64,000 nucleotides of DNA, taken from Achromobacter seleniivolatilans. Its GTDB lineage: Bacteria > Pseudomonadota > Gammaproteobacteria > Burkholderiales > Burkholderiaceae_B. Under the pieces are notes generated by a model, which searched no databases, had not been told where the DNA came from, and saw only the letters and a list, made by a program, of their open reading frames with translations. Position 1 is the first letter of the stretch. Each line of letters opens with the position of its first letter. Made by a program: the position numbers and the translations under genes. The stretch covers positions 434,001 through 498,000 of the forward strand of contig NZ_CP132976.1 in assembly GCF_030864005.1 (NCBI RefSeq), given 5' to 3'. This document shows positions 1-64,000 of this stretch, piece after piece.

Positions 1-738
1 AGGGACTGCCGCCGTGTTCAGGCCTTGCGCTTCAAGGTGGCGCAGCAAAGCGTGCTCGATTTTCGCCAGATTCTGATAAGCGTCCTTGAACTGGGGATCG
101 ATCTCGATCGCCCGCCGTACCGACGCCAAGGCCTCGTCATGGAGGCCATCGTCACTGAGTGTCAGCGCAAGATTGCTGAGCGCCTGCGCGTAATCGGGGT
201 TTAGTTCCAACGCTCGCCGGTAGTGCGTTTGCGCTGCCCCGCCATTCCCCAGACGCTTGTAAGTGTTGGCCAGATTATTGTGCGCATCGGCGCTATCCGG
301 CAGCAGCTCTGCCACTCGCTGCAAACACTCCAGACTAGCTTCGAGCTTGCCAGCCTCTTGCAGAATGATGCCCAGGTTGTTCCAGGCGCCGACCAGCTTT
401 GAGTCGGACGCGATCGCTCGGCGGGCGAAACTCTCGGCCTCTGGCAGTAAGCCTTGCTGGCGGCACATTTCGGCCAGATTGCTGCAATACAGAGCGGGCG
501 CAATTGGAGACCGGCAAGCCTCGCGCAAGTGGGCAATCGCCACGTCCGCCTGGCCATAAGCGTGCGCCATCAATCCCAATAGATGCCTGGCATCCGTCTG
601 ATCTGGGGCCACGGCCAATACCCGCAAGCAAAGTTGCTCGGCTTGAGGCGCCTGCCCGGCATTCCAATGGGCATAGGCTTTATTCAATGCGTCGGGAATC
701 GTCAGCGTATTCGCGACAGGAAAGTTGTTTTTGCTCAA
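1..738 (-). CDS. TPR-repeat protein, partial (runs off the left edge)
   Basis: The frame is open on the minus strand from a TTG at 738 to base 1, giving 246 residues with no stop. A GGAG lies about 7 bases upstream of the TTG. Residues about 115-225 form three consecutive tetratricopeptide units, with the repeated pattern NNLG/NNLA/SNLA, a conserved A-L pair and L-P-D, N-P-D or D-P-Q turns, for example ALELNPDYAQALSNLALTL. A weaker TPR-like segment precedes them (residues 20-110). Residues about 220-235 begin a fourth unit. TPR arrays are protein-protein scaffolds and often sit in front of a glycosyltransferase or sulfotransferase domain. Whatever follows lies outside the window, so function is unknown. 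No signal peptide is visible. Confidence 0.75.
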   Translation of the reverse strand, partial: MSKNNFPVANTLTIPDALNKAYAHWNAGQAPQAEQLCLRVLAVAPDQTDARHLLGLMAHAYGQADVAIAHLREACRSPIAPALYCSNLAEMCRQQGLLPEAESFARRAIASDSKLVGAWNNLGIILQEAGKLEASLECLQRVAELLPDSADAHNNLANTYKRLGNGGAAQTHYRRALELNPDYAQALSNLALTLSDDGLHDEALASVRRAIEIDPQFKDAYQNLAKIEHALLRHLEAQGLNTAAVP

Positions 739-922
739 GAAAGAGCTCCACGGCTGGGGCGCAGGGGTAGGGGAGCGCGCATTATCGTTCAATGCGGCTT
801 GGTGGCGCAGCGAATTGTGCGCCGAGGGTTCTCTTTAACGTGTGCACCGACGTTTCCCGGCAATGCGGGGCTCAGCCGTTTCATTGCAAAATGCAGTCTG
901 CCTCTATTTCCCTTCGCCATAC

Positions 923-1510
923 ATGACGTCAATTCAACAGGTTCATGACCTCTTTTCCAGGTTCGGTGAACTCCGTTCGCAGCCGCAAGACCTATGGCGC
1001 GGCGATATCCCGCTGCCCAAAGTCTTGGCCGAGTTCTACGAACGCGTCGGCCCCTGGGGTGCGACCTACCATGAGAACGTCGGCCCGGTTGGTATTGCGT
1101 TGGCCGAGACAAACATCAGTTTTCCGCCACTGCATCGGCTGTGGGCGCTTCAGGCGGGTTACCGCTGGGATGCGTCAAACGGGCAGCGCGTGGCAGATTG
1201 GCAGGACAACTGGCTAGTAATCGCTGACCAGAATGCCGATCCGTTCATTCTGGATACTGCAAGCGGCCGAATCCTGCACGCCATTCATGGAACGGGAGCG
1301 TGGGACCCGGGCGAGATAGCGCCAGACCTGTACACACTGGCGGCTGCCCTGGCCGCAATCGGCGTGGTATGCCTGGATGCGGATGAAGACTGGCGCGATG
1401 ACGACTGGGTAGTCAAGCCGCAGCACCGGGCGCGCGCACTGCTTGAGGTGACTCAAATCATGGGCAGCGCAGACGACGCCGGTAATTTGCTGGATGTGCT
1501 GGAGTTGTAG
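923..1510 (+). CDS. SMI1/KNR4 (SUKH)-like hypothetical protein
   Basis: This encodes 195 residues from the ATG at 923. An in-frame start at 842 is possible but adds a low-complexity leader. The protein is acidic and soluble with no membrane segment. A segment near residues 30-45 (LPKVLAEFYERVGPWG) and a later DPFILDTASGRI resemble the LP-x-x-y and D-P-x-x-D features of SUKH/SMI1-KNR4 domains. In bacteria these domains are often immunity proteins against polymorphic toxins or other antagonism effectors. The nearest neighbour is a large autotransporter, but no toxin-like ORF adjoins it. The family assignment is by eye, and the role as immunity protein is inference only. Confidence 0.6.
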   Translation: MTSIQQVHDLFSRFGELRSQPQDLWRGDIPLPKVLAEFYERVGPWGATYHENVGPVGIALAETNISFPPLHRLWALQAGYRWDASNGQRVADWQDNWLVIADQNADPFILDTASGRILHAIHGTGAWDPGEIAPDLYTLAAALAAIGVVCLDADEDWRDDDWVVKPQHRARALLEVTQIMGSADDAGNLLDVLEL

Positions 1511-1829
1511 GCGTGGCGGGTTAAATAGTAGATCGACTGATATACCAGTTCTAAGTGCTATCTCGGTATGGCATTGCGCTAAATTCTCAATGTTTGAAGC
1601 GCGAAGTGTTATTAACCTGATCTCCGATTTCCACATTTCTCTGTGAGGGGATGGTCGGAAATTAGAGTGTTTTTCTAATGGTCGTCGATGCGCTCGTTGC
1701 GGTAATCATGGGTTAAAGATATTCAAAGTTTTTTGTGGGTTATCATCGGCGCGCTAATTAGTGCGTTTCGTATGAAAACCGGATCGGGCGATGCCCGAAG
1801 TTAAAAAAGCTTGAATATAAAAATCCGAT
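1511..1829 (+). promoter_or_regulatory. AT-richer leader upstream of the autotransporter
   Basis: This gap of about 320 bases is clearly AT-richer than its surroundings. It holds a perfect 6-bp inverted repeat with a 3-base loop at 1784-1798 (TCGGGC/GCCCGA), followed by TTAAAAAAG, about 30 bases before the autotransporter start. Several T/A-rich stretches (1725-1760, 1811-1824) could carry promoter elements, but no convincing -35/-10 pair or ribosome binding site was found. No gene is seen here. Confidence 0.4.
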
Positions 1830-4800
1830 ATGACGACCCAACACGTAGTCTCGAGTTTTACGCTGCAAGATCAGATTAGTTCCAATAACACCCGATACAG
1901 ATTGAAGCTCCAGCCTTTGGCGGCGGCTGTGTTGCGTGCAATGGCTCCGGCATGGGCTATTGGAAGCGTCCTGCTGTTGAGTTCGGCGATGGCGCAGGCA
2001 ACAGTGATCGGCGATGGCATTTCATTGCAGCTTCCCTTTGATTCTGTGGATGATGCGCCGATATACATGGCTGGCGGGTCGCTGATCGCGGCGGCCGATG
2101 TGGACCTCTCACCGCTACAAAGACTGATTTTTCAAGCAGGCAAGCTTAGTACCGTTGCTGCGGATACTGGCGCGCAATTCAACATACGCGCGCCAGCCTT
2201 GGATATTTTTGGCACGGCGCAGTTTGGTGCCGCTGGCCATGCCGGGCTGGTTGAATTGTTCGGTGGCGGACTGGTTAACGTTGGCCCGCAAGCGGCCTTG
2301 CGTGTAGAGGCTGGCATGTTGCGCAACGCGTCCGGGCACGATGTGCTGAGTCAAATCACGAGTCAAGCAACGGAGACTTACATCGGGCCAGCTGGCACGT
2401 TGGAATTTCACGGCGGATCGGCATATATCAAGAATCTGCAAGGTAGCGGAATGCTCGATATCGGAGCCGGTTCACCCGAAACCCTGACCATTGAGGAAGG
2501 CAATTTCTCAGGCGGAATATGGGGCGGCGCAAAGTTGAACAAAGTGTCGCCTGGCACTCTTGTGCTGTCCGGTAGTAACGGCTTTAGTAGCGCAGTTACG
2601 GTTTCCGCTGGAACTTTGCAAATTGGCGGTAACGGACAGTATGGTAGCCAAAGAGGCGGGAATGTTATCAACAATGGCAAACTTGTCTTTGATCAGGCCC
2701 AATCCGGCATCGCGGGAGATCTTTCGGGCACAGGCAGTATCCATGCCAAGAATGGCAGTTTTGTTAGCTTGCGGGGTGCGAATACGTACAGCGGCAGCAC
2801 GACCATTGATTCTGGTTCTCAAGTCTTCATTGCCGGCGCCTCCAATAGCAATAGCGCTGGGCTAGGTTCGGGCGAGGTTATTAATAACGGGCGCCTCAAC
2901 GTTCAACGTGAAGGCGATACTCGCTTGGACAACCTGATTTCGGGTTCTGGTGAAATTTATTTCAATGGCACAGGGCGGTTGACGTTGACGGCCAACAATA
3001 CCTACGCCGGCGAGACTCAGGTTTCGAACGGGGGCACGTTAGAGTTCGGCGACGGAGGTTTAACAGGTAGCGCAGGCACGGGGCGATTGGGTGGCGCTTC
3101 AGGCGCAACATATATCTTCAATCGCAGCAATAACTTTCTGGTTGAGAACGATATTGGGTACTTTGGCGGCAGCCTGGTCAAGAAAGGCGCAGGCCAGATG
3201 ACTGCGTCGGGCATTTTGGGGGGTGGGCAAGGGCGTGTGGATATTCAGGAAGGCGCACTCAGGATACTGAATAACGCTGCGCCGACGATGATTTCTCCGG
3301 GGACGATCAACGTGCAGGCGGGGGCGGCGGTCATCTTTGACAACTCCGAACTCCTGTTGCTTGCAGAAAATCTGACGGGGCAGGGTGGCCTCAAAAAGAC
3401 CGGTACGGCAAGATTTACCTATTCGGGCGATGGTTCGGCATTCTCGGGTGCAAGCGTTGTCGAAGGCGGCGAGCTGTACCTGTCGAACGGGATGCTAGGC
3501 GGGACCGTGACAGTGAACACGGGTGGACGCCTGCAGGGCGACGGTCGCGTTGGGAGCACACAGGTGCAGTCCGGGGGGATGCTGGTTAGTTCGGGCTATA
3601 GCAGATTGTGGGTCGATGGCGACTTGACGCTCAAGGATGGCGCTACGTTCCGGTACTACCTGGGCACTGCGGGGGCGACAGCTGGTACTCCGGGTACCAC
3701 AGGCAGGACACGGGCGACCGGAGATCTCGAACTGAACGGCAAGCTGCAAGTCCGTGACAATGGGGCGCCAACGCTCGGCTATTACCGCATGTTTACTTAC
3801 GGTGGGGCACTGCGCGGAACGGGGCTGACTTTGGACACGATCCCCGCCGGTCATAGCCGCGACCAATTCTCGATTGACACCACCCAATCTGGTTTTGTGG
3901 ATCTGCGTGTGACGCCCGCAGGCAGTCCCGATACCTTGCTCGTCTGGAAAGGCGGCTCCGGCACCTGGGGATCGGACAGCATGCAATGGCAGGCGGATGG
4001 CCAGGCAAATTGGGCTGGCCTGTGGGGCGCTCAGCATGCGGTGTTCAAGGACACCGCAGGTACCGTTTCTGTAGCTGGCACTCAGACATTCAAAGGGCTG
4101 CAATTCGTATCTGACGGTTGGCAAATCGGTTCGCATAGCAATGGCGGTGTCCTGCAAACTGCCAACGACGGCAGCGAGCTGCGTGTGCTCGATGCAACGT
4201 CCGCCACGATCAGCACGCCGATCCAAGGCAGTGGTGCGGTGGACAAGACGGGGCGGGGAACGCTGGTATTGACAGGCACCAATCTGCACAGCGGCGGTAC
4301 ACGCCTAAGTGAAGGCGTTTTGAGTGTGTCTCGGGATGCGAACCTGGGCGCAAGTGCAGGGGAATTGGTCTTCAATGGCGGTGCCTTGCGCGTGACGGGC
4401 CAGAGTTTTGCGCAGACGTCCCGATCAATTCAATGGGGCGCGCAGGGCGGTGGTTTTGACATTGATGCAGATGGCCACGTTTTCACGGTCAACCAAGCCC
4501 TGGTGGGTAGCGGCGATTTGGTCAAGGCGGGCGCGGGAACATTGGTGCTGGCTGGGGCAAACGCCTATGGCAACACGCAAGTCCAAGCAGGCACGCTGGT
4601 AGGCAATACCGATTCGATCCGAGGCCAATTGCGCAACGATGGGACGGTAGTGTTTGACCAAGCTCGCGATGGGTCTTTTGGTGGAGACATTTCGGGCGCT
4701 GGCCAATTAAAAAAGACGGGGGTTGGCAATCTGACCTTGACAGGGGTTAGCGCTCAGAATTGGCGTGTGGATAGGGGAGCGCTTGTCGCTTCTGCGGGCA

Positions 4801-6605
4801 TGCTGGCGGGCAACGTCGATCTGGCTGCGATGGGCGCCTTGCATCTAAATGCGGCGCAATCGTCCAATTTTTCAGGGGTCGTTTCGGGTAATGGCGCGGT
4901 GACCAAGCTGGGCGCTGGCATGCTGTCGCTGACTGGCGATAGTTCGGCATTTTCGGGGACGACGGCTGTCGACGAAGGCGTGTTGTCCGTCGGTATCAAC
5001 GGGCAAGGCAAGCTGGGCGGTACGGTAACCGTGGCGCGCGATGCGGCATTGCAAGGCACGGGCACGGTGGGTACGACCGTTGTGCGGACGGGCGGCATCA
5101 TCGCGCCCGGTAACTCCATCGGCACGTTGCACGTGGCAGGCGATTTGACGCTTGAATCCGGATCGGTTTACCGGGTGGAAGCAGACCCTCAATCGGACCG
5201 CAGCGACCGCATTGTTGTCAGCGGCACGGCAAACTTGGCAGGCTCCGTTTTGCATGTGGGACCGGACGGAAACTTGGCAGGCGAGCGCACCTATACGATC
5301 CTGACAGCGAGTCAGTTGAACGGCACGTTTGCCTCCGCGTCATCATCGTTCGCGTTTCTGACGGCCAATCTGGGTTACGACAACCAGGCTGTCACCTTGC
5401 GTCTTGACCGTAAAGGGATGCCGGCGACGCCGAATACGCCTGACTCTCAGGCTATGCGCTTTGCGGATGCGGCAAACACGTCGAATCAACGTGCCACGGC
5501 CAATGCGCTAGACAGTATGTCTGGGGCTGATCCGCTCTATCAATACGTGCTGACGTTGCCGGAAGGCGCGCCCGCCGCGGTGTTCGATAATCTGTCTGGC
5601 GAGGCGCACGCCAGCGTTGTCTCCAGTTTGAATAACGTTGGCAGTATCGCGAGAAGCCTGCCTTTCAAAAGTCTGCGTGCCAATCTTGACGCAGGCTTGG
5701 CGCCAGGCACAGCAACGGCACAGGCTGGCGTGGGTAGTCCTCTGAAGGCCGCATTACCTAGCTCGGCAGCACAACCCGCATGGGCGGAGCTGGTCGGTAA
5801 TTGGCAAACGCTGAATGGTGACGGCAATGCGTCGCGTGTGGATCAGCGCACTGGAGGTGTGTTCGTTGGCGCTGATCACGCCGTGGGCAGAGGCTGGCGA
5901 TTGGGAGGTGCACTGGGTTACACCGACAGTCGAGTTCGCGTGGATGCCAATTCGTCCAAGGCCGATGCGGACAGCTACAGCGCCATGATCTACGGCGGCA
6001 AAGCTATCCAGGCAGGGTCGGGCAAGCTCAATTTTCTTGTGGGTGCGGGATACACCTGGCACGACATCTCCACGACGCGCAATGTCGCCGCGGCTGGGCA
6101 ATTGCAAAAGCTGACGGCGGATTATGGCGCCAGTACCAGCCAGCTTTTTGCCGAACTGGGTTATGCCGTGCCGATAGCGGAGCGCGCGCAGTTGGAACCC
6201 TTTGCGGGGTTGGCATGGTCAGATACCCGAACCCGGGGCTTTCAGGAGTCGGGGGGGATTGCTGCATTGAGCGGTGAGGGCAGCCGCAACAGCGTTACCA
6301 CCACGACATTGGGGTTGCGCGGCCAGACCGCATTCTCCCTGGGTACGACGGAAGGAAAACTCCGAGCGGCAGCAGGCTGGCGCCATGCTTTTGGCGATGT
6401 TGAATCGCGCGCGCGCCTGGCGTTCGATGGCAGCCAACCCTTTACTGTGTCAGGCGCCCCGCTGGCTCGCAACGCGGCGTTCACGGAATTAGGGCTGGAT
6501 GTGGCGGTCTCGCGATCGGCAAGCATCGGCATCACGTATAGCGGCCAGTACGGTGGCGGCAATCGTGAGAATGCCGGCACCGTGGGCGTAACGTGGCGGT
6601 ATTGA
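1830..6605 (+). CDS. Type Va autotransporter adhesin with PATR-repeat passenger
   Basis: This is a 1591-residue outer-membrane autotransporter. The N-terminus has about 35 polar residues before a hydrophobic core (IGSVLLLSSAMAQA), which is an extended signal peptide. The passenger (residues about 58-1200) is Gly/Ser/Thr/Asn-rich beta-helix built of passenger-associated repeats of the type G-x-L-x-L-T-G-x-N-x-Y-S-G-x-T-x-V-x-x-G-x-L. A pertactin-like segment with the APGNSIGTL signature lies near residue 1090. The beta-barrel starts near residue 1314 (QPAWAELVGNW) and ends in VTWRY, the aromatic C-terminus expected of BAM substrates. No serine-protease triad or RGD was seen, so an adhesin or aggregation role is more likely than an enzyme. 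It is convergent with the dehydrogenase gene 5 bases downstream. Confidence 0.9.
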   Translation: MTTQHVVSSFTLQDQISSNNTRYRLKLQPLAAAVLRAMAPAWAIGSVLLLSSAMAQATVIGDGISLQLPFDSVDDAPIYMAGGSLIAAADVDLSPLQRLIFQAGKLSTVAADTGAQFNIRAPALDIFGTAQFGAAGHAGLVELFGGGLVNVGPQAALRVEAGMLRNASGHDVLSQITSQATETYIGPAGTLEFHGGSAYIKNLQGSGMLDIGAGSPETLTIEEGNFSGGIWGGAKLNKVSPGTLVLSGSNGFSSAVTVSAGTLQIGGNGQYGSQRGGNVINNGKLVFDQAQSGIAGDLSGTGSIHAKNGSFVSLRGANTYSGSTTIDSGSQVFIAGASNSNSAGLGSGEVINNGRLNVQREGDTRLDNLISGSGEIYFNGTGRLTLTANNTYAGETQVSNGGTLEFGDGGLTGSAGTGRLGGASGATYIFNRSNNFLVENDIGYFGGSLVKKGAGQMTASGILGGGQGRVDIQEGALRILNNAAPTMISPGTINVQAGAAVIFDNSELLLLAENLTGQGGLKKTGTARFTYSGDGSAFSGASVVEGGELYLSNGMLGGTVTVNTGGRLQGDGRVGSTQVQSGGMLVSSGYSRLWVDGDLTLKDGATFRYYLGTAGATAGTPGTTGRTRATGDLELNGKLQVRDNGAPTLGYYRMFTYGGALRGTGLTLDTIPAGHSRDQFSIDTTQSGFVDLRVTPAGSPDTLLVWKGGSGTWGSDSMQWQADGQANWAGLWGAQHAVFKDTAGTVSVAGTQTFKGLQFVSDGWQIGSHSNGGVLQTANDGSELRVLDATSATISTPIQGSGAVDKTGRGTLVLTGTNLHSGGTRLSEGVLSVSRDANLGASAGELVFNGGALRVTGQSFAQTSRSIQWGAQGGGFDIDADGHVFTVNQALVGSGDLVKAGAGTLVLAGANAYGNTQVQAGTLVGNTDSIRGQLRNDGTVVFDQARDGSFGGDISGAGQLKKTGVGNLTLTGVSAQNWRVDRGALVASAGMLAGNVDLAAMGALHLNAAQSSNFSGVVSGNGAVTKLGAGMLSLTGDSSAFSGTTAVDEGVLSVGINGQGKLGGTVTVARDAALQGTGTVGTTVVRTGGIIAPGNSIGTLHVAGDLTLESGSVYRVEADPQSDRSDRIVVSGTANLAGSVLHVGPDGNLAGERTYTILTASQLNGTFASASSSFAFLTANLGYDNQAVTLRLDRKGMPATPNTPDSQAMRFADAANTSNQRATANALDSMSGADPLYQYVLTLPEGAPAAVFDNLSGEAHASVVSSLNNVGSIARSLPFKSLRANLDAGLAPGTATAQAGVGSPLKAALPSSAAQPAWAELVGNWQTLNGDGNASRVDQRTGGVFVGADHAVGRGWRLGGALGYTDSRVRVDANSSKADADSYSAMIYGGKAIQAGSGKLNFLVGAGYTWHDISTTRNVAAAGQLQKLTADYGASTSQLFAELGYAVPIAERAQLEPFAGLAWSDTRTRGFQESGGIAALSGEGSRNSVTTTTLGLRGQTAFSLGTTEGKLRAAAGWRHAFGDVESRARLAFDGSQPFTVSGAPLARNAAFTELGLDVAVSRSASIGITYSGQYGGGNRENAGTVGVTWRY
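3420..3663 (+). repeat. Autotransporter passenger module, first copy
   Basis: Residues about 531-612 contain GDGSAFSG, then MLGGTVTVNTGGRLQGDG and DGDLTLKDGATFRY. The same order of motifs recurs about 500 residues later at 4929-5186. In the second copy the GNSIG segment is intact, whereas here it reads SSGYSRL. The two copies suggest an internal duplication of a whole passenger unit. Confidence 0.6.
4929..5186 (+). repeat. Autotransporter passenger module, second copy
   Basis: Residues about 1034-1119 contain GDSSAFSG, KLGGTVTVARDAALQGTG, IIAPGNSIGTL and AGDLTLESGSVYRVE. This is the canonical pertactin/PATR terminal module next to the translocation unit, and it parallels the copy at 3420-3663 motif by motif. 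Confidence 0.6.
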
Positions 6606-6610
6606 TAGCG

Positions 6611-7837
6611 TTAGAGCGGCAAAGCCCGCTCCACGCTTCCCGCCAGAATTTGCGCCGTCGCGGCCGACAAGGTCCAGCCTAAATGCCCATGCCCGGTGTT
6701 GTAGAACACGCCGGGCCGCTTGCCCGGCCCGACGCGCGGCATCATGTTTGGCGTCATCGGGCGCAGGCCGCACCACGGGACGACGCGTGACGTGCGGATC
6801 TGGGGGAAGTGTTTGCGGGTCCAGTCGATCAACGGTTGCACGCGCTCGGCCCGGATGTCCATATTGAAGCCATTGAACTCGGCGGTGCCCGCCACGCGGA
6901 AACGGTCGCCCAGACGGCTGGTGACGATCTTGGCGGCTTCATCCAGCAGACTGACGCTGGGGGCGGCGGCCTGGCTTTGATCGTCGTCCAGGTGCACGCT
7001 GATCGAGTAGCCCTTGACCGGATAGATGTTCAGCGTGTCGCCCAGTTGCCGGGCAAACTGGCGGCTGAGAGCACCCGCGCAGACAACGATGGCATCGGTC
7101 TCATGCTGTTCGCTTTCGGCGCCGCCGTTGCGCCGCACATCCAGCACATAAGGGCGGCTGTCGCGGCTGATGTTGCCAATGTCGGCATCGTGGACAAATT
7201 TGACACCGCGGCGCTCGCAGGCGCGCGCAAGACCGCTGGTGAATTTGTGTATGTCACCCGTGGCATCGGACGGCGTGTAAAAACCGCCATAGCAGTCCGT
7301 GAGCAATGCGGGTTCGATATTGCGCGCTTCCTGGCTGGACACGGCATAGCGTTCCAGGCCGCCTTCTTGCAGTAGTTTGTTGGCACGGTCGGCCGTCTTG
7401 AAGCTGGCGGCGTCGTGATAAATGTGCAGGATGCCGCGCCGTTCCAGGTCGAAGTCTATGCCTTCGTCTTCCGCCATTGCATACAAGTGCTGGCGCGCCT
7501 CAATGGCGAGCCGGGTGGTGTCGATGGTGTTTTGGCGATAGTTGGGAATCTGCCCCATGAATTGCGCCAGCCATGAATACTTGTGCCAGCTGGGCTTGGG
7601 GTTCAGCAGCAAAGGCGCATTTTTGCGCCACATCCAGCGCAACCCTTTCAGGACGGTGGCGCTGCTGTTCCAGACTTCGGCGTTGCTGGCCGACAACTGC
7701 CCGCCGTTGGCGTAAGACGTTTCCATGGCGGGGTAGCGCTGCCGGTCGTAAACGGTGACTTGGTATCCCAGCTTTGACAGGGCGTAGGCAGACGTGACGC
7801 CGGTGATACCGGCGCCAATGATGGCGATGCGGGGCAT
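6611..7837 (-). CDS. dadA: D-amino acid dehydrogenase (FAD-dependent, DadA family)
   Basis: This encodes 408 residues from the ATG at 7837, which is preceded by GGAG. An upstream in-frame start at 7957 lies inside the riboswitch and is rejected. The N-terminal Rossmann FAD motif is IIGAGITG (residues 6-13), followed by a DAO-type fold. The C-terminus has the NTGHGHLGWTLS segment typical of DadA, where the FAD-binding end of DAO proteins sits. DadA oxidises D-amino acids, classically D-alanine, to keto acid and ammonia and passes electrons to the respiratory chain. A glycine riboswitch precedes the gene, so the physiological substrate may be glycine or a product of glycine/alanine metabolism. 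No dadX racemase gene is adjacent. Glycine/D-amino acid oxidase is the alternative label. Confidence 0.88.
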   Translation of the reverse strand: MPRIAIIGAGITGVTSAYALSKLGYQVTVYDRQRYPAMETSYANGGQLSASNAEVWNSSATVLKGLRWMWRKNAPLLLNPKPSWHKYSWLAQFMGQIPNYRQNTIDTTRLAIEARQHLYAMAEDEGIDFDLERRGILHIYHDAASFKTADRANKLLQEGGLERYAVSSQEARNIEPALLTDCYGGFYTPSDATGDIHKFTSGLARACERRGVKFVHDADIGNISRDSRPYVLDVRRNGGAESEQHETDAIVVCAGALSRQFARQLGDTLNIYPVKGYSISVHLDDDQSQAAAPSVSLLDEAAKIVTSRLGDRFRVAGTAEFNGFNMDIRAERVQPLIDWTRKHFPQIRTSRVVPWCGLRPMTPNMMPRVGPGKRPGVFYNTGHGHLGWTLSAATAQILAGSVERALPL

Positions 7838-7879
7838 GATGGCTCCAGATTGAGTGGCCACGGCCATTCTTGGCCGCAG

Positions 7880-8064
7880 CACCCCATCTGTCTCTGTACC
7901 TGAGAGCTTCACTCGCTCGCGCTGATGGCGGCGGGTTCCCCTTCGGTGGGCGCGCATGGCGCCTCTCTCCAGATTGTCTAGACTCGCGCAGTCCTGTTGC
8001 CTGAGAGTTTCCGGGGCGGTTGCTCCGTCGGCGCCGGCCGCAGGGGCCAGTCTCTTCTGCGCGG
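7880..8064 (-). promoter_or_regulatory. Tandem glycine riboswitch
   Basis: Read on the minus strand this leader contains two successive glycine aptamers. Aptamer I is about 8064-7984, from GCGCAGAAGAGACTGG to AACTCTCAGGCAACAGGAC and a closing CTGCGC. Aptamer II is about 7975-7880, from CTGGAGAGAGGCGCC through CCGAAGGGGAAC to GCTCTCAGGTACAGAGACAG. The CTCTCAGG-x-A-x-AGG/AGA core of each is diagnostic. A short hairpin GGCCA/TGGCC (7862-7875) lies between aptamer II and the start codon and no U-tract terminator is seen, so control of translation is more likely than termination. It controls the dehydrogenase gene immediately downstream. Confidence 0.93.
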
Positions 8065-8223
8065 TTGTGAATCGACCCGAGCAGCATAGCCAAATTTACG
8101 CCGATGTTCGTTAAGGGTTAACGCTAGGGGAACAGCTGCCGCGTTACGATTCCACCCGGTGCGCCGCTTTCCGGACCGACGCGCGCCGCTTCAATCAGAT
8201 CATTAAAAAGAACCCGTTTTGGA

Positions 8224-9402
8224 ATGAAATCGATGCGCCGCCGCTTTATGGTTAGAACTGGGATTGCGATGTTGATGGGCATGGTTTGTGCAGTTGCGCA
8301 GGGCGCGGCAGCTTCGCAGCCTGCCGATCCGGCACTGGACGCCGTGGTGGATCAGGCTGCACAAGCGGCCATGCAGGAATTCGGTATCCCCGGGCTTGCC
8401 ATCGCGATCACGCATCAAGGCAAGCAACGCTTCTACAACTATGGCGTGGCCTCGCGGCAGACGGGGGTAGCGGTCACCAGCGACACTTTGTTTGAACTGG
8501 GCTCGATCAGCAAAACCTTTACGGTGACGTTGGCCGCCTATGCGCAGGCAGAGGGCAAACTGGCCTTGAGCGATAGTCCGGCAAAGTATGTGCCGGAGCT
8601 TGCCGGTAGCGATTTTGCAAAGCTGTCACTGGTGCATCTGGCTACGCATACGGGAGGCGGTTTCCCCTTGCAAGTGCCCGATGCGGTCAAGGACCGCGCG
8701 CAGCTGATGGCGTACCTGAAAGCCTGGAAGCCGCAGTACGCAGCGGGTACGCAACGCACTTACGCCAACCCCAGCATCGGCATGTTGGGCATGGCGACGG
8801 CCAACGCCATGAAGCAGCCGTTCACCACCGCGATGGAGCAGAACCTGTTCCCGAAGCTCGGGCTGTCCAGCACCTATATCGATGTGCCTGCCGCAAAGAT
8901 GGCTTCCTATGCGCAGGGCTATAACCAACAGGATGCGCCGGTGCGCGTCAACCCGGGCGTGCTGGCCGCCGAGGCTTATGGCGTGAAGAGCAGCGCGCGC
9001 GACATGATCCGTTTTGTCGACGTCAACCTGGGGCGGACCGATGTGGCGCCGCTGTTGAAGCAGGCGGTTGCGGATACGCATGTCGGCTATTACGAGCTGG
9101 GCGATATGACGCAGGATTTGGTGTGGGAGCAGTATCGGTATCCGGTGACGCTTGCCTCCCTGCTGTCCGGCAACGCGGGTTCGATGAACAGGCAGAGCCA
9201 TGCCGTCGTCGCGCTGAACCCTCCGCTGGCGCCGCAATCCGCTACGTGGATCAACAAGACGGGATCGACAAATGGATTTGGCGGCTATGTGGCGTTTGTG
9301 CCGTCCAAGCAGTTGGGGATTGTGATTCTTGCCAACCGCAACTACCCGAACGAGGCGCGAGTGAAGCTGGCTTACCGGATTCTGGGCGAATTGGACCGGT
9401 AG
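8224..9402 (+). CDS. ampC: Class C (AmpC-type) serine beta-lactamase
   Basis: This encodes 392 residues with an N-terminal signal peptide (basic MRRRF, hydrophobic stretch, AQG-AAA cleavage region). It is therefore a periplasmic enzyme. The three class C elements are present in order: the nucleophile box S94-I-S-K97, Y180-A-N182, and K345-T-G347 followed by S-T-N-G-F-G. Length and spacing fit AmpC. The enzyme acylates on the serine and hydrolyses beta-lactams; related family members are D,D-peptidases or esterases. No divergent ampR gene is present, since the neighbour is dadA on the other strand, so AmpR-type induction from this locus is unlikely. Starts at 8224 and 8233 are both possible. 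Confidence 0.92.
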   Translation: MKSMRRRFMVRTGIAMLMGMVCAVAQGAAASQPADPALDAVVDQAAQAAMQEFGIPGLAIAITHQGKQRFYNYGVASRQTGVAVTSDTLFELGSISKTFTVTLAAYAQAEGKLALSDSPAKYVPELAGSDFAKLSLVHLATHTGGGFPLQVPDAVKDRAQLMAYLKAWKPQYAAGTQRTYANPSIGMLGMATANAMKQPFTTAMEQNLFPKLGLSSTYIDVPAAKMASYAQGYNQQDAPVRVNPGVLAAEAYGVKSSARDMIRFVDVNLGRTDVAPLLKQAVADTHVGYYELGDMTQDLVWEQYRYPVTLASLLSGNAGSMNRQSHAVVALNPPLAPQSATWINKTGSTNGFGGYVAFVPSKQLGIVILANRNYPNEARVKLAYRILGELDR

Positions 9403-9513
9403 CAGGACCCGGCCGCATTCTGATTTTGTGTTTGCATGATTGCTGGTACACAGAACAAAATCGACCGCATCCTGCCGCACGCCGTTGCGGCCCATTCCCT
9501 GACAGGAGTTCCC

Positions 9514-10788
9514 ATGAGCCTTGCCCCCGCTACCGAAACCTTGGCCGACCTGCGCGTGGACGGCGTCCGTCTGTGGCAGTCTTTGATGGATCTGGCCCGG
9601 ATCGGCGGTACAGAAAAAGGCGGTGTGTGCCGTCTGGCATTGACTGATCTGGACCGGCAAGGACGCGATCTATTCGTCAGTTGGGTCGAGGACGCAGGCT
9701 GTGAGGTGCGCGTGGATGCCATAGGCAATATTTTTGCGCGCCGTCCGGGGCGCAATAACGCCTTGCCTGTGGTGATGACGGGCAGCCATATCGACACGCA
9801 GCCTACGGGCGGAAAGTTCGATGGCAATTATGGTGTGCTGGCCGGTTTAGAGGTGATGCGCACGTTGAATGACGCCGGAGTGCAAACGGAAGCGCCGCTT
9901 GAATTGGCTGTGTGGACCAACGAAGAGGGCTCGCGCTTTGTGCCCGTGATGATGGGGTCCGGCGTGTATGCGGGCGCGTTTACGCTGGAGCACGCGTTGT
10001 CACAGCAAGACCGCGAAGGAGTGAGTGTGCGCGAGGCGTTGGCCACGGTTGGCTATGACGGCAAGGCTGCGGTGCCGCCGGCGCAAACCGGCGGCGTCGG
10101 CGCGTACTTCGAGGCGCATATCGAGCAAGGCCCGGTGTTGGAAGCCGCAGACACCGTTATCGGCGTGGTGACGGCGGCGCTGGGCCAGCGCTGGTACGAC
10201 GTGGTGCTGACCGGTGTCGAGGCGCATGCCGGTCCGACGCCCATGCCGCTGCGCCGCGACGCCTTGCTCGCCGCGTCTGACCTGGTGTTGGCAGTCAACC
10301 AGATTGCGCTGGCGCATGCGCCGGATGCACGCGGAACCGTGGGCTGGATGGATGTATTTCCCAATTCCCGCAATGTGATTCCTGGCCGCGTCAGCATGAC
10401 GGTGGATTTACGCGCGGCTGACGACGCGACACTGCTGGCGATGGACGCCGCCTTGCGGGCTGCCGTCGACGCTGCGGCGCAAAGCCGGGGCGTGACGGCT
10501 CAGATTGAACAGGTGGTGTATTTTGCGCCGCAGCCTTTTGATCCCGCCTTGGTGCAATTTGTGCGCGAAGGCGCTCGCGCCTTGTCCTTGTCCGAGATGA
10601 ATGTGGTCAGCGGTGCAGGGCATGACGCGGTGTATCTTGCGCGTGTGGCGCCCGCGGCGATGATCTTCGTGCCGTGCAAGGACGGCATCAGCCACAATGA
10701 AATCGAAGATGCCCGCCCGGATCATCTGGAAGCAGGATGCAATGTCCTGCTGCGCGCCATGCTGGCGCAGGCAGGCGTCGCGCGGTAA
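9514..10788 (+). CDS. M20-family N-carbamoyl-L-amino-acid/allantoate-type amidohydrolase
   Basis: The ATG at 9514 is chosen because AGGAG lies 5 bases upstream; a longer in-frame version from 9436 has no such site. The product is a cytoplasmic protein of 424 residues. Dinuclear-metal ligands of the Zn-dependent carbamoylase/allantoate family are visible: GSHIDTQPTGG (H92), D103 in KFDGNYG, TNEEGSRF (E137/E138), AHIEQGP and, near the C-terminus, GAGHDA. The lid/dimerisation domain lies between about 210 and 330 (GVEAHAGPTPMPLRRDA). Such enzymes hydrolyse N-carbamoyl amino acids, allantoate or ureidoglycolate. The exact substrate cannot be read from sequence. A strong hairpin follows the stop, separating it from the peptide transporter. 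Confidence 0.85.
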   Translation: MSLAPATETLADLRVDGVRLWQSLMDLARIGGTEKGGVCRLALTDLDRQGRDLFVSWVEDAGCEVRVDAIGNIFARRPGRNNALPVVMTGSHIDTQPTGGKFDGNYGVLAGLEVMRTLNDAGVQTEAPLELAVWTNEEGSRFVPVMMGSGVYAGAFTLEHALSQQDREGVSVREALATVGYDGKAAVPPAQTGGVGAYFEAHIEQGPVLEAADTVIGVVTAALGQRWYDVVLTGVEAHAGPTPMPLRRDALLAASDLVLAVNQIALAHAPDARGTVGWMDVFPNSRNVIPGRVSMTVDLRAADDATLLAMDAALRAAVDAAAQSRGVTAQIEQVVYFAPQPFDPALVQFVREGARALSLSEMNVVSGAGHDAVYLARVAPAAMIFVPCKDGISHNEIEDARPDHLEAGCNVLLRAMLAQAGVAR

Positions 10789-10802
10789 TCAGCACGCGTG
10801 GT

Positions 10803-10837
10803 GCACCAAGGCGGCGCATGCTGCGCTGCCTTGGTGC
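10803..10837 (+). terminator. Stem-loop downstream of the M20 hydrolase gene
   Basis: GCACCAAGGC and GCCTTGGTGC pair perfectly across a loop that contains a second GCGC/GCGC pair. Only a weak T-run follows (GCATTTCA), so this may be an imperfect intrinsic terminator or an mRNA-stabilising hairpin. Confidence 0.6.
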
Positions 10838-11100
10838 TGCATTTCACTCCCAGAAACACTAGTCGCGCGAGGCCAAACCCGCGCTTTGGCCGCGCGGCCC
10901 AGCCGCCGCCCGGGGATTCCAAGCCGCTCCCGGTACATACCCTGACGCGCCGCGAATGCGCCTCCAATGGCACAGATCTTGCTTATACAAATTCTGTGTA
11001 CTAACTCTGTTCACGCGTTTGTCACCCTCGCGAGGGAACGCGTGTCCGGCGTTGGTTCCTTCATCCGGCTCCTCGCCATGCAAGACATTGGAGAACCACA
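10838..11100 (+). promoter_or_regulatory. Leader of the first peptide-transport operon
   Basis: This non-coding stretch is 263 bases long. An interrupted inverted repeat CACAGA/TCTGTG occupies 10971-10998 and encloses an AT-rich core TTGCTTATACAAA, which could be an operator or promoter. The ribosome binding site TTGGAGA lies just upstream of the ATG at 11101. Nothing else was recognised. Confidence 0.4.
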
Positions 11101-12762
11101 ATGCAGACACGGAGTATCCGCATCAAATCCCTGGCCGCCGCGCTTGCGCTGACGGCAGCAGGCGCCGCCGCTACCACCACGGCGCATGCCGAAAAGGTAT
11201 TGCGTATCGGCATGACAGCAGGGGACATTCCCCGCACGCTGGGCCAGCCCGATCAAGGTTTCGAGGGCAATCGCTTCACCGGCATTCCGATGTACGACGG
11301 TCTGACGCAGTGGGACCTGTCCAAGAAGGACGGGGCCAGTGTATTGATTCCGGATCTGGCAGTGTCGTGGGACGTGGATGCCGCGGACAAAACCAAATGG
11401 GTTTTCAAACTGCGTCCTGGCGTGAAGTTCCATGATGGGTCGGACTTCAATGCGGACGCCGTGGTGTGGAACGTGGGCAAGGTGCTGGACAAGAGCGCGC
11501 CGCAGTTCGACCCCAGTCAGGTCGGAGTGACGGCATCGCGCATGCCAACGCTGGTGTCGGCAAAAAAGATTGATGATCTGACGGTAGAGCTGGTGACGTC
11601 CGAGCCGGATTCGTTCCTGCCTATCAACCTGACCAATCTCTACATGGCGTCGCCCGCCCAGTGGAAGAAGAAGCTGGCCGAGGTGCCGGCATCGGTGACC
11701 GATGCGGCCGAGCGTTCGCAGAAGGCATGGGCCGCATTTGCCGCTGATGCCTCGGGCACGGGTCCGTTCAAGATGGCTAAATTTGTGCCGCGCGAACGTC
11801 TGGAAGTCGTCAAGTACGACCAGTATTGGGATGACAAGCGCCGTCCGAAAATTGACCGCGTGGTGATGCTGCCGCTGCCGGAAGCCAACTCCCGCACTGC
11901 CGCCCTGATGTCGGGCCAGGTCGATTGGATCGAAGCGCCCGCGCCCGATGCGTTTGACGCCATCAAGGCGCGTGGGTTTGTGATTTATTCCAATGAGCAG
12001 CCCCACGTGTGGCCGTGGCAACTCTCGTTCAAAGAAGGTTCGCCCTGGCTGGATCAGCGGGTGCGTCAGGCCGCCAATCTTTGTGTGAACCGTGGTGAGC
12101 TCAAGCAACTGCTGGGCGGCATGATGGCCGAACCCAAGGGCACCGTGCCGCCGGGTCATCCGTGGTGGGGCAACCCCAAGTTCGACATCAAGTACGACCC
12201 GGATGCTGCGCGCAAGCTGATGGCCGACGCTGGTTACTCCAAGGCCAAACCCGTCAAGGTCAAAGTGCAGACGTCGGCGTCCGGTTCGGGCCAGATGCAG
12301 CCTTTGCCCATGAACGAATTCGTGCAGCAGAACCTGAAGGACTGCTACTTCGACGTGAGCTTTGACGTGGTGGAATGGAACACGCTGTTTACCAACTGGC
12401 GCAAGGGCGCAAAGGACCCTTCCGCCAACGGCAGCGATGCCATCAACGTCAGCTTTGCGGCGATGGACCCGTTCTTTGCCATCGTGCGCTTTGTCAGCAC
12501 CAAGACCTTTCCGCCCACCTCCAATAATTGGGGATATTTCGGCAACGCCGAGATCGACGGTTTGATCAAGGATGCGCGCACAACCTTCACGCCCGCAGAG
12601 CGCGACGCCGCGCTGGCCAAGTTGCATGCGCGTGTGGTGGAAGAGGCGCCGTTTGTGTGGATTGCGCATGATGTCGGCCCGCGCGCCATTTCGCCGAAGG
12701 TCAAGGGCGTGGTGCAGCCCAAGAGCTGGTTTATTGATATCGCCACGATGTCGATGGACTGA
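11101..12762 (+). CDS. Periplasmic peptide-binding protein of an ABC importer (SBP family 5)
   Basis: This encodes 553 residues with a signal peptide of about 34 residues ending THA. The mature part is a family 5 solute-binding protein (DppA/OppA type). It has the early YDGLTQWD segment, the conserved WVFKLRPGVKFHDG motif around residues 100-113, and FNADAVVWN. The GTGPFK motif near residue 220 is also typical. It captures di- or oligopeptides, or related cations, in the periplasm and delivers them to the two permeases encoded downstream. It is first of five consecutive genes in one direction. The hairpin after its stop may keep its mRNA level above that of the permeases. Substrate is undetermined. 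Confidence 0.92.
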   Translation: MQTRSIRIKSLAAALALTAAGAAATTTAHAEKVLRIGMTAGDIPRTLGQPDQGFEGNRFTGIPMYDGLTQWDLSKKDGASVLIPDLAVSWDVDAADKTKWVFKLRPGVKFHDGSDFNADAVVWNVGKVLDKSAPQFDPSQVGVTASRMPTLVSAKKIDDLTVELVTSEPDSFLPINLTNLYMASPAQWKKKLAEVPASVTDAAERSQKAWAAFAADASGTGPFKMAKFVPRERLEVVKYDQYWDDKRRPKIDRVVMLPLPEANSRTAALMSGQVDWIEAPAPDAFDAIKARGFVIYSNEQPHVWPWQLSFKEGSPWLDQRVRQAANLCVNRGELKQLLGGMMAEPKGTVPPGHPWWGNPKFDIKYDPDAARKLMADAGYSKAKPVKVKVQTSASGSGQMQPLPMNEFVQQNLKDCYFDVSFDVVEWNTLFTNWRKGAKDPSANGSDAINVSFAAMDPFFAIVRFVSTKTFPPTSNNWGYFGNAEIDGLIKDARTTFTPAERDAALAKLHARVVEEAPFVWIAHDVGPRAISPKVKGVVQPKSWFIDIATMSMD

Positions 12763-12771
12763 TCTTGAACG

Positions 12772-12801
12772 CGCTGGATGCCGCATGTGCGGCGTCCAGC
12801 G
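12772..12801 (+). other. Intra-operon stem-loop between binding protein and permease genes
   Basis: CGCTGGATGCCGC and GCGGCGTCCAGCG form a long stem with a 4-base ATGT loop and one mismatch. There is no T-tract. Such structures after binding-protein genes are known to protect the upstream mRNA segment and lower read-through into permease genes. Confidence 0.6.
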
Positions 12802-12819
12802 ACTTAGCCGGTGACGCCT

Positions 12820-13773
12820 ATGCTGTCTTATATCTTCCGGCGCGTCGTGTACGCCCTGCCCATTATGGCGGGCGTCGCGCTGCTCTGTTTTCTGCTGATC
12901 CATCTGGCGCCAGGCGATCCTCTGGTGTCCATTCTTCCGCCTGACGCATCCGCCGATCTGCAACGGCAACTGATGCAGCTTTATGGCTTTGACCGGCCGC
13001 TAGTCGAGCAATTCGCCGGTTGGCTGTGGCGTGCGCTGCACGGCGACTTGGGCACATCTATTGCCACGGGGCGGCCAGTGGCCGGCGAAGTGTTCAAAGC
13101 CGTGGGCAACACCTTGCGGCTGGCCTGTCTGGCCACGGTGCTGGGTTTCATCGTGGGCGCTTTTCTGGGGTTTGTGGGCGGTTATTACCGCAACTCGGTG
13201 ATGGACCGCATTGCGTCGTTTGTGTCCGTCATCGGTGTCAGCGTGCCGCACTATTGGCTGGGCATGGTGCTGGTCATTGTGTTTTCCACGCAGCTGATGT
13301 GGTTGCCTCCCACTGGCGCTGGACCCGGCGGTTCGGGTGAGTGGACGGCAGACTGGGCGCACATCCGGCACATGATCCTGCCCGCGGTCACGATGTCGGT
13401 AATCCCGATGGGCATCATCGCCCGCACCGTGCGCGCGCTGGTGGCAGAAACCTTATCGCAAGAGTTTGTGGTGGGCCTGCGAGCTCGCGGTCTGACCGAC
13501 CTTGGCGTGTTTTTGCACGTTGTCAAAAACTGCGCGCCGACGGCCCTGGCCGTGATGGGCTTGCAGCTGGGTTATCTGCTGGGCGGGTCCATTCTGATCG
13601 AAACAGTCTTTTCGTGGCCAGGCACGGGCTTCTTGCTGAACGCCGCGATCTTTCAGCGCGATCTGCCGCTGCTGCAAGGCACGATCCTGGTGCTGGCCTT
13701 GTTCTTCGTGATCCTGAATCTGGCGGTCGACATCCTGCAAGGCCTGTTCGACCCACGTATCGAAAGGAGTTAG
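12820..13773 (+). CDS. Peptide ABC transporter permease, DppB type
   Basis: This encodes 317 residues from the ATG at 12820, which has GGTGA five bases upstream; a GTG at 12811 is the alternative. The start MLSYIFRRVVYALPIMAGVA is the first transmembrane helix of DppB-type permeases. LIHLAPGDPL follows, the conserved binding-protein-dependent signature. The cytoplasmic EAA-type loop lies around residues 215-235 (VGLRARGLTDLGVFLHVVKN). About six membrane helices are expected. It forms the translocation pore with the next gene product. Only 4 bases separate its stop from the next start. Confidence 0.9.
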   Translation: MLSYIFRRVVYALPIMAGVALLCFLLIHLAPGDPLVSILPPDASADLQRQLMQLYGFDRPLVEQFAGWLWRALHGDLGTSIATGRPVAGEVFKAVGNTLRLACLATVLGFIVGAFLGFVGGYYRNSVMDRIASFVSVIGVSVPHYWLGMVLVIVFSTQLMWLPPTGAGPGGSGEWTADWAHIRHMILPAVTMSVIPMGIIARTVRALVAETLSQEFVVGLRARGLTDLGVFLHVVKNCAPTALAVMGLQLGYLLGGSILIETVFSWPGTGFLLNAAIFQRDLPLLQGTILVLALFFVILNLAVDILQGLFDPRIERS

Positions 13774-13777
13774 GGAC

Positions 13778-14674
13778 ATGACGGATTCCGTTGCAAGCCT
13801 GGGCGCCGCGCTCGCTGTGGCGCCGGTGACCCGATCACCGGGTTATTGGTCCAATGTGCTGCGCCGCCTGCGGCGCGACCCGCTGGCGTTGACGGCCGGG
13901 GGCATCATTCTGGCGCTGATTATCGTTGCGATACTGGCGCCCTGGATCACGCCGGCCGATCCTTTTCAAGCCTCCATGCTCAAGCGCTTGCGCCCGATCG
14001 GTACCGAAGGATATCCGCTGGGCGCAGACGAGCTGGGGCGCGACATGCTGTCGCGTTTGATGCTGGGCGCGCGATTGTCGTTGTTCATGGGTATCGTGCC
14101 CGTCATCATCGCCTTTGTGGTGGGCAGCGCTATCGGCATTCTGGCCGGTTATGCGGGCGGCTGGACCAGTACGCTCATCATGCGGGTCGTGGATGTGTTC
14201 TACGCATTTCCGTCGGTGCTGCTGGCCATTGCGCTGTCGGGCACGCTGGGCGCGGGCATCTTCAATGCCATTGTGTCGCTGACGATTGTTTTTGTGCCGC
14301 AGATCGTGCGCGTGGCCGAAAGCGTCACCACGCAGGTGCGGCGCAGCGACTACGTGGATGCGGCGCGTGCGTCAGGCGCGTCGCCGTTCACCATCGTGCG
14401 CGCGCATGTGTTGTCCAACGTGCTGGGCCCCATCTTTGTGTATTCCACCAGCCTGATATCCGTGTCCATGATTCTGGCGTCGGGCCTGTCCTTTCTGGGC
14501 TTGGGCGTGCGCCCGCCCGAGCCGGAATGGGGTTTGATGCTGAACACGCTGCGCACGGCCATCTATACCCAGCCTTGGGTTGCGGCTCTGCCAGGCGTGA
14601 TGATCTTCATTACGTCCATGTCCTTCAATCTGCTGTCTGATGGACTGCGGTCCGCCATGGAGGTCAAGGAATGA
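13778..14674 (+). CDS. Peptide ABC transporter permease, DppC type
   Basis: This encodes 298 residues; the ATG at 13778 follows GGAGTTAGGGAC. The N-terminus carries the short cytoplasmic domain of DppC (LRRLRRDPLALTAGGIILAL). The characteristic YPLGADELGRDMLSRLM precedes the second membrane helix. The EAA loop is VDAARASGASPFTIVRAHVL. The LGLGVRPPEPEWGLML segment near the end is typical for the family. It pairs with the DppB-type subunit. Its stop overlaps the start of the next gene by 4 bases (ATGA), indicating translational coupling. Confidence 0.9.
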   Translation: MTDSVASLGAALAVAPVTRSPGYWSNVLRRLRRDPLALTAGGIILALIIVAILAPWITPADPFQASMLKRLRPIGTEGYPLGADELGRDMLSRLMLGARLSLFMGIVPVIIAFVVGSAIGILAGYAGGWTSTLIMRVVDVFYAFPSVLLAIALSGTLGAGIFNAIVSLTIVFVPQIVRVAESVTTQVRRSDYVDAARASGASPFTIVRAHVLSNVLGPIFVYSTSLISVSMILASGLSFLGLGVRPPEPEWGLMLNTLRTAIYTQPWVAALPGVMIFITSMSFNLLSDGLRSAMEVKE

Positions 14675-15729
14675 GCGCCGTCATCGATCGTGATCCCCGC
14701 ATTGCCCACCAGGACATTGGCGGCCCGGCGCAACCGCTGTTGAGCGTGCGCGGGCTGGTCAAACACTTTCCTTTGAAGCGCGATCCGTTGTCACGGCGTC
14801 AAGGCGGCAATGCCGTGCGAGCCGTGGATGGCGTGGACTTCGATATCAAGAAGGGCGAGACGCTGGGCGTGGTGGGCGAGTCTGGCTGCGGAAAATCCAC
14901 GACGGCGCGGCTGGTCATGCAGTTGATCATGCAGGACAGGGGCGAACTCGTGTTTGACGGCGTGGCGGTCGGGTCGCGTGCGCTGGCGCTGCGTGAATTC
15001 CGCCGCCAGACGCAGATGGTGTTTCAGGACAGCTACTCGTCGCTGAACCCGCGTATGACAATCGAAGACTCCATCGCATTCGGGCCGCTGGTGCATGGCA
15101 GCGGCAAGCATGACGCGATCGCGGTGGCGCGCGGGCTGCTGGGCCGCGTCGGGCTGGACGCGCAACGTTTTGCCGGCCGCTATCCGCATGAACTATCCGG
15201 CGGCCAGCGCCAGCGCGTCAATATCGCGCGTGCGCTGGCCCTGCATCCGCGGCTGGTGATTCTGGACGAAGCGGTGTCCGCGCTGGACAAGTCGGTTGAG
15301 GCGCAGGTGTTGAATCTGCTGCTGGATTTGAAAGACGACTTTGGGCTGACGTACATGTTCATCAGTCACGACCTGAACGTCGTGCGGTATATCTCGGATC
15401 GCGTCATGGTCATGTATCTGGGCGAGGTCGTGGAACTGGGGCCCGTGGATCAGGTGTTCGATGCCCCCCGTCATCCCTATACCCAGGCGCTGCTGCGTTC
15501 CATGCCATCCATGGAACCCGGCGTACGCACGGAGGTCGCGCCCCTGTCTGGCGATCCACCCAATCCGATTGATCCCCCGTCCGGCTGCCGTTTCCATACG
15601 CGCTGCGCACAGGCGCGCGCAGCCTGTGCGGCCCAGGCGCCCGCCATGACGCAGCAAGACGGCCACGCCGTCCGTTGCCTGATCCATCAGCCCGAATCCG
15701 GCTACGCCGCATCAGGAGCGCTGGCATGA
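14671..15729 (+). CDS. Peptide ABC transporter ATP-binding subunit, DppF/OppF type
   Basis: This encodes 352 residues. Walker A is GESGCGKST (residues about 69-77), the ABC signature LSGGQRQR is near residue 175, and Walker B is LVILDEAVSALD. The C-terminal oligopeptide-transporter extension has PPSGCRFHTRCAQARAAC, the conserved Cys cluster of this subfamily. It hydrolyses ATP to drive the permease pair. The gene overlaps both neighbours by 4 bases. An insertion with SRRQGGN near residues 45-52 before the Walker A is usual in OppF-type proteins. Confidence 0.9.
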   Translation: MSAVIDRDPRIAHQDIGGPAQPLLSVRGLVKHFPLKRDPLSRRQGGNAVRAVDGVDFDIKKGETLGVVGESGCGKSTTARLVMQLIMQDRGELVFDGVAVGSRALALREFRRQTQMVFQDSYSSLNPRMTIEDSIAFGPLVHGSGKHDAIAVARGLLGRVGLDAQRFAGRYPHELSGGQRQRVNIARALALHPRLVILDEAVSALDKSVEAQVLNLLLDLKDDFGLTYMFISHDLNVVRYISDRVMVMYLGEVVELGPVDQVFDAPRHPYTQALLRSMPSMEPGVRTEVAPLSGDPPNPIDPPSGCRFHTRCAQARAACAAQAPAMTQQDGHAVRCLIHQPESGYAASGALA

Positions 15730-16724
15730 CCGCCAACATGAACCCCGTGGAGCAACCGCTGGTCAGCGTGCGCAATCTGGAAGTCGCCTTTAAAGCTGGC
15801 GCCAAAACCGTGCACGCCCTGAACGGCGTGAATCTGGACGTGGGACGCGGGGAGGCGGTAGCGCTGATCGGCGAATCCGGATCGGGTAAAAGCGTGACCT
15901 TGCGTGCGTTGATGCGTTTGCATCCGCCGCGCCGCACGCGCATCAGCGGAGAGATGCGCGTGGATGGCCGGGATGTGCTGGCCATGAATGCCCGCGAACT
16001 GGCCGCGATGCGTGGGCCGGTTGTCTCGATGGTTTTTCAGGAGCCCCTGCTGGCCTTGGACCCGGTGTACACAGTGGGCCGACAGATTGAAGAGATGGTG
16101 CGGCGGCATACGGGCAAAAGCGCCGCCCAGGCGCGCGCGCAGGCGCTATCTCTGTTCGAGCGGGTGCGCATTCCCAGCCCCGAACGCCGGCTGCAAGCTT
16201 ATCCGCACGAAATGTCCGGCGGCATGCGCCAGCGCGCCATGATTGCCTTGGCCCTGTCGTGCAATCCTAAAGTGTTGCTGGCTGACGAACCCACCACCGC
16301 GCTGGACGCCACGGTGCAGATTCAGATTCTGCTGCTGCTGCGCGAACTGCAACGCGAGTTGGGTTTGTCTATTGTGTTCGTGACCCACGACATCGGCGCG
16401 GCGTCCGAAATCGCGGACCGCGTGGCGGTGATGTATGGCGGGCGTATTGTCGAGCAGGGCGCCATGGCCGACTTGTTGCGGGCTCCGCGCCATCCCTACA
16501 CGCTGGCTTTGCTAAAGGGGAGGGCCCATGGCGCCATGCAGAAGGGCCAGCGCCTGGAGACCATTCCCGGTTCCCCGCCAGACTTGGCCGCGCTGCCTGC
16601 GGGCTGTTCCTTTGCACCGCGGTGCAATCAGGCCGAGGCGCGATGTCTTGCCGCGGTGCCGGAGATCGTGCCGGTGGCGCCGGGGCATGAGGTGAGGTGT
16701 GTGCGCGTGGCCCGGGCAGCGTGA
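15726..16724 (+). CDS. Peptide ABC transporter ATP-binding subunit, DppD/OppD type
   Basis: This encodes 332 residues from the ATG at 15726, which overlaps the preceding stop (ATGA); an in-frame start at 15675 lies inside the previous gene and is unlikely. Walker A is GESGSGKS (residues about 49-56), the signature is MSGGMRQR and Walker B is [12 protein letters not shown]. The C-terminus carries the [14 protein letters not shown] cluster of the oligo_HPY extension. Together with the DppF-type subunit it forms a heterodimeric ATPase. It is last in the five-gene operon. In the second peptide operon of this window the two ATPases are fused into one chain. Confidence 0.9.
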
Positions 16725-16824
16725 TGATTAAATTTGTTTCAGCGTATCACTGGCGTATGTGTCCCTAATAATGGTTTCCGTTAATAGCCGATAATGCAGG
16801 TCGTTGCCCAAAGCCGGACCCCCT

Positions 16825-17697
16825 ATGCCCTGCGTTACCCGTCGTATTTACTTCCCTGTGTTCGTCACCCTGACCGCAATTCTGGCGGGGTGCACTTCCC
16901 CCAAGCCGGCATACGAAAGAGAGGACTTCACGCAGAACGACGTGTTCTCTCGCACCTTTCCCGCCGCCAGCAACACCGCGTGCGATGCGGGCCGCCGCGC
17001 CTTGCTCAGTCAGGGGTACAACATTGACCGCTTCGATCCGTCGCGTGTCACGGGGCACAAGAATTTCCAGGGCGAAGACGGGCTGCACACGCAGATCAAC
17101 TTCAATATTGACTGCGCATCAGACGGCAGCTCGAACGAGCGCGCCACGGTGTTCGCCAATGCGGTGCAGGACCGGTATTCGATCAAACGCACGACCAGCT
17201 CGGCCAGCGTTGGCGTAAGCGTGCTGGGTCAGGTGTCGATGCCGTTTGGATCCAGCGATGATTCGCTGGTGAAGACAGCTAGCCAGACCGTGTCCAGGCC
17301 CAAGTTCTACGAAGGTTTCTTCCAGCTGTTGCAGCGGTTCCTGCCGGATGCCGAAGCCGCTGCGGCGCCCCACGTTCCGCCGCCCAGCAGGGCCCGCGCG
17401 TCGCAAGCCAAGCCGCCCGCGCCGCCGGCTGACCCGGTGGTGGCGCCGGATGCGCCCGCCGACACCCTGAATCCGGCAAACGCCAACGGCACGCCGAGCG
17501 CTGGTGAAAAGGCCGTGCCAGCTGCTGAACCGCACACTGCGGCGCCGTCAACGCCCGGCAACACGGAATCCACCGCCGCGCCTGCGGCGGCGGCAACAGC
17601 GACCACCACAGCGCCGGCCACGCCGGCTGCTGCTCCGGCGGCTACCCCAGCCGTTGCGCCAACTGCGGCTACACCCGCGCCGAGTACCGGAAACTGA
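16825..17697 (+). CDS. DUF2242-like lipoprotein with Ala/Pro-rich tail
   Basis: The start is placed at the ATG 16825, giving 290 residues; a TTG at 16804 is an alternative. A lipoprotein signal ends in LAGC (C23), so the protein is predicted to be acylated and membrane-anchored. Residues about 30-170 form a compact domain beginning YEREDFTQNDVFSRTFPA with two further cysteines, recognised by memory as DUF2242. From about residue 180 the protein becomes an Ala/Pro/Thr low-complexity tail of roughly 110 residues, which may span the periplasm or contact peptidoglycan. Function is unknown. It is not part of the preceding operon by any visible signal. Confidence 0.75.
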   Translation: MPCVTRRIYFPVFVTLTAILAGCTSPKPAYEREDFTQNDVFSRTFPAASNTACDAGRRALLSQGYNIDRFDPSRVTGHKNFQGEDGLHTQINFNIDCASDGSSNERATVFANAVQDRYSIKRTTSSASVGVSVLGQVSMPFGSSDDSLVKTASQTVSRPKFYEGFFQLLQRFLPDAEAAAAPHVPPPSRARASQAKPPAPPADPVVAPDAPADTLNPANANGTPSAGEKAVPAAEPHTAAPSTPGNTESTAAPAAAATATTTAPATPAAAPAATPAVAPTAATPAPSTGN

Positions 17698-17826
17698 GCC
17701 TGCGGCGCACAAGGCGGCAACTGACGCAGGCGGTTCAATGACCGGCCGATTGCCAGTTTGCCCTAGCGCAATGTGGCAAGCGATGGCGCCGTCACGCCGT
17801 GGCAGCTAGCAGCGATAATGCCGCCC

Positions 17827-18252
17827 ATGACTTACCAACTACTCAAAATGGCCCACGTGGCGGCCGTCGTCGCCTGGATCTGCGGCTCGCTCTTTGTCTC
17901 CCTGTTTCTGTTGTCGTCGCAGCCGCAAGACAGCGACGAGGCGCCCAAGGAGCGCAAGATGCTTCGCGCCTTGCGCCGATGGACCTTGATGGTTACGACC
18001 CCCGCCATGGTGATCAGCTGGCTGATCGGCCTGCATCTGGCCATGACCTTCGGCTGGTTCGCCATGAACTGGATCTGGGTCAAGGTGGGATGTGCGCTGG
18101 CACTGTCGGCCTTGCTGGGCATCCAAAGCGCCGCGCTGCGCCGCATGGCCAACGGCAGCGCAAAGCGCCCGCCGATGGTGGACCTGTATGCGCCGTTCAC
18201 GGTCATTGCGTGCGCCGTCATTGTGACGCTGGTCGTCGTCAAACCCTTCTGA
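17827..18252 (+). CDS. CopD/HemJ-like integral membrane protein
   Basis: This encodes 141 residues from 17827; the ATG at 17818 is equally possible and neither has a good ribosome binding site. There are four predicted membrane helices. The first carries H in KMAHVAAVVAWICG. A basic loop, LRALRRWTLMVTTPAM, precedes the second, and helix three is WIWVKVGCALALSALLG. The arrangement of His/Arg/Lys at helix ends resembles the CopD/HemJ superfamily, whose members include protoporphyrinogen oxidase HemJ and copper-associated proteins. Which activity applies cannot be told. No haem genes are adjacent. Confidence 0.7.
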   Translation: MTYQLLKMAHVAAVVAWICGSLFVSLFLLSSQPQDSDEAPKERKMLRALRRWTLMVTTPAMVISWLIGLHLAMTFGWFAMNWIWVKVGCALALSALLGIQSAALRRMANGSAKRPPMVDLYAPFTVIACAVIVTLVVVKPF

Positions 18253-18403
18253 TTCCTGCAAGGCGCGCCAGGCGGCTTATTCTTCCTGGCGATATCCAAA
18301 GACGCCCGTAATAACGACTCAACCAAGTATTCGTTCGTGCCCGGCAGGGCCGTCCCTAGAATCGTCTCTCTCATAACTGAATTGACTTAGAGGCGGTTCC
18401 ATC

Positions 18404-19240
18404 ATGACTATCCGTGCATTCCTCGCCAGCCCTGCCACCTGGAAGCGCTTGCTTGGCGCCGTGCTGGCTTCCGCCGCCATGTTTCATGGTCCGGCGTTCT
18501 CCGCAGACCCGAAGCCGTTGAAGGTCGGCGTGCGCGGTGGTGTCGATGAACAGATCTGGGAAGTGGTGACCCAGGTTGCCAAGAAGAATGGACTGGCTGT
18601 CGAATCCGTTGTCATCACCGGCACCGCCAGCCCGAACGAGGCGCTGAACAACGGCGATCTGCAAGCCAATGCGTTCCAGCACATTCCCTTCTTGAACGAC
18701 CAGATCAAGCAGCGCGGCTACAAGATCGTCTCGGTGGCCAACACGCTGATCTCGCCGATCGCCTTCTATTCCAAGAAGTACAAGTCACTGAAAGACCTGC
18801 CGGATGGCGCAAAGGTCGGCATTCCCAATGACCCCAGCAACCAGACCCGCGCGCTGGTGATTCTGCGCGATCAGGGCCTGATCACATTGCGCGACGGCTT
18901 TGATCCGGCGACCGGCACGGCCACTCTGGCCGACGTGACGTCCAATCCCAAGAAGCTCAACTTCGTGGAAAGCGCATCGGTCGTGCTGGCACGCTCGCTG
19001 CCGGACGTGGACACCGCCGCCATCGTCAACAGCTTTGCGTATCAGGCCGGTCTGATCGCCACCCGCGACGGCATCGCCGTGGAGAAGAAGGAAAACAATC
19101 CCTACGTGAACATCATTGCGGTGCGTGAGCAGGACAAGAACGCGCCGTGGGTGCCCGAGCTGATCAAGGCTTATCACTCCGAAGAAGTGCGTCAGTTCAT
19201 TCTGAGCAAGTACGAAGGCTCGGTGATCCCGGTTTTCTAA
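18404..19240 (+). CDS. metQ: Methionine-binding protein (MetQ/NlpA family)
   Basis: This encodes 278 residues; the ATG at 18404 follows GAGGCGG. The body is NlpA/MetQ: KVGVRGG start of the mature chain, [17 protein letters not shown] near residue 90, and [20 protein letters not shown] near 140. It binds L-/D-methionine for import by MetNI, encoded next. Unusually there is no lipobox Cys. The leader ends PAFSADPKP, which looks like a signal-peptidase I site, so the protein should be soluble in the periplasm rather than a lipoprotein. It leads a metQ-metN-metI order, with the binding protein first. Confidence 0.9.
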
Positions 19241-19253
19241 ATCGGGCGGACGC

Positions 19254-20393
19254 ATGCGCGGCGTTTCCGCCGCGCGGGATAAGGCAATGATGCAACACGA
19301 ATTCTCGATCCCCGAGCCAGCTGTGGCGGCTGGTTCGTCTTCCGCGCAGGATGCGCATATCGTCTTCGAGGGGCTGCAAAAGCGCTATCAGAGCGCGCAG
19401 GGCACGGTTGACGCCTTGTCAGAAGTTTCGTTCTCTATCGCTCGCGGCGAAGTATTCGGCATCATCGGACGCAGCGGTGCGGGCAAGTCCACCTTGCTGC
19501 GCTCTATCAACATGTTGGAGCGGCCCAGTGCGGGCCGCGTGCTGGTCGACGGCGTGGACGTGGGCCAGTTGGATGAAAACGCGCTGGTGGGCCTGCGCCG
19601 CCGCATTGGCATGATCTTCCAGCACTTCAATCTGCTGTCCGCCAAAACCGTGTTCGAGAATGTCGCGCTGCCTTTGCGCGTGGCCGGTGTAAAGCCCGCT
19701 GCCGCCCGCGTCCGGGTAGAAGCCTTGCTGGACCTGGTGGGGCTGCGCGACAAGGCGGATGTGTACCCGTCCAAGCTGTCGGGCGGCCAGAAGCAACGCG
19801 TGGGCATTGCGCGTGCGCTGGTCCACAACCCGGAAATTCTGCTGTGTGACGAAGCAACGTCGGCGCTTGATCCCGAAACCACGCAATCGATCTTGGCCTT
19901 GCTGCTGGACATCAACCGCAAGCTGGGGCTGACCGTAGTGCTGATCACCCATGACATGGCTGTGATCCGCGAGGTCTGCCATCAGGTATTGGTGCTGGAC
20001 CGCGGCCGTAACGTCGAGCTGGGCGAAGTCTGGCGTGTGTTCGGCAATCCGCAGGCCGATGCCACGCGTGCGCTGTTGCGTCCGTTGCAGCATGACCTGC
20101 CGGCAGATCTGGCGGCCAAACTGGTGCCCGACCTGCAAGGCCGCGATGGCGTGGCCGTGCTGCGGCTGCGCTTTACGGGGCAGGGCCGCCCGGAAGGGGT
20201 GTCCTTGCAAGCGTTAGCCGCGATGGGGCCAGGCGCGACGCTGCTGCATGGCGGCCTGGACCGTCTGCGTGGCCACGCGCAAGGCAGTTTGCTGGTGTCC
20301 GTGCCTGCGGGCGCTCTACAAGAAGAGGCCGCGCGCGCTGCGCTGGTGGCCGATCAGATCAAGGTGCTGGGATATGTCGCTGCCGATGCTTGA
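19254..20393 (+). CDS. metN: Methionine ABC transporter ATP-binding protein MetN
   Basis: This encodes up to 379 residues; internal starts at 19287 and 19290 are also plausible. Walker A is GRSGAGKST (about residues 71-79). The ILMDL-type ABC core includes [12 protein letters not shown], the signature [15 protein letters not shown] and Walker [16 protein letters not shown]. The C-terminal part from about 290 is a NIL domain, which senses intracellular methionine and inhibits transport. It lies 13 bases after metQ and overlaps metI by 8 bases, so the three genes are probably one transcript. Confidence 0.92.
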
Positions 20394-21030
20394 TAAGTAC
20401 TTGCAGGCTTTTCTGCAAACCCTGGCGATGGTGAGCGTGTCCGCCGTCATCGCGATTGTGTCGGGTCTGGCCCTGGCGGTCGTGCTGACGGTTACTGCAC
20501 CGGGCAATCTGTACCCCAAGCCGCGCTTGAACAAGGTGTTGTCGATCACGGTGAATACGTTCCGTGCGATTCCCTTCATTATTTTGCTGGTAGCCATGCT
20601 GCCATTTACGCGCTTTCTGGTGGGCACCACCTTGGGCACGTGGGCCGCGATTGTGCCGCTGTCTGCCAACCTGGTGCCGTTCTTTGCGCGTATTGCGCAG
20701 GTCAGTTTGAACGATGTGGACCATGGTCTGGTGGAAGCCGCGCGCGCCATGGGCTGCCGGCGCTGGCACATCGTGCGACACGTGCTCTTGCCAGAGGCGC
20801 TGCCCGGAATCATTGGCGGCATGACCGTCAGCGTCATCGCCATGATCAATGCGTCGGCCATGGCCGGCGCGGTGGGGGCGGGCGGCTTGGGCGATCTGGC
20901 CATCCGCTACGGCTACGAACGGTATGAAACCCGCGTGATGTTCGAGGTGATCGTGATCTTGATTGCGCTGGTGTCGATTGTGCAATTCACCGGCGAATGG
21001 CTGTCGCGCCGGGCCGACCATAAGCGTTGA
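20386..21030 (+). CDS. metI: Methionine ABC transporter permease MetI
   Basis: This encodes 214 residues from the ATG 20386, with 20374 an in-frame alternative. Both overlap the metN end, and longer readings from 20248 are frame shadow. Five membrane helices are expected. MetI features seen are [20 protein letters not shown], the EAA loop [20 protein letters not shown] that docks on MetN, and the terminal [17 protein letters not shown]. It completes the methionine importer. A PLP enzyme of sulfur amino acid metabolism follows 74 bases downstream. Confidence 0.9.
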
Positions 21031-21103
21031 AGGCAGGCGGAAGGGCCCGGATTTTCCGGCAGTGCCCACCGCTTTTGCGATATTTGAATATAGGAGTTCT
21101 GAT

Positions 21104-22294
21104 ATGTCCGATGACCTGCATCATGGCTTTGCCACCCGCGCGATTCACCTGGGTTACGACCCGTTGGATGAGCAAGGCGCGCTGTCGCCGCCGCTGTACC
21201 TGACGTCCACCTACACGCAGGACAGCATCGAGGCATTCGATCAGATCCGGTTGGGTGAAAAGCAGGGGTATGTCTATGGCCGCACGCGCAATCCCACGCA
21301 GGCGCTGCTGGAAGAGCGGTTGGCGTCACTGGAAGGCGCCGAAGCCGGTGTCGTGACGGCCTCGGGCATGGCCGCGATTTCCGCGACCCTGTTCTCGCTC
21401 CTGAAGAGCGGCGATGAAATCGTGGTCGACCAGATCGTCTACGGCACGGCCTTTACCTTGTTTACGCAAGGGTTGACGCGCTTTGGCGTGACGGCGGTAT
21501 TTGCCGACTTCACGCGGCCCGAAACCGTTGCTGCCGCCATCGGCCCCAATACCCGCGCAGTCTATTTTGAAACCCCGGCGAACCCCAATCTGCGCCTGGT
21601 CGACATTGCCGCCGTCTCAGCCATTGCTCGGGCCAAGGGCTTGTTGACCATCGTGGACAACACGTTTGCCACCCCGGTTCTGCAACGTCCGATTGAGCAT
21701 GGCGCAGACATCGTGCTGCATTCCGCCACGAAGTATCTGGGCGGTCATGGCGATCTGCTGGCCGGCGCGGTGCTGGGGCGCAAAGAACATATCGACGCGA
21801 TCCGGCTCCAGGGCCTGCGCTACTTTACGGGCGCCACGTTGTCGCCCTTTACCGCATTCCTGGTGTTGCGCGGAATCAAGACGCTGGAACTGCGTGTGCA
21901 GCGCCATAGCGAATCCGCATTGAAGGTGGCCAAGTTGTTGCGCGAGCATCGCAATGTGGCTGACGTGTTTTATCCCGGGCTGGCGGGCACGGCGGGCGCC
22001 GATATCGCGCTGCGCCAGCAGGCCGCGGGCGGCGGTCTGGTGGCGTTTGAACTGAAGGGCGGCCTGACCGCGGGCCGAACGCTGCTCAACAGCCTGAAGC
22101 TGGCGCGGATCGCCGTCAGTTTGGGTGATCCTGAAACGCTGATTCAGCATCCCGCGTCGATGACGCATGCCAGCTACTCCGCAGAAGATCGCGAGAAGTA
22201 TGGATTGTCCGAAGGGCTGCTGCGTCTGTCCGTGGGATTGGAAACGCCGGAAGATATTCTCGCGGATCTTAAGCAGGGGCTGGACCGGGTGTAG
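21104..22294 (+). CDS. PLP-dependent transsulfuration enzyme (Cys/Met metabolism family)
   Basis: The ATG at 21104 has TAGGAGTT upstream, giving 396 residues; an ORF start at 20963 inside metI is rejected. The Cys/Met metabolism fold is clear: YGRTRNPTQ phosphate-binding region near residue 60, ASGMAAISATLFSLL, DNTFATPVLQRP with the PLP-ring Asp, and SATKYLGGHGD with the Schiff-base lysine. The C-terminal SLGDPETLIQHPASMTH is shared by cystathionine gamma-synthase/lyase, O-acyl-homoserine sulfhydrylase and methionine gamma-lyase. Context with metQNI suggests methionine synthesis or recycling, but the reaction cannot be chosen from sequence alone. Confidence 0.88.
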   Translation: MSDDLHHGFATRAIHLGYDPLDEQGALSPPLYLTSTYTQDSIEAFDQIRLGEKQGYVYGRTRNPTQALLEERLASLEGAEAGVVTASGMAAISATLFSLLKSGDEIVVDQIVYGTAFTLFTQGLTRFGVTAVFADFTRPETVAAAIGPNTRAVYFETPANPNLRLVDIAAVSAIARAKGLLTIVDNTFATPVLQRPIEHGADIVLHSATKYLGGHGDLLAGAVLGRKEHIDAIRLQGLRYFTGATLSPFTAFLVLRGIKTLELRVQRHSESALKVAKLLREHRNVADVFYPGLAGTAGADIALRQQAAGGGLVAFELKGGLTAGRTLLNSLKLARIAVSLGDPETLIQHPASMTHASYSAEDREKYGLSEGLLRLSVGLETPEDILADLKQGLDRV

Positions 22295-22754
22295 CCGGTT
22301 GCGTGCCGGGTGGCTGGTTGGCGTCGCGCCGCCACGCCACCCATTCCCCTTCGCCGTCATAGTGGCGCAGGCCGCGGGCGGCGGTAGCCAGCCCTGCCCG
22401 CAGCACTGCCATGTCCAGTCCCGGCAGGTTGTGCAGCAGGGCCGGCGGCAGATGGTCGATGTCCAGCACGCGTTCGTCGAAATCCATCCGCATCATTGTG
22501 CCGCCGTCAGAGGGCACGCGGATGAACCACAGGCTTTCCATATAGTCACCGAACCAGGGGTCGGGATAGATCGCCTGCGTGAATACAAATCCGAACTCTT
22601 GAATGTCGGCCCAGGGCCAGAATTCCTGTATACCCATCGCGCGCGCCAGTTCGCTGCTGCGCGTGAAGCCGGCGTCATCAAATCGCACGGTTTCGCGCAA
22701 CGGATCTTCAGGGGGCGGCGGGCCATTCAAGAACCGCTTGATGCGTGACCACAT
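22269..22754 (-). CDS. Hypothetical protein
   Basis: This encodes 161 residues, convergent with and overlapping the end of the PLP-enzyme gene by 26 bases. The start MWSRIKRFLNGPPPPEDP is followed by a compact, acidic, Trp/Phe-rich region (GIQEFWPWADIQEFGFVF, WFGDYMESLWFIRVP) and a proline-rich tail. There is no signal peptide or membrane helix. The pattern resembles small cytosolic proteins of unknown function found singly in Bordetella-type genomes. No family was recognised. Confidence 0.6.
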   Translation of the reverse strand: MWSRIKRFLNGPPPPEDPLRETVRFDDAGFTRSSELARAMGIQEFWPWADIQEFGFVFTQAIYPDPWFGDYMESLWFIRVPSDGGTMMRMDFDERVLDIDHLPPALLHNLPGLDMAVLRAGLATAARGLRHYDGEGEWVAWRRDANQPPGTQPATPGPAPA

Positions 22755-22948
22755 GCTATGTGCAGGCCGGGTGGGAATGAGACTGCGCCAGTGTAGCGGT
22801 GCCGCAGGCTACAAAAATGTTACAAGCTTTGATTCACATCAATTCCGCCTAGGTCCGGGCAGGTTAGGGTAGTGGTTTTGCCTGACGAGTCGCCGGCGAC
22901 TAGCTGGCCAGCGCGGGTGAGATGACAAGCGCAGCAAGGATCAGATTC

Positions 22949-24202
22949 ATGACAGACAAGACACCGCAATCCGACGAACAAGAAGTTGCCGCCGCGCCGA
23001 GTAAGCGCGCGGCCGGCGCGCAGAGCGCCGCCAAGCGCACCAGCAGCACGCGACGCGCGGCAGGAAACGGCGCCAAGGTTGTAGAGGCGGTGGCAGTAGC
23101 CCGCCAACCGCGCAAGGCCGTGAAGGCCGCCAAATCCGTCAAGACTGCGCAACCCGCATCCCCCGAACTGGCAGATTTGCCAGCCATTGAACCGGCTCTT
23201 CGTGCCCGCAAGCGTGTGGTGGCCCGCGAAGATGCCGCGCATCAGGAAACGGTGTCCGTGCTTGCCGATATCGCGCGGCGCTACAGCGTTGGCGCGCAGG
23301 GTCAGGCGCACGAAGCCTTGCGCTCGGTCATTGAAGAACTGTCGCCAGACGACGCCCGCGCCGTGCATCGCGCATTGCTGGATGCCAACACGCAAGCGCC
23401 TGGCAGCCGTCGCAATCCGGATGAAGAACTGGCGGTGGATTGGCGCGAAGGTATTTATCCGTATCGCCACCGCATGCTGCGCCGCAATTACGAAAAACAG
23501 AAGTACCAGCTGCAAGTTGAATTGCTGAAGCTGCAAGCGTGGGTCAAGGCTACCGGCCAGCGCGTTGTGATCTTGTTCGAAGGCCGCGACGCGGCAGGCA
23601 AGGGCGGCACCATCAAGCGCATGATGGAACACTTGAATCCTCGTGGCGCCCGCGTGGTCGCCCTGGAAAAACCGTCTGACACGGAAAAAGGCCAATGGTA
23701 TTTCCAGCGCTATGTGCAGCATCTGCCCACGGCAGGCGAGATCGTGATGTTCGACCGCTCCTGGTACAACCGCGCCGGTGTCGAGCGGGTAATGGGCTTC
23801 TGCTCGCAGCAGGAATACCTGGATTTCCTGCGGCAGGTGCCGGACTTTGAGCGTCACCTGGTTTCCAGCGGCATCCACCTGGTCAAATTCTGGTTTTCGG
23901 TCAGCCAGGAAGAGCAGCGCCGCCGCTTCCTGGAGCGCAAGGTCCATCCGCTCAAGCAATGGAAGTTGAGCCCGGTGGACCTGGCGTCGCTAGACAAGTG
24001 GGATGACTACACACGCGCCAAGGAAGCAATGTTCGCGCATACGGATACTGCGGACGCGCCGTGGATCGTGGTCAAGTCGGATTGCAAGAAGCGCGCCCGG
24101 ATCAACGCGATGCGTTATATGTTGAGCCGGCTGCCCTACGAGGGCAAGAGCAGCGACCCCGGCATGGCGATGGATTCGCTGATCGTGGGCCGCGCGCTGT
24201 AA
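22949..24202 (+). CDS. ppk2: Polyphosphate kinase 2 with basic N-terminal extension
   Basis: The ATG at 22949 is preceded by AAGGA, giving 417 residues; the start at 22922 lacks this. The kinase core starts near residue 160 (WREGIYPYRHRMLRRNYE). Walker A is FEGRDAAGKGGT (about 208-219). The lid/Walker B region is KGQWYFQRYVQHLP and VMFDRSWYNRAGVERVMGF. PPK2 interconverts polyphosphate and nucleoside di/triphosphates. The first 90 residues are Ala/Lys/Arg-rich and look disordered. They are not needed for the fold and may bind polyphosphate or nucleic acid; that part is inference. Confidence 0.93.
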   Translation: MTDKTPQSDEQEVAAAPSKRAAGAQSAAKRTSSTRRAAGNGAKVVEAVAVARQPRKAVKAAKSVKTAQPASPELADLPAIEPALRARKRVVAREDAAHQETVSVLADIARRYSVGAQGQAHEALRSVIEELSPDDARAVHRALLDANTQAPGSRRNPDEELAVDWREGIYPYRHRMLRRNYEKQKYQLQVELLKLQAWVKATGQRVVILFEGRDAAGKGGTIKRMMEHLNPRGARVVALEKPSDTEKGQWYFQRYVQHLPTAGEIVMFDRSWYNRAGVERVMGFCSQQEYLDFLRQVPDFERHLVSSGIHLVKFWFSVSQEEQRRRFLERKVHPLKQWKLSPVDLASLDKWDDYTRAKEAMFAHTDTADAPWIVVKSDCKKRARINAMRYMLSRLPYEGKSSDPGMAMDSLIVGRAL

Positions 24203-24205
24203 GGG

Positions 24206-24559
24206 TCAGGCGCCCAGCACCTGGAGATTCAGCGTGTAGCTGCGGCCCAGCCATACCGCGCAGTCGCGGTGGTCGCGCAGCGAGTTTCCGGTGTTGGGAT
24301 GCATGAAGACATCCAGCGCCCCGTGGTTCAGGATCAGCCAAGCCGAGATCTCGGCATAGTGCGCCGGAGTGAATGCAACCTGATAGCTCCATTGCGGATG
24401 TGGACCAACGGGGCGCTCGTGGAAGCGCCCCATTTCCATTTTGCCGTCGAACTGCGCGACGATGCGTTCGCGCAATGCAAACGCCGCATCTCGGCTGGCG
24501 GCGTCGAAGTACACATGGGCATGCCAACTGCCGATATCTGTCACGGCTATTTCGTTCAT
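24206..24559 (-). CDS. DOPA 4,5-dioxygenase-like protein
   Basis: This encodes 117 residues from the ATG at 24559; longer readings begin inside the neighbouring gene. The protein is small and cytosolic. It shows the pattern of the DOPA-dioxygenase family (aromatic ring-cleavage, ferredoxin-like fold): WHAHVYFD at residues about 11-18, MGRFHERPVGPHPQWSYQV around 42-60 and DVFMHPNTGN around 82-91, with histidines as likely metal ligands. Bacterial homologues are mostly uncharacterised, so substrate is open. It is convergent with ppk2 (4 bases apart). Confidence 0.82.
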   Translation of the reverse strand: MNEIAVTDIGSWHAHVYFDAASRDAAFALRERIVAQFDGKMEMGRFHERPVGPHPQWSYQVAFTPAHYAEISAWLILNHGALDVFMHPNTGNSLRDHRDCAVWLGRSYTLNLQVLGA

Positions 24560-24575
24560 GGTGTTCTCGAAAGGT

Positions 24576-24953
24576 TCAGCCGCCAGCGCGCTTGGCGCGG
24601 TGGCCTTGTTTGGCCAGTGTGTCGAGGATGCGCTCGCAGTGGTCGCCTTGCACTTCAATCACGCCATCTTTGACCGTTCCTCCTGACCCGCAGGCGGTGC
24701 GCAGCAGCTTACCCAAGACGGCCAGTGCTTCTGCATCCAGCGGCAGTCCCCGGACCACGGTCACACTTTTTCCGCCGCGGCCCTTCGTCTCGCGGGACAC
24801 GCGCGCTACGCCGTCGCCCGCCGGTACTGCACGGGCGGCTTGCTTGCACAGGCATTGCGCAAGCGGTTTACGGCAATCGGGACACATACGGCCGGTCTCG
24901 GTCGAATAGACCAGGCCGCCTGTTGAGCTGTTTCTCATGGTGGGCTTGCGCAA
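24576..24953 (-). CDS. yciH: YciH/SUI1-family translation initiation factor-like protein
   Basis: This encodes 125 residues (or 120 from a second ATG at 24938). The N-terminus has a short Cys-rich segment, MCPDCRKPLAQCLC. Residues about 55-125 are a SUI1/eIF1-like domain with GRGGKSVTVVRGLPL and CGSGGTVKDGVIEVQGDH, which includes the conserved G-T-V-K-D-G loop. YciH can discriminate initiation complexes in vitro in E. coli. It lies in a minus-strand run with Hsp15 upstream and the dioxygenase-like gene downstream. Confidence 0.88.
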   Translation of the reverse strand: MRKPTMRNSSTGGLVYSTETGRMCPDCRKPLAQCLCKQAARAVPAGDGVARVSRETKGRGGKSVTVVRGLPLDAEALAVLGKLLRTACGSGGTVKDGVIEVQGDHCERILDTLAKQGHRAKRAGG

Positions 24954-24974
24954 GAATTTATTGGAGCATGCTGC

Positions 24975-25355
24975 CTATTTTCCGCGCATCTGATCAATCA
25001 GACGGCGGTCACGTTTGGTGGGCCTGCCGGTTTCTATTCCCAAGGCAGGTTCCGGGGCCAGCCGCCGCATCTCGGCCGCGCGTTCGCGCGCGGCAATGCT
25101 TTCAGGAGTTTCTTCGTACAACTGCCGCGCGACCGGAGCGGGCCCGCGCACGCCGCTGATTGCCACAACGCGCACATGCAGGGCGGGATCGTCTTTGCGT
25201 ACAGTGATCAGATCGCCCGGGGCGACTTCGCGTGAGGGCTTGGCCGCCTGGTCGTTCACGTAGACCCGGCCTTTGCCGATCTCTTGCACCGCCAGGCTGC
25301 GCGTCTTGTAGAAACGGGCGGCCCAAAGCCATTTATCGAGTCGAATCTTGTCCAT
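24975..25355 (-). CDS. hslR: Hsp15, S4-domain RNA-binding heat-shock protein
   Basis: This encodes 126 residues. The start MDKIRLDKWLWAARFYKTRS is the S4 RNA-binding domain, continuing to about residue 60 (GKGRVYVNDQAAKPSREV). A basic C-terminal tail contains RRLIDQMRGK. Hsp15 binds free 50S subunits carrying a nascent chain and helps recycle stalled ribosomes. It is the first gene of the three-gene minus-strand run. Length and order match the family, so the call is firm. Confidence 0.93.
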   Translation of the reverse strand: MDKIRLDKWLWAARFYKTRSLAVQEIGKGRVYVNDQAAKPSREVAPGDLITVRKDDPALHVRVVAISGVRGPAPVARQLYEETPESIAARERAAEMRRLAPEPALGIETGRPTKRDRRLIDQMRGK

Positions 25356-25439
25356 CGTGCAGGTTCCAGCGAGTTTCGGCGGAGGGCGGGGCTACCAAGC
25401 CTCCTGAAGCCGCCATGATAGCGCCGGAGTCGCAATCGC

Positions 25440-25470
25440 AAAAAAAAGCGGCGCTCGGTCAGAGCGCCGC
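25440..25470 (-). terminator. Rho-independent terminator of the Bug/amidohydrolase operon
   Basis: On the minus strand GCGGCGCTC and GAGCGCCGC form a perfect 9-bp stem with a 5-base loop, followed by a run of 8 T. It lies 43 bases after the stop of the Bug-protein gene at 25513. Confidence 0.92.
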
Positions 25471-25512
25471 AATACCGGGTATCCGGCAACCGGGCCTAGG
25501 ACCCGGCAGTAC

Positions 25513-26502
25513 TCAATCCAGTGCCAGATTGGCTTCCTTGACCACACGTTGCCACTTGGTGATCTCGTTGCGGCGGAACGTGTCCAATTCGGCAGGCGTG
25601 GACCCGATGGGCTCCGCGCCGATGCCAGCCAGTTGTTCGGCAATCGCCGGGTCCTTCAGCACCTTGGCCAGCGCTTGCGAGACTTTCTCGACAATGGCGG
25701 GCGGCGTGCCAGCGGGGGCGAACACGGCATTCCATTCATACGTCTCGTAGCCCGGCACGCCCGATTCCGCGATGGTGGGCAGATCGGGGGCAGCCTTGGA
25801 ACGTTCCAGTCCGCCTACGGCAACGGCGCGCAATTTGCCGTTCTTCACGTGTTGCCACGCAGAACCCATGCTGGCGAACATGACGGGCACCTGTCCCGAC
25901 ATCACATCAATCATGGCCGGGCCGCCGCCCTTGTACGCCACGTGCTGCAACTGTGTCTTGGCCAGCAGGTTGAAGAGTTCACCGGCCAGATGCTGGGCAG
26001 AGCCGGGGCCGGCCGACGCAAAGTACACGTGGTCCTTGGCGCCGGGCTGGCCCAGCTTGATCAGGTCGGCCACCGTCTTGACTTCATACGACGGGGTGAC
26101 GACCAGCACGTTGGGCACGCGCAGCAACAAGGACACAGGCGCAAAGGCGGTCAGCGTGTCGAACTGCATCTTGGAATGCAGCGCAGGATTCTGCGCGTGG
26201 TTGGATGCGTCCAGCATCAGGGTGTAGCCGTCGGGTTGCGCCTTGGCGACGACCGCGCCGCCGATCATGCCGCCCGCGCCGCCCCGGTTTTCAATGACCA
26301 CGGGCTGGCCCAGTTCGGCGGCCAGCTTGGGGCCGATCAGGCGCGCCACCACGTCCACGGTGCCACCGGGCGGATAGGTCACGACCAGCGTGACGGCGCG
26401 TTCGGGATAGGCGGCAGATGCGGCGCCCGCAGCGCCTGCCAACAGGCCAGCGGCGATGAGCAGGCTGCCGCGGCGTGCCAGTTTTTCGAATAATTGGGTC
26501 AT
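25513..26502 (-). CDS. Tripartite tricarboxylate transporter (Bug) binding protein
   Basis: This encodes 329 residues from the ATG at 26502, after GGAGACAAAAC; the long upstream extension overlaps another gene and is not real. A signal peptide ends ASA-AYPERA. Bug/TctC hallmarks are VTYPPGGTVDVVARLIG (about 40-56), IENRGGAGGMIG, and LDASNHAQNP. Periplasmic Bug proteins bind carboxylates or amides. As usual in Bordetella-type bacteria no TctA/TctB gene is adjacent, so the partner is elsewhere or missing. It overlaps the amidohydrolase gene by 4 bases (ATGA), so the bound ligand may be related to that enzyme's substrate. Confidence 0.92.
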   Translation of the reverse strand: MTQLFEKLARRGSLLIAAGLLAGAAGAASAAYPERAVTLVVTYPPGGTVDVVARLIGPKLAAELGQPVVIENRGGAGGMIGGAVVAKAQPDGYTLMLDASNHAQNPALHSKMQFDTLTAFAPVSLLLRVPNVLVVTPSYEVKTVADLIKLGQPGAKDHVYFASAGPGSAQHLAGELFNLLAKTQLQHVAYKGGGPAMIDVMSGQVPVMFASMGSAWQHVKNGKLRAVAVGGLERSKAAPDLPTIAESGVPGYETYEWNAVFAPAGTPPAIVEKVSQALAKVLKDPAIAEQLAGIGAEPIGSTPAELDTFRRNEITKWQRVVKEANLALD

Positions 26503-27335
26503 GTTTTGTCTCCTTGGAATTGGAACAGCCGCAACGGCGTGTCGGCAAGCAGAATGCGCCGTTGCGCGGGGTCGTCGATCCAGTCGTCCAGCCACTGCGT
26601 TGCCGCGGGGTAGGACGCCAGGTGGCGGTGCTCGGTATGGGGCCAGTCGCTGCCCCACATCAATCGGTCGGCCGAGTAGGCATCCAGCAATTGCAGCGCG
26701 GCCAGACGGCCCGAGGCGCTGCAGGCTGGCGGCTGCCAATTGCGGTATGGCGCGGACAGCTTGACCCAGACGCGGCCGCTGTCTGTTTGGCGCAGCAGGT
26801 ACTGGAATCCCGGATCGGACACGCCAAGCGCGGGATCGGGGCGGCCAAAGTGATCCACCACTATCCGGCAACCGGAGGCCAGCAAGGCCGGCAAGATCTC
26901 AGGCAGACGAGCGGCCTGCAAATGAACTTCGACGTGCCAGCCCAGCGCATTCACACGGGCCAGCAGAGCTTGCCAAACGGGCGTTTGCAACGCGGGCACG
27001 GGCAGACCCATCAGGTTTAACCGGATACCCACCACGCCGGCGTCCGCCAGCGCTTGCAGTTCCGCATCCGTGATCTCGGGCGCGACGACAGCAACGCCGC
27101 GCAGCCTGTGGGGCGAGGCGCGCAAGGCGTCAACCATAAAGCTGTTGTCAGTGCCCAGGAAACTGGGCTGCACCAGCACGCCGTGGCTCAAGCCGTGGGT
27201 GTCCAGCAGGCTCAGGTAGTCGGCCAGCGTGGCATCGTAATCAGGCGTGTGGCGGCGGGTATTGGCAAGCGTCAGGCCTTGCCGGAATACGTGCGCATGG
27301 GTATCGACGGCAGCGCCGGTCGCGAGCGGGGGCAA
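26499..27335 (-). CDS. Amidohydrolase 2-family metal-dependent hydrolase
   Basis: This encodes 278 residues and is cytosolic. The TIM-barrel amidohydrolase motifs are DTHAHVFRQG near the N-terminus (H-x-H metal site), IVVDHFGRPD near residue 157 and MWGSDWPHTEHR near residue 227 (catalytic Asp). This subgroup includes lactonases and decarboxylases such as 2-pyrone-4,6-dicarboxylate lactonase and related dicarboxylic-lactone hydrolases. The substrate is unknown. It is the first gene of a two-gene operon with a Bug binding protein, divergent from a LysR regulator, a standard catabolic arrangement. Confidence 0.85.
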   Translation of the reverse strand: MPPLATGAAVDTHAHVFRQGLTLANTRRHTPDYDATLADYLSLLDTHGLSHGVLVQPSFLGTDNSFMVDALRASPHRLRGVAVVAPEITDAELQALADAGVVGIRLNLMGLPVPALQTPVWQALLARVNALGWHVEVHLQAARLPEILPALLASGCRIVVDHFGRPDPALGVSDPGFQYLLRQTDSGRVWVKLSAPYRNWQPPACSASGRLAALQLLDAYSADRLMWGSDWPHTEHRHLASYPAATQWLDDWIDDPAQRRILLADTPLRLFQFQGDKT

Positions 27336-27376
27336 AGCGGTCTCCTGATCTGTGCGCGGGCGGAACCTGCGCTTTT

Positions 27377-27425
27377 TAGTTTTCTATAAGGCGGGATTCT
27401 AGGCAGACGAGGTATAGTTTTCTAT
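27377..27425. promoter_or_regulatory. Direct repeat TAGTTTTCTAT, probable LysR operator
   Basis: The 11-mer TAGTTTTCTAT occurs exactly twice, at 27377-27387 and 27415-27425, 38 bases apart, in the short divergent region between the amidohydrolase and LysR genes. The second copy extends to ATAG-N4-CTAT, which is palindromic. Two spaced sites suit a LysR tetramer with recognition and activation sites. An AT-rich stretch AAACCGCTTTATATATATT follows before the regulator start. Confidence 0.6.
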
Positions 27426-27458
27426 TGATAAAAACCGCTTTATATATATTGGAACGAT

Positions 27459-28346
27459 ATGGAAACCAGGCACCTGCGTTATTTCCTGGCGGTGGTGGAC
27501 CATGGCAGCGTCAGCCGCGCGTCTGAATGGCTGGGCATTGCGCAGCCCGCACTGAGTCAGGCATTGGGCCGCATGGAAAAGGATTTGGGGGTGCGTTTGT
27601 TCGACCGGTCACGGTTGGGCACGACCCCCACGCCAGCTGCGGCCGCCATCCTGGAAGACGTGCGCGCCAGTGTCGCGCGCATTGACGCGGCGGCGCGCCG
27701 GGCGCGTGAGATCGGCCGTGGCAGTGCGGGGCAACTGACGGTGGGCCTGGTGTCGTCGGCTTTGTTCGATACCTTGCCGCGCGCATTGCGAGAGATGCGC
27801 AAGCAGGCTCCGGGTGTGCGTGTGATCTTGCGAGAGATGAGCAACGCAGAGCAGGCCGAGGCATTGCAGACCGGCGAGATCGACATCGGCTTGATGCACA
27901 CCCCCGTTGCGGTCGGTGGCCGTATGCGTGAACGGCAACTGTTGCGAGACCGCTTGGTGGCCGCCGTGCCGGACGAGTTTGATGTGGCCGCAGATGGTCA
28001 GGTGTCGATGGCGCAAATCGCGCAGGCTGGCTTGGTGATGTATCCGCAGGCGCAATTGCCGGCGTTTTACGCCGGCATTCTGGACGCGATGCGTAAAGGG
28101 GGACACGATGTGCAAGTAGCGCAAGAGGCCAACCGGACGCTGACGGTGCTGTCCTGCGTGGCGGGCGGTTGCGGCGTGGCCCTGTTGCCCAGCTGGATAC
28201 GCACCATGAATTTTGGGGGCGTGCGCTTTTGCGAAGTGCGCGATGGCCAGACCCTGCCCAGCTTTGATCTGAGCGCTATTTGGCCCGCCCGGTCCGTGCC
28301 GACACTTGCTGATGTTTTTGCCAATCTGGACCTGAGCGCGCACTGA
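27459..28346 (+). CDS. LysR-family transcriptional regulator
   Basis: This encodes 295 residues. The N-terminal winged helix-turn-helix reads METRHLRYFLAVVDHGSVSR, then ASEWLGIAQPALSQALGRME, with the family core. A periplasmic-binding-like effector domain runs from residue 90 to the end. It is transcribed divergently from the amidohydrolase/Bug operon, so it probably controls that operon and itself in response to a metabolite of the pathway. The direct repeat in the shared promoter region is the likely site. Confidence 0.93.
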   Translation: METRHLRYFLAVVDHGSVSRASEWLGIAQPALSQALGRMEKDLGVRLFDRSRLGTTPTPAAAAILEDVRASVARIDAAARRAREIGRGSAGQLTVGLVSSALFDTLPRALREMRKQAPGVRVILREMSNAEQAEALQTGEIDIGLMHTPVAVGGRMRERQLLRDRLVAAVPDEFDVAADGQVSMAQIAQAGLVMYPQAQLPAFYAGILDAMRKGGHDVQVAQEANRTLTVLSCVAGGCGVALLPSWIRTMNFGGVRFCEVRDGQTLPSFDLSAIWPARSVPTLADVFANLDLSAH

Positions 28347-28477
28347 TTTCGCCCGAAGCTTTCATCGAGCATTCGGTGCCCGGTCAGAACACTTAAGCCT
28401 GGCTTAAAACGGCTTTTTCGCTGGAACTCACCAGGGCAGCCCCGTCTAACCAGAAACGGTTAATAAGGGGCTGACCC

Positions 28478-30310
28478 ATGGATTTGAACTGGCAGCAGCA
28501 ACTTGTGGAAAGTGCGGTCTGGCTCGCACAAGCATTCGGCATTACGGCCGTCGCACTGGCCCTGATTACGATGGTCTTGGCGCGCACGACCGATTGGGGA
28601 CGTAAGTTCTGGCGGCTCGCCTGGCCGTATCTGACGCCTACGCGCAGTTGGCGTCCCTTGCTGACCTTGGCCGGGCTGCTGTTTCTGGCCATGGCCGCTG
28701 TGCGCATGACGGTGCTGTTCTCGTTTTGGTACAACGGTTTCTACAGCGCGCTCCAGGCCTTGGACCAAACGGCATTCTGGCATTTCCTGGTGATTTTCTC
28801 GGTGCTGGCCTGTGTGCATGTGGTGCGCACGCTGGCCGACAGTTACGCCGGACAAGCCTTCGACATCCATTGGCGCGTCTGGCTCAATGACCGCCTGACG
28901 CGGGACTGGCTGGGCGCCAGCGCCTATTACCGCGGCCACTTCGTGAATGAACCCGTCGACAACCCCGATCAACGCATCGAGCAGGACATCGCGCTGTTCG
29001 TGAGCGGTTCGCGCACCCTGGCCATCGGTGCATTGAGTTCCGTTGTGTCGTTGGTGGCATTCACCGGTATTTTGTGGGGCTTGTCGGGCCCGCTGTCCGT
29101 GGCCGGTGTGGAGATTCCGCGTGCGATGGTGTTCGTGGTGTTCCTGTATGTGATCGTGGCAACGTGGTTTGCATTCAAAATCGGGCGGCCGCTGATCAAG
29201 CTGAGTTTCCTGTCAGAACGCCTGACGGCAAACTTCCGCTATGCGCTGGTACGCTTGCGCGAAAACGCCGAAAACGTGGCCTTCTATCAAGGCGAAGAGG
29301 TAGAGCGCAGGACCTTATGGACGCGTTTTACGGCCTATATTGCAAACCTGTGGGCGCGTGTATACCGGGGCTTGAAGTTCGACGGCTTCAACTTGTCCGT
29401 CAGCCAGGTGGCGGTCGTGTTCCCTTTCATCTTGCAGGCGCCGCGTTTCTTTAGCGGCGCGATCAAGCTAGGTGATGTGATGCAGACGTCGCAAGCATTC
29501 GGCCAGGTACAGGATGCGTTGTCGTTCTTTCGGACGTCCTACGATTCCTTCGCGCAATACCGCGCCACGCTGGACCGGTTGAATGGCTTTCTGGACGCAA
29601 ATGAAGCCGCGCGCGGTTTGCCGGCAGTGCAAACGCAACCCGTGTCCGATGCTTTGGAAATCCAGGACGTGAACGTCTCGCGGCCGGACGGCAGCACGTT
29701 GCTGCGTCACTTGAACCTGCGCATGCAGCCCGGTCAGGCGTTGTTGATCAAAGGCCCGTCCGGCAGTGGAAAGACGACCTTGCTACGTGCGCTGGCGGGG
29801 CTGTGGCCCTATGCGCAAGGCACCGTGCGGCGGCCGCAAGGCGCGTCAGCCTTGTTTCTGTCGCAGCGGCCCTATCTGCCCTTGGGCGACTTGCGCAGCG
29901 CGGTCGCGTATCCGGGGCATGCACAACCGGAAGACGATGCGCGGCTGGCCGAGGCCTTGCGCGCCGTCAATCTGGGTCACTTGATCGGCCGGCTGGATGA
30001 GGTAGAGGACTGGTCGCGCATCTTGTCCATCGGTGAGCAGCAGCGCGTGGCGTTTGCACGCGTGTTGTTCAACCGGCCCGCTATTGTGTTCCTGGACGAA
30101 GCGACGTCTGCCACCGACGAAGGCTTGGAGTACGCGCTTTACAGCTTGCTGCGCAGCGAGTTGTCTGACTGCATGCTGGTCAGCGTGGGGCATCGCAGCA
30201 CGCTGGATGCGTTCCACACGCACCGGCTGGATTTAAATGGGGCTGGGGGTTGGTCGGCGGGGCCGATGGCTGCGCCGGGTAATGCCGCCGCGTTGAAGGC
30301 TGCGGCCTGA
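28478..30310 (+). CDS. ABC transporter, fused permease/ATPase (YddA/SbmA-type)
   Basis: This encodes 610 residues. Residues about 1-330 hold a six-helix membrane domain of the SbmA/BacA/YddA kind, with FWYNGFYSALQALD near residue 85 and NPDQRIEQDI near residue 165, typical of that family. The C-terminal ABC domain has Walker A GPSGSGKTTLLRAL (about 427), signature LSIGEQQRVAFAR and Walker B IVFLDEATSATDEG. In contrast to SbmA itself, which lacks an ATPase, this protein has one, as YddA and ABCD-type transporters do. Substrate is unknown; related proteins move peptides, vitamins or fatty acyl compounds. Confidence 0.88.
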   Translation: MDLNWQQQLVESAVWLAQAFGITAVALALITMVLARTTDWGRKFWRLAWPYLTPTRSWRPLLTLAGLLFLAMAAVRMTVLFSFWYNGFYSALQALDQTAFWHFLVIFSVLACVHVVRTLADSYAGQAFDIHWRVWLNDRLTRDWLGASAYYRGHFVNEPVDNPDQRIEQDIALFVSGSRTLAIGALSSVVSLVAFTGILWGLSGPLSVAGVEIPRAMVFVVFLYVIVATWFAFKIGRPLIKLSFLSERLTANFRYALVRLRENAENVAFYQGEEVERRTLWTRFTAYIANLWARVYRGLKFDGFNLSVSQVAVVFPFILQAPRFFSGAIKLGDVMQTSQAFGQVQDALSFFRTSYDSFAQYRATLDRLNGFLDANEAARGLPAVQTQPVSDALEIQDVNVSRPDGSTLLRHLNLRMQPGQALLIKGPSGSGKTTLLRALAGLWPYAQGTVRRPQGASALFLSQRPYLPLGDLRSAVAYPGHAQPEDDARLAEALRAVNLGHLIGRLDEVEDWSRILSIGEQQRVAFARVLFNRPAIVFLDEATSATDEGLEYALYSLLRSELSDCMLVSVGHRSTLDAFHTHRLDLNGAGGWSAGPMAAPGNAAALKAAA

Positions 30311-30347
30311 CAAGGCCGTCTTGCCATTCGTGTAGAGCGGGTATGCC

Positions 30348-30372
30348 GCGGTCTGGGAGTACCCCAGACCGC
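30348..30372. terminator. Hairpin between convergent genes
   Basis: GCGGTCTGGG and CCCAGACCGC pair perfectly over a 5-base loop in the 89-base gap between the converging ABC exporter and aspartate dehydrogenase genes. No clear T-run flanks it, so a bidirectional terminator is probable but not certain. Confidence 0.6.
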
Positions 30373-30399
30373 ATCCTTCAAACAGCCGTAATACGGCTC

Positions 30400-31203
30400 T
30401 CAGGTGCCTACGCGCAGCGGCCCGTTCAACTTGCGCAACGCGGCAATGACGCTTTGCGCGGTGATGCGGCCCGTCTTGGGATTGGCCGAAGGAATGTTCT
30501 GGATTTCCATGGAAAAGGTTGCGGAATCAGACACGACCTCGACGCGGTGGATGTTGCGTTCCAGCGAGGGGTCCGCCCAGATTTCCAGCGTGGTGCGATC
30601 GGGGCCAATACCCGCCAAAGACACGCTGACCGCAACGTTCAGATTGGCTGGAAAACCGATGGCTGCTTCGCGCGGTGAGCCGCGAAAGATCAGGCGCGGT
30701 TCGGTGATGTCAGCGATATCGATGTTGTTGTCAGTCAGGTAGGGCGCGCCCAGCAGGCCGCGCACGGGCTTGCGCGTGATCATCGTGACGGAATGAATGA
30801 CGCCTTCGGCTGCGGCGGTGATGGCGTCCAGACCCAGGATGGCGCCCGACGGCACCAGAATCTGGCCTTGATGCTGGCGCGCCAGTTCGATCAGGTCATC
30901 GTGGCGCAGCAGGGCGCCGGAACTCAGCACCACCATTTTCTTGCCGGCGCGCAGCACGGGTTCGGCAATGTTGCGGAACACGGCAGCGGGCGCGCATTCC
31001 ACGACGACATCGCAATGCTCGTGCAGGGCGTCGATGGTGGTGAAGGTGGGCGCCTGTTGCGTCCATGCGAACGCTGGCGGGGCGTTGGGATCGCGCACCG
31101 CGACGGCGGACAAGGTCAGGCCGGGCAAGCCGGCATCCAGGGATTGCGCCACGGCCTGGCCGATGGCGCCGAAGCCGGCAATGCCGACGCGGTAGCTGTT
31201 CAT
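30400..31203 (-). CDS. nadX: Aspartate dehydrogenase (NadX-type)
   Basis: This encodes 267 residues from the ATG at 31203. The NAD(P) Rossmann motif is GIAGFGAIGQAV (residues about 7-18). VVECAPAAVFRNIAEPVL and the segment LVPSGAILGLDAITAA are the substrate-domain signatures of L-aspartate dehydrogenase. MITRKPVRGLLGAP and later FPANLNVAVSVSLAGIG are also typical. The enzyme turns L-aspartate into iminoaspartate, which feeds quinolinate and NAD synthesis, or deaminates aspartate. No nadA or nadC gene is adjacent. The BMP-like and Bug genes upstream are co-oriented. Confidence 0.88.
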   Translation of the reverse strand: MNSYRVGIAGFGAIGQAVAQSLDAGLPGLTLSAVAVRDPNAPPAFAWTQQAPTFTTIDALHEHCDVVVECAPAAVFRNIAEPVLRAGKKMVVLSSGALLRHDDLIELARQHQGQILVPSGAILGLDAITAAAEGVIHSVTMITRKPVRGLLGAPYLTDNNIDIADITEPRLIFRGSPREAAIGFPANLNVAVSVSLAGIGPDRTTLEIWADPSLERNIHRVEVVSDSATFSMEIQNIPSANPKTGRITAQSVIAALRKLNGPLRVGT

Positions 31204-31368
31204 AGGAATCCAGAGGTAGGGTGCCGCGGCAGGCCGCGAGCAGTTCGGCAACGCGGCGCCGCAAGCATGGCGGCGCAAGGTTGACGGCCACTGTAGCGAG
31301 CGTGTTTGCGGGCGTCAATGCGGAATGGCCGCAGGGTTGCGGCCATAGCCCAGACGGCGGGATGGTTC

Positions 31369-32286
31369 CTAAGCGTTCAGCGCGAACTCCATGCCCGTGT
31401 AGTCGGGTGCAATTTGCACGGCGCCCGATGCCAGGCGGCCGGACCATTCGTCCAGTGTCTGGCGTTCTTCCGCGCTGACTTTCGCGCCCAGCACCAGGCG
31501 CAGGCTTGCCGCCTGTTCCAATCCAAAGCGGGTGATCTTGCCAACCGTCAACGCTCCGGCGGCGTGGTCGGCGGCGGCGCGTTCAACGCACAAGCCTGAA
31601 TCGGCCAGCGCCGACGCCAGGTAGACCTGCGGGTCGCGGGCCACCCAATCAAGCACATTGCCAATCTGCCATACCCCCGTCTCCCGGCAGGTGCGCGTTA
31701 CGCCGTCGCGGCCGCCGTCCATCATGGCGAACACCACGCGCGCGTCTCGCACGGCCAGCGCCCGCGTCCACTTCGCGCCCAAGTCCGGGTCGTGCTGATT
31801 ACCGCAAAAAGCAGTAAGAGGATCTTGTCCGGTCACGCGCCGCACCCCATCCGCGTAAGCGGCGCGGCCCTTTAACCCTGGGCGTACGCGTTCACCGGAC
31901 AAGTGGGCGGCGCGGCCGTTGCCAGCCCGAACGCCGGCCAGAATACCGGCCAGAAAAGCAGAGTGCTCTTGCAAGATTTCGTAGGACGCGACATTGGAGG
32001 CCGTGTGATGGCCCTGGGTGATGGCGAACTGGGTGCGGGGAAAGCGCGGCGCGACTTCGGCAACTGGCACATCCCCTTGGCCGCCATGCACGATGACCAG
32101 GTCCGGCTGGTTCGCGCACAACTGTGTCAGGCGAACGGCGCGCGCCGCTGCGTCGTTTTCGGCAATCCACTCCACTTGCAGCGTGTGGCCCGCTTGCGCG
32201 GCGCGTTGCGCACCTTCTACGGCGGCTTCGTTAAAGCCGCCTTTGCCCGCATGGCCGAACAAGACAAGGATGCGGCGGGCGCTCAC
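31369..32286 (-). CDS. BMP-family binding-protein-like protein without a signal peptide
   Basis: This encodes 305 residues. The fold is the basic membrane protein/PnrA-like family: HAGKGGFNEAAVEGAQRA at residues 12-29, LVIVHGGQGDVPVAEVAPRF, and GILAGVRAGNGRAAHLSGE. These proteins normally bind purine nucleosides or sugars outside the membrane. Here the chain starts MSARRILVLFGHAG directly in the first strand, with no signal peptide or lipobox. It overlaps the upstream Bug gene by 4 bases, so the two are translationally coupled. It may be cytosolic or use a start not recognised here. The upstream frame up to 32283 is occupied by the Bug gene, so a longer N-terminus is unlikely. Confidence 0.78.
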   Translation of the reverse strand: MSARRILVLFGHAGKGGFNEAAVEGAQRAAQAGHTLQVEWIAENDAAARAVRLTQLCANQPDLVIVHGGQGDVPVAEVAPRFPRTQFAITQGHHTASNVASYEILQEHSAFLAGILAGVRAGNGRAAHLSGERVRPGLKGRAAYADGVRRVTGQDPLTAFCGNQHDPDLGAKWTRALAVRDARVVFAMMDGGRDGVTRTCRETGVWQIGNVLDWVARDPQVYLASALADSGLCVERAAADHAAGALTVGKITRFGLEQAASLRLVLGAKVSAEERQTLDEWSGRLASGAVQIAPDYTGMEFALNA

Positions 32287-33260
32287 AGGCTGGCTCCGGT
32301 CGCGCGCACGACCGGGCCCCAGGCGTCAGCCTGCGAGCGCACAAAGTCGGTGAATTCGTCCGGTGATTTCTGCGCCAGCACAAAACCCTGGCCCTCAAGC
32401 TTGGCGCGGATGTCGGCCGTGCTCAACACTTGCGCAACCTCGACGTTCAAACGCTGCGTAACGGTATCCGGCAATCCTGCCGGACCAGACAGACCAATGA
32501 AATTCTCTGCCACCAGCCCCGGGTAACCCAGTTCGCCCACAGCGGGAATGCCGGGCGCTTGGGGCACCCGTTGTTGCGTTGTGACGGCCAGCAGGCGCAA
32601 TTGGCCCGATTGCAGGAAGGGCAGATTCTGCGGCAAGGCATCGACCGCAAAGCGGATCTGCCCGCCCAGCAAGTCGTTGCGCATGGCGCCAGAACCTTTG
32701 TACGGGATGTGTTGCAACGGCGCGCCCGTCTGCCGTGAATACAGTTCTCCCACGATCTGCCCCACAGATGCGAGGCCACCGCTGCCGTACTGTACCGGCG
32801 CATCTTGCGCCTTGATCCAGGCGGTCAGTTGAGCAAAGTCCGACACGGGTACCGACGGGTGGACAACAAACACCGTGGGCACGGCGCCGATGTACGCAAC
32901 GTGCTTGAAACTCTTGATGGCGTCGTAGCCGCCATGAGGCATCAGCGCGGGAGAGATCGACAACGGGGCTGAATTCGACATCAGCAAGGTGTAGCCGTCC
33001 GCTGGCGCCTGGGCCACCAGACTGGCGCCGATGGTGGACCCCGCGCCCGGCTTGTTTTCGATGACGATGGCCTGCCCTAGCCGTTCGGCAAGCGCGGGCG
33101 CGATGATGCGCGCGGCAATATCACTGGCGCCACCGGGCGGGAAGGTGACGACCAGCCGGATAGGGCGGTCCGGCCAGACCGATGCGCGTCCGATGCGGGG
33201 CCGTGCCAATGGCAGCGCCAAAGCGCTGGCAAGCATGAATTTGCGTCGGGAGATAGGCAT
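32283..33260 (-). CDS. Tripartite tricarboxylate transporter (Bug) binding protein
   Basis: This encodes 325 residues from the ATG at 33260. The leader MPISRRKFMLASALALPLAR has a twin-arginine-like RRKF motif, so Tat export is possible. Bug motifs are LVVTFPPGGASDIAARII (about 36-53), VIENKPGAGSTIGASLV, and LLMSNSAPLSISPALM. It is the second Bug protein in the window. The ligand is unknown. It sits in a run with the BMP-like gene and the aspartate dehydrogenase gene, which suggests an amino-acid or carboxylate ligand, but this is inference. Confidence 0.9.
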   Translation of the reverse strand: MPISRRKFMLASALALPLARPRIGRASVWPDRPIRLVVTFPPGGASDIAARIIAPALAERLGQAIVIENKPGAGSTIGASLVAQAPADGYTLLMSNSAPLSISPALMPHGGYDAIKSFKHVAYIGAVPTVFVVHPSVPVSDFAQLTAWIKAQDAPVQYGSGGLASVGQIVGELYSRQTGAPLQHIPYKGSGAMRNDLLGGQIRFAVDALPQNLPFLQSGQLRLLAVTTQQRVPQAPGIPAVGELGYPGLVAENFIGLSGPAGLPDTVTQRLNVEVAQVLSTADIRAKLEGQGFVLAQKSPDEFTDFVRSQADAWGPVVRATGASL

Positions 33261-33398
33261 GGCGTGTTTTTCTACAAGGCAGCCGCGTACACGGCAAAGG
33301 GGCGTAATGTAGAAAACCATGCAACGGCTGACAAAGATTTTGTAGCCGTTTGCTTATACCCGCCGCGAGCGCCGCGGCGGGTTCGGGTCAGGCGATGA

Positions 33399-34787
33399 TC
33401 AGCTGCCCTTCTGCGCCTTGGTCATGTAGTCGATGGTCAGGTTCGACAAGGCGCGCACGCCGTTGATCAGGCCAGACTCATCCACATAGAAGCGCGGCGA
33501 ATGGTTGGGGGCGGCCTTGTCCACATCGGTGCCCTTGGGCGTCACGCCCAGGTAAAAGAACATGCCCGGCACTTTCTCCTGATAGAAAGAGAAATCCTCG
33601 GAGGCCGTCGACTTGGGTTGCAGACCGTAGTTGCCATCGCCCGCCACGCGGCGCAGGGTGGAACCCATTTGTTCGGTCAGCGCCGGGTTGTTGACGGTGG
33701 CGTTGTAGAGTTCGACCACGCGCACATCCGCCTTGGCACCCGCGCTTTGCGCGATCATTTCGGCGGTGCGAGTGATGCGCTGATGGATGTCCTTTTTCAT
33801 GCCTTCGTCATACGTGCGGATGGTGCCCGTCATGGCAACACTGTCGGGCACGATGTTCATGCGGTTGCCGCCATGGATGGCGCCCACGGTGATCACGGCG
33901 GGCTCCAGCATGCTGTTGATCTGGCGGCTGGGAATGGTCTGCAAGCCCAGGATGATCTGCGAACTGACGACGATAGGATCAATGCCGGACCACGGACGCG
34001 CGCCGTGTGTTTGCTTGCCGGTCACGTCGATCCAGAACTGGTCGGCGGCGGCCATCGCCGGGCCGCTGCGCCACGACAACCAGCCTGCCGGATAGGCGCT
34101 GGATACGTGCAAGCCAAAGATGGCGTCCACCTTGGGATTTTCCAGCACCCCTTCCTGCACCATCATCTTGGCGCCCCAGATCTTCTTGCCGTCGGGTTCG
34201 AAGTCGGCCGGGCTTTCCTCGGCGGGCTGGAAGATGAATTTCACGCTGCCGGGCAATTGATCCTTCATGCCGGCAAGCACTTCGGCCGTGGCCATCAAGA
34301 TGGCGGTGTGCGTGTCGTGGCCGCAGGCGTGCATCACGTCCACTTCCTTGCCCAGATACGTGCCGCGCGCCTTGGAGGCGAACGGCACGTCTACCTGTTC
34401 CTTGACGGGCAGGGCGTCCATGTCGGCCCGCAGCGCTACGACCGGACCCGGCTTGCCGCCTTTGAGCACGGCGACCACGCCCGTGCCGGCGACGCCCGTT
34501 TTGACTTCCATGCCCAGCGCGCGCAGGTGGTCTGCCACCAGCTTGGACGTGCGCGTTTCCTGGTTGCCGAGTTCGGGATGTTGATGGATGTCGCGTCGCC
34601 AGGCGATGAGCTTGTCTTCAATGGCCCGGGCGCGCTGGTCGATCTGTTCAGACAGGGCCGGGTTGGGCGCGGGGGCCAGCGGACCTTGTGTGCCCGGTGC
34701 GCCTTGCGCGGCGGCGGGACCCGCCATCAGCAGGTGAGCGGCCAGCGCCAGCGGGGCCAGGCGGAATAGGGTGTTACGGCGTTGCAT
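33399..34787 (-). CDS. Exported M20-family amidohydrolase (hippurate/aminoacylase-like)
   Basis: This encodes 462 residues with a signal peptide (RNTLFRLAPLALAAHLLMAG-PAAAQG), so it works in the periplasm. M20D motifs are RADMDALPVKEQ (D-x-D near residue 120), HACGHDTHTAILMAT with the metal ligands near 150, and FQPAEESPAD. Residues about 240-350 contain the lid domain with GKQTHGARPW. The family hydrolyses N-acyl amino acids, such as hippurate, N-acetyl or indole-acetyl amides. An exported member suggests that the amino acid or acid product is released outside and then imported, perhaps by the Bug or ABC systems nearby. Confidence 0.9.
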   Translation of the reverse strand: MQRRNTLFRLAPLALAAHLLMAGPAAAQGAPGTQGPLAPAPNPALSEQIDQRARAIEDKLIAWRRDIHQHPELGNQETRTSKLVADHLRALGMEVKTGVAGTGVVAVLKGGKPGPVVALRADMDALPVKEQVDVPFASKARGTYLGKEVDVMHACGHDTHTAILMATAEVLAGMKDQLPGSVKFIFQPAEESPADFEPDGKKIWGAKMMVQEGVLENPKVDAIFGLHVSSAYPAGWLSWRSGPAMAAADQFWIDVTGKQTHGARPWSGIDPIVVSSQIILGLQTIPSRQINSMLEPAVITVGAIHGGNRMNIVPDSVAMTGTIRTYDEGMKKDIHQRITRTAEMIAQSAGAKADVRVVELYNATVNNPALTEQMGSTLRRVAGDGNYGLQPKSTASEDFSFYQEKVPGMFFYLGVTPKGTDVDKAAPNHSPRFYVDESGLINGVRALSNLTIDYMTKAQKGS

Positions 34788-34926
34788 TGTCTTCTCCTCT
34801 TGGTTGTTAACCTGTTATTGGACGAGGATCTTACCGAAGCCGCGCGCCGCCGGCACGTTTGTTACGGATGCTTAATTTAGGCGCGATTTGATTCCGAAGC
34901 GTGGAATTTCTTGCGCTGTGAAAACG

Positions 34927-34959
34927 AAAAAAAAGCCAGACGCTCGAAGGGCGCTGGCT
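34927..34959 (-). terminator. Rho-independent terminator after the adenine deaminase gene
   Basis: On the minus strand AGCCAGCGC and GCG(T)CTGGCT make a stem with one bulged base, followed by a run of 8 T. It lies 65 bases after the deaminase stop at 35025. Confidence 0.85.
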
Positions 34960-35024
34960 TTCACGAATCGCGTGCTGAAGACCGACGGGATCAGCAATAG
35001 ACGCCGCTGGCTTGCAAAGCTCTT

Positions 35025-36056
<1,032 letters not shown>

Positions 36057-36187
36057 TTATTGTCTCCCGCCGGTCGCTTGGCAACGTAGGGGCGGGATTC
36101 GGATATAGTTCGTCGCCGGGCGCGACTGGCGCGCTACGGCGCAAGCCAGCGGTGTTGGCCCCGGTCCGGCAATGGAGAGAAGCAGCC

Positions 36188-36907
36188 ATGAATTCTGTAT
36201 CTGGCGTGTTCCCGCGCAATCGTTCACGGATGGCCCGTCTGGCTGGCTGCGCCTTGCTGGCCTTGTCCGTGAGCGCCTGCGGAGTTTCCAAGGTAGACGA
36301 GGTCTCTGTCGCCTGGCCGGGGTTCAAGGATGGGCAGCCCGTGGTCTTGCCATCCGACCCCGCGCAATGCCCGGACCTGACAGGCGTCTATCAAGCCACA
36401 GGAGTTTACCGGTCTGGCGACAAGCAGGCAGTGACGCTGAAGGACTTGCGCTTCTTTATGACGCATGCGCTGGCGCTTTCCGGCATGGGCGACACGCCTT
36501 TGCCGGAATGGCAATCCTCGCCCCAGGCGACGGTGGCGTTTACGCCCGGCGAGCAGGCCTGGAACCTTCTGGCGCAAGACGGCAACGGCGCGCGCTCGGC
36601 CGGAAAATTTCCCTTGCTGAACGGGCAGGAAGATCTTGCCGGACTGAAAGGCGTAGCCGACAGCCGATTGCTGGGCGGGACGCATCGTTACACGGGCTGC
36701 ACGCAAGGCCGGTTGTGGATCAGTGTGCGGTATGACTGGCGGCAATATGAGTCCATGGGCGTGACTCGCCACGTAGCGATGTTCCGTCCTGATGCGGGCG
36801 GGCTGCTGGTGACCGTGCAGCGCGAATCGGACAGCATTGGCTTGCTGCCTTGGTATTCCAACGACAGCACGCTATCTCAGTACTGGTACGCGCCGGCGGC
36901 GCACTGA
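36188..36907 (+). CDS. Hypothetical lipoprotein
   Basis: This encodes 239 residues from the ATG at 36188; the in-frame reading from 35996 is less likely because it lacks a signal. A lipoprotein leader ends LSVSAC-G near residue 31. The mature part is about 208 residues with CPDLTGVYQATGVYR near residue 60 and GCTQGRLWISVRYDW further on, the latter containing an aromatic-rich stretch. Two mature-domain cysteines are present. The family was not recognised. It is upstream of a short Sel1-type gene and a MATE exporter in the same direction. Confidence 0.7.
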   Translation: MNSVSGVFPRNRSRMARLAGCALLALSVSACGVSKVDEVSVAWPGFKDGQPVVLPSDPAQCPDLTGVYQATGVYRSGDKQAVTLKDLRFFMTHALALSGMGDTPLPEWQSSPQATVAFTPGEQAWNLLAQDGNGARSAGKFPLLNGQEDLAGLKGVADSRLLGGTHRYTGCTQGRLWISVRYDWRQYESMGVTRHVAMFRPDAGGLLVTVQRESDSIGLLPWYSNDSTLSQYWYAPAAH

Positions 36908-37001
36908 CCGTGGCGCCGGCGCCAACGGAGACGGCCTGCTGACCGCCGCCGCGCTTTTGTCGAACTCATTGCCGCTACGGCTGCAACCCTATATTTGCTT
37001 T

Positions 37002-37364
37002 ATGACTCGTAAACACTTGTTCGTCTGGACCGTCTGTTTTGTCTTTTTTGCCGTGATGATTGCGCTGTTCTGGCGCCATCAGTTCGCGCATACCCCGCCT
37101 TCGTTGCGCGACCAGATTGTCGATCCTGATGGGCTTGGCGTGCATATCTATGGCGAATCGCCCGCCAAGGACGGCATGGCGGACCGTGCGTTGTTGGCTG
37201 ATGCCGAGCGCGGCAATCCAGGCGCTCAGTACGTTCAGGCAATGATTCTGGAGCAGGTGGACATGAAAGCCGCGTTGCGCTGGTACGAAGCCGCCGCAGC
37301 CCAAGGCTATGAAGACGCCATTGAACGATTGCGGCAACTGCGAGAGCAGGGCGGCTCGAAGTAG
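37002..37364 (+). CDS. Small membrane-anchored Sel1-repeat protein
   Basis: This encodes 120 residues from the ATG at 37002. A single N-terminal membrane helix follows MTRKHLFVWTVCFVFFAVMI. The C-terminal half (about residues 62-112) is one Sel1-like unit: ADAERGNPGAQYVQAMILEQ and then ALRWYEAAAAQGYEDAIERL. Sel1 proteins mediate protein-protein contacts, here probably facing the periplasm. Eight bases separate it from the MATE gene, so the two may be co-transcribed. Confidence 0.75.
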   Translation: MTRKHLFVWTVCFVFFAVMIALFWRHQFAHTPPSLRDQIVDPDGLGVHIYGESPAKDGMADRALLADAERGNPGAQYVQAMILEQVDMKAALRWYEAAAAQGYEDAIERLRQLREQGGSK

Positions 37365-37372
37365 GATCAGAC

Positions 37373-38737
37373 GTGGCCCCGACTCCGCTGCACGCCCGAT
37401 TCGTCACAGGCCCTTTGGGTCCGCATGTGTTCGAGATGATTCTGACCGGCTGGGCCAGCATGCTCGCCGTCTTCGCGGTGGAGTTCCTGTCGTTGCTCTA
37501 CCTGGGCACCTTGAAAGACGAAGCGGTGCTGGGCGCGGTGGGTTTTGGATCGATGACGCAGTTCACGATCACCTCGATCTGCATCGGCGTGACCGTGGGA
37601 GGAGCGGCCTTGGTGTCGCGCGCCTTGGGCTCGGGCGATGCGCAGGGCGCGCGCAGTCTGGCCGGGGCGTCGCTCATTCTCATGGCGGTGACGGCGCTGG
37701 CGTCTGGTGCGATTTTTCTGGCGGTGATCGGTCCGTTCACGGCTTCCATCGGCCTGGCGCCGGACGTCAGGGAACACCTGCTGCCGTACGTGCTGATCAC
37801 CACGCCTTTTACCGTGTTGATGGGCATCGGCATGATGTTGTCCAACCTGTTGCGCGCCTCCGGCCGCGGCCGGCAATCCATGTGGGTCTTGCTGGCGGGC
37901 ACGGCGACGGTTGCGGTGCTGGACCCGCTGGTCATCTTTGTCTTTGACGGCGGTATGGAAGGCATTGCCTGGGCCAGCGGGGCGGGGCGCCTGGCGACGG
38001 TGGCGCTCGGCACCTGGCTGGTTTTTCACAAACACCGTCTGGTCACCTGGCCTGCCAGGCACACCTTGCGCACGGAGTTGGCCGCCATCGGAAAAATCGC
38101 ACTGCCCGCTGCCTTGACCACGCTGGCCACGCCCGCCGCCGTGATCTTTACCGTGTCCACTTACGCCAGCTTTGGCCCCAGCGTGATGGCCGGCGCCACC
38201 GTAGTGGACCGCGTGCTGCAACTGGCGTATTCGCTGTTCTTTGTGTTGCCCGGCGCAATCGGCCCGATTCTTGGGCAGAACCTGGGCGCGGGCGACTGGC
38301 AACGTGTGAAACAGACAATCCGGCTTACCACGCGCTGGGCGCTGATATACGGCTTTTCAGCGGCGGCGGTGCTGGCTCTGGCAGCGCCTTGGATTCCCGA
38401 CCTGTTTCAGGTGACGGGACCCGGGCGTGACCTGATTATTTTCTTTTGCCGGTTCGGCAGCTTTGCCTGGGCGCTGAATGGTCTTTATTTTGTGTCGATC
38501 TCGGTATTCAATAATCTGGGATACGCCACGTACTCCACGGCGATAGGCTGGCTGCGATCTACGCTTGGAACCTTGCCCTTTGTCTGGGCAGGCGCCCATT
38601 ACGGCGGGCCTGAAGGCGTGGCGCTGGGGCAAACGCTGGGGTTTGCCTTGTTCAGCTTGATTGCCATGGTGTTATGCCGGCACGTCCTGCGGGCGCCTCC
38701 CGCGATACCGTTGGCCCGAGCCCGGCAATCGTCCTGA
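37373..38737 (+). CDS. MATE-family multidrug/metabolite exporter
   Basis: This encodes 454 residues from a GTG start after AGGATCA. Twelve membrane helices are expected. MATE landmarks are GASMTQ-like FGSMTQFTITSICIG near residue 60, VSRALGSGDAQGARSL near residue 85 and, in the second half, the repeat-like PGAIGPILGQNLGAGDW near 300. The exporter uses a Na+ or H+ gradient to expel cationic compounds or metabolites. The substrate cannot be deduced. Confidence 0.9.
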   Translation: MAPTPLHARFVTGPLGPHVFEMILTGWASMLAVFAVEFLSLLYLGTLKDEAVLGAVGFGSMTQFTITSICIGVTVGGAALVSRALGSGDAQGARSLAGASLILMAVTALASGAIFLAVIGPFTASIGLAPDVREHLLPYVLITTPFTVLMGIGMMLSNLLRASGRGRQSMWVLLAGTATVAVLDPLVIFVFDGGMEGIAWASGAGRLATVALGTWLVFHKHRLVTWPARHTLRTELAAIGKIALPAALTTLATPAAVIFTVSTYASFGPSVMAGATVVDRVLQLAYSLFFVLPGAIGPILGQNLGAGDWQRVKQTIRLTTRWALIYGFSAAAVLALAAPWIPDLFQVTGPGRDLIIFFCRFGSFAWALNGLYFVSISVFNNLGYATYSTAIGWLRSTLGTLPFVWAGAHYGGPEGVALGQTLGFALFSLIAMVLCRHVLRAPPAIPLARARQSS

Positions 38738-38820
38738 CGCATCCGATGCGTGCGATGCGGTTCGATTTCGCGGGCCGGGCGCGGTACGATCGCGGCTGAC
38801 TTCGATTATTCAGGATTGCC

Positions 38821-40380
38821 ATGCGCCAGCGTTTCATTCGCCCACGAATCGATACTTTTTCTCGCGTGTTGATCGCGGCCGCTCTTGCTGCGGCCGGGTC
38901 GGCTGCTGCGCAGGCGCAGTCGCCTGCCTCTGCAACGGGTTCGCGCACGCAGTCGCCCGCGCCGGCCCAGCCGACGCCTGCCCTGACGCCCAAGCGCAGT
39001 TTTGATGATGCCTTGCCCCCCAGAGTGGAACCGGCTGCGGCGACCGCCGCACCGGCCGCACCCGCTGCGTTGCCTCCTCAAGTGCCGGCGCAATCGACCG
39101 CTGCGCCTGCTGCGGCGCCGGTGGCTGCCCCCGCAACCGCTCCTGCCTCAGCAGCGCCGGCCGCAGCGCCTACCGTCATCGTGCCGACCGAGTTGGACAC
39201 CAAGGCCTGCATTGCCAAGTTGCGCAAGGGCGCGACCGCCAACGGCCTGACCGTCGCGGACTGGGACAAATACACGGCCAACGCCAAACTGCTGCCTACC
39301 ACCGTGGCCTCTGCCAAGGGTCAACCGGAAGGGCGCGAAAGCTGGTGGGACTACATTGCCAAGACCGTGGACGATGAACGCGTCAACGACGGCCGCGCGG
39401 TAATGAAGAAGGTAGGCCCGCAATTGGCCACAATCAGCCAGCAGTATCAAGTCGATCCGGCCACCCTGGTCGCCATTTTTGGCATCGAAACCAACTACGG
39501 CCGCCAGATCGGCAAGACCAATGTGTTGGATGCCTGGCTGACCCGCGCCTGCACGGAAAACAAGCCGTTGTGGGAAAAGAACGCCTACGCGTCGGTGCGC
39601 CTGTTACGCGACGGCACGGTGCCGGCAGACACTTTTGTCGGCTCCTGGAGCGGCGCTTTCGGTATGACGCAGTTCATTCCGACTTCGTTCTATGAGTTGG
39701 CGGCCGATGGCGACGGCGATGGCCGTATTGACCTCTACAACTCGCTGCCCGATGCGCTGGCGTCCACGGCCAATCACTTGCGCAAGCGCCGTGCCAAATG
39801 GACCCATGGCCTGCCAGCCGTAGTCGAAGTGCGTGTGCCTGCAGAACTGGCCGCGGCGATCCCGCCGGAACCCGATGCGGAATACGTGGGTTCGCAAGAC
39901 CGCCGCACTATCGCGCAATGGGCGCAGGCTGGCTTGAAGCAAGGCGATGGTTCGGTGCTGAAGCTGCCTTCGGGCAATGATGAACAAGCCTACTTGTTTG
40001 CCCCGACGGGCGCCAAGGGCCCCGTGTTCCTGGCTACGGTCAATTTTGACGCCATCCTGCATTACAACCAGTCGCGCCGTTATGGCTTGGCGGTGTCTTT
40101 GCTGCTGAACCGTTTGCAGGGCCGCCCCGGCATCATTGCCGCCTGGCCCACGGACGACCCGGGTTTGTCGCGCGCCGAGATCAAGGAGCTTCAGGAACAA
40201 CTCTACGGCCGCGGCTACGACATCGGCGAGGCGGACGGCATTCCTGGCGCCAAGACTCGGGATGCTGTGCGGGCCGAGCAACAAGCCCGCAATTTGCCGC
40301 AAGATGGCCGCGTGGGTAAACGCATCCTGGATGCGCTGAAGGCGGATCAACCGGTCGCGATGCGCGCTTACCCCAAATGA
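38821..40380 (+). CDS. mltB: Lytic murein transglycosylase B with peptidoglycan-binding domain
   Basis: This encodes 519 residues. A signal peptide ends SAAAQA. A long Ala/Pro-rich linker occupies residues about 30-125. The MltB catalytic domain has IFGIETNYGRQIG, with the likely catalytic glutamate at residue 223, and GAFGMTQFIPTSFYELAADG, including the conserved MTQFIPTSF. At the C-terminus, residues about 440-510, is a peptidoglycan-binding helical domain (LQEQLYGRGYDIGEADGIPG). It cleaves glycan strands with 1,6-anhydro-MurNAc formation. There is no lipobox, so it is a soluble periplasmic form (Slt-like). Confidence 0.92.
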   Translation: MRQRFIRPRIDTFSRVLIAAALAAAGSAAAQAQSPASATGSRTQSPAPAQPTPALTPKRSFDDALPPRVEPAAATAAPAAPAALPPQVPAQSTAAPAAAPVAAPATAPASAAPAAAPTVIVPTELDTKACIAKLRKGATANGLTVADWDKYTANAKLLPTTVASAKGQPEGRESWWDYIAKTVDDERVNDGRAVMKKVGPQLATISQQYQVDPATLVAIFGIETNYGRQIGKTNVLDAWLTRACTENKPLWEKNAYASVRLLRDGTVPADTFVGSWSGAFGMTQFIPTSFYELAADGDGDGRIDLYNSLPDALASTANHLRKRRAKWTHGLPAVVEVRVPAELAAAIPPEPDAEYVGSQDRRTIAQWAQAGLKQGDGSVLKLPSGNDEQAYLFAPTGAKGPVFLATVNFDAILHYNQSRRYGLAVSLLLNRLQGRPGIIAAWPTDDPGLSRAEIKELQEQLYGRGYDIGEADGIPGAKTRDAVRAEQQARNLPQDGRVGKRILDALKADQPVAMRAYPK

Positions 40381-40985
40381 CCGCAGACGCAGTAGCCGGC
40401 ACCCAAGGGTATGGCGAGAACGCGGCGGCGCTGGCGGATCAGTACGAAAGCATCGCGTTTGCCGACGTGCATCGCGATGTCGCGCACTTGATCCCGACCG
40501 CGCCCGCGCGCATTGCCGACATCGGCGCAGGCTCGGGCCGCGATGCCGCTGCGCTGGCGCGTATGGGCCATGCCGTGGTGGCGGCAGAGCCCACGCCTGA
40601 ACTACGCCAGGAGGGCCAGCGCCGGCACGCGCTGCCCAATCTGGCGTGGACGGACGATGCCTTGCCCGGCCTGTCTGGCCTGCGCGAACAGGGGCGCCAG
40701 TTTGACGTCATTATGCTGACGGCGGTGTGGATGCACCTGGATGCCGCCGAACGGACCGAAAGCATGGCCAGTCTGGCTGCGCTTTTGGCCCCGCAGGGCA
40801 GGGTCCTGATGTCCTTGCGGCATGGGCCGGTGCCTGCCGGGCGGCGCATGTTCAACGTGTCGGCCGAAGAGACCATTGAACTCGCCGCGGCCCATGGTCT
40901 ATCCCGCCTGCACCTGAGCACCCGTGAAGACATGCTGGATCGTGCCGACGTCCACTGGAGTTTTCTGGGCTTGCAGCGCGGCTGA
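40377..40985 (+). CDS. Class I SAM-dependent methyltransferase
   Basis: This encodes 202 residues. Motif I is IADIGAGSGRDAAALARMG (residues about 41-59), followed by an acidic AEPTPEL and, later, DVIMLTAVWMHLDAAER as motif II. These fit a methyltransferase type 11 fold. The acceptor substrate is unknown. It overlaps the mltB stop by 4 bases (ATGA), so it is probably coupled to the transglycosylase. Confidence 0.85.
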   Translation: MTADAVAGTQGYGENAAALADQYESIAFADVHRDVAHLIPTAPARIADIGAGSGRDAAALARMGHAVVAAEPTPELRQEGQRRHALPNLAWTDDALPGLSGLREQGRQFDVIMLTAVWMHLDAAERTESMASLAALLAPQGRVLMSLRHGPVPAGRRMFNVSAEETIELAAAHGLSRLHLSTREDMLDRADVHWSFLGLQRG

Positions 40986-41047
40986 TGCGCAGCGGCGGCT
41001 GGCCGCCGCTATGATGGAGCCATCGTCCCGTCATTGATCCGTTTGAT

Positions 41048-41608
41048 ATGCCGCACGCAGTCCTTCCCGATATGTTTCTGACGTCCCGCCTTCGCGCCCA
41101 GCGGATGGCGCAGACGCACCTGCCTTTCATCACTCGGATGCATGCAAACGTCGATCTGATGCAAACCATGGGGGGCACGCGCGATGCCGCCGCCAGCCGT
41201 TTGTACGTGGCGCAAAACGTCTCGCATTGGTCTGAATTCGGCTACGGTATGTACGTTATCGGCGATCGGCAGACCGGACTGTTAGCGGGCCGCGCGGGCT
41301 TGAAGTACACGCCGTTTGGAGACCTCGGCGCCATAGAGCTGGCTTATGCGCTGCACCCGGATTGCTGGGGCCAGGGATACGCGCAGGAGATTGCTTGCGC
41401 GTTGATCGATCTGGGTTTTCAGCGCTTGCCGGTGGATGTGCTGGCGGCGGTAGCGGTGGACTCCAATGCCGCCTCCCGCCGTGTCATAGAAAAGACCGGC
41501 CTGCGGTATGTGGGGTCATCGGATGATGGCGTGACGCTCAAAGTGCGCTATGAAATCCGCCGCGACGACTGGCGTCTCCGGCAAGGCCAAACGGCCGATC
41601 AGCGCTAA
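41048..41608 (+). CDS. GNAT acetyltransferase (RimJ/RimL-like)
   Basis: This encodes 186 residues. The GNAT A motif is present as ELAYALHPDCWGQGYAQEIA near residues 97-116 (Q/R-x-x-G-x-G/A binding of acetyl-CoA), followed by DVLAAVAVDSNAASRRVIEKTG. This pattern is typical of the RimJ/RimL/protein N-acetyltransferase group, which acetylates protein N-termini or small amines. It is upstream of a small Cys-rich protein by 9 bases. Confidence 0.85.
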   Translation: MPHAVLPDMFLTSRLRAQRMAQTHLPFITRMHANVDLMQTMGGTRDAAASRLYVAQNVSHWSEFGYGMYVIGDRQTGLLAGRAGLKYTPFGDLGAIELAYALHPDCWGQGYAQEIACALIDLGFQRLPVDVLAAVAVDSNAASRRVIEKTGLRYVGSSDDGVTLKVRYEIRRDDWRLRQGQTADQR

Positions 41609-41617
41609 CATTCACCC

Positions 41618-41800
41618 ATGAGTACGAACACAATTCCGGACGATGATCCGCCGCCCGTCCCGCCAGAACGCCCCGCGCCAGAAGAATGCTGCAACAGCGG
41701 CTGCATCCCCTGCGTCTATGACCGTTACGAAGAAGAGATGGAGCTGTACCGGGATGCCCTGAAAGCCTGGCGCGCCCGCAAAGCCCCGGCGAAGCCGTAA
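41618..41800 (+). CDS. Oxidoreductase-like small Cys-rich protein
   Basis: This encodes 60 residues. A Pro-rich start (DDPPPVPPERPAPEE) is followed by CCNSGCIPCVYDRYEEEMEL, with four cysteines in CC-x3-C-x2-C. The sequence matches by memory the Oxidored-like family found in eukaryotic and betaproteobacterial small proteins. The Cys cluster suggests metal or disulfide chemistry. The role is unknown. Confidence 0.78.
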   Translation: MSTNTIPDDDPPPVPPERPAPEECCNSGCIPCVYDRYEEEMELYRDALKAWRARKAPAKP

Positions 41801-41880
41801 CCGCGTATTCGACGCCCGCGTATGCGTATGGGATCGGTGCAGCGCGAGCGATCCGTCATCTGGACCACGCACATCACCAA

Positions 41881-42318
41881 TCAGCCAGCCAGCTTCATGT
41901 GGATGATTGGGAACGGGCGGCCGGAATCGTCATAGGCCGAGCGGCCGACGTCTTCGAAACCATAGTGTTTGTAGAACCCGTGGGCCTGCGGGTTCTGCTC
42001 GTTCACGTCTACCAATAGCGTGCCGTGCAGCGAACGGGCAAAGTTCAGCAGCCGGCGGCCGGCGCCTTTGCCGCGCTTGTTCGCGTCCACAAACAGCATT
42101 TCGACTTTATTGCCTGTCAAACCCATGAAGCCGGCGACTTCGCCGGCATCGTCCTCACAGACCCAGACCCGTACGGAAGGCAGATAGGTATTCAGCACTT
42201 GCGGGTACATCGCCTGGATTTCCTTTTCCGTCAGGAACGTGTGGGTTGCACGAACCGAACGAAGCCAGATGTCCACCAGGGCAAGGTCGTCGCCGTGGTT
42301 GCGTTCTCGGATATTCAT
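41881..42318 (-). CDS. GNAT acetyltransferase (YjaB-like)
   Basis: This encodes 145 residues. It resembles E. coli YjaB: LVDIWLRSVRATHTFL near residue 15, VWVCEDDAGEVAGFMGL near 55, LFVDANKRGKGAGRRLLNF with the acetyl-CoA loop R-G-K-G-A-G, and DVNEQNPQAHGFYKHYGFE at 101-119. The substrate is unknown. It is downstream of and in the same direction as the second peptide-transport operon, but 64 bases separate it from the peptidase gene. Confidence 0.85.
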   Translation of the reverse strand: MNIRERNHGDDLALVDIWLRSVRATHTFLTEKEIQAMYPQVLNTYLPSVRVWVCEDDAGEVAGFMGLTGNKVEMLFVDANKRGKGAGRRLLNFARSLHGTLLVDVNEQNPQAHGFYKHYGFEDVGRSAYDDSGRPFPIIHMKLAG

Positions 42319-42382
42319 TTTCTTATTGATTGTGTTTGTCGAAAGCCGCCGCGGTCCTTAACCGCTGGATTGCTGATGGTGT

Positions 42383-44122
42383 TCAGAGCCCCGAACGGTA
42401 AAGATCGGTTGCAGCCAGAACGGTCTCCATCTGCACAGTATGCGCGAAAACAAAGCGGTCGCCGTAGACCGTTTCATCCGGAAACTCCGAAATCAACGCC
42501 AACGGCAATTCTTCGCGATCGCTCTCCGTAATTTGCACTGGAATGCCGTTCATGACGTCGAAGCCAGATTCGAGTGCGTGCGCGTGAAAGAGTTCCAGCT
42601 GGCGCGCATTGAATTCCACCAGGCCGGGCACATTGCGGGCCAGCCGGGCGGTAACGCCTTCGATCAGGCGGCGGGCGCGTTCGCTCCACCCCGGATGGTG
42701 GCGCAGCACCAGAAAGAAGCCCTTGGGAATCGTCCACAACTCAAAATGACGGGGCAGGTAGCCCGACAGCGGACGCGTCCATTCATGAGCGGGATAGCCG
42801 TGCAAGTTGATATGCAATTGCGCGCCGCTGATGGCGTGCGCCTGGTGGCGGCCATCGCGTTCGAAGAAGGGCGCGTGTTCGCGATAGGCGATGTCATCGC
42901 CCAGCGCGCTGTAGCGCGAGGCATGCAGCATGTGGCGCGGATGATGTTCACGCAGCCGGTTGAACAACGCATAACCGTCAGGGTTCTCGGCTGCAATCAA
43001 CGCAAAGTGCGCATTGCCGCGCGCCGCCAACGTCTGTGCGGCGCGCAGCGCGCCCACAACGCCCGACGTTTCGTTGGCGTGCTGCGCACCCGAGATGAAA
43101 ACGGCGGGTCCGGCGCCGCGCACATAGGTACCCAGCACCGGGCGGCCTTGACGCGATATGGCTTGAAAATCGTCGCCGCCAAAGGCTGCCATGCAGCCGG
43201 CAATCTGCCCTGCGGACAAAGGCTCGCGCCGTTCTGCCAGCGGGCCGTCCAGTGCTGCCGGCACAACGGTCTGCGGCGGATCGAACGGTTCCAGTGAAAT
43301 CTGCACGCGAGCCGCGCCATCATGGCGGCGGATATCGGGAATGATCTGGCCGGGTTGCAATCCGCGGTCACCAGACGGGCGGCCGGAATGGTGCTGAAAA
43401 TGTTCCAGCAGCGAGAAATACACGTCTTCGTGCAGCGCTTCGAATGTGCTGACGATCTCTTCGTCTACCGGCAGGGCGAAGTCCATGCCCGGCAGGTCTA
43501 CGCGGATTTCCAGGCGGTCGAAGTAGGGCTCGTGCGCGCCCCAGGCGTGATTGCGCACCGTGTCCACGATGCTGCGGAAGACCTGCTGGTATTCCGTGGC
43601 TTGGGCGCCATCCGTCTGGACTGCGCCTTCGGCGTCTTTCACGCGCAGCCAGCCGGTGGGCGATAGTTCGGGCGTGCCGTCCTGAGCGTGGCCAAGCTGG
43701 TTGGGCGCAAAGACCCGGCTGTCCAGTTTGCGGCCATCGGCGTAGGTAAGGCTGACGTCATAATGCAGGTCGGACGCGCCTGCCTGCATCACTACACGCA
43801 CCCCTTCCAGCAGAGCAACCAGCGGATAGGCTTCCAGCGTGAAGCGCTTGGCCTGGGCGTGTTCATGCAGCGGGTAACGAACCACAGCCGACACCAGCCC
43901 CTCGCGTTCGACCTCTTCCAGGAAAAAGTGAACCAGCGGTTTATAGGCGCTGCGAAATTTTGCGGCGACACCGGCCTGCGCCAGCCGGGCCTCCGCTGCG
44001 CGGCGGGCGTCCACGCCTTCAAACAGCCAGCCTTCAACGGCTGCGCCGCGCCAGGCGGGCGCCATGTAAGCGTGCGTCCAGGCATCCAGCGTGCGATCGA
44101 ATGTTTTTTCCAGCAAAGACAT
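42383..44122 (-). CDS. M14-family zinc carboxypeptidase-like protein
   Basis: The start is placed at 44122 because AAGGA lies upstream; it gives 579 residues. Residues about 1-330 are an N-terminal region without a recognised family. The C-terminal catalytic domain has the M14 zinc motif H348-A-N-E351 (QHANETSG). A third histidine lies in NLHGYPAHEW (H441), and a likely catalytic glutamate is in LISEFPDE near the end. No signal peptide is present, so it would act on peptides after import. It is the last gene of the transporter operon, 71 bases past the DppC-type permease. Confidence 0.75.
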   Translation of the reverse strand: MSLLEKTFDRTLDAWTHAYMAPAWRGAAVEGWLFEGVDARRAAEARLAQAGVAAKFRSAYKPLVHFFLEEVEREGLVSAVVRYPLHEHAQAKRFTLEAYPLVALLEGVRVVMQAGASDLHYDVSLTYADGRKLDSRVFAPNQLGHAQDGTPELSPTGWLRVKDAEGAVQTDGAQATEYQQVFRSIVDTVRNHAWGAHEPYFDRLEIRVDLPGMDFALPVDEEIVSTFEALHEDVYFSLLEHFQHHSGRPSGDRGLQPGQIIPDIRRHDGAARVQISLEPFDPPQTVVPAALDGPLAERREPLSAGQIAGCMAAFGGDDFQAISRQGRPVLGTYVRGAGPAVFISGAQHANETSGVVGALRAAQTLAARGNAHFALIAAENPDGYALFNRLREHHPRHMLHASRYSALGDDIAYREHAPFFERDGRHQAHAISGAQLHINLHGYPAHEWTRPLSGYLPRHFELWTIPKGFFLVLRHHPGWSERARRLIEGVTARLARNVPGLVEFNARQLELFHAHALESGFDVMNGIPVQITESDREELPLALISEFPDETVYGDRFVFAHTVQMETVLAATDLYRSGL

Positions 44123-44193
44123 GCTCAGTATTCCTTCGGGCTGAATGTAGTAGCCGCTCAAGAGATAAATGCCCCTTCCGGGGCATTTGCTTC

Positions 44194-45063
44194 TTACACT
44201 TTTCCGGTGGGGTCCAGGCGATCACGCAGCCAGTCGCCCAGCAGGTTCAGGCCCAACACGGTCAACATAATGGCCAGTCCGGGAAATACACTGACCCACC
44301 ATGCCGTCTGCATATACGTGCGTCCATCGGCAAGCATACCGCCCCAGCTTGGAATCATGGGGTCCACGCCCAGCCCCAGAAAGGTCAGGCTGCTTTCCAG
44401 CAGGATGTTGTTGGCCACGTTGAGCGTCATCAGGATGACCAGCGGGCCCAGCAGGTTGGGCACGATGTGGTGGCGGATCATGGCCAGGTCACGCACGCCG
44501 AATGCGCGGGCGGCCAGAACAAATTCACGTTCACGCAGCGCCAGCACTTGTGCTCGCACCAGACGCGCATATTGCACCCATTGCGACACGATCATGAAGA
44601 AGATCACGTTGTACAAACCGCCGCCCAGAATGGCGATGAACGTGATGGCCACCAGGATGAACGGCAGCGCCAGTTGCACGTCGGCAAAGCGCATCACGAT
44701 CATGTCCCAGAAGCCGCGGTAGTAGCCGGCGATAAGCCCCATGATGATGCCCAGCAGCGCGCCGCCTATGACGGACGCAAAGCCCACCGTCAACGAAATC
44801 TTGCCGCCGACGATCACGCGGGCCAGCACATCTCGCCCTAGCGGGTCCGTGCCAAAGGGATGCGCGGACGACGAGAACGGCGCCATCAGGCGCGCCGCCA
44901 GGTCCATGGATTCGCCGCCATCCGGGAACAGCCAGCCGGAAGTCAGCACCAGCAGAATCATGATGCCCGTCAACACCGCGCCCAGTATAAATTCCAGGGA
45001 GCGGTAGCGGCTGCGCGGCTTGAAAGGCTTGGGAGCGGCGGCGGTAGGAGTGGTTGTCTGCAT
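44194..45063 (-). CDS. Peptide ABC transporter permease, DppC type (second system)
   Basis: This encodes 289 residues. The N-terminus is RSRYRSLEFILGAVLTGIMI. The HPFGTDPLGRDVLARVIVGG motif and the EAA loop FVLAARAFGVRDLAMIRHHI are conserved. A late segment, LGLGVDPMIPSWGGML, is typical. Five bases separate it from the upstream DppB-type gene. It pairs with that gene to form the translocation channel. Confidence 0.9.
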   Translation of the reverse strand: MQTTTPTAAAPKPFKPRSRYRSLEFILGAVLTGIMILLVLTSGWLFPDGGESMDLAARLMAPFSSSAHPFGTDPLGRDVLARVIVGGKISLTVGFASVIGGALLGIIMGLIAGYYRGFWDMIVMRFADVQLALPFILVAITFIAILGGGLYNVIFFMIVSQWVQYARLVRAQVLALREREFVLAARAFGVRDLAMIRHHIVPNLLGPLVILMTLNVANNILLESSLTFLGLGVDPMIPSWGGMLADGRTYMQTAWWVSVFPGLAIMLTVLGLNLLGDWLRDRLDPTGKV

Positions 45064-45068
45064 AAGGC

Positions 45069-45992
45069 TTACCGCGTGCGGATACGGGGATCGACGATGC
45101 CATAGGCGATGTCGACGATCAGGTTGACCAGGACAATGACGGTGGCCAGCACGGTGACCGTGCCTTGCAGCACCGGATAGTCGCGTCCGGAAATGGCGTC
45201 AAACGCCAAGGTGCCAAGTCCCGGCCAGTTAAAGACCATTTCAATCACGACGATGCCGCCGATCAGGCCGCCGAATTGCAGGCCCAGATACGTAATGAGC
45301 GGAATCGCGCAATTGCGCAGCGCATGCTTGTACAGCACCACGCGCTCTTTCAAACCCTTGCTGCGCGCCACCATGATGTACTGCGCCGACAGCGTTTCCA
45401 GCATGGTGGTGCGCACCAGGCGAATGTTGGTAGCGCTAAGAATGATGGCCATCGTCAAGGACGGCAGCACCAGGCTGGCCGGCCCGCTCCAGCCTGACGG
45501 CGGCAACAGCGGGAAGGTGATCGACAGCAGCAGCACCAGCATCAGCGCCAGCCAGAAGTTGGGAAACGACAGTCCCACCAGCGACAAAATGCGGATAGCC
45601 TGATCCGTAGACTTGCCGCGCTTGATGGCCGCCTGGATGCCCAGCGGCAGCGAGATCAGGATAGAGGCGATCAGCGACGTGAAGGCCAGCATCAGGGTTG
45701 CGGGCAGCGCATCGCCGATCAGCTTGGCGACAGACGTGCCGCCCATGAAGCTGCGGCCGAAGTCGCCGTGCAACAAGCCCTGCATGTAAGACAAATATTG
45801 TTCGTGGAACGGGCGGTTCAAGCCCAGCGCCTGGCGGATATTGGCCAGGTCTTGTTCAGTGACGCTGCCCGAGCCCTGGCTGAGCATCAGCGCGGGGTCG
45901 CCGGTCAGGCGCACGGCATAAGAGACAAGCAGTGTTACGGCGACAATCACGAAGACGGCCTGCAACACGCGTTTAATGAGAAATCCGGTCAT
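45069..45992 (-). CDS. Peptide ABC transporter permease, DppB type (second system)
   Basis: This encodes 307 residues. The first helix is MTGFLIKRVLQAVFVIVAVT. Family motifs are LTGDPALMLSQGS near 32, HGDFGRSFMGGTSVAKLIGD near residue 75, and the cytoplasmic loop YIMVARSKGLKERVVLYKHAL. About six membrane helices are expected. An extended inverted-repeat region separates it from the binding-protein gene upstream. Typical DppB proteins carry LAPGDP; here it reads LTGDPA, a mild variant. Confidence 0.9.
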   Translation of the reverse strand: MTGFLIKRVLQAVFVIVAVTLLVSYAVRLTGDPALMLSQGSGSVTEQDLANIRQALGLNRPFHEQYLSYMQGLLHGDFGRSFMGGTSVAKLIGDALPATLMLAFTSLIASILISLPLGIQAAIKRGKSTDQAIRILSLVGLSFPNFWLALMLVLLLSITFPLLPPSGWSGPASLVLPSLTMAIILSATNIRLVRTTMLETLSAQYIMVARSKGLKERVVLYKHALRNCAIPLITYLGLQFGGLIGGIVVIEMVFNWPGLGTLAFDAISGRDYPVLQGTVTVLATVIVLVNLIVDIAYGIVDPRIRTR

Positions 45993-46002
45993 AATGCGCC
46001 GC

Positions 46003-46091
46003 CCCGGCTTGCGCCGGGACAGGTCGGTGATGTTAATGCTGCAACAGGCATCGCTCTAGCGGGATGCCGCGGAGCCGGCGAGCCGGTCCGC
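46003..46091. other. Cluster of inverted repeats between binding protein and permease genes
   Basis: At least three perfect or near-perfect hairpins occur: CCCGGC/GCCGGG (46003-46018), GGCAT/ATGCC (46048-46067) and GCGGA..CCGG/CCGG..TCCGC (46069-46091). They lie between the binding-protein gene and the permease gene in the second peptide operon. The position parallels the hairpin in the first operon. No T-tract follows. Confidence 0.55.
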
Positions 46092-46135
46092 AGGCATGTC
46101 CCCGGGGTGAAGCGCGTAGCGCTTCGGCGGGAGCA

Positions 46136-47668
46136 TCAGTCCACGCTGACGTCAAGGAAGCGGAAGCGGATGTCGCCCGGAACTTCCAGGTTCTTCACGC
46201 GCTTGTTCACACCCACGATCGTGTTCAGGCTGTACAGCGGCAGTTCCAGCGCTTGGTCGGCGACGTAGCCGGCGATTTCCTGCAACATGGCTTCGCGCTT
46301 CTTCACGTCATAGACGGTGCGTTGCGCTTCCAGCATGCCGTTGAGCTTGGTGTCGTTGTCATACGGGTTCCACTTCTGGCCCGTGTGATACATCAGGTAG
46401 GCCGTGTTGTCGTAGTCATACGTCCAGCCGCCCCATTGGTTCTGCCACATCTCGCCCGTCTTGCCGCCGGGGATGATGTCGTTGAGCAGCACGCCGGTTT
46501 CATACGGCTTGATGGTTGCGCGCACGCCCACGCCTTGCAGATAACCCGAAACGGCTTGCGCCACTTCGCGGAAGTTCGAGTCGCTGCCGCGCACGTCGAT
46601 CTGCACGGTGGCGCCCGGCTTCACGCCAGCAGCAGCCAGCAGCTTCTTGGCTTCGGCGGGATTGAAGGGCAGGGGCTTTTGTTCGGGGTTGTAGCCAAAC
46701 GACTGCGGACCCTGGAAGCTGGCGATAACCTTGGCCTGACCCAGCAACAGCTGCTTGACGATGGCCTCGCGGTCCACGGCCATGATCAACGCGCGGCGCA
46801 CGTCACGGTTCTGGGTAATGCCGTTCTTGGTGTTGTAGCGCAGTGCGAAAGCCACCGGGCCGCCGGTCGAGATCACGTCGGCGTTGCCGGCCTTCTTTAC
46901 CGTTTCGATCAGGCCCAGCGGGATCAGCGTCGCGATGTCGATGCGGCCGGCTTGCAGCTCGGCCACCTGGGTGCCGGGTTCGCCGATGAAGCGGTAGACA
47001 ACCTTGTCCAGCTTCGGCTTGCCGCCCCAGTATTCATCGTTGCGCGCGAGCGTCACGTTGACCTTGGGCTGATAGCTTTCAAACTTGAACGGGCCGGTGC
47101 CGACCGGGTTCGTGTTGAAGTTGTCTTCGCCCTTTTCCTTGATGTACTTCGGCGGCACGATCATGGCGCCGTAACCAGCCAGCTTGGTCAGCAGGACGGG
47201 GTCCGGCTGCTTCAAGATGAAGTCCACGGTGTTCTCGTCCACAACCTTGACCTCGCCGATCGAGTCGTAGTTGGACTTCTGCGGGCCCTTGGCGCCTTCT
47301 GCGCCCAACAGGCGGTCGAAGGTGAACTTCACGGCTTCAGCGTTAAAGGGTTCGCCGTTGTGGAACTTGACGCCTTCGCGCAGCTTGAAGCGCAGACGCT
47401 TGTTGTCGTCCAGGTATTCCCAGCTGGTGGCCAGACCCGGTTGCAGCTTCAGATCGGCGCCGCGCATCGTCAGACCGTCGTACAGATTGCCGCCCACCGA
47501 GCCCCAGAAGGTCACGAAGGTGTCAATCGGATCCCAGCTGCCCGGGTCCTGGTTGATGGCCACGCTAAGCGTGCCGGCGGCATGCGCGGTGGACATGACG
47601 GCGGGCAGCGCGCCGCCCAGCGCCAGAGTCAGGGCGGTGGCGGTGAAAGTGGTGCGTAAGAATTGCAT
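46136..47668 (-). CDS. Peptide-binding protein of an ABC importer (SBP family 5, second system)
   Basis: This encodes 510 residues with a signal peptide ending STAHA-AGTL. SBP family 5 motifs are SWDPIDTFV near residue 45, LRFKLREGVKFHNGEPFNAE near 92-111 and GTGPFKFESYQPK near residue 190. It binds peptides or opine-like compounds in the periplasm. It follows the fused ATPase gene and precedes the two permease genes. The spacing hairpins after its stop may raise its mRNA stability relative to the permeases. Confidence 0.92.
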   Translation of the reverse strand: MQFLRTTFTATALTLALGGALPAVMSTAHAAGTLSVAINQDPGSWDPIDTFVTFWGSVGGNLYDGLTMRGADLKLQPGLATSWEYLDDNKRLRFKLREGVKFHNGEPFNAEAVKFTFDRLLGAEGAKGPQKSNYDSIGEVKVVDENTVDFILKQPDPVLLTKLAGYGAMIVPPKYIKEKGEDNFNTNPVGTGPFKFESYQPKVNVTLARNDEYWGGKPKLDKVVYRFIGEPGTQVAELQAGRIDIATLIPLGLIETVKKAGNADVISTGGPVAFALRYNTKNGITQNRDVRRALIMAVDREAIVKQLLLGQAKVIASFQGPQSFGYNPEQKPLPFNPAEAKKLLAAAGVKPGATVQIDVRGSDSNFREVAQAVSGYLQGVGVRATIKPYETGVLLNDIIPGGKTGEMWQNQWGGWTYDYDNTAYLMYHTGQKWNPYDNDTKLNGMLEAQRTVYDVKKREAMLQEIAGYVADQALELPLYSLNTIVGVNKRVKNLEVPGDIRFRFLDVSVD

Positions 47669-47722
47669 GTTCGCCTCCAGGGACGGGAAATCGGGTCGGG
47701 CCGACTGAAAAAAAGGATGTAC

Positions 47723-49576
47723 TCAAGCCGCCCGGGCCACTTGATGGCCGGGCGCGAATTCGATCAGGGGAATGATGGCGGGCTCGTCGCCAACGCGGCG
47801 CACCGGGCTGGGGATCTCGCCCTCTAGCAATGACGTATCAATATGGCGGCCGGGTTCGGCCACGGGCACTGCGGCCAGCAACTTGCGCGTGTAGGCGTGC
47901 TGCGGCGATTCGAAAACCTGCCGGCGCGTACCCAGTTCCACAATCTGGCCCAGATACAACACGGCCACGCGATGGCTGACCTTTTCCACCACGGCCATGT
48001 CATGGGTGATGAACAGGTAGGAAAGCCCGCGGTCTTTTTGCAGATCCATCAGCAGGTTCAGAATCTGCGCCTGGATGGACACATCCAGCGCCGAGACGGA
48101 TTCGTCCGCGATGATCAGCTTGGGGTTGCTGGCCAGGGCGCGCGCGATACACACGCGCTGGCGCTGGCCACCCGAGAACTCATGCGGATACCGGCGCGCG
48201 TGTTCGGGCTTCAAGCCAACTTGTTCCAGCAGTTCACCCACACGGCGGGCAATCGCGTCTTCGCCTGACAAGAGGCCGTGCGTGCGGATGGGTTCTGCAA
48301 TGCTGAAGGCCACGGTCTTGCGCGGGTCAAGCGACGCGTAGGGGTCCTGGAAGATGTACTGAATTTCCTGGCGCAGGCGCTGGCGGCCCGCGCTGTCCAT
48401 CGAAAACACGTCCTGGCCGTTGTAGCGCACTGCGCCCGACGTTGGCGCCACCAGCTGTTGCAAGGTCTTGCCGATGGTCGACTTGCCGCTGCCGGACTCG
48501 CCCACCAGCGCCAGCGTCTCGCCGGGGTACACGTCAAAACTCACTTCTTCCACGGCGTGCACACGGTGCGTGACCCGGCCGAACAGGTTGTGGCCCACAT
48601 CGAAGCGAGTCGTCAGTTTTTCGACGCGCAACACCGGTTCGTCGTAGGTGGCGGTGTCTTGCTCGCGGGTTTCGCCTACTTCACGCAGCGTATCGCCCTC
48701 CAGCACGGTTTGCGGCGTGCGCAGCGGGAGATCGCGGCCGGTCAAGCTGCCCAGACGGGGCACGGCTGCCAGCAACGCACGCGTATAGGGATGCTTGGGC
48801 GCGTTGAAAATCTCGTCAACGGTGCCTTGCTCTACCTTCTTGCCGCGCAGCATCACGACCACGTCGTCAGCCATTTCAGCCACCACGCCCATATCGTGCG
48901 TGATGAAGATAACGGCCGTGCCCAGATCGCGTTGCAGTTCGCGGATGGTGTTCAGAATCTGCGCCTGAATCGTCACGTCCAACGCGGTGGTCGGCTCGTC
49001 GGCGATCAGCAATCGCGGCTGGCAAGACAGCGCCATTGCGATCATCACGCGCTGACGCATGCCGCCGGATAGCTGATGCGGATAACGGTCCAGCAATTGT
49101 TCAGCGTCCGGCAAACGCACTTTTTCCAGCAGCTTGCGCGCGGATTGACGCGCGGCCGAGCGCGACAGTTGCTGGTGCAGCATGATCGCTTCAACGATCT
49201 GATCGCCGATCGTAAAGACCGGGTTCAGGGACGTCATCGGCTCCTGGAAGATCATGGCGATGTCGTTGCCGCGGATGGCGCGCATCTGTTCGTCGGACGC
49301 CTTGGTCAGATCGATCTCGCGATCTGCGCTGTCGCGAAACAGAATCTGGCCCGTGGCGATACGGCCGTTGCTGTAGTCGGTGAGTCGCATGATCGCCATG
49401 GACGTCACAGATTTGCCCGAGCCGGATTCCCCGACGATGGCCAGCGTTCTGCCCGGCTGTACATCGAAGTCCAGGCTGTCGACGGCGCGGAACACGCCGT
49501 TCTCGGTATTGAAATCAACCGATACGCCGCGCACGGACAAGAGCGGGATGGGCAAAGAGGCAGTAGTGCTAGACAA
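47723..49576 (-). CDS. Fused double ATP-binding subunit of a peptide ABC importer (GsiA-like)
   Basis: This encodes 617 residues with two ABC domains. The first has Walker [12 protein letters not shown] (residues about 52-62), signature LSGGMRQR and Walker [13 protein letters not shown]. The second has [13 protein letters not shown] (about 374-386), FSGGQRQR and Walker [13 protein letters not shown]. The arrangement equals DppD-DppF fused in one chain, as in GsiA. It energises the downstream permease pair. Ten bases separate it from the upstream regulator gene. Confidence 0.92.
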
Positions 49577-49585
49577 CGTGGATTC

Positions 49586-50098
49586 TCACAGCGAGGTGGC
49601 GGCGCGGGCTGCCTGGTCATACAGGCCCGACAGGGCGCGCAGGGTGTTTGCCAACTGATGGCTGGCGTCGTCCGCCGCAGGGGAGTCGATGAACGGTTTA
49701 ACGAGGCATTGCTCGCGCACTTCGGCGTAGCGCTGAATGGCGGCAGCGCCCTCGTCGGTCGTGGTGTAGATCACTTCCTTGCCCGTCTTGGCGCTTTGCA
49801 CAACGCCCAGGCGTTCCAGCTTCTTCAGCGAATAGTTCACCAGATGCGTGTCTTCGACATTCAGCGTAAAGCAGATGTCGGCCAGTTTCTTGCCGCGTCC
49901 ACGATGAAACACGTGGTTGAGCACCAGGATGTCCAACGAGGTCAGTTCGGGCAAGCCCGCACAGGCCATGCAACGGACCATCCAGCGGTTAAACGCATGG
50001 GACGCGATGATCAAGCCGAACTCGACCTCGGACAGCTCCGGGGCGGACGAGGCAAGGTGGGATGAGGAAACTATGGCGTCCCGGACGGATACAGGCAT
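49586..50098 (-). CDS. MarR-like winged-helix transcriptional regulator
   Basis: This encodes 170 residues. The predicted winged helix runs from about residue 40 to 115: MACAGLPELTSLDILVLNHV, then GKKLADICFTLNVEDTHLVN as the helix-turn-helix, and LVNYSLKKLERLGVVQSAKT with the wing, followed by GKEVIYTTTDEG. The flanks are helical dimerisation segments. The gene is first in the operon that carries the fused ATPase, the peptide-binding protein, the permeases and the M14 peptidase, so it probably regulates that operon. It faces away from the cdi locus, whose promoter region it shares. Confidence 0.8.
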   Translation of the reverse strand: MPVSVRDAIVSSSHLASSAPELSEVEFGLIIASHAFNRWMVRCMACAGLPELTSLDILVLNHVFHRGRGKKLADICFTLNVEDTHLVNYSLKKLERLGVVQSAKTGKEVIYTTTDEGAAAIQRYAEVREQCLVKPFIDSPAADDASHQLANTLRALSGLYDQAARAATSL

Positions 50099-50436
50099 GG
50101 GCTAGGCAGGATGGGGGACGGATCGACGACAAATCGTTGGCGAATTATTGACGATTTGTTGTTATGGAGGCATTCGGGATAACCCGGGGAAATAAGCACA
50201 GGCCTATATTGCATATGGCCGGCGGGATCGTTGCAGCGTTGAGGAAAATTCTCAGGAAAATCCGAAATTTAGGATCCATCTGATTTCTTATTCGCCCAAG
50301 TTCTTTTAAATTTTGTCGCGAAGCCGCCCACATAAAAGGACACAAATTGTTATATAAGTCTGTCTTGTGGCAAAATAAGTAACTATAAATATCAAAAATA
50401 GACAAAGCACAGCGGTTTTAGCAGCGAGACACACGA
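50099..50436 (+). promoter_or_regulatory. AT-rich divergent region upstream of the two-partner secretion locus
   Basis: This 338-base region has no gene. The part from about 50280 to 50410 is clearly AT-rich against its surroundings. It holds TTGTTA (50347) and a TATAAAT (50384-50390), which may be parts of promoter elements, but no ideal -35/-10 spacing was found. A small inverted repeat, TCGGGATAACCCGGG, lies near 50170. Promoters for both the regulator gene and the TpsB gene must lie here. Confidence 0.45.
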
Positions 50437-52146
50437 ATGGAAGTTGCTTTTAGCGGGCGGGGCATGGTCCTGGCAGCAGTCGTCTTCATGGCCTCGGCGG
50501 GAGCCGCATTTGCGCAGCCTTTACCTGATGGCGGGCGCGCCGCCGAGATTCAGCGCAGGCAGGAACAAGAAATTGATGCGCAGCGGCAACGGGCCGCCGA
50601 ACGTCCCGACGTGCTGACTCCCGAAGCCAAGTCAGGCACCCAAACCCTGCAATTGCCGGTCGAAACCCCGTGCTTTGTTATCAAACAACTCGTTTGGGAC
50701 GGCGCCCAGCCTCCCGCATTTATCGCGGAAGCCAGCGGTGCGGTGGTGGATCAATGTGTGGGCGCGCAAGGGTTGCGTGCACTACAGGAATATCTGACCG
50801 GTCAACTGATCGACAGCGGCAGGGTGACCGCCCGGTTGCTGGTTCCTGAGCAATCATTGGCTGCGGGCACACTGACGCTGCGTTATGTGCCGGGACGTAT
50901 TTCCGGGGTGAAAGGCGAAGACACCGTCGGCTGGTGGCGAACAGCGGTGCCCACAGGCGCGGGCGGCGAGTTGAACCAGCGCGATCTGGATCAGGCGTTG
51001 GAGAACATCCGCCGTCTGGCCGGTCAGTCAGACGCAGCAATCGACGTTGCACCCGGCCCCGAGCTGGGGGATTCTGACATCGTCATTCGCCCAGGCACCG
51101 GCAAACGCTGGCATGGGTATATCGGTGGCGACAACGGCGGCATGGAGTCCATCGGCAAATACCAGGTCAACGCCGGGCTGACGCTGGATTCCCCGTTGTT
51201 CCTGTACGACCAGCTATCCGTGTCCTGGAATAGCAATGCTCGCTGGCGGGATTCCACTTCCAACACGCGTGCGGCATCCATCAACTACAGCATTCCGTTT
51301 GGCTACTGGATGTTCTTTGCCGGCGCCAGCAAATCCACCTATCGGCAAACGGTGGCGGGTTTTGAAGACCCCATCGTGTACGGCGGCACCACCAAACAAG
51401 TGCAGGCGGGCGTGTCCGTCGTGCCCTATCGAGGTACTGCCTACAAGGGCAATGCGTCGTTCACGTTGCTGCGCAAGCGCACGGACAGCACGCTGAATGA
51501 TGTGCCCATCGATGTGCAGCGCCGCGATGTGACGGGCTACGAGTTCAGCTACAGCCATCGCCAATATCTGGGGCAGTCGGTGCTGGACGTGGGCGGCGGT
51601 GTGCGTGGCACCTTGCCGCATTATTCCGATCAGCCCGGTTACGTCTATGGCGACCCCGATTGGAATGGCCGCAGCACCATCTACACCGCCAACGTGGGTG
51701 TCTACGTGCCATTCAAGGTGTTGGAGCAGCCCTTTGCGTATCAGGGCAACTGGCAGATCCAGCACGCCAAGACTGCCGTCGTGCCGGCTGACTACTTCAC
51801 TATCGGCAACCGCTACGCGGTGCGTGGCTTTGATGGCCAGATGACGTTGGCCGCTGAAGATGGATGGTCCTTGCGCAACGATCTTTCGCTGAATCTGGAA
51901 CGCCTGACAGGCTTGCCCGGGCAGCAGCTCTACACCGGCGTCGATGTCGGCCGTGTAGGGGGTCCATCTGCCGCATTCCTCTCTGGACGCACGCTGGTTG
52001 GCGCCGTTGCCGGATTGCGTGGCCGCTTCTCCATCCCTTACGTCAACGCCAGCTATGACCTGTCAGCCGGCTGGCCCTTGAAAAAACCTGAATCTTTGAA
52101 GACCTCATCCACCGTGTTTGCCATGGTCGTGATGCTGGAGTTTTAA
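50437..52146 (+). CDS. cdiB: TpsB/CdiB-type outer-membrane transporter (two-partner secretion)
   Basis: This encodes 569 residues with a signal peptide (VLAAVVFMASAGAAFA-QPLPD). A helical linker with many Gln/Glu/Arg follows (residues about 28-60). Two POTRA-like domains lie between 70 and 220, the first with the paired Cys of ShlB-type POTRA (CFVIKQLVWDG and DQCVG). The rest is a beta-barrel with the diagnostic VRGF motif at residue 462 and a C-terminal MLEF ending in Phe. It secretes the TpsA protein encoded 163 bases downstream. The FhaC/ShlB/HecB/CdiB family is certain; the name cdiB depends on the partner. Confidence 0.92.
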   Translation: MEVAFSGRGMVLAAVVFMASAGAAFAQPLPDGGRAAEIQRRQEQEIDAQRQRAAERPDVLTPEAKSGTQTLQLPVETPCFVIKQLVWDGAQPPAFIAEASGAVVDQCVGAQGLRALQEYLTGQLIDSGRVTARLLVPEQSLAAGTLTLRYVPGRISGVKGEDTVGWWRTAVPTGAGGELNQRDLDQALENIRRLAGQSDAAIDVAPGPELGDSDIVIRPGTGKRWHGYIGGDNGGMESIGKYQVNAGLTLDSPLFLYDQLSVSWNSNARWRDSTSNTRAASINYSIPFGYWMFFAGASKSTYRQTVAGFEDPIVYGGTTKQVQAGVSVVPYRGTAYKGNASFTLLRKRTDSTLNDVPIDVQRRDVTGYEFSYSHRQYLGQSVLDVGGGVRGTLPHYSDQPGYVYGDPDWNGRSTIYTANVGVYVPFKVLEQPFAYQGNWQIQHAKTAVVPADYFTIGNRYAVRGFDGQMTLAAEDGWSLRNDLSLNLERLTGLPGQQLYTGVDVGRVGGPSAAFLSGRTLVGAVAGLRGRFSIPYVNASYDLSAGWPLKKPESLKTSSTVFAMVVMLEF

Positions 52147-52147
52147 C

Positions 52148-52265
52148 GGCCCGCGCCAGCGCCTTGCAGTGCTGGCGGGCCAGGTTGATCTCTCTACCCA
52201 TTCAGGCGTTTGCCTGAACGCTGTTGCTTCGCCTTAAGCGCTGTGGCCCGGACAAACACGTCCGG
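52148..52265 (+). other. Three hairpins in the tpsB-tpsA intergenic region
   Basis: Between the genes lie GGCCC-GC-GCCAGC/GCTGGC-GGGCC (52148-52181, 10-base loop), TTCAGGC/GCCTGAA (52201-52218, 4-base loop) and CCGGAC/GTCCGG (52248-52265, 6-base loop). No T-tract follows. They may set the ratio of transporter to exoprotein by attenuation or mRNA stability. Confidence 0.6.
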
Positions 52266-52309
52266 TTGATCCGCAGTCATTCCAGAAATTGAATTCGCAG
52301 GGTTGCACC

Positions 52310-55300
52310 ATGTTCAAGTTTCGTTCGTTGATCGTCTGGTCCATCGTATTCACGCAAATGTGGACGCCCGTGTTGGCGCAGACCTTGCCGATCTCGGTGG
52401 ATAAGAGCGTGGCGGGCGCAAAGCCTTCGGTGGGCGTGAGCAATGGCGTACCTGTGGTCAACATTGCGCCACCCTCGGCGGGCGGCGTATCCAACAATCG
52501 CTACACGCAATTCAACGTGGGCCCATCGGGTGTGGTGTTGAATAACAGCGGCGGGGCAAGTCAGTCGCAGCTAGCCGGACAAGTCGCCGGCAATGTCATG
52601 CTGGGTAACCAGCGCGCCACCACCATTCTCAATCAGGTCACAGCGCCGAATCCGTCGCAACTGCTGGGCACGCTGGAAGTCGCCGGCAACCGTGCGAACG
52701 TCATCGTGGCCAACCCGGCGGGTATTACCTGCAATGGCTGCGGTTTCTTGAATGCAGACCGCGCCACGTTGACGACGGGGCGGCCGCAGGTAGGTCCAGA
52801 CGGCGGCATTTCTCTGGACGTGGGCGCGGGCAAGATCCGCGTTGAGGGTGAAGGCCTGTATGGGGCCAACATCAGTCAGGTGGATCTGATCGCTCGGTCG
52901 CTCGAGATCAACGCGGGTGTCTGGGCGGACCGCCTGAACGTGGTGGCAGGCGCAGCGCAAGTGGACTACGCCAGCGGGGCCGCATCAGCGCAGGCGGGCG
53001 AGGGCGCGGCGCCGGCGGTGGCTTTGGATACGGCGGCCTTGGGCGGCATGTATGCCAACAGCATTCGGCTGATCGGCACGGAAGCCGGGGTGGGCGTGAA
53101 CGTCGGCGCAAACCTGGTGGCATTGACCGGTGATCTGCACGTCAGCGCAGCGGGAGACGTGCGCATCGCGCCCAGTGCCACCGTGCAGGCGGCGCGTGAT
53201 CTCAGCTTGGCGGCGGGGCGCGACTTGGCCGTGGACGGCGCCGCCCAGGCGTCTGGCGCCGTGGCGCTTGCAGCAGGCCGCAATGCGGACATAAAGGGCG
53301 CGGTGGGCGCCGGTGGCCCAGTAGATGTGAATGCGGCGGGCGATGTGACGGTTGCCGCACAGGGGGGATTGCAAACTCAGGGCGCGCTGCGTATTGCCGC
53401 GGGACAAGACTTGTCTTTGGCAGGGGCATTGGTCATGGGAGGCCAGGATGTGCGCGCGGATTCCGGCCGCCATATCCGCATCGGCGGCGCGACACCCACG
53501 ACGGGCACGAACCCTCCGGTGACGGGCGGCACGGGCACGGGATCTGTGGGAGGCGGAAACGCAACGCCAGGGAGCGGCGCAGGCGGCAATACGGGCGGCG
53601 GGGCAGGTACGCCCAGCGTGGCGCCCAGCGCATCTGCGGCAGGGGCCGAGTCGAGCGGACTCGTTACCGCAAAGGGCGCCATGGTGTTGAAGGCGGGGCG
53701 GGACATGGTGCTGCCCGGGCAGGTGACTGCTGCGGGCGCGCTGCACGCGCAAGCAGGCGGGGACTTGGTGGCAGGCGCCAGCGCGCAGCTGCAAGCTGGC
53801 GGCAATGCAGCGATACGCGCCAGCGCAGACTTGCGCGTGGCCGGCATGGTTGGCGCGCGGGGCGATGTCTCGCTGATGGCGGGGCGCGACGCCTGGATGT
53901 TGGGCAAAGGCGCAGCCACGGGCCGCGTTGCCATGGAAGCTGGCCGCGATCTAAGCGTTGAAGCACCAGCGCAATGGGACGCCGAGGGCGGCGCCTCCGC
54001 GAAAGCGGGCGCAAACATGACCATGGCCGGCACGCTGCGCGCCAATGGCGATATGGAGCTTGCAGCAACCAAGAATCTCGTTGTGGACGGCACGCTGGCG
54101 GCAGCATCCGGGGGGCTGAAGGCATTGGCTGGCGGCGATGTTGCGATTGGAGCGCAAGCGCAACTCGCAGCGGCGCAGCGCGTGGGCATTAATGCCGGGG
54201 GCGGGCTGCAAAGTTTTGGCAAAGTCACATCGCTGAAGGACCTGTCTTTGCAGGCGGCTGGCAACCTGACGCTGGCGGGCCAAACGCTTGCTACCGGCAA
54301 TTTGCAGTTGGCAGCAGGAGAGGCCCTGACCGCATCGTCCACCTCGCGCGCGCAGGCTGATGGCTCAATCGTGGCCGACGCAGCCAGCGCAGCGCTGGCC
54401 GGTCTTCTTATCGCCGGTCAGTCTGCTCAAGTGGGCACGCGGGGTGATCTGCGGGTGGATGGAACCGTGTTGGCCAACGCCGGCACGCTCACTGCGATCA
54501 GCGGCGGCGCCATGGCATTGGGCAGTGCGAGCGTGTTGCAGGCAGGACAGCAACTGAATGCGCAAGCCGGTGGCAATCTGCTTGCAGACGGCACGATCTC
54601 GGGTGAGAAGGACGTTCTTCTGACCGCAGGCGCCAACGCCGAATTGAACGGCAAGACGGTCGCCAACGGCTATCTGCGCGCTGACGCAGGCGCTGATCTA
54701 AGCATCGGTCAGGGCGGTTTGGCGCAGGGCAGTGGCAAGCTGCTTTTGGGCGCGGGCCAAGACCTGCGCATCGCCGGTACGGCTGGCACCGCCGAAACCG
54801 CGCGGGCCACGGGCGGGAACCTGCAAGCGCAAGCGGGCCGGGATTTATTCGTGACGGGCGTCGTCACCGCCAGCTCGCCAGCCAGCCTGTCCGCTACCCG
54901 CGATCTCAGCATCGACGGCATCGCGGCCGCGCTTGCAGGCAGCCTCTCGGCGGAGGCCGGGGGCCTGCTGCGCGTGGGCGCAACCGGCCGCATGCAGGCT
55001 TCTGAAAATCTGTCCGCAAAGGCGGGCACCCATTTGGACTCTGACGGCGTCATCGTGGCGGCCGGCGACCTCACACTGAATGCTTTGGGCGACGCACGTC
55101 TAGGCGGCACCGCCGCAGCATTAGGCGAGAAATCTGCCGGCGCGTTACTGGTGTCCGCCGGGCAGGACGTAATCATCAAGCAGGGCGGGCAAGTCCAGGC
55201 CGCAGGCACGCTGACCGCGCAAGCCATGCGCGACCTGAGCGCAGCAGGCGCCCTGACATCGGTAGAAGACATGGCGCTGACCGCCGCGCGCCAAGCGCGT

Positions 55301-58300
55301 GTGGACGGTACCGCGGCCAGCGATGCGCAACTGACGCTGGCGGCCCGCGACATCGCCGTGGGTGCGACGGGGCTGACACAAGCCGGTCAGACGTTGACGG
55401 CAACGGCAGATAAAACATTGCGCGCTGCGGGCCGCATGTTGGCAGGCGTGTCGCAAACACTCATCGCCGGAGACGGCATGACGGTGGACGGCACCGTTGC
55501 GGCTCTGCAAGGTGACCTGACGATGGACGTGCTGCGCGGCGATCTGAGCCTGGGCGCAACATCGGTCCAACAGGCGGGCGCCAACATGTCCGCTACCGCA
55601 AAGGGCGCATTGCAGGCCTTGGGTTCAGCAGCGGCCGGCCAAGGCATGACGCTGCGCGCGGGCACCGACGCCACGCTGGGCGGGGTGGCCGCCACGCAAG
55701 CGGGCGACCTGATCGCAAGCGCCGGCCGCAATCTGATGACGACCGCAAACGGCCAGGTTCAGTCTGGCGCGGCTCTGGACTTCCAGGCAAGCAACGCGCT
55801 GACGAACGCAGGCGTGCTGTCCGTGGCCGGTGCGGCCCGTCTAGCTGCGCAAGGCGCTCTTACCAACACGGGTTCGGTGCTGGCGGGCGGCAGTCTGAAC
55901 GTCACCGCTTCAGGTCAGTTGAACAACGCCGGCCGCTTTATCGCAGGCGTCGACGCGGACGGCAAACTCAGCCAAGCCGGCAGCCTGACGCTGAACGCAG
56001 GGTCCATCATGCATGCCGGCACCAGCCTGGCAGGCAAGGATCTGACATTCACCGCCAACGCCATGGACCTGACTGGCGGCAATTTGTCCGCCATCGGCAA
56101 CGCGCTGTTGACCTCTGCAGGAGACATCACCAGCCGTAACGCCGTCATGCACGGCGGCAACCTGGACATCACCGCCGCCAACCTGCGCAATCAAGGCGGC
56201 AAGCTGACTTCGGCCGGCGCCGCCACGCTGAAATTGGGCGGCGAGCTCGACAACACCGCAGGGCTGATTGCCGCCGCAGGCAATGTGCAGATCGAAGCCG
56301 CACAGTTGAATAACCGCAACGGCACGCTGGCAGGTGGCGATCAGACCATTACCGCCACAGGCAATCTCGATAATCGCGGCGGCCTGATCCAGGCCGACAA
56401 CACCCTGACCTTGAACGCCGCCAGCCTGGACAACAGCGCCACGTTGACCGCAGCCGGCGCGCCGGCCAAGGGCGTGCTGGGCAAAGTCGTTGCCATCGTG
56501 GCAGACCGGGTGAACAACCAAGGCGGATCAATCAGCGCGGGCCAAGACCTGACGTTGACCACACAGGTATTGGACAACACCGGCGGCGAAGTCGCCGCGC
56601 AAAATGCCGCCACGATCCAGGCAGACACCCTGAACAACACGCAGGGCAAGCTGCTGGCAGGCGAGCGCCTGAGCGTGGTGGTCCAGGCGCTGCAAGGCCT
56701 GGGCACGCTGCAATCGGTTGGCGATCTGATCTTTAACTACGCGGGCGCCTTGAACCAAAGCGGCAATATTGCCGCCGGACGCGACCTGACCATGACCGTC
56801 GGCGGCGCCATGGACAACAGCGCCAAGATCAGCGCCGGACGTGATCTGAACGTCACGGCAGCATCGCTGAACAATCAGGCCAACGGAGAACTGCTGGCCG
56901 GGCGCAACAACACGATCAACGTCACCAACGGCCTGACCAACTCCGGTTTGATCGATGGCGCTTCAACACGCATCACGGCAGGGCGAGTCGACAACTTCGG
57001 CCGCATCTACGGCGATGCCATTTCGATACGCACCGGAGAATTGATCAACGGTACGGGGGCGGGCGGCGGCGCGGTGATTGCGTCTCGCGGCGGCATGGAC
57101 TTGGGTATCACGTCGTTATTGAACCGCGATCATGCGCTGATCTATGCAGGCGCTGACCTGCGTATCGGCGGCGTATTGGATGCGAATGGCAAGGCGATTG
57201 GGCAGGCGGTATCGCTGGTCAACGCATCGGCGACGATCGAGGCCGCGGGCAATGCCAGTATTTCGGCGGCATCGATTCTGAACCAGAACAAGAGTTATGC
57301 CAGTGAAGTGGTGGAGGTGTCTTCCCAACGCAAGGTGTACTTCACGCCGGCGGGTAGCACAGACGTCTACGACGCGGCGACCAATTGGTTGTGCGACGAA
57401 GTTACGCCAGCATGCAGCAAGGAGCCTTCTTGGCTTGATGACGACCCGGAACGAATGTTCCTGTTGCCTTCCACCCAGTACCCGGCCGCGCAGTACGGCC
57501 CTCCTTTCGACTATGCGCCTTCCTACAAGGGGAAGGGGGGCGTAGACGCCCCTATCGCTCCAGCCCGAATTGCGAACTTGCGTGAGTGCCTGTCAAGCGG
57601 AGTTCAAATCGAAGGCTGCGTTGGCAGCACCCGATATGTCCAAGGAGACAGAATTTGGGCTGTCTTTGGCGTGCCGGCCCCGGAAGGAAATATTCCACCG
57701 ATGATCGAGGTGTGCCGGGGCGTGCAATGTGAAATGGTGTCTACTCCCGAACGTGATGCCGCGATAGCCCGCGATGAGTCGCGGCATGATCAGTTGGACT
57801 CGCGAATCCGTGCGTTCAATGCCGACTTCAATAGCCGGTTGGTCGGCACGTTTACCTACTACGACGTCCACGAAACCGTCACTGAGACTCGCACCCTATC
57901 GTCTGATCCAGGGAAGATCCTGTCGGGCGGCGCGATGGCATTGAGTGGCACCGTCACGAATGACAAAAGCCAGATTGCGGCGGGTGGGACATTGTCCGTC
58001 GCAGGCCCCGCGATCAACAACATCGGTGCAGGGGGCGAGCGGATCATCACACGCACAGGTACGGCTACCGTTACCCAAGCGCGTTCAAGTGACCGCAAGG
58101 AATTCTCCAGCCCGTATCAAGTCACCCTGGCTGGAGAATCCATCGAGCTACCGGTAGGCACATCCGGTGGAAACACCTCGGTCTCACTCAGTGGCGGTTC
58201 GCCCGGCGCCAGCGGTGGCCGCGCGCCCGGTCCGGTATTGATCGCCAGCATCGGCTTGCCAGGCGGCAACGTCGTCCGTACCGTATCCAACCCCGCCACC

Positions 58301-61300
58301 ATTCCAGACAGCCAGCTGTTCTCAGTCAACGGCGCACCGGATGCGCCGTACGTCGTGGCAACCGATCCGCGTTTCGTCGGCAACCGTCCAACCGTATCCA
58401 GCGACTACCTGTTCGACCTGCTGCGCCAGCCCGGTGCACCCGTCGGCAATGCAGGCGCCACAGGCGCCGTCAACGCCGGTCTGGGTAGCACGCCTGGCGG
58501 CCTGAACGCGCTGATACCCGCGGGCGCAAAGTTCCTCACGCCCTCCGGACAACCCAAGCGGCTGGGCGACGGCTTCTACGAACAGAAGCTTGTCTCCGAC
58601 CAAATCCTTGCCACCTCCGGCCAGCGCTATCTGGACGGCTTCAGCGACTACGACAGTCAATACAAGAGTCTGCTGGCGGCAGGCGCAAAATTCGCAATCG
58701 ACAATGGCATCAAACTCGGCGCGGCGCTGACCGACGCGCAGCAACGCCAGCTCACCACCGATCTGGTCTGGCTGGTTGAACAAACCATCACGCTGCCCGA
58801 CGGCACGACAGAAACAGTGCTGGTCCCGCAGGTCTACCTGCTGGTGCGCGATGGCGACTTGAAGGGCGACGGCACACTCATGGCCGGCCGCGACGTCAAA
58901 CTCGCCGCCGACGGTGACATCGTCAACAGCGGCACCATCGGCGCACGCGAAGCCACGGTCTTGACCGCCGCCAACATCGTCAACCAGGCGGGCGGCCTGA
59001 TCCAGGGCGCCGTCGTCAACCTTGCCGCGCGCGAAGACCTGACCAACTTGGTGTCGCTGATCAAGGGCGACAACGTCACCTTGGCAGCCGGACGCGACAT
59101 TGCCCTGACATCCACCTCGGCGTCAGAGAACAACGGCAGTACGTGGGGATCGTATGTAAGTGGTGTGTCTCGCGTGGACGCGGGCAGCCTCAGTATGCAG
59201 GCGGGTCGGGATTTGACGCTGACTGCGGCGCAAGTCACAGTCAAGGACGATGCGCGGTTGCAGGCGGGGCGTGATATTGCCCTGGGCACGCTGACTGAGA
59301 GCCACGGCGAGTCCTTGGTTCTGAACAGCAAGAACCGTCATGACCTTGCCACCAGCAACGAAGTTGGCACATTCATTGATGCCGGCGGCAACCTTATTTT
59401 GACAGCAGGGCAAGACATCAACGCGCGTGCTGCTGATGTGAGCGCAGGCAAGCAGTTGAAAGTTGTCGCTGGGCGGGACATCAACCTCACCGAAGGAGAG
59501 GCCTCTGCCTTTGCTCGTGATGAGGTGTATTTCAAGACTCGAGGTTTTTTCTCCAGCAAGAGCACGCACTCGATCGATTCAGAGGCGTGGACACGCGCGC
59601 AAGGATCGACGTTCAGTGGGGATGGAGTGGTATTCGATGCGGGTAGGGATGTTTCTCTTACCGCCTCACAAATCTTGGCCAGCAAAGACATTTTTCTGGA
59701 TGCAGGTCGCGATCTGCGGGTAGAAGCCGGAACCAACAGCTACGCTGAGAGCCACTACGAACGAGTCAAGAAAAGCGGCTTTTCGGTTGGAGGCGTGGGC
59801 ATTTCCTACAAAACCAGCGATGCCCAGTCGAAGCAGTCGGTAGATGGCGTCACGCAAAGCGACGCACGCAGCTTGATAGGTACTACAGGCGGCAACGTCA
59901 TCATTACGGCGGGTCAGAATGCGCTGATAGCAGGCAGCGACATTGTCGCTGGTAAGGCTGAGCACGACTCCGGCCGAAACTCGGGCAACATCGACATTCA
60001 GGCAGAAAACGTCGCCATCGTGTCAGGCCGTGATGTTGAAAGTACTCACAACGAGTACTCCCTCAAGCAGAGCGGATTCGGAGTGGCCTTGGTGGGGACA
60101 CCGGTGGACACCTTCAAGAATTTGTCCGCAGCGGGGGCCGCCAAGGCGAAGGCGCAGGAGCTTGCGCACAGCGGCGCCACTACTCCTGGCGTGACGTTCT
60201 CCGTGAGTAGCAGCAAGAGCAGCGGATCGTTTGACTCCTATAGCCAAGTGAGCAGCGGGTCGTCGCTGAGCGCCGCTGGCGACATTGTGATTCGCGCTAC
60301 CGGCAGCGGCGCGCGGGATGCTTCTGGCCGGGCACAAGATGGAGACCTGCTGGTCTCCGGATCCAGTCTGCGCGCTCAAGGCGGCGTGGTGTTAGATGCC
60401 AAGCGCAATATCGCCATCGTCGGATCCGACAATCGCCAAACTCAAACCAGTGCCGAATCGAGCAAGAGCACGAGTTTCTCATTCGGCAGTATGAGTCTGG
60501 GCGATATAGGTCGCGCCGTTGACGGCGGGCCGAACTCCGGAGGGGTCAAGATGTTCCCTTACGGCAGTGAGGTTGCGCAGTCGAAGGATCAGGCTCTAGG
60601 GACATGGCAAACATCTTCGCTAATTACCGGCAACAGCGTTTACCTGAGCAGCCGCGAAGGCGACATTCGTATTGCTGGGTCCGCTGTTGATGCCGTTAAC
60701 AATGTGACTATTGCCGCCAGCAATGGGGCGGTCGTCATAGATACTGGCAACGCCACCCGCGACCATAGCAGCAGCTACAGCAACAAATCGGTTGGAGACC
60801 TTGGCAAAGAAGGCAACGGATTCACCGTGGGCGTGCGTGGCAGCAGCGGCGGCCTGGATGAGCGTAGCAGCACGCCCAGTGCAGCTGGCAGCACGATAGT
60901 CAGTCGGCAAGGTGATGTCTCGATCATTGCAATGGAAGATGTCCTTATTCGAGGGAGTGACATCCGAGCCAACCGCGACATCTTGATTGGTGGCCAAACG
61001 GTCACGATCGACGGCAGCTTCGACACAAGTATCTATCGGCAATTCCAGGAAGTCAGCCAGGTTGGCGTGACGCTCAGCGCCAGCAATCCCGTCGTCAGCG
61101 CCGTGCAAAGCACCAATCGCATGCGCGAGGCGGCGCAGAACACCAACAACGGCCGCCTCCAGGCTATTGCTGCCGTTGCAGCAGGCCTGGCTGCCAAGAA
61201 TGCCTATGACGCTGTCGCCAAAGATCCATCCAAGGTGGGTGGTATCAACTTCAACGTGGATCTGGGTGCCAGCAGCTCCAGTCAAACCACCTCAGGCCAA

Positions 61301-63847
61301 AGCAGCAACGCAAACGGCACGGCCATCGCCGCTGGGCGGGATCTTACGATCATCGCAGCCGGCAAGGGAGACGAATCCGATATCGTCGTGTCCGGTTCGA
61401 ACTTGGCGGCGGGGCGCAACGTGCTGCTCGACGCCGAAGGTGACCTGCTGCTTACCGCGCAGCAGAACACCGCCAGCCAGAAGACAGATGGCAAGAGCAG
61501 CAATGCAAGCATCGGAGTGGGTTTCTCGATCGGTGGAACTCAGCAAGGTTTCAGCATCAATCTTGGAGCGGGCGGAAGCAAGAGCAAGAGCGACGGACAG
61601 GATTCGACGTGGAACAACACTCATGTCCAAGCCGGCAATGTAGTCACCATGAACTCTGGCGGCGACACAGTGCTGCGCGGCGCCCAGGTGAGCGCTGACC
61701 GGATCGTGGCGACCGTTGGCGGCAATCTCGTAGTGGAGAGCCTGCAAGATATCAGCAACTACGCCGCTCGCGATCGTAGCGTGGGTGTCCAGGTCAGCCT
61801 ATGCATTCCACCCATTTGCTACGGTGCAAGCTCAGTTAGCGGCAATTATGGCCAGACAAAAATCAACAGCCAATACGCCAGCGTCACCGAACAGACGGGG
61901 CTGTGGGCTGGTGACGGTGGCTTCCAATTGGACGTGGGCAAGAACACCGGTCTGATAGGCGGCGTCATCGCCAGCAGCGACAAGGCAGTCGCCGACGGCA
62001 AGAACGTGTTGATCACCGGCACGCTGACTAGCCGCGATGTGGAAAACCGCGCCAGCTATGAAGGCCAGTCGATTCAGTTGGGCGGAGGCATTAGCTTCGG
62101 CGGTGGCAAGGACGACGACAAGACCAAGAGCAACCTCGGCACGGATAGCAAGGGCGAGGTTGCAGGTGGCAGCAAGGCGACGCCGAACTCCAACCTGGCC
62201 ACCTTCAACGGCGTCGGCGCAAACGTTCCAGTCGTAATGGGCGCCAGTGGCGAATCCAGTTCCACCACGCTTAGCGGAATCAGCGGCGGCAAGATCGTCA
62301 TTCGTGATGAGGCAGGGCAGAAGGCCCTGACCGGGCAGACGGCTGCGGAAGTTATCGCAGCACTGAATCGCGACACGAAGGACACGTTAAATAGCCTGGA
62401 TCCCATCTTCGATGAGAAGGAGATACGAGCGGGATTTGAAATCGTCGCGGAAGTCAGCCGGCAAGCCGGGCAGTTTTTGACGAATCGGGCGGAGGAGGCG
62501 GATGCGCTGTCGAAGGAGCTGGTCAATGAATTGAAAAAGCCCGATGGCGGTGATACTGCTCGTATCACCGCGTTGGCCGACGAATTGAATGCCGCAATGA
62601 AGTGGGGGCCGGGAGGTGAGTACCGTTTGATCGTCAACGCGCTCATAGGCGGTGCGGCAGGCAACGTTACAGGAGGCGTATCGGGGTTTGTCCAAGCGAG
62701 CGCTGTCAATTATCTACAAGGCCTGACTGCTCAACAGATCAAGCTGTATTCAAACATGCTTGGCGAAGGTGTCGAGGCCCAGGCTGCTCGTGCGGCGCTA
62801 CACGCGGTGGTTGGATGTGCTGCGGGTGCCGCGCGTGGCGATGGCTGCGGCAGCTCTGCACTTGGCGCAGGTGCCGCCTCGGTGGTAAATGCGTTGCTCG
62901 ATGCCGCAACCGGTAAGTCTGGCTCAGCATTGTCATCTGAAGAAAAGGAAGCTCGTAGTAATTTGGTTTCAACCCTATTGGCTGGTGTGGCGGCAGGGTT
63001 GGGCGCAGATGCGAGCGCGGTGGTCAATAGCGGCAGGCTAGAGACTGAAAACAATGCAGTTGGGACCTTGCTTAAGCGCGGTGGCATGTTGGCACTGGGC
63101 GCGTGCTTCCGCTCGACAGCGTGCCAGGAAAAGGTGATTGGACCTGCGGCGTTCATCGCCCTGAGTGCCATGGTGGCCGAACTGACCGCCACGCACCCTG
63201 GGCTGTCCGCCGATCAAGCGCTACTGATTGCGACAACCCGGTACATCTCCTCTGTCGGTGTATCCGAAAGTTTGCCGGGGAAGTCCGCAGAACCCATGCC
63301 GCCGATTGGGGTGCCACCGGGCGACGGTGCGGAGGGGCTGCCGAATACACAACTACCCGGTCAATCTGGAGAAGTGCCGCAGCTTGGAGGTGTGCCAGGG
63401 CAGGGCAATAATGGTCCGGCGGGTGGGACGACTACTACTACGCCAATGCCCGACGAGCAAGGGCCGGAGTTGATATACAACGAAGACGGAGGCCAAACAG
63501 GTTCTGCGGGTGAGGCGGGGCGATTAATAGGGCAGAAACGCGAGGCCACAGTGGCGGTTATCGTCAATGGATCGGTCTCTGGCGAACAAGTTGTCGTACT
63601 CGGCCTGGGCTCGACAGATATCGATGTTGTCGCATCTAACGGGAACTTGGTCGCGGTAGGTGGGCCAGCAAAGGCCAACAATCTTGGGAAACTCGGTCAA
63701 GAACTTCGAATCTATAGAGCAATAGCTGAGCAACGAGGAGTTTTCGCCGAAGCGTACTTTGCCGACGGCACCCCGCAGTCAGTAATCAAGCTTGCCACGA
63801 AAATTCTCGGTGAAAATCATGTCAAAATTTTTAAAGGAGGCGAATGA
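52310..63847 (+). CDS. cdiA: TpsA/CdiA-type filamentous haemagglutinin with C-terminal toxin-like domain
   Basis: This encodes 3845 residues from the ATG at 52310; an in-frame TTG at 52289 gives 3852. The signal peptide ends PVLA. The TPS domain includes NPAGITCNGCGFLNADRATL near residue 135. Residues about 250-1690 are haemagglutinin repeats of the AGGDL-x5-G-x-L type, interrupted by a Gly/Thr/Pro-rich stretch (about 395-455). A Tyr/Pro- and Cys-containing non-repeat block lies at about 1665-1850. A second repeat array (FHA-2-like) runs about 2265-3270 and includes INSQYASVTEQTGLWAGDGG. A pretoxin-like region (about 3430-3650, DUF637-like) follows, then the junction ELIYN (3720) and a 126-residue end domain. 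Secretion by the upstream TpsB is expected. The CdiA call is inferred from this layout. Confidence 0.88.
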   Translation: MFKFRSLIVWSIVFTQMWTPVLAQTLPISVDKSVAGAKPSVGVSNGVPVVNIAPPSAGGVSNNRYTQFNVGPSGVVLNNSGGASQSQLAGQVAGNVMLGNQRATTILNQVTAPNPSQLLGTLEVAGNRANVIVANPAGITCNGCGFLNADRATLTTGRPQVGPDGGISLDVGAGKIRVEGEGLYGANISQVDLIARSLEINAGVWADRLNVVAGAAQVDYASGAASAQAGEGAAPAVALDTAALGGMYANSIRLIGTEAGVGVNVGANLVALTGDLHVSAAGDVRIAPSATVQAARDLSLAAGRDLAVDGAAQASGAVALAAGRNADIKGAVGAGGPVDVNAAGDVTVAAQGGLQTQGALRIAAGQDLSLAGALVMGGQDVRADSGRHIRIGGATPTTGTNPPVTGGTGTGSVGGGNATPGSGAGGNTGGGAGTPSVAPSASAAGAESSGLVTAKGAMVLKAGRDMVLPGQVTAAGALHAQAGGDLVAGASAQLQAGGNAAIRASADLRVAGMVGARGDVSLMAGRDAWMLGKGAATGRVAMEAGRDLSVEAPAQWDAEGGASAKAGANMTMAGTLRANGDMELAATKNLVVDGTLAAASGGLKALAGGDVAIGAQAQLAAAQRVGINAGGGLQSFGKVTSLKDLSLQAAGNLTLAGQTLATGNLQLAAGEALTASSTSRAQADGSIVADAASAALAGLLIAGQSAQVGTRGDLRVDGTVLANAGTLTAISGGAMALGSASVLQAGQQLNAQAGGNLLADGTISGEKDVLLTAGANAELNGKTVANGYLRADAGADLSIGQGGLAQGSGKLLLGAGQDLRIAGTAGTAETARATGGNLQAQAGRDLFVTGVVTASSPASLSATRDLSIDGIAAALAGSLSAEAGGLLRVGATGRMQASENLSAKAGTHLDSDGVIVAAGDLTLNALGDARLGGTAAALGEKSAGALLVSAGQDVIIKQGGQVQAAGTLTAQAMRDLSAAGALTSVEDMALTAARQARVDGTAASDAQLTLAARDIAVGATGLTQAGQTLTATADKTLRAAGRMLAGVSQTLIAGDGMTVDGTVAALQGDLTMDVLRGDLSLGATSVQQAGANMSATAKGALQALGSAAAGQGMTLRAGTDATLGGVAATQAGDLIASAGRNLMTTANGQVQSGAALDFQASNALTNAGVLSVAGAARLAAQGALTNTGSVLAGGSLNVTASGQLNNAGRFIAGVDADGKLSQAGSLTLNAGSIMHAGTSLAGKDLTFTANAMDLTGGNLSAIGNALLTSAGDITSRNAVMHGGNLDITAANLRNQGGKLTSAGAATLKLGGELDNTAGLIAAAGNVQIEAAQLNNRNGTLAGGDQTITATGNLDNRGGLIQADNTLTLNAASLDNSATLTAAGAPAKGVLGKVVAIVADRVNNQGGSISAGQDLTLTTQVLDNTGGEVAAQNAATIQADTLNNTQGKLLAGERLSVVVQALQGLGTLQSVGDLIFNYAGALNQSGNIAAGRDLTMTVGGAMDNSAKISAGRDLNVTAASLNNQANGELLAGRNNTINVTNGLTNSGLIDGASTRITAGRVDNFGRIYGDAISIRTGELINGTGAGGGAVIASRGGMDLGITSLLNRDHALIYAGADLRIGGVLDANGKAIGQAVSLVNASATIEAAGNASISAASILNQNKSYASEVVEVSSQRKVYFTPAGSTDVYDAATNWLCDEVTPACSKEPSWLDDDPERMFLLPSTQYPAAQYGPPFDYAPSYKGKGGVDAPIAPARIANLRECLSSGVQIEGCVGSTRYVQGDRIWAVFGVPAPEGNIPPMIEVCRGVQCEMVSTPERDAAIARDESRHDQLDSRIRAFNADFNSRLVGTFTYYDVHETVTETRTLSSDPGKILSGGAMALSGTVTNDKSQIAAGGTLSVAGPAINNIGAGGERIITRTGTATVTQARSSDRKEFSSPYQVTLAGESIELPVGTSGGNTSVSLSGGSPGASGGRAPGPVLIASIGLPGGNVVRTVSNPATIPDSQLFSVNGAPDAPYVVATDPRFVGNRPTVSSDYLFDLLRQPGAPVGNAGATGAVNAGLGSTPGGLNALIPAGAKFLTPSGQPKRLGDGFYEQKLVSDQILATSGQRYLDGFSDYDSQYKSLLAAGAKFAIDNGIKLGAALTDAQQRQLTTDLVWLVEQTITLPDGTTETVLVPQVYLLVRDGDLKGDGTLMAGRDVKLAADGDIVNSGTIGAREATVLTAANIVNQAGGLIQGAVVNLAAREDLTNLVSLIKGDNVTLAAGRDIALTSTSASENNGSTWGSYVSGVSRVDAGSLSMQAGRDLTLTAAQVTVKDDARLQAGRDIALGTLTESHGESLVLNSKNRHDLATSNEVGTFIDAGGNLILTAGQDINARAADVSAGKQLKVVAGRDINLTEGEASAFARDEVYFKTRGFFSSKSTHSIDSEAWTRAQGSTFSGDGVVFDAGRDVSLTASQILASKDIFLDAGRDLRVEAGTNSYAESHYERVKKSGFSVGGVGISYKTSDAQSKQSVDGVTQSDARSLIGTTGGNVIITAGQNALIAGSDIVAGKAEHDSGRNSGNIDIQAENVAIVSGRDVESTHNEYSLKQSGFGVALVGTPVDTFKNLSAAGAAKAKAQELAHSGATTPGVTFSVSSSKSSGSFDSYSQVSSGSSLSAAGDIVIRATGSGARDASGRAQDGDLLVSGSSLRAQGGVVLDAKRNIAIVGSDNRQTQTSAESSKSTSFSFGSMSLGDIGRAVDGGPNSGGVKMFPYGSEVAQSKDQALGTWQTSSLITGNSVYLSSREGDIRIAGSAVDAVNNVTIAASNGAVVIDTGNATRDHSSSYSNKSVGDLGKEGNGFTVGVRGSSGGLDERSSTPSAAGSTIVSRQGDVSIIAMEDVLIRGSDIRANRDILIGGQTVTIDGSFDTSIYRQFQEVSQVGVTLSASNPVVSAVQSTNRMREAAQNTNNGRLQAIAAVAAGLAAKNAYDAVAKDPSKVGGINFNVDLGASSSSQTTSGQSSNANGTAIAAGRDLTIIAAGKGDESDIVVSGSNLAAGRNVLLDAEGDLLLTAQQNTASQKTDGKSSNASIGVGFSIGGTQQGFSINLGAGGSKSKSDGQDSTWNNTHVQAGNVVTMNSGGDTVLRGAQVSADRIVATVGGNLVVESLQDISNYAARDRSVGVQVSLCIPPICYGASSVSGNYGQTKINSQYASVTEQTGLWAGDGGFQLDVGKNTGLIGGVIASSDKAVADGKNVLITGTLTSRDVENRASYEGQSIQLGGGISFGGGKDDDKTKSNLGTDSKGEVAGGSKATPNSNLATFNGVGANVPVVMGASGESSSTTLSGISGGKIVIRDEAGQKALTGQTAAEVIAALNRDTKDTLNSLDPIFDEKEIRAGFEIVAEVSRQAGQFLTNRAEEADALSKELVNELKKPDGGDTARITALADELNAAMKWGPGGEYRLIVNALIGGAAGNVTGGVSGFVQASAVNYLQGLTAQQIKLYSNMLGEGVEAQAARAALHAVVGCAAGAARGDGCGSSALGAGAASVVNALLDAATGKSGSALSSEEKEARSNLVSTLLAGVAAGLGADASAVVNSGRLETENNAVGTLLKRGGMLALGACFRSTACQEKVIGPAAFIALSAMVAELTATHPGLSADQALLIATTRYISSVGVSESLPGKSAEPMPPIGVPPGDGAEGLPNTQLPGQSGEVPQLGGVPGQGNNGPAGGTTTTTPMPDEQGPELIYNEDGGQTGSAGEAGRLIGQKREATVAVIVNGSVSGEQVVVLGLGSTDIDVVASNGNLVAVGGPAKANNLGKLGQELRIYRAIAEQRGVFAEAYFADGTPQSVIKLATKILGENHVKIFKGGE
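57290..57880 (+). other. Non-repeat block, candidate receptor-binding region of the TpsA/CdiA protein
   Basis: Residues about 1661-1857 lack the haemagglutinin repeat. They contain three close cysteine pairs (CDEVTPAC, CLSSGVQIEGC, CRGVQC) and a Tyr/Pro-rich part (LLPSTQYPAAQYGPPFDYAP). In E. coli CdiA the receptor-binding domain and a Tyr/Pro-rich domain sit between two haemagglutinin-repeat arrays, as here. Function by position only. Confidence 0.5.
63467..63847 (+). other. Putative C-terminal toxin domain (CdiA-CT-like)
   Basis: Residues 3720-3845, after a Pro/Gly/Thr-rich linker (PAGGTTTTTPMPDEQGP). The junction ELIYN resembles the E/Q-L-Y-N motif that precedes variable toxins in Burkholderia-type CdiA. 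The core is STDIDVVASNGNLVAVGGP, AKANNLGKLGQELRIYRAIA, RGVFAEAYFADGTPQSVIKL and a final LGENHVKIF. The acidic pair in DID and the conserved-looking GGPAK and Y-F-x-x-G-T-P suggest a nuclease, perhaps a tRNase. This is a guess from layout. Confidence 0.55.
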
Positions 63848-64000
63848 TGGCTTGCCCAGTATTAAAGGTTCTCATTCCAGAGGTGCTGGAAAAAGCATTT
63901 TCCATTGTCGTCGGGCTATTCGAGGAGTGCGGTTTGACCGTTGAAAATCCCGGTAACTCCAGGATTACAACGTGGAGCAATTCTGGAGATCAGGAAGAAG
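63847..64000 (+). CDS. Putative immunity protein (CdiI-like), partial at window end
   Basis: The ATG at 63847 has AAAGGAGG six bases upstream; the ATG at 63844 also fits and overlaps the cdiA stop. Fifty-one codons are visible, starting MACPVLKVLIPEVLEKAFSI, then VVGLFEECGLTVENPGNSRI and TTWSNSGDQEE, before the window ends. There is no signal peptide. Its position directly after the toxin-like domain and its strong ribosome binding site are as expected for a cognate cytosolic immunity gene. No family was recognised, and the base composition is AT-richer than the locus average. Confidence 0.6.
   Translation, partial: MACPVLKVLIPEVLEKAFSIVVGLFEECGLTVENPGNSRITTWSNSGDQEE

Follow-up and report, generated by a model that had tools for sequence, protein, structure and literature searches.

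A giant exoprotein gene, preceded by a transporter gene and followed by a small overlapping gene, lies at the right-hand end of a 64,000-nucleotide stretch of the Achromobacter seleniivolatilans genome. This raises the question of whether the locus encodes a contact-dependent inhibition system and, if so, which toxin it would deliver. The whole stretch, hereafter called the window, is G000:C1:434001-498000 of a source genome of 6.86 Mb in two contigs.

Organisation of the locus

The initial annotation had described a TpsB gene, then a TpsA gene of 3845 codons and an overlapping small gene with its own ribosome-binding site; its coordinates and codon count proved correct. In Pfam, the transporter matches ShlB (PF03865, E 4.3e-80), POTRA_2 (E 1.2e-8) and POTRA_3 (E 1.3e-6), and relatives of it are present in 41 of 43 genomes of the genus, its own included, although in some of them as distant relatives only. 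The TpsA frame could also start with a TTG at 52289, giving 3852 codons (frame 52289-63847); the residue numbers Glu3745, Asp3772 and Lys3788 used here count from the ATG start. The protein matches Fil_haemagg_2 (PF13332) in eight stretches, with a whole-protein E of 1.5e-58 in Pfam, as well as the NCBIfam families TIGR01901 and TIGR01731. Given these domain scores and its length of 3.8 thousand codons, this is not a chance open reading frame. The small gene starts with an ATG at 63844, sharing four bases (ATGA) with the TpsA stop, and a second ATG follows at 63847. Its end, at 64251, lies 251 bases past the window, which therefore contains no more than the beginning of the gene; by the rightward extension that the initial annotation had recommended, the remainder was read from the genome and the whole gene of 135 amino acids obtained.

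Features of the locus, numbered from the first nucleotide of the window
Feature	Position	Strand	Basis
cdiB-like gene, TpsB outer-membrane transporter, 569 aa	50437..52146	+	ShlB/POTRA Pfam domains
cdiA-like gene, TpsA exoprotein, 3845 codons from ATG	52310..63847	+	PF05860, PF13332, PF05594; TIGR01901, TIGR01731
TPS secretion domain (residues 51-293 in the TTG-start frame of 3852 aa)	52439..53167	+	PF05860, E 3.7e-53
FHA-type hemagglutinin repeat, best stretch, residues 2992-3161	61262..61771	+	PF13332
ETENN motif (VENN variant), start of the variable CdiA-CT	63041..63055	+	sequence; recurs in genus loci
Entry-like stretch and Gly/Pro/Thr-rich linker	63056..63478	+	common to loci with other toxins
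Toxin domain, about 113 aa, predicted PD-(D/E)XK fold	63506..63844	+	homologues; AlphaFold2 model; fold matches
Glu (model residue 20; Glu3745), putative active-site residue, helix 1	63542..63544	+	16/16 rows reaching Glu
Asp (model residue 47; Asp3772), putative catalytic residue, in TDIDV	63623..63625	+	17/17 rows
GGPAK motif containing the invariant Lys (model residue 63; Lys3788)	63659..63673	+	both G, the P and the K in 17/17 rows
AAAGGAGG, ribosome-binding site for the cdiI-like gene, within the cdiA end	63833..63840	+	sequence
cdiI-like immunity gene, 135 aa	63844..64251 (in window 63844..64000)	+	open reading frame; AlphaFold2 model; relatives at toxin loci

In cdiBAI systems, a VENN motif or a pretoxin domain marks the variable carboxy-terminal part, CdiA-CT; such a mark is common, not universal. 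The locus resembles the E. coli-type cdiBAI systems in its TpsB, its giant TpsA with a TPS domain and FHA repeats, its variable end, its overlapping immunity gene and the older cassette remnants downstream. Unlike them, it has ETENN instead of VENN and no pretoxin Pfam domain: the CdiA-CT contains no strict VENN and gives no match to PT-VENN or DUF637 at an E of 1 in Pfam. ETENN is present at the equivalent point in 21 of 30 genus loci, the window's own included. The entry-like and linker stretch that follows it, for which we infer an entry role, is 53-65% identical to that of the five closest genus loci. The host is probably a beta-proteobacterium; the CDI loci of Burkholderia go by the name bcpAIOB in the accessible text of PMC9487645.

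The same genome contains two further TpsA frames. One (L092, G000:C1:2019500-2038500) has 3478 codons and is overlapped by a next frame of 180 codons; it may lack a working transporter, since the adjoining TpsB matches are in pieces, one of them with a stop. The other, a TpsA-like open frame of 2648 codons (L093, G000:C1:5071000-5090500), has its nearest listed following frame about 519 bases on.

Variable ends and adjoining genes in the genus

The CdiA body upstream of the variable end was found at 64 match places in 33 of the 43 genus genomes, and 30 of these places, one each from 30 of the 33 matching genomes, were compared. The last 105 residues and the next genes (the longest frame starting between 40 bases before and 150 bases after the cdiA stop) were clustered separately by BLAST. 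The ends form 24 clusters and the next genes also 24, with identical membership; pairs of loci with the same end share their next-gene cluster in 10 of 10 cases, as do, conversely, pairs with the same next gene their end cluster (10 of 10). This comparison of related strains, as the initial annotation had suggested, thus gives a conserved body with variable ends, and the identical partitions support its proposal of a CDI system in which a variable toxin end is paired with an adjoining immunity gene. Two observations had been named as arguing against that proposal. The first, a small gene conserved in relatives and unrelated to toxins, is contradicted by a direct search, which finds the small gene in 2 of 43 genomes, its own and, as a decayed fragment, G007. 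The second, an end that stays constant where the next gene differs, does not occur among the 30 loci. The locus is a contact-dependent inhibition (CDI) locus with the B-A-I order, cdiB-cdiA-cdiI.

The toxin end itself is present in three of the 43 genomes: its own, G031 and G007. Four of the five loci closest to that of the window carry unrelated toxins, with 17-23% identity in a forced alignment. The fifth, in G031, has a related but diverged toxin, 53% identical, on a body with 69% identity, followed by a more diverged relative of the small protein. In G007, what is left of the toxin is a decayed fragment of 24 residues, next to a likewise decayed part of the immunity gene known from the window.

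Predicted fold and putative active site of the toxin

Structure prediction, recommended by the initial annotation for both the toxin end and the small protein, gave confident AlphaFold2 models, with a pLDDT of 91.0 and a pTM of 0.82 for the toxin and a pLDDT of 94.3 for the immunity protein. When the toxin model is compared with known structures using the structural aligner VIA, the top rows are largely PD-(D/E)XK nucleases, including the CDI toxins TA271 and YPIII, with all Z values below 8, the range in which VIA warns of common arrangements. In Foldseek no match reaches an E of 0.001 (the best has 0.016), and four of the 50 rows listed were recognised as PD-(D/E)XK proteins, the others including KRas and FAD synthetase chains. 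An hhalign comparison with Mrr_cat was not significant and did not surpass its controls (probability 0.27%, score 12.05 versus 11.67 and 10.11 for controls).

In the toxin family alignment, the Glu is conserved in all 16 rows that reach it, and the Asp and Lys in all 17. The (D/E)-x-K signature is absent: all 17 rows contain GGPxK where the usual form is (D/E/Q)xK. This signature is often varied within the PD-(D/E)XK superfamily. As its acidic residue is missing here, activity is not assured. The toxin may conceivably have a PD-(D/E)XK-like fold without being a nuclease, its chemistry lost or changed, and act on another target or as a binding or inhibitory domain. We consider this unlikely. 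The Glu, Asp and Lys that are invariant where aligned are the usual catalytic set. The first aligned residues (model residue 9 with residue 166 of PDB entry 4g6u, and 17 with 174 of 4zqu) correspond to a single offset, which would place model Glu20 on Glu177 of CdiA-CT TA271, provided that helix 1 is ungapped and, for 4zqu, that the numbering follows that of TA271. In the accessible part of a 2022 review (PMC9086364), Glu177 belongs to the TA271 active site, together with Asp198, Ser209 and Lys211. The same part describes toxins that are active despite variant sites: E479 has a His replacing the Lys, and TA271 has Ser209 at the position of Asp223 of Bp1026b.

The toxin domain is most likely a nuclease, judging from the model and the conserved residues, and the family probably has a variant active site; both DNA and tRNA are plausible substrates. 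Four PD-(D/E)XK CDI toxins, two tRNA-cutting and two DNA-cutting, are treated in the portion of the review at hand (PMC9086364). The toxins of TA271 and YPIII (PDB entries 4g6u and 4zqu) differ from that of the window in the active site (Glu177, Asp198, Ser209 and Lys211, against GGPxK here), and neither the window's toxin nor its immunity protein has a sequence match to these two systems. The tRNases Bp1026b and E479 share with it the superfamily fold, predicted here, and CdiA as delivery vehicle (as far as described in that portion of PMC9086364), yet show no sequence match to it. The Tox-REase-1 to -10 families likewise have the REase fold, again predicted for our toxin, and form toxin tips on T5SS and RHS vehicles. 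According to the accessible text of PMC3482391, all ten clades closely conform to D-[EQ]xK; in contrast, the window's toxin family lacks this signature, and its Pfam matches have an E of 0.036 or worse. By sequence, the family thus fits neither the known PD-(D/E)XK CDI toxins nor the Tox-REases, making this a known system with a pair new to the libraries searched. The best reading is an undescribed clade of PD-(D/E)XK-fold CDI toxin with its own immunity protein.

Gene order, domains, the variable cassette, the linkage of toxin and immunity genes, the predicted fold and the invariant residues make it probable that this cdiBAI locus delivers a PD-(D/E)XK-fold toxin, most likely a nuclease, with a dedicated immunity protein. 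CdiB would export CdiA, and contact with a neighbour would lead to release of the carboxy-terminal piece downstream of ETENN, in which the entry segment precedes the toxin domain of about 113 residues. The toxin would then cut DNA or RNA of the recipient using Glu3745, Asp3772 and Lys3788, the Lys being supplied by GGPxK in place of the usual (D/E/Q)xK, while in the producing cell and its siblings the immunity protein from the overlapping gene would bind the toxin. More broadly, the family might represent a separate clade of REase-fold interbacterial nucleases, a proposal with about equal chances of being right or wrong. In it, the GGPxK Lys would lie beyond strand 3, where the chain turns into a short helix, and the metal site would be formed by the helix 1 Glu and the strand 2 Asp without the acidic residue of (D/E)xK. 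The clade's vehicles would be CdiA and Rhs toxins of Acidobacteriota, Myxococcota and both alpha- and beta-proteobacteria, in most cases accompanied by a single corresponding immunity family, also new. In its active site, as predicted, the family deviates from the signature published for Tox-REase-1 to -10, and its small, confidently modelled pair could help to establish how much change a PD-(D/E)XK site tolerates before cleavage is lost.

Two other CdiA ends of the genus, in L030 and L044, carry EIKTG and LEVKN, which resemble canonical ExK motifs; in Pfam, the end of L030 matches nothing above the cut-off.

Spread of the pair and displaced cassettes

A search of 5.8 billion proteins found 17 with the toxin end, the window's own included, and a second protein search found five, four of them new. 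When 84,980 genomes were scanned with a pattern, 16 of the 51 matches were confirmed as loci, in Burkholderiales, Komagataeibacter, Asaia, Sorangium, Minicystis and bins of Acidobacteria and Thermoanaerobaculia. The closest named match by toxin end is an Achromobacter spanius protein. The domain rides on CdiA-type and Rhs-type proteins of distant groups, the Rhs vehicle being assigned by Pfam (P0026, P0027), by name (P0018) or by eye (L018, L021, L024, L025); in L014, L017 and L025 the toxin frames are shortened or interrupted. It is sparse: in samples of 369 genomes of the class and 398 of the phylum, its own genome was the sole match. No credible Pfam or NCBIfam assignment was obtained for any family member (best Pfam match E 0.036), and neither the toxin domain nor its partner has a convincing match to Pfam or NCBIfam families or to solved structures. 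When five other genus ends were checked in Pfam, one matched CdiA_C (PF18451) and four nothing above the cut-off, so CDI ends often lack a Pfam family, and the lack alone is unremarkable. The suggestion of a toxin family not yet studied agrees with Pfam, NCBIfam, the PDB and the literature looked at, the predicted PD-(D/E)XK fold itself being known for toxins. The toxin-immunity pair is new to the libraries searched; the system is known. A compact toxin-immunity family, unnamed in these libraries, occurs in distant groups, and a number of proteins whose current names refer to hemagglutinin or RHS repeats could be annotated as toxins.

The next gene was inspected at 18 toxin loci (the window's, L010-L025 and G031), and in 16 of them a relative of the window's small protein adjoins the toxin. 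In the other two, both from Sorangium (L018 and L025), the partner is not detectably related to it. A partner profile was trained on 11 sequences, 32-73% identical to the window's (the window's own, four database proteins and those of L010-L014 and L017). It finds nine of ten held-out next genes (E 8e-18 to 4.4e-5, bits 56 to 15), the sole miss being L025, and the best of 28 control next genes has an E of 0.056 and 5.2 bits; these E-values refer to a set of 49 sequences. On visual comparison, the L018 partner, which was outside this scoring, is similar to the L025 one. The immunity proteins are more divergent than the toxins, with mean distances of 0.77 versus 0.46. The two distance matrices are correlated (Mantel test on 15 pairs, r 0.85, 0 of 9999 permutations), which could be attributable to shared descent of the cassette alone. 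In L018 (Sorangium cellulosum So0157-2, positions 2-4897), a single open frame, whether through genuine fusion or through a sequencing error, contains both the toxin and its different partner, which L025 encodes separately.

Remnants of displaced cassettes were sought downstream of the immunity gene by tblastn and found at L008 14936-15847, equivalent to 64936-65847 in window numbering and thus beyond its end. The first consists of 48-50 residues from the end of another toxin, with an internal stop (L008 14936-15085, best E 5e-16), followed by the pentapeptide-repeat immunity gene of that toxin, in pieces and with a stop (L008 15132-15535, E 3e-27). This pair is intact as the current cassette in the genus loci L032, L038 and L055. 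By eye the toxin is ParB-like; the one version scanned has no Pfam match. Further on are 24 residues of a third toxin type (L008 15776-15847, E 4e-6). Insertion of new cassettes after cdiA and ahead of the older ones would leave such remnants. They also show, like those in G007, that these cassettes decay, and the window's cassette might itself be a decayed, inactive copy; this is very improbable, as both its frames are intact, with a Shine-Dalgarno sequence and overlap, and it retains the family-invariant positions. Scarcely credible is an FHA-like adhesin with no toxic tip and an unrelated small gene downstream: adhesins also carry the FHA-type repeats and TPS domain detected in TpsA, but here the end and the next gene co-vary (24 versus 24 clusters with the same members in 30 loci), the same end occurs on the Rhs-like (by eye) proteins of L021 and L024 with a relative of the same partner, and displaced cassettes lie downstream.

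Between the immunity gene and the remnants there is an open frame of 124 amino acids (L008 14559-14933), with no Pfam or NCBIfam match. Downstream of the locus, two adjacent reverse-strand frames (L008 17555-18642) look by eye like an IS3-type transposase pair.
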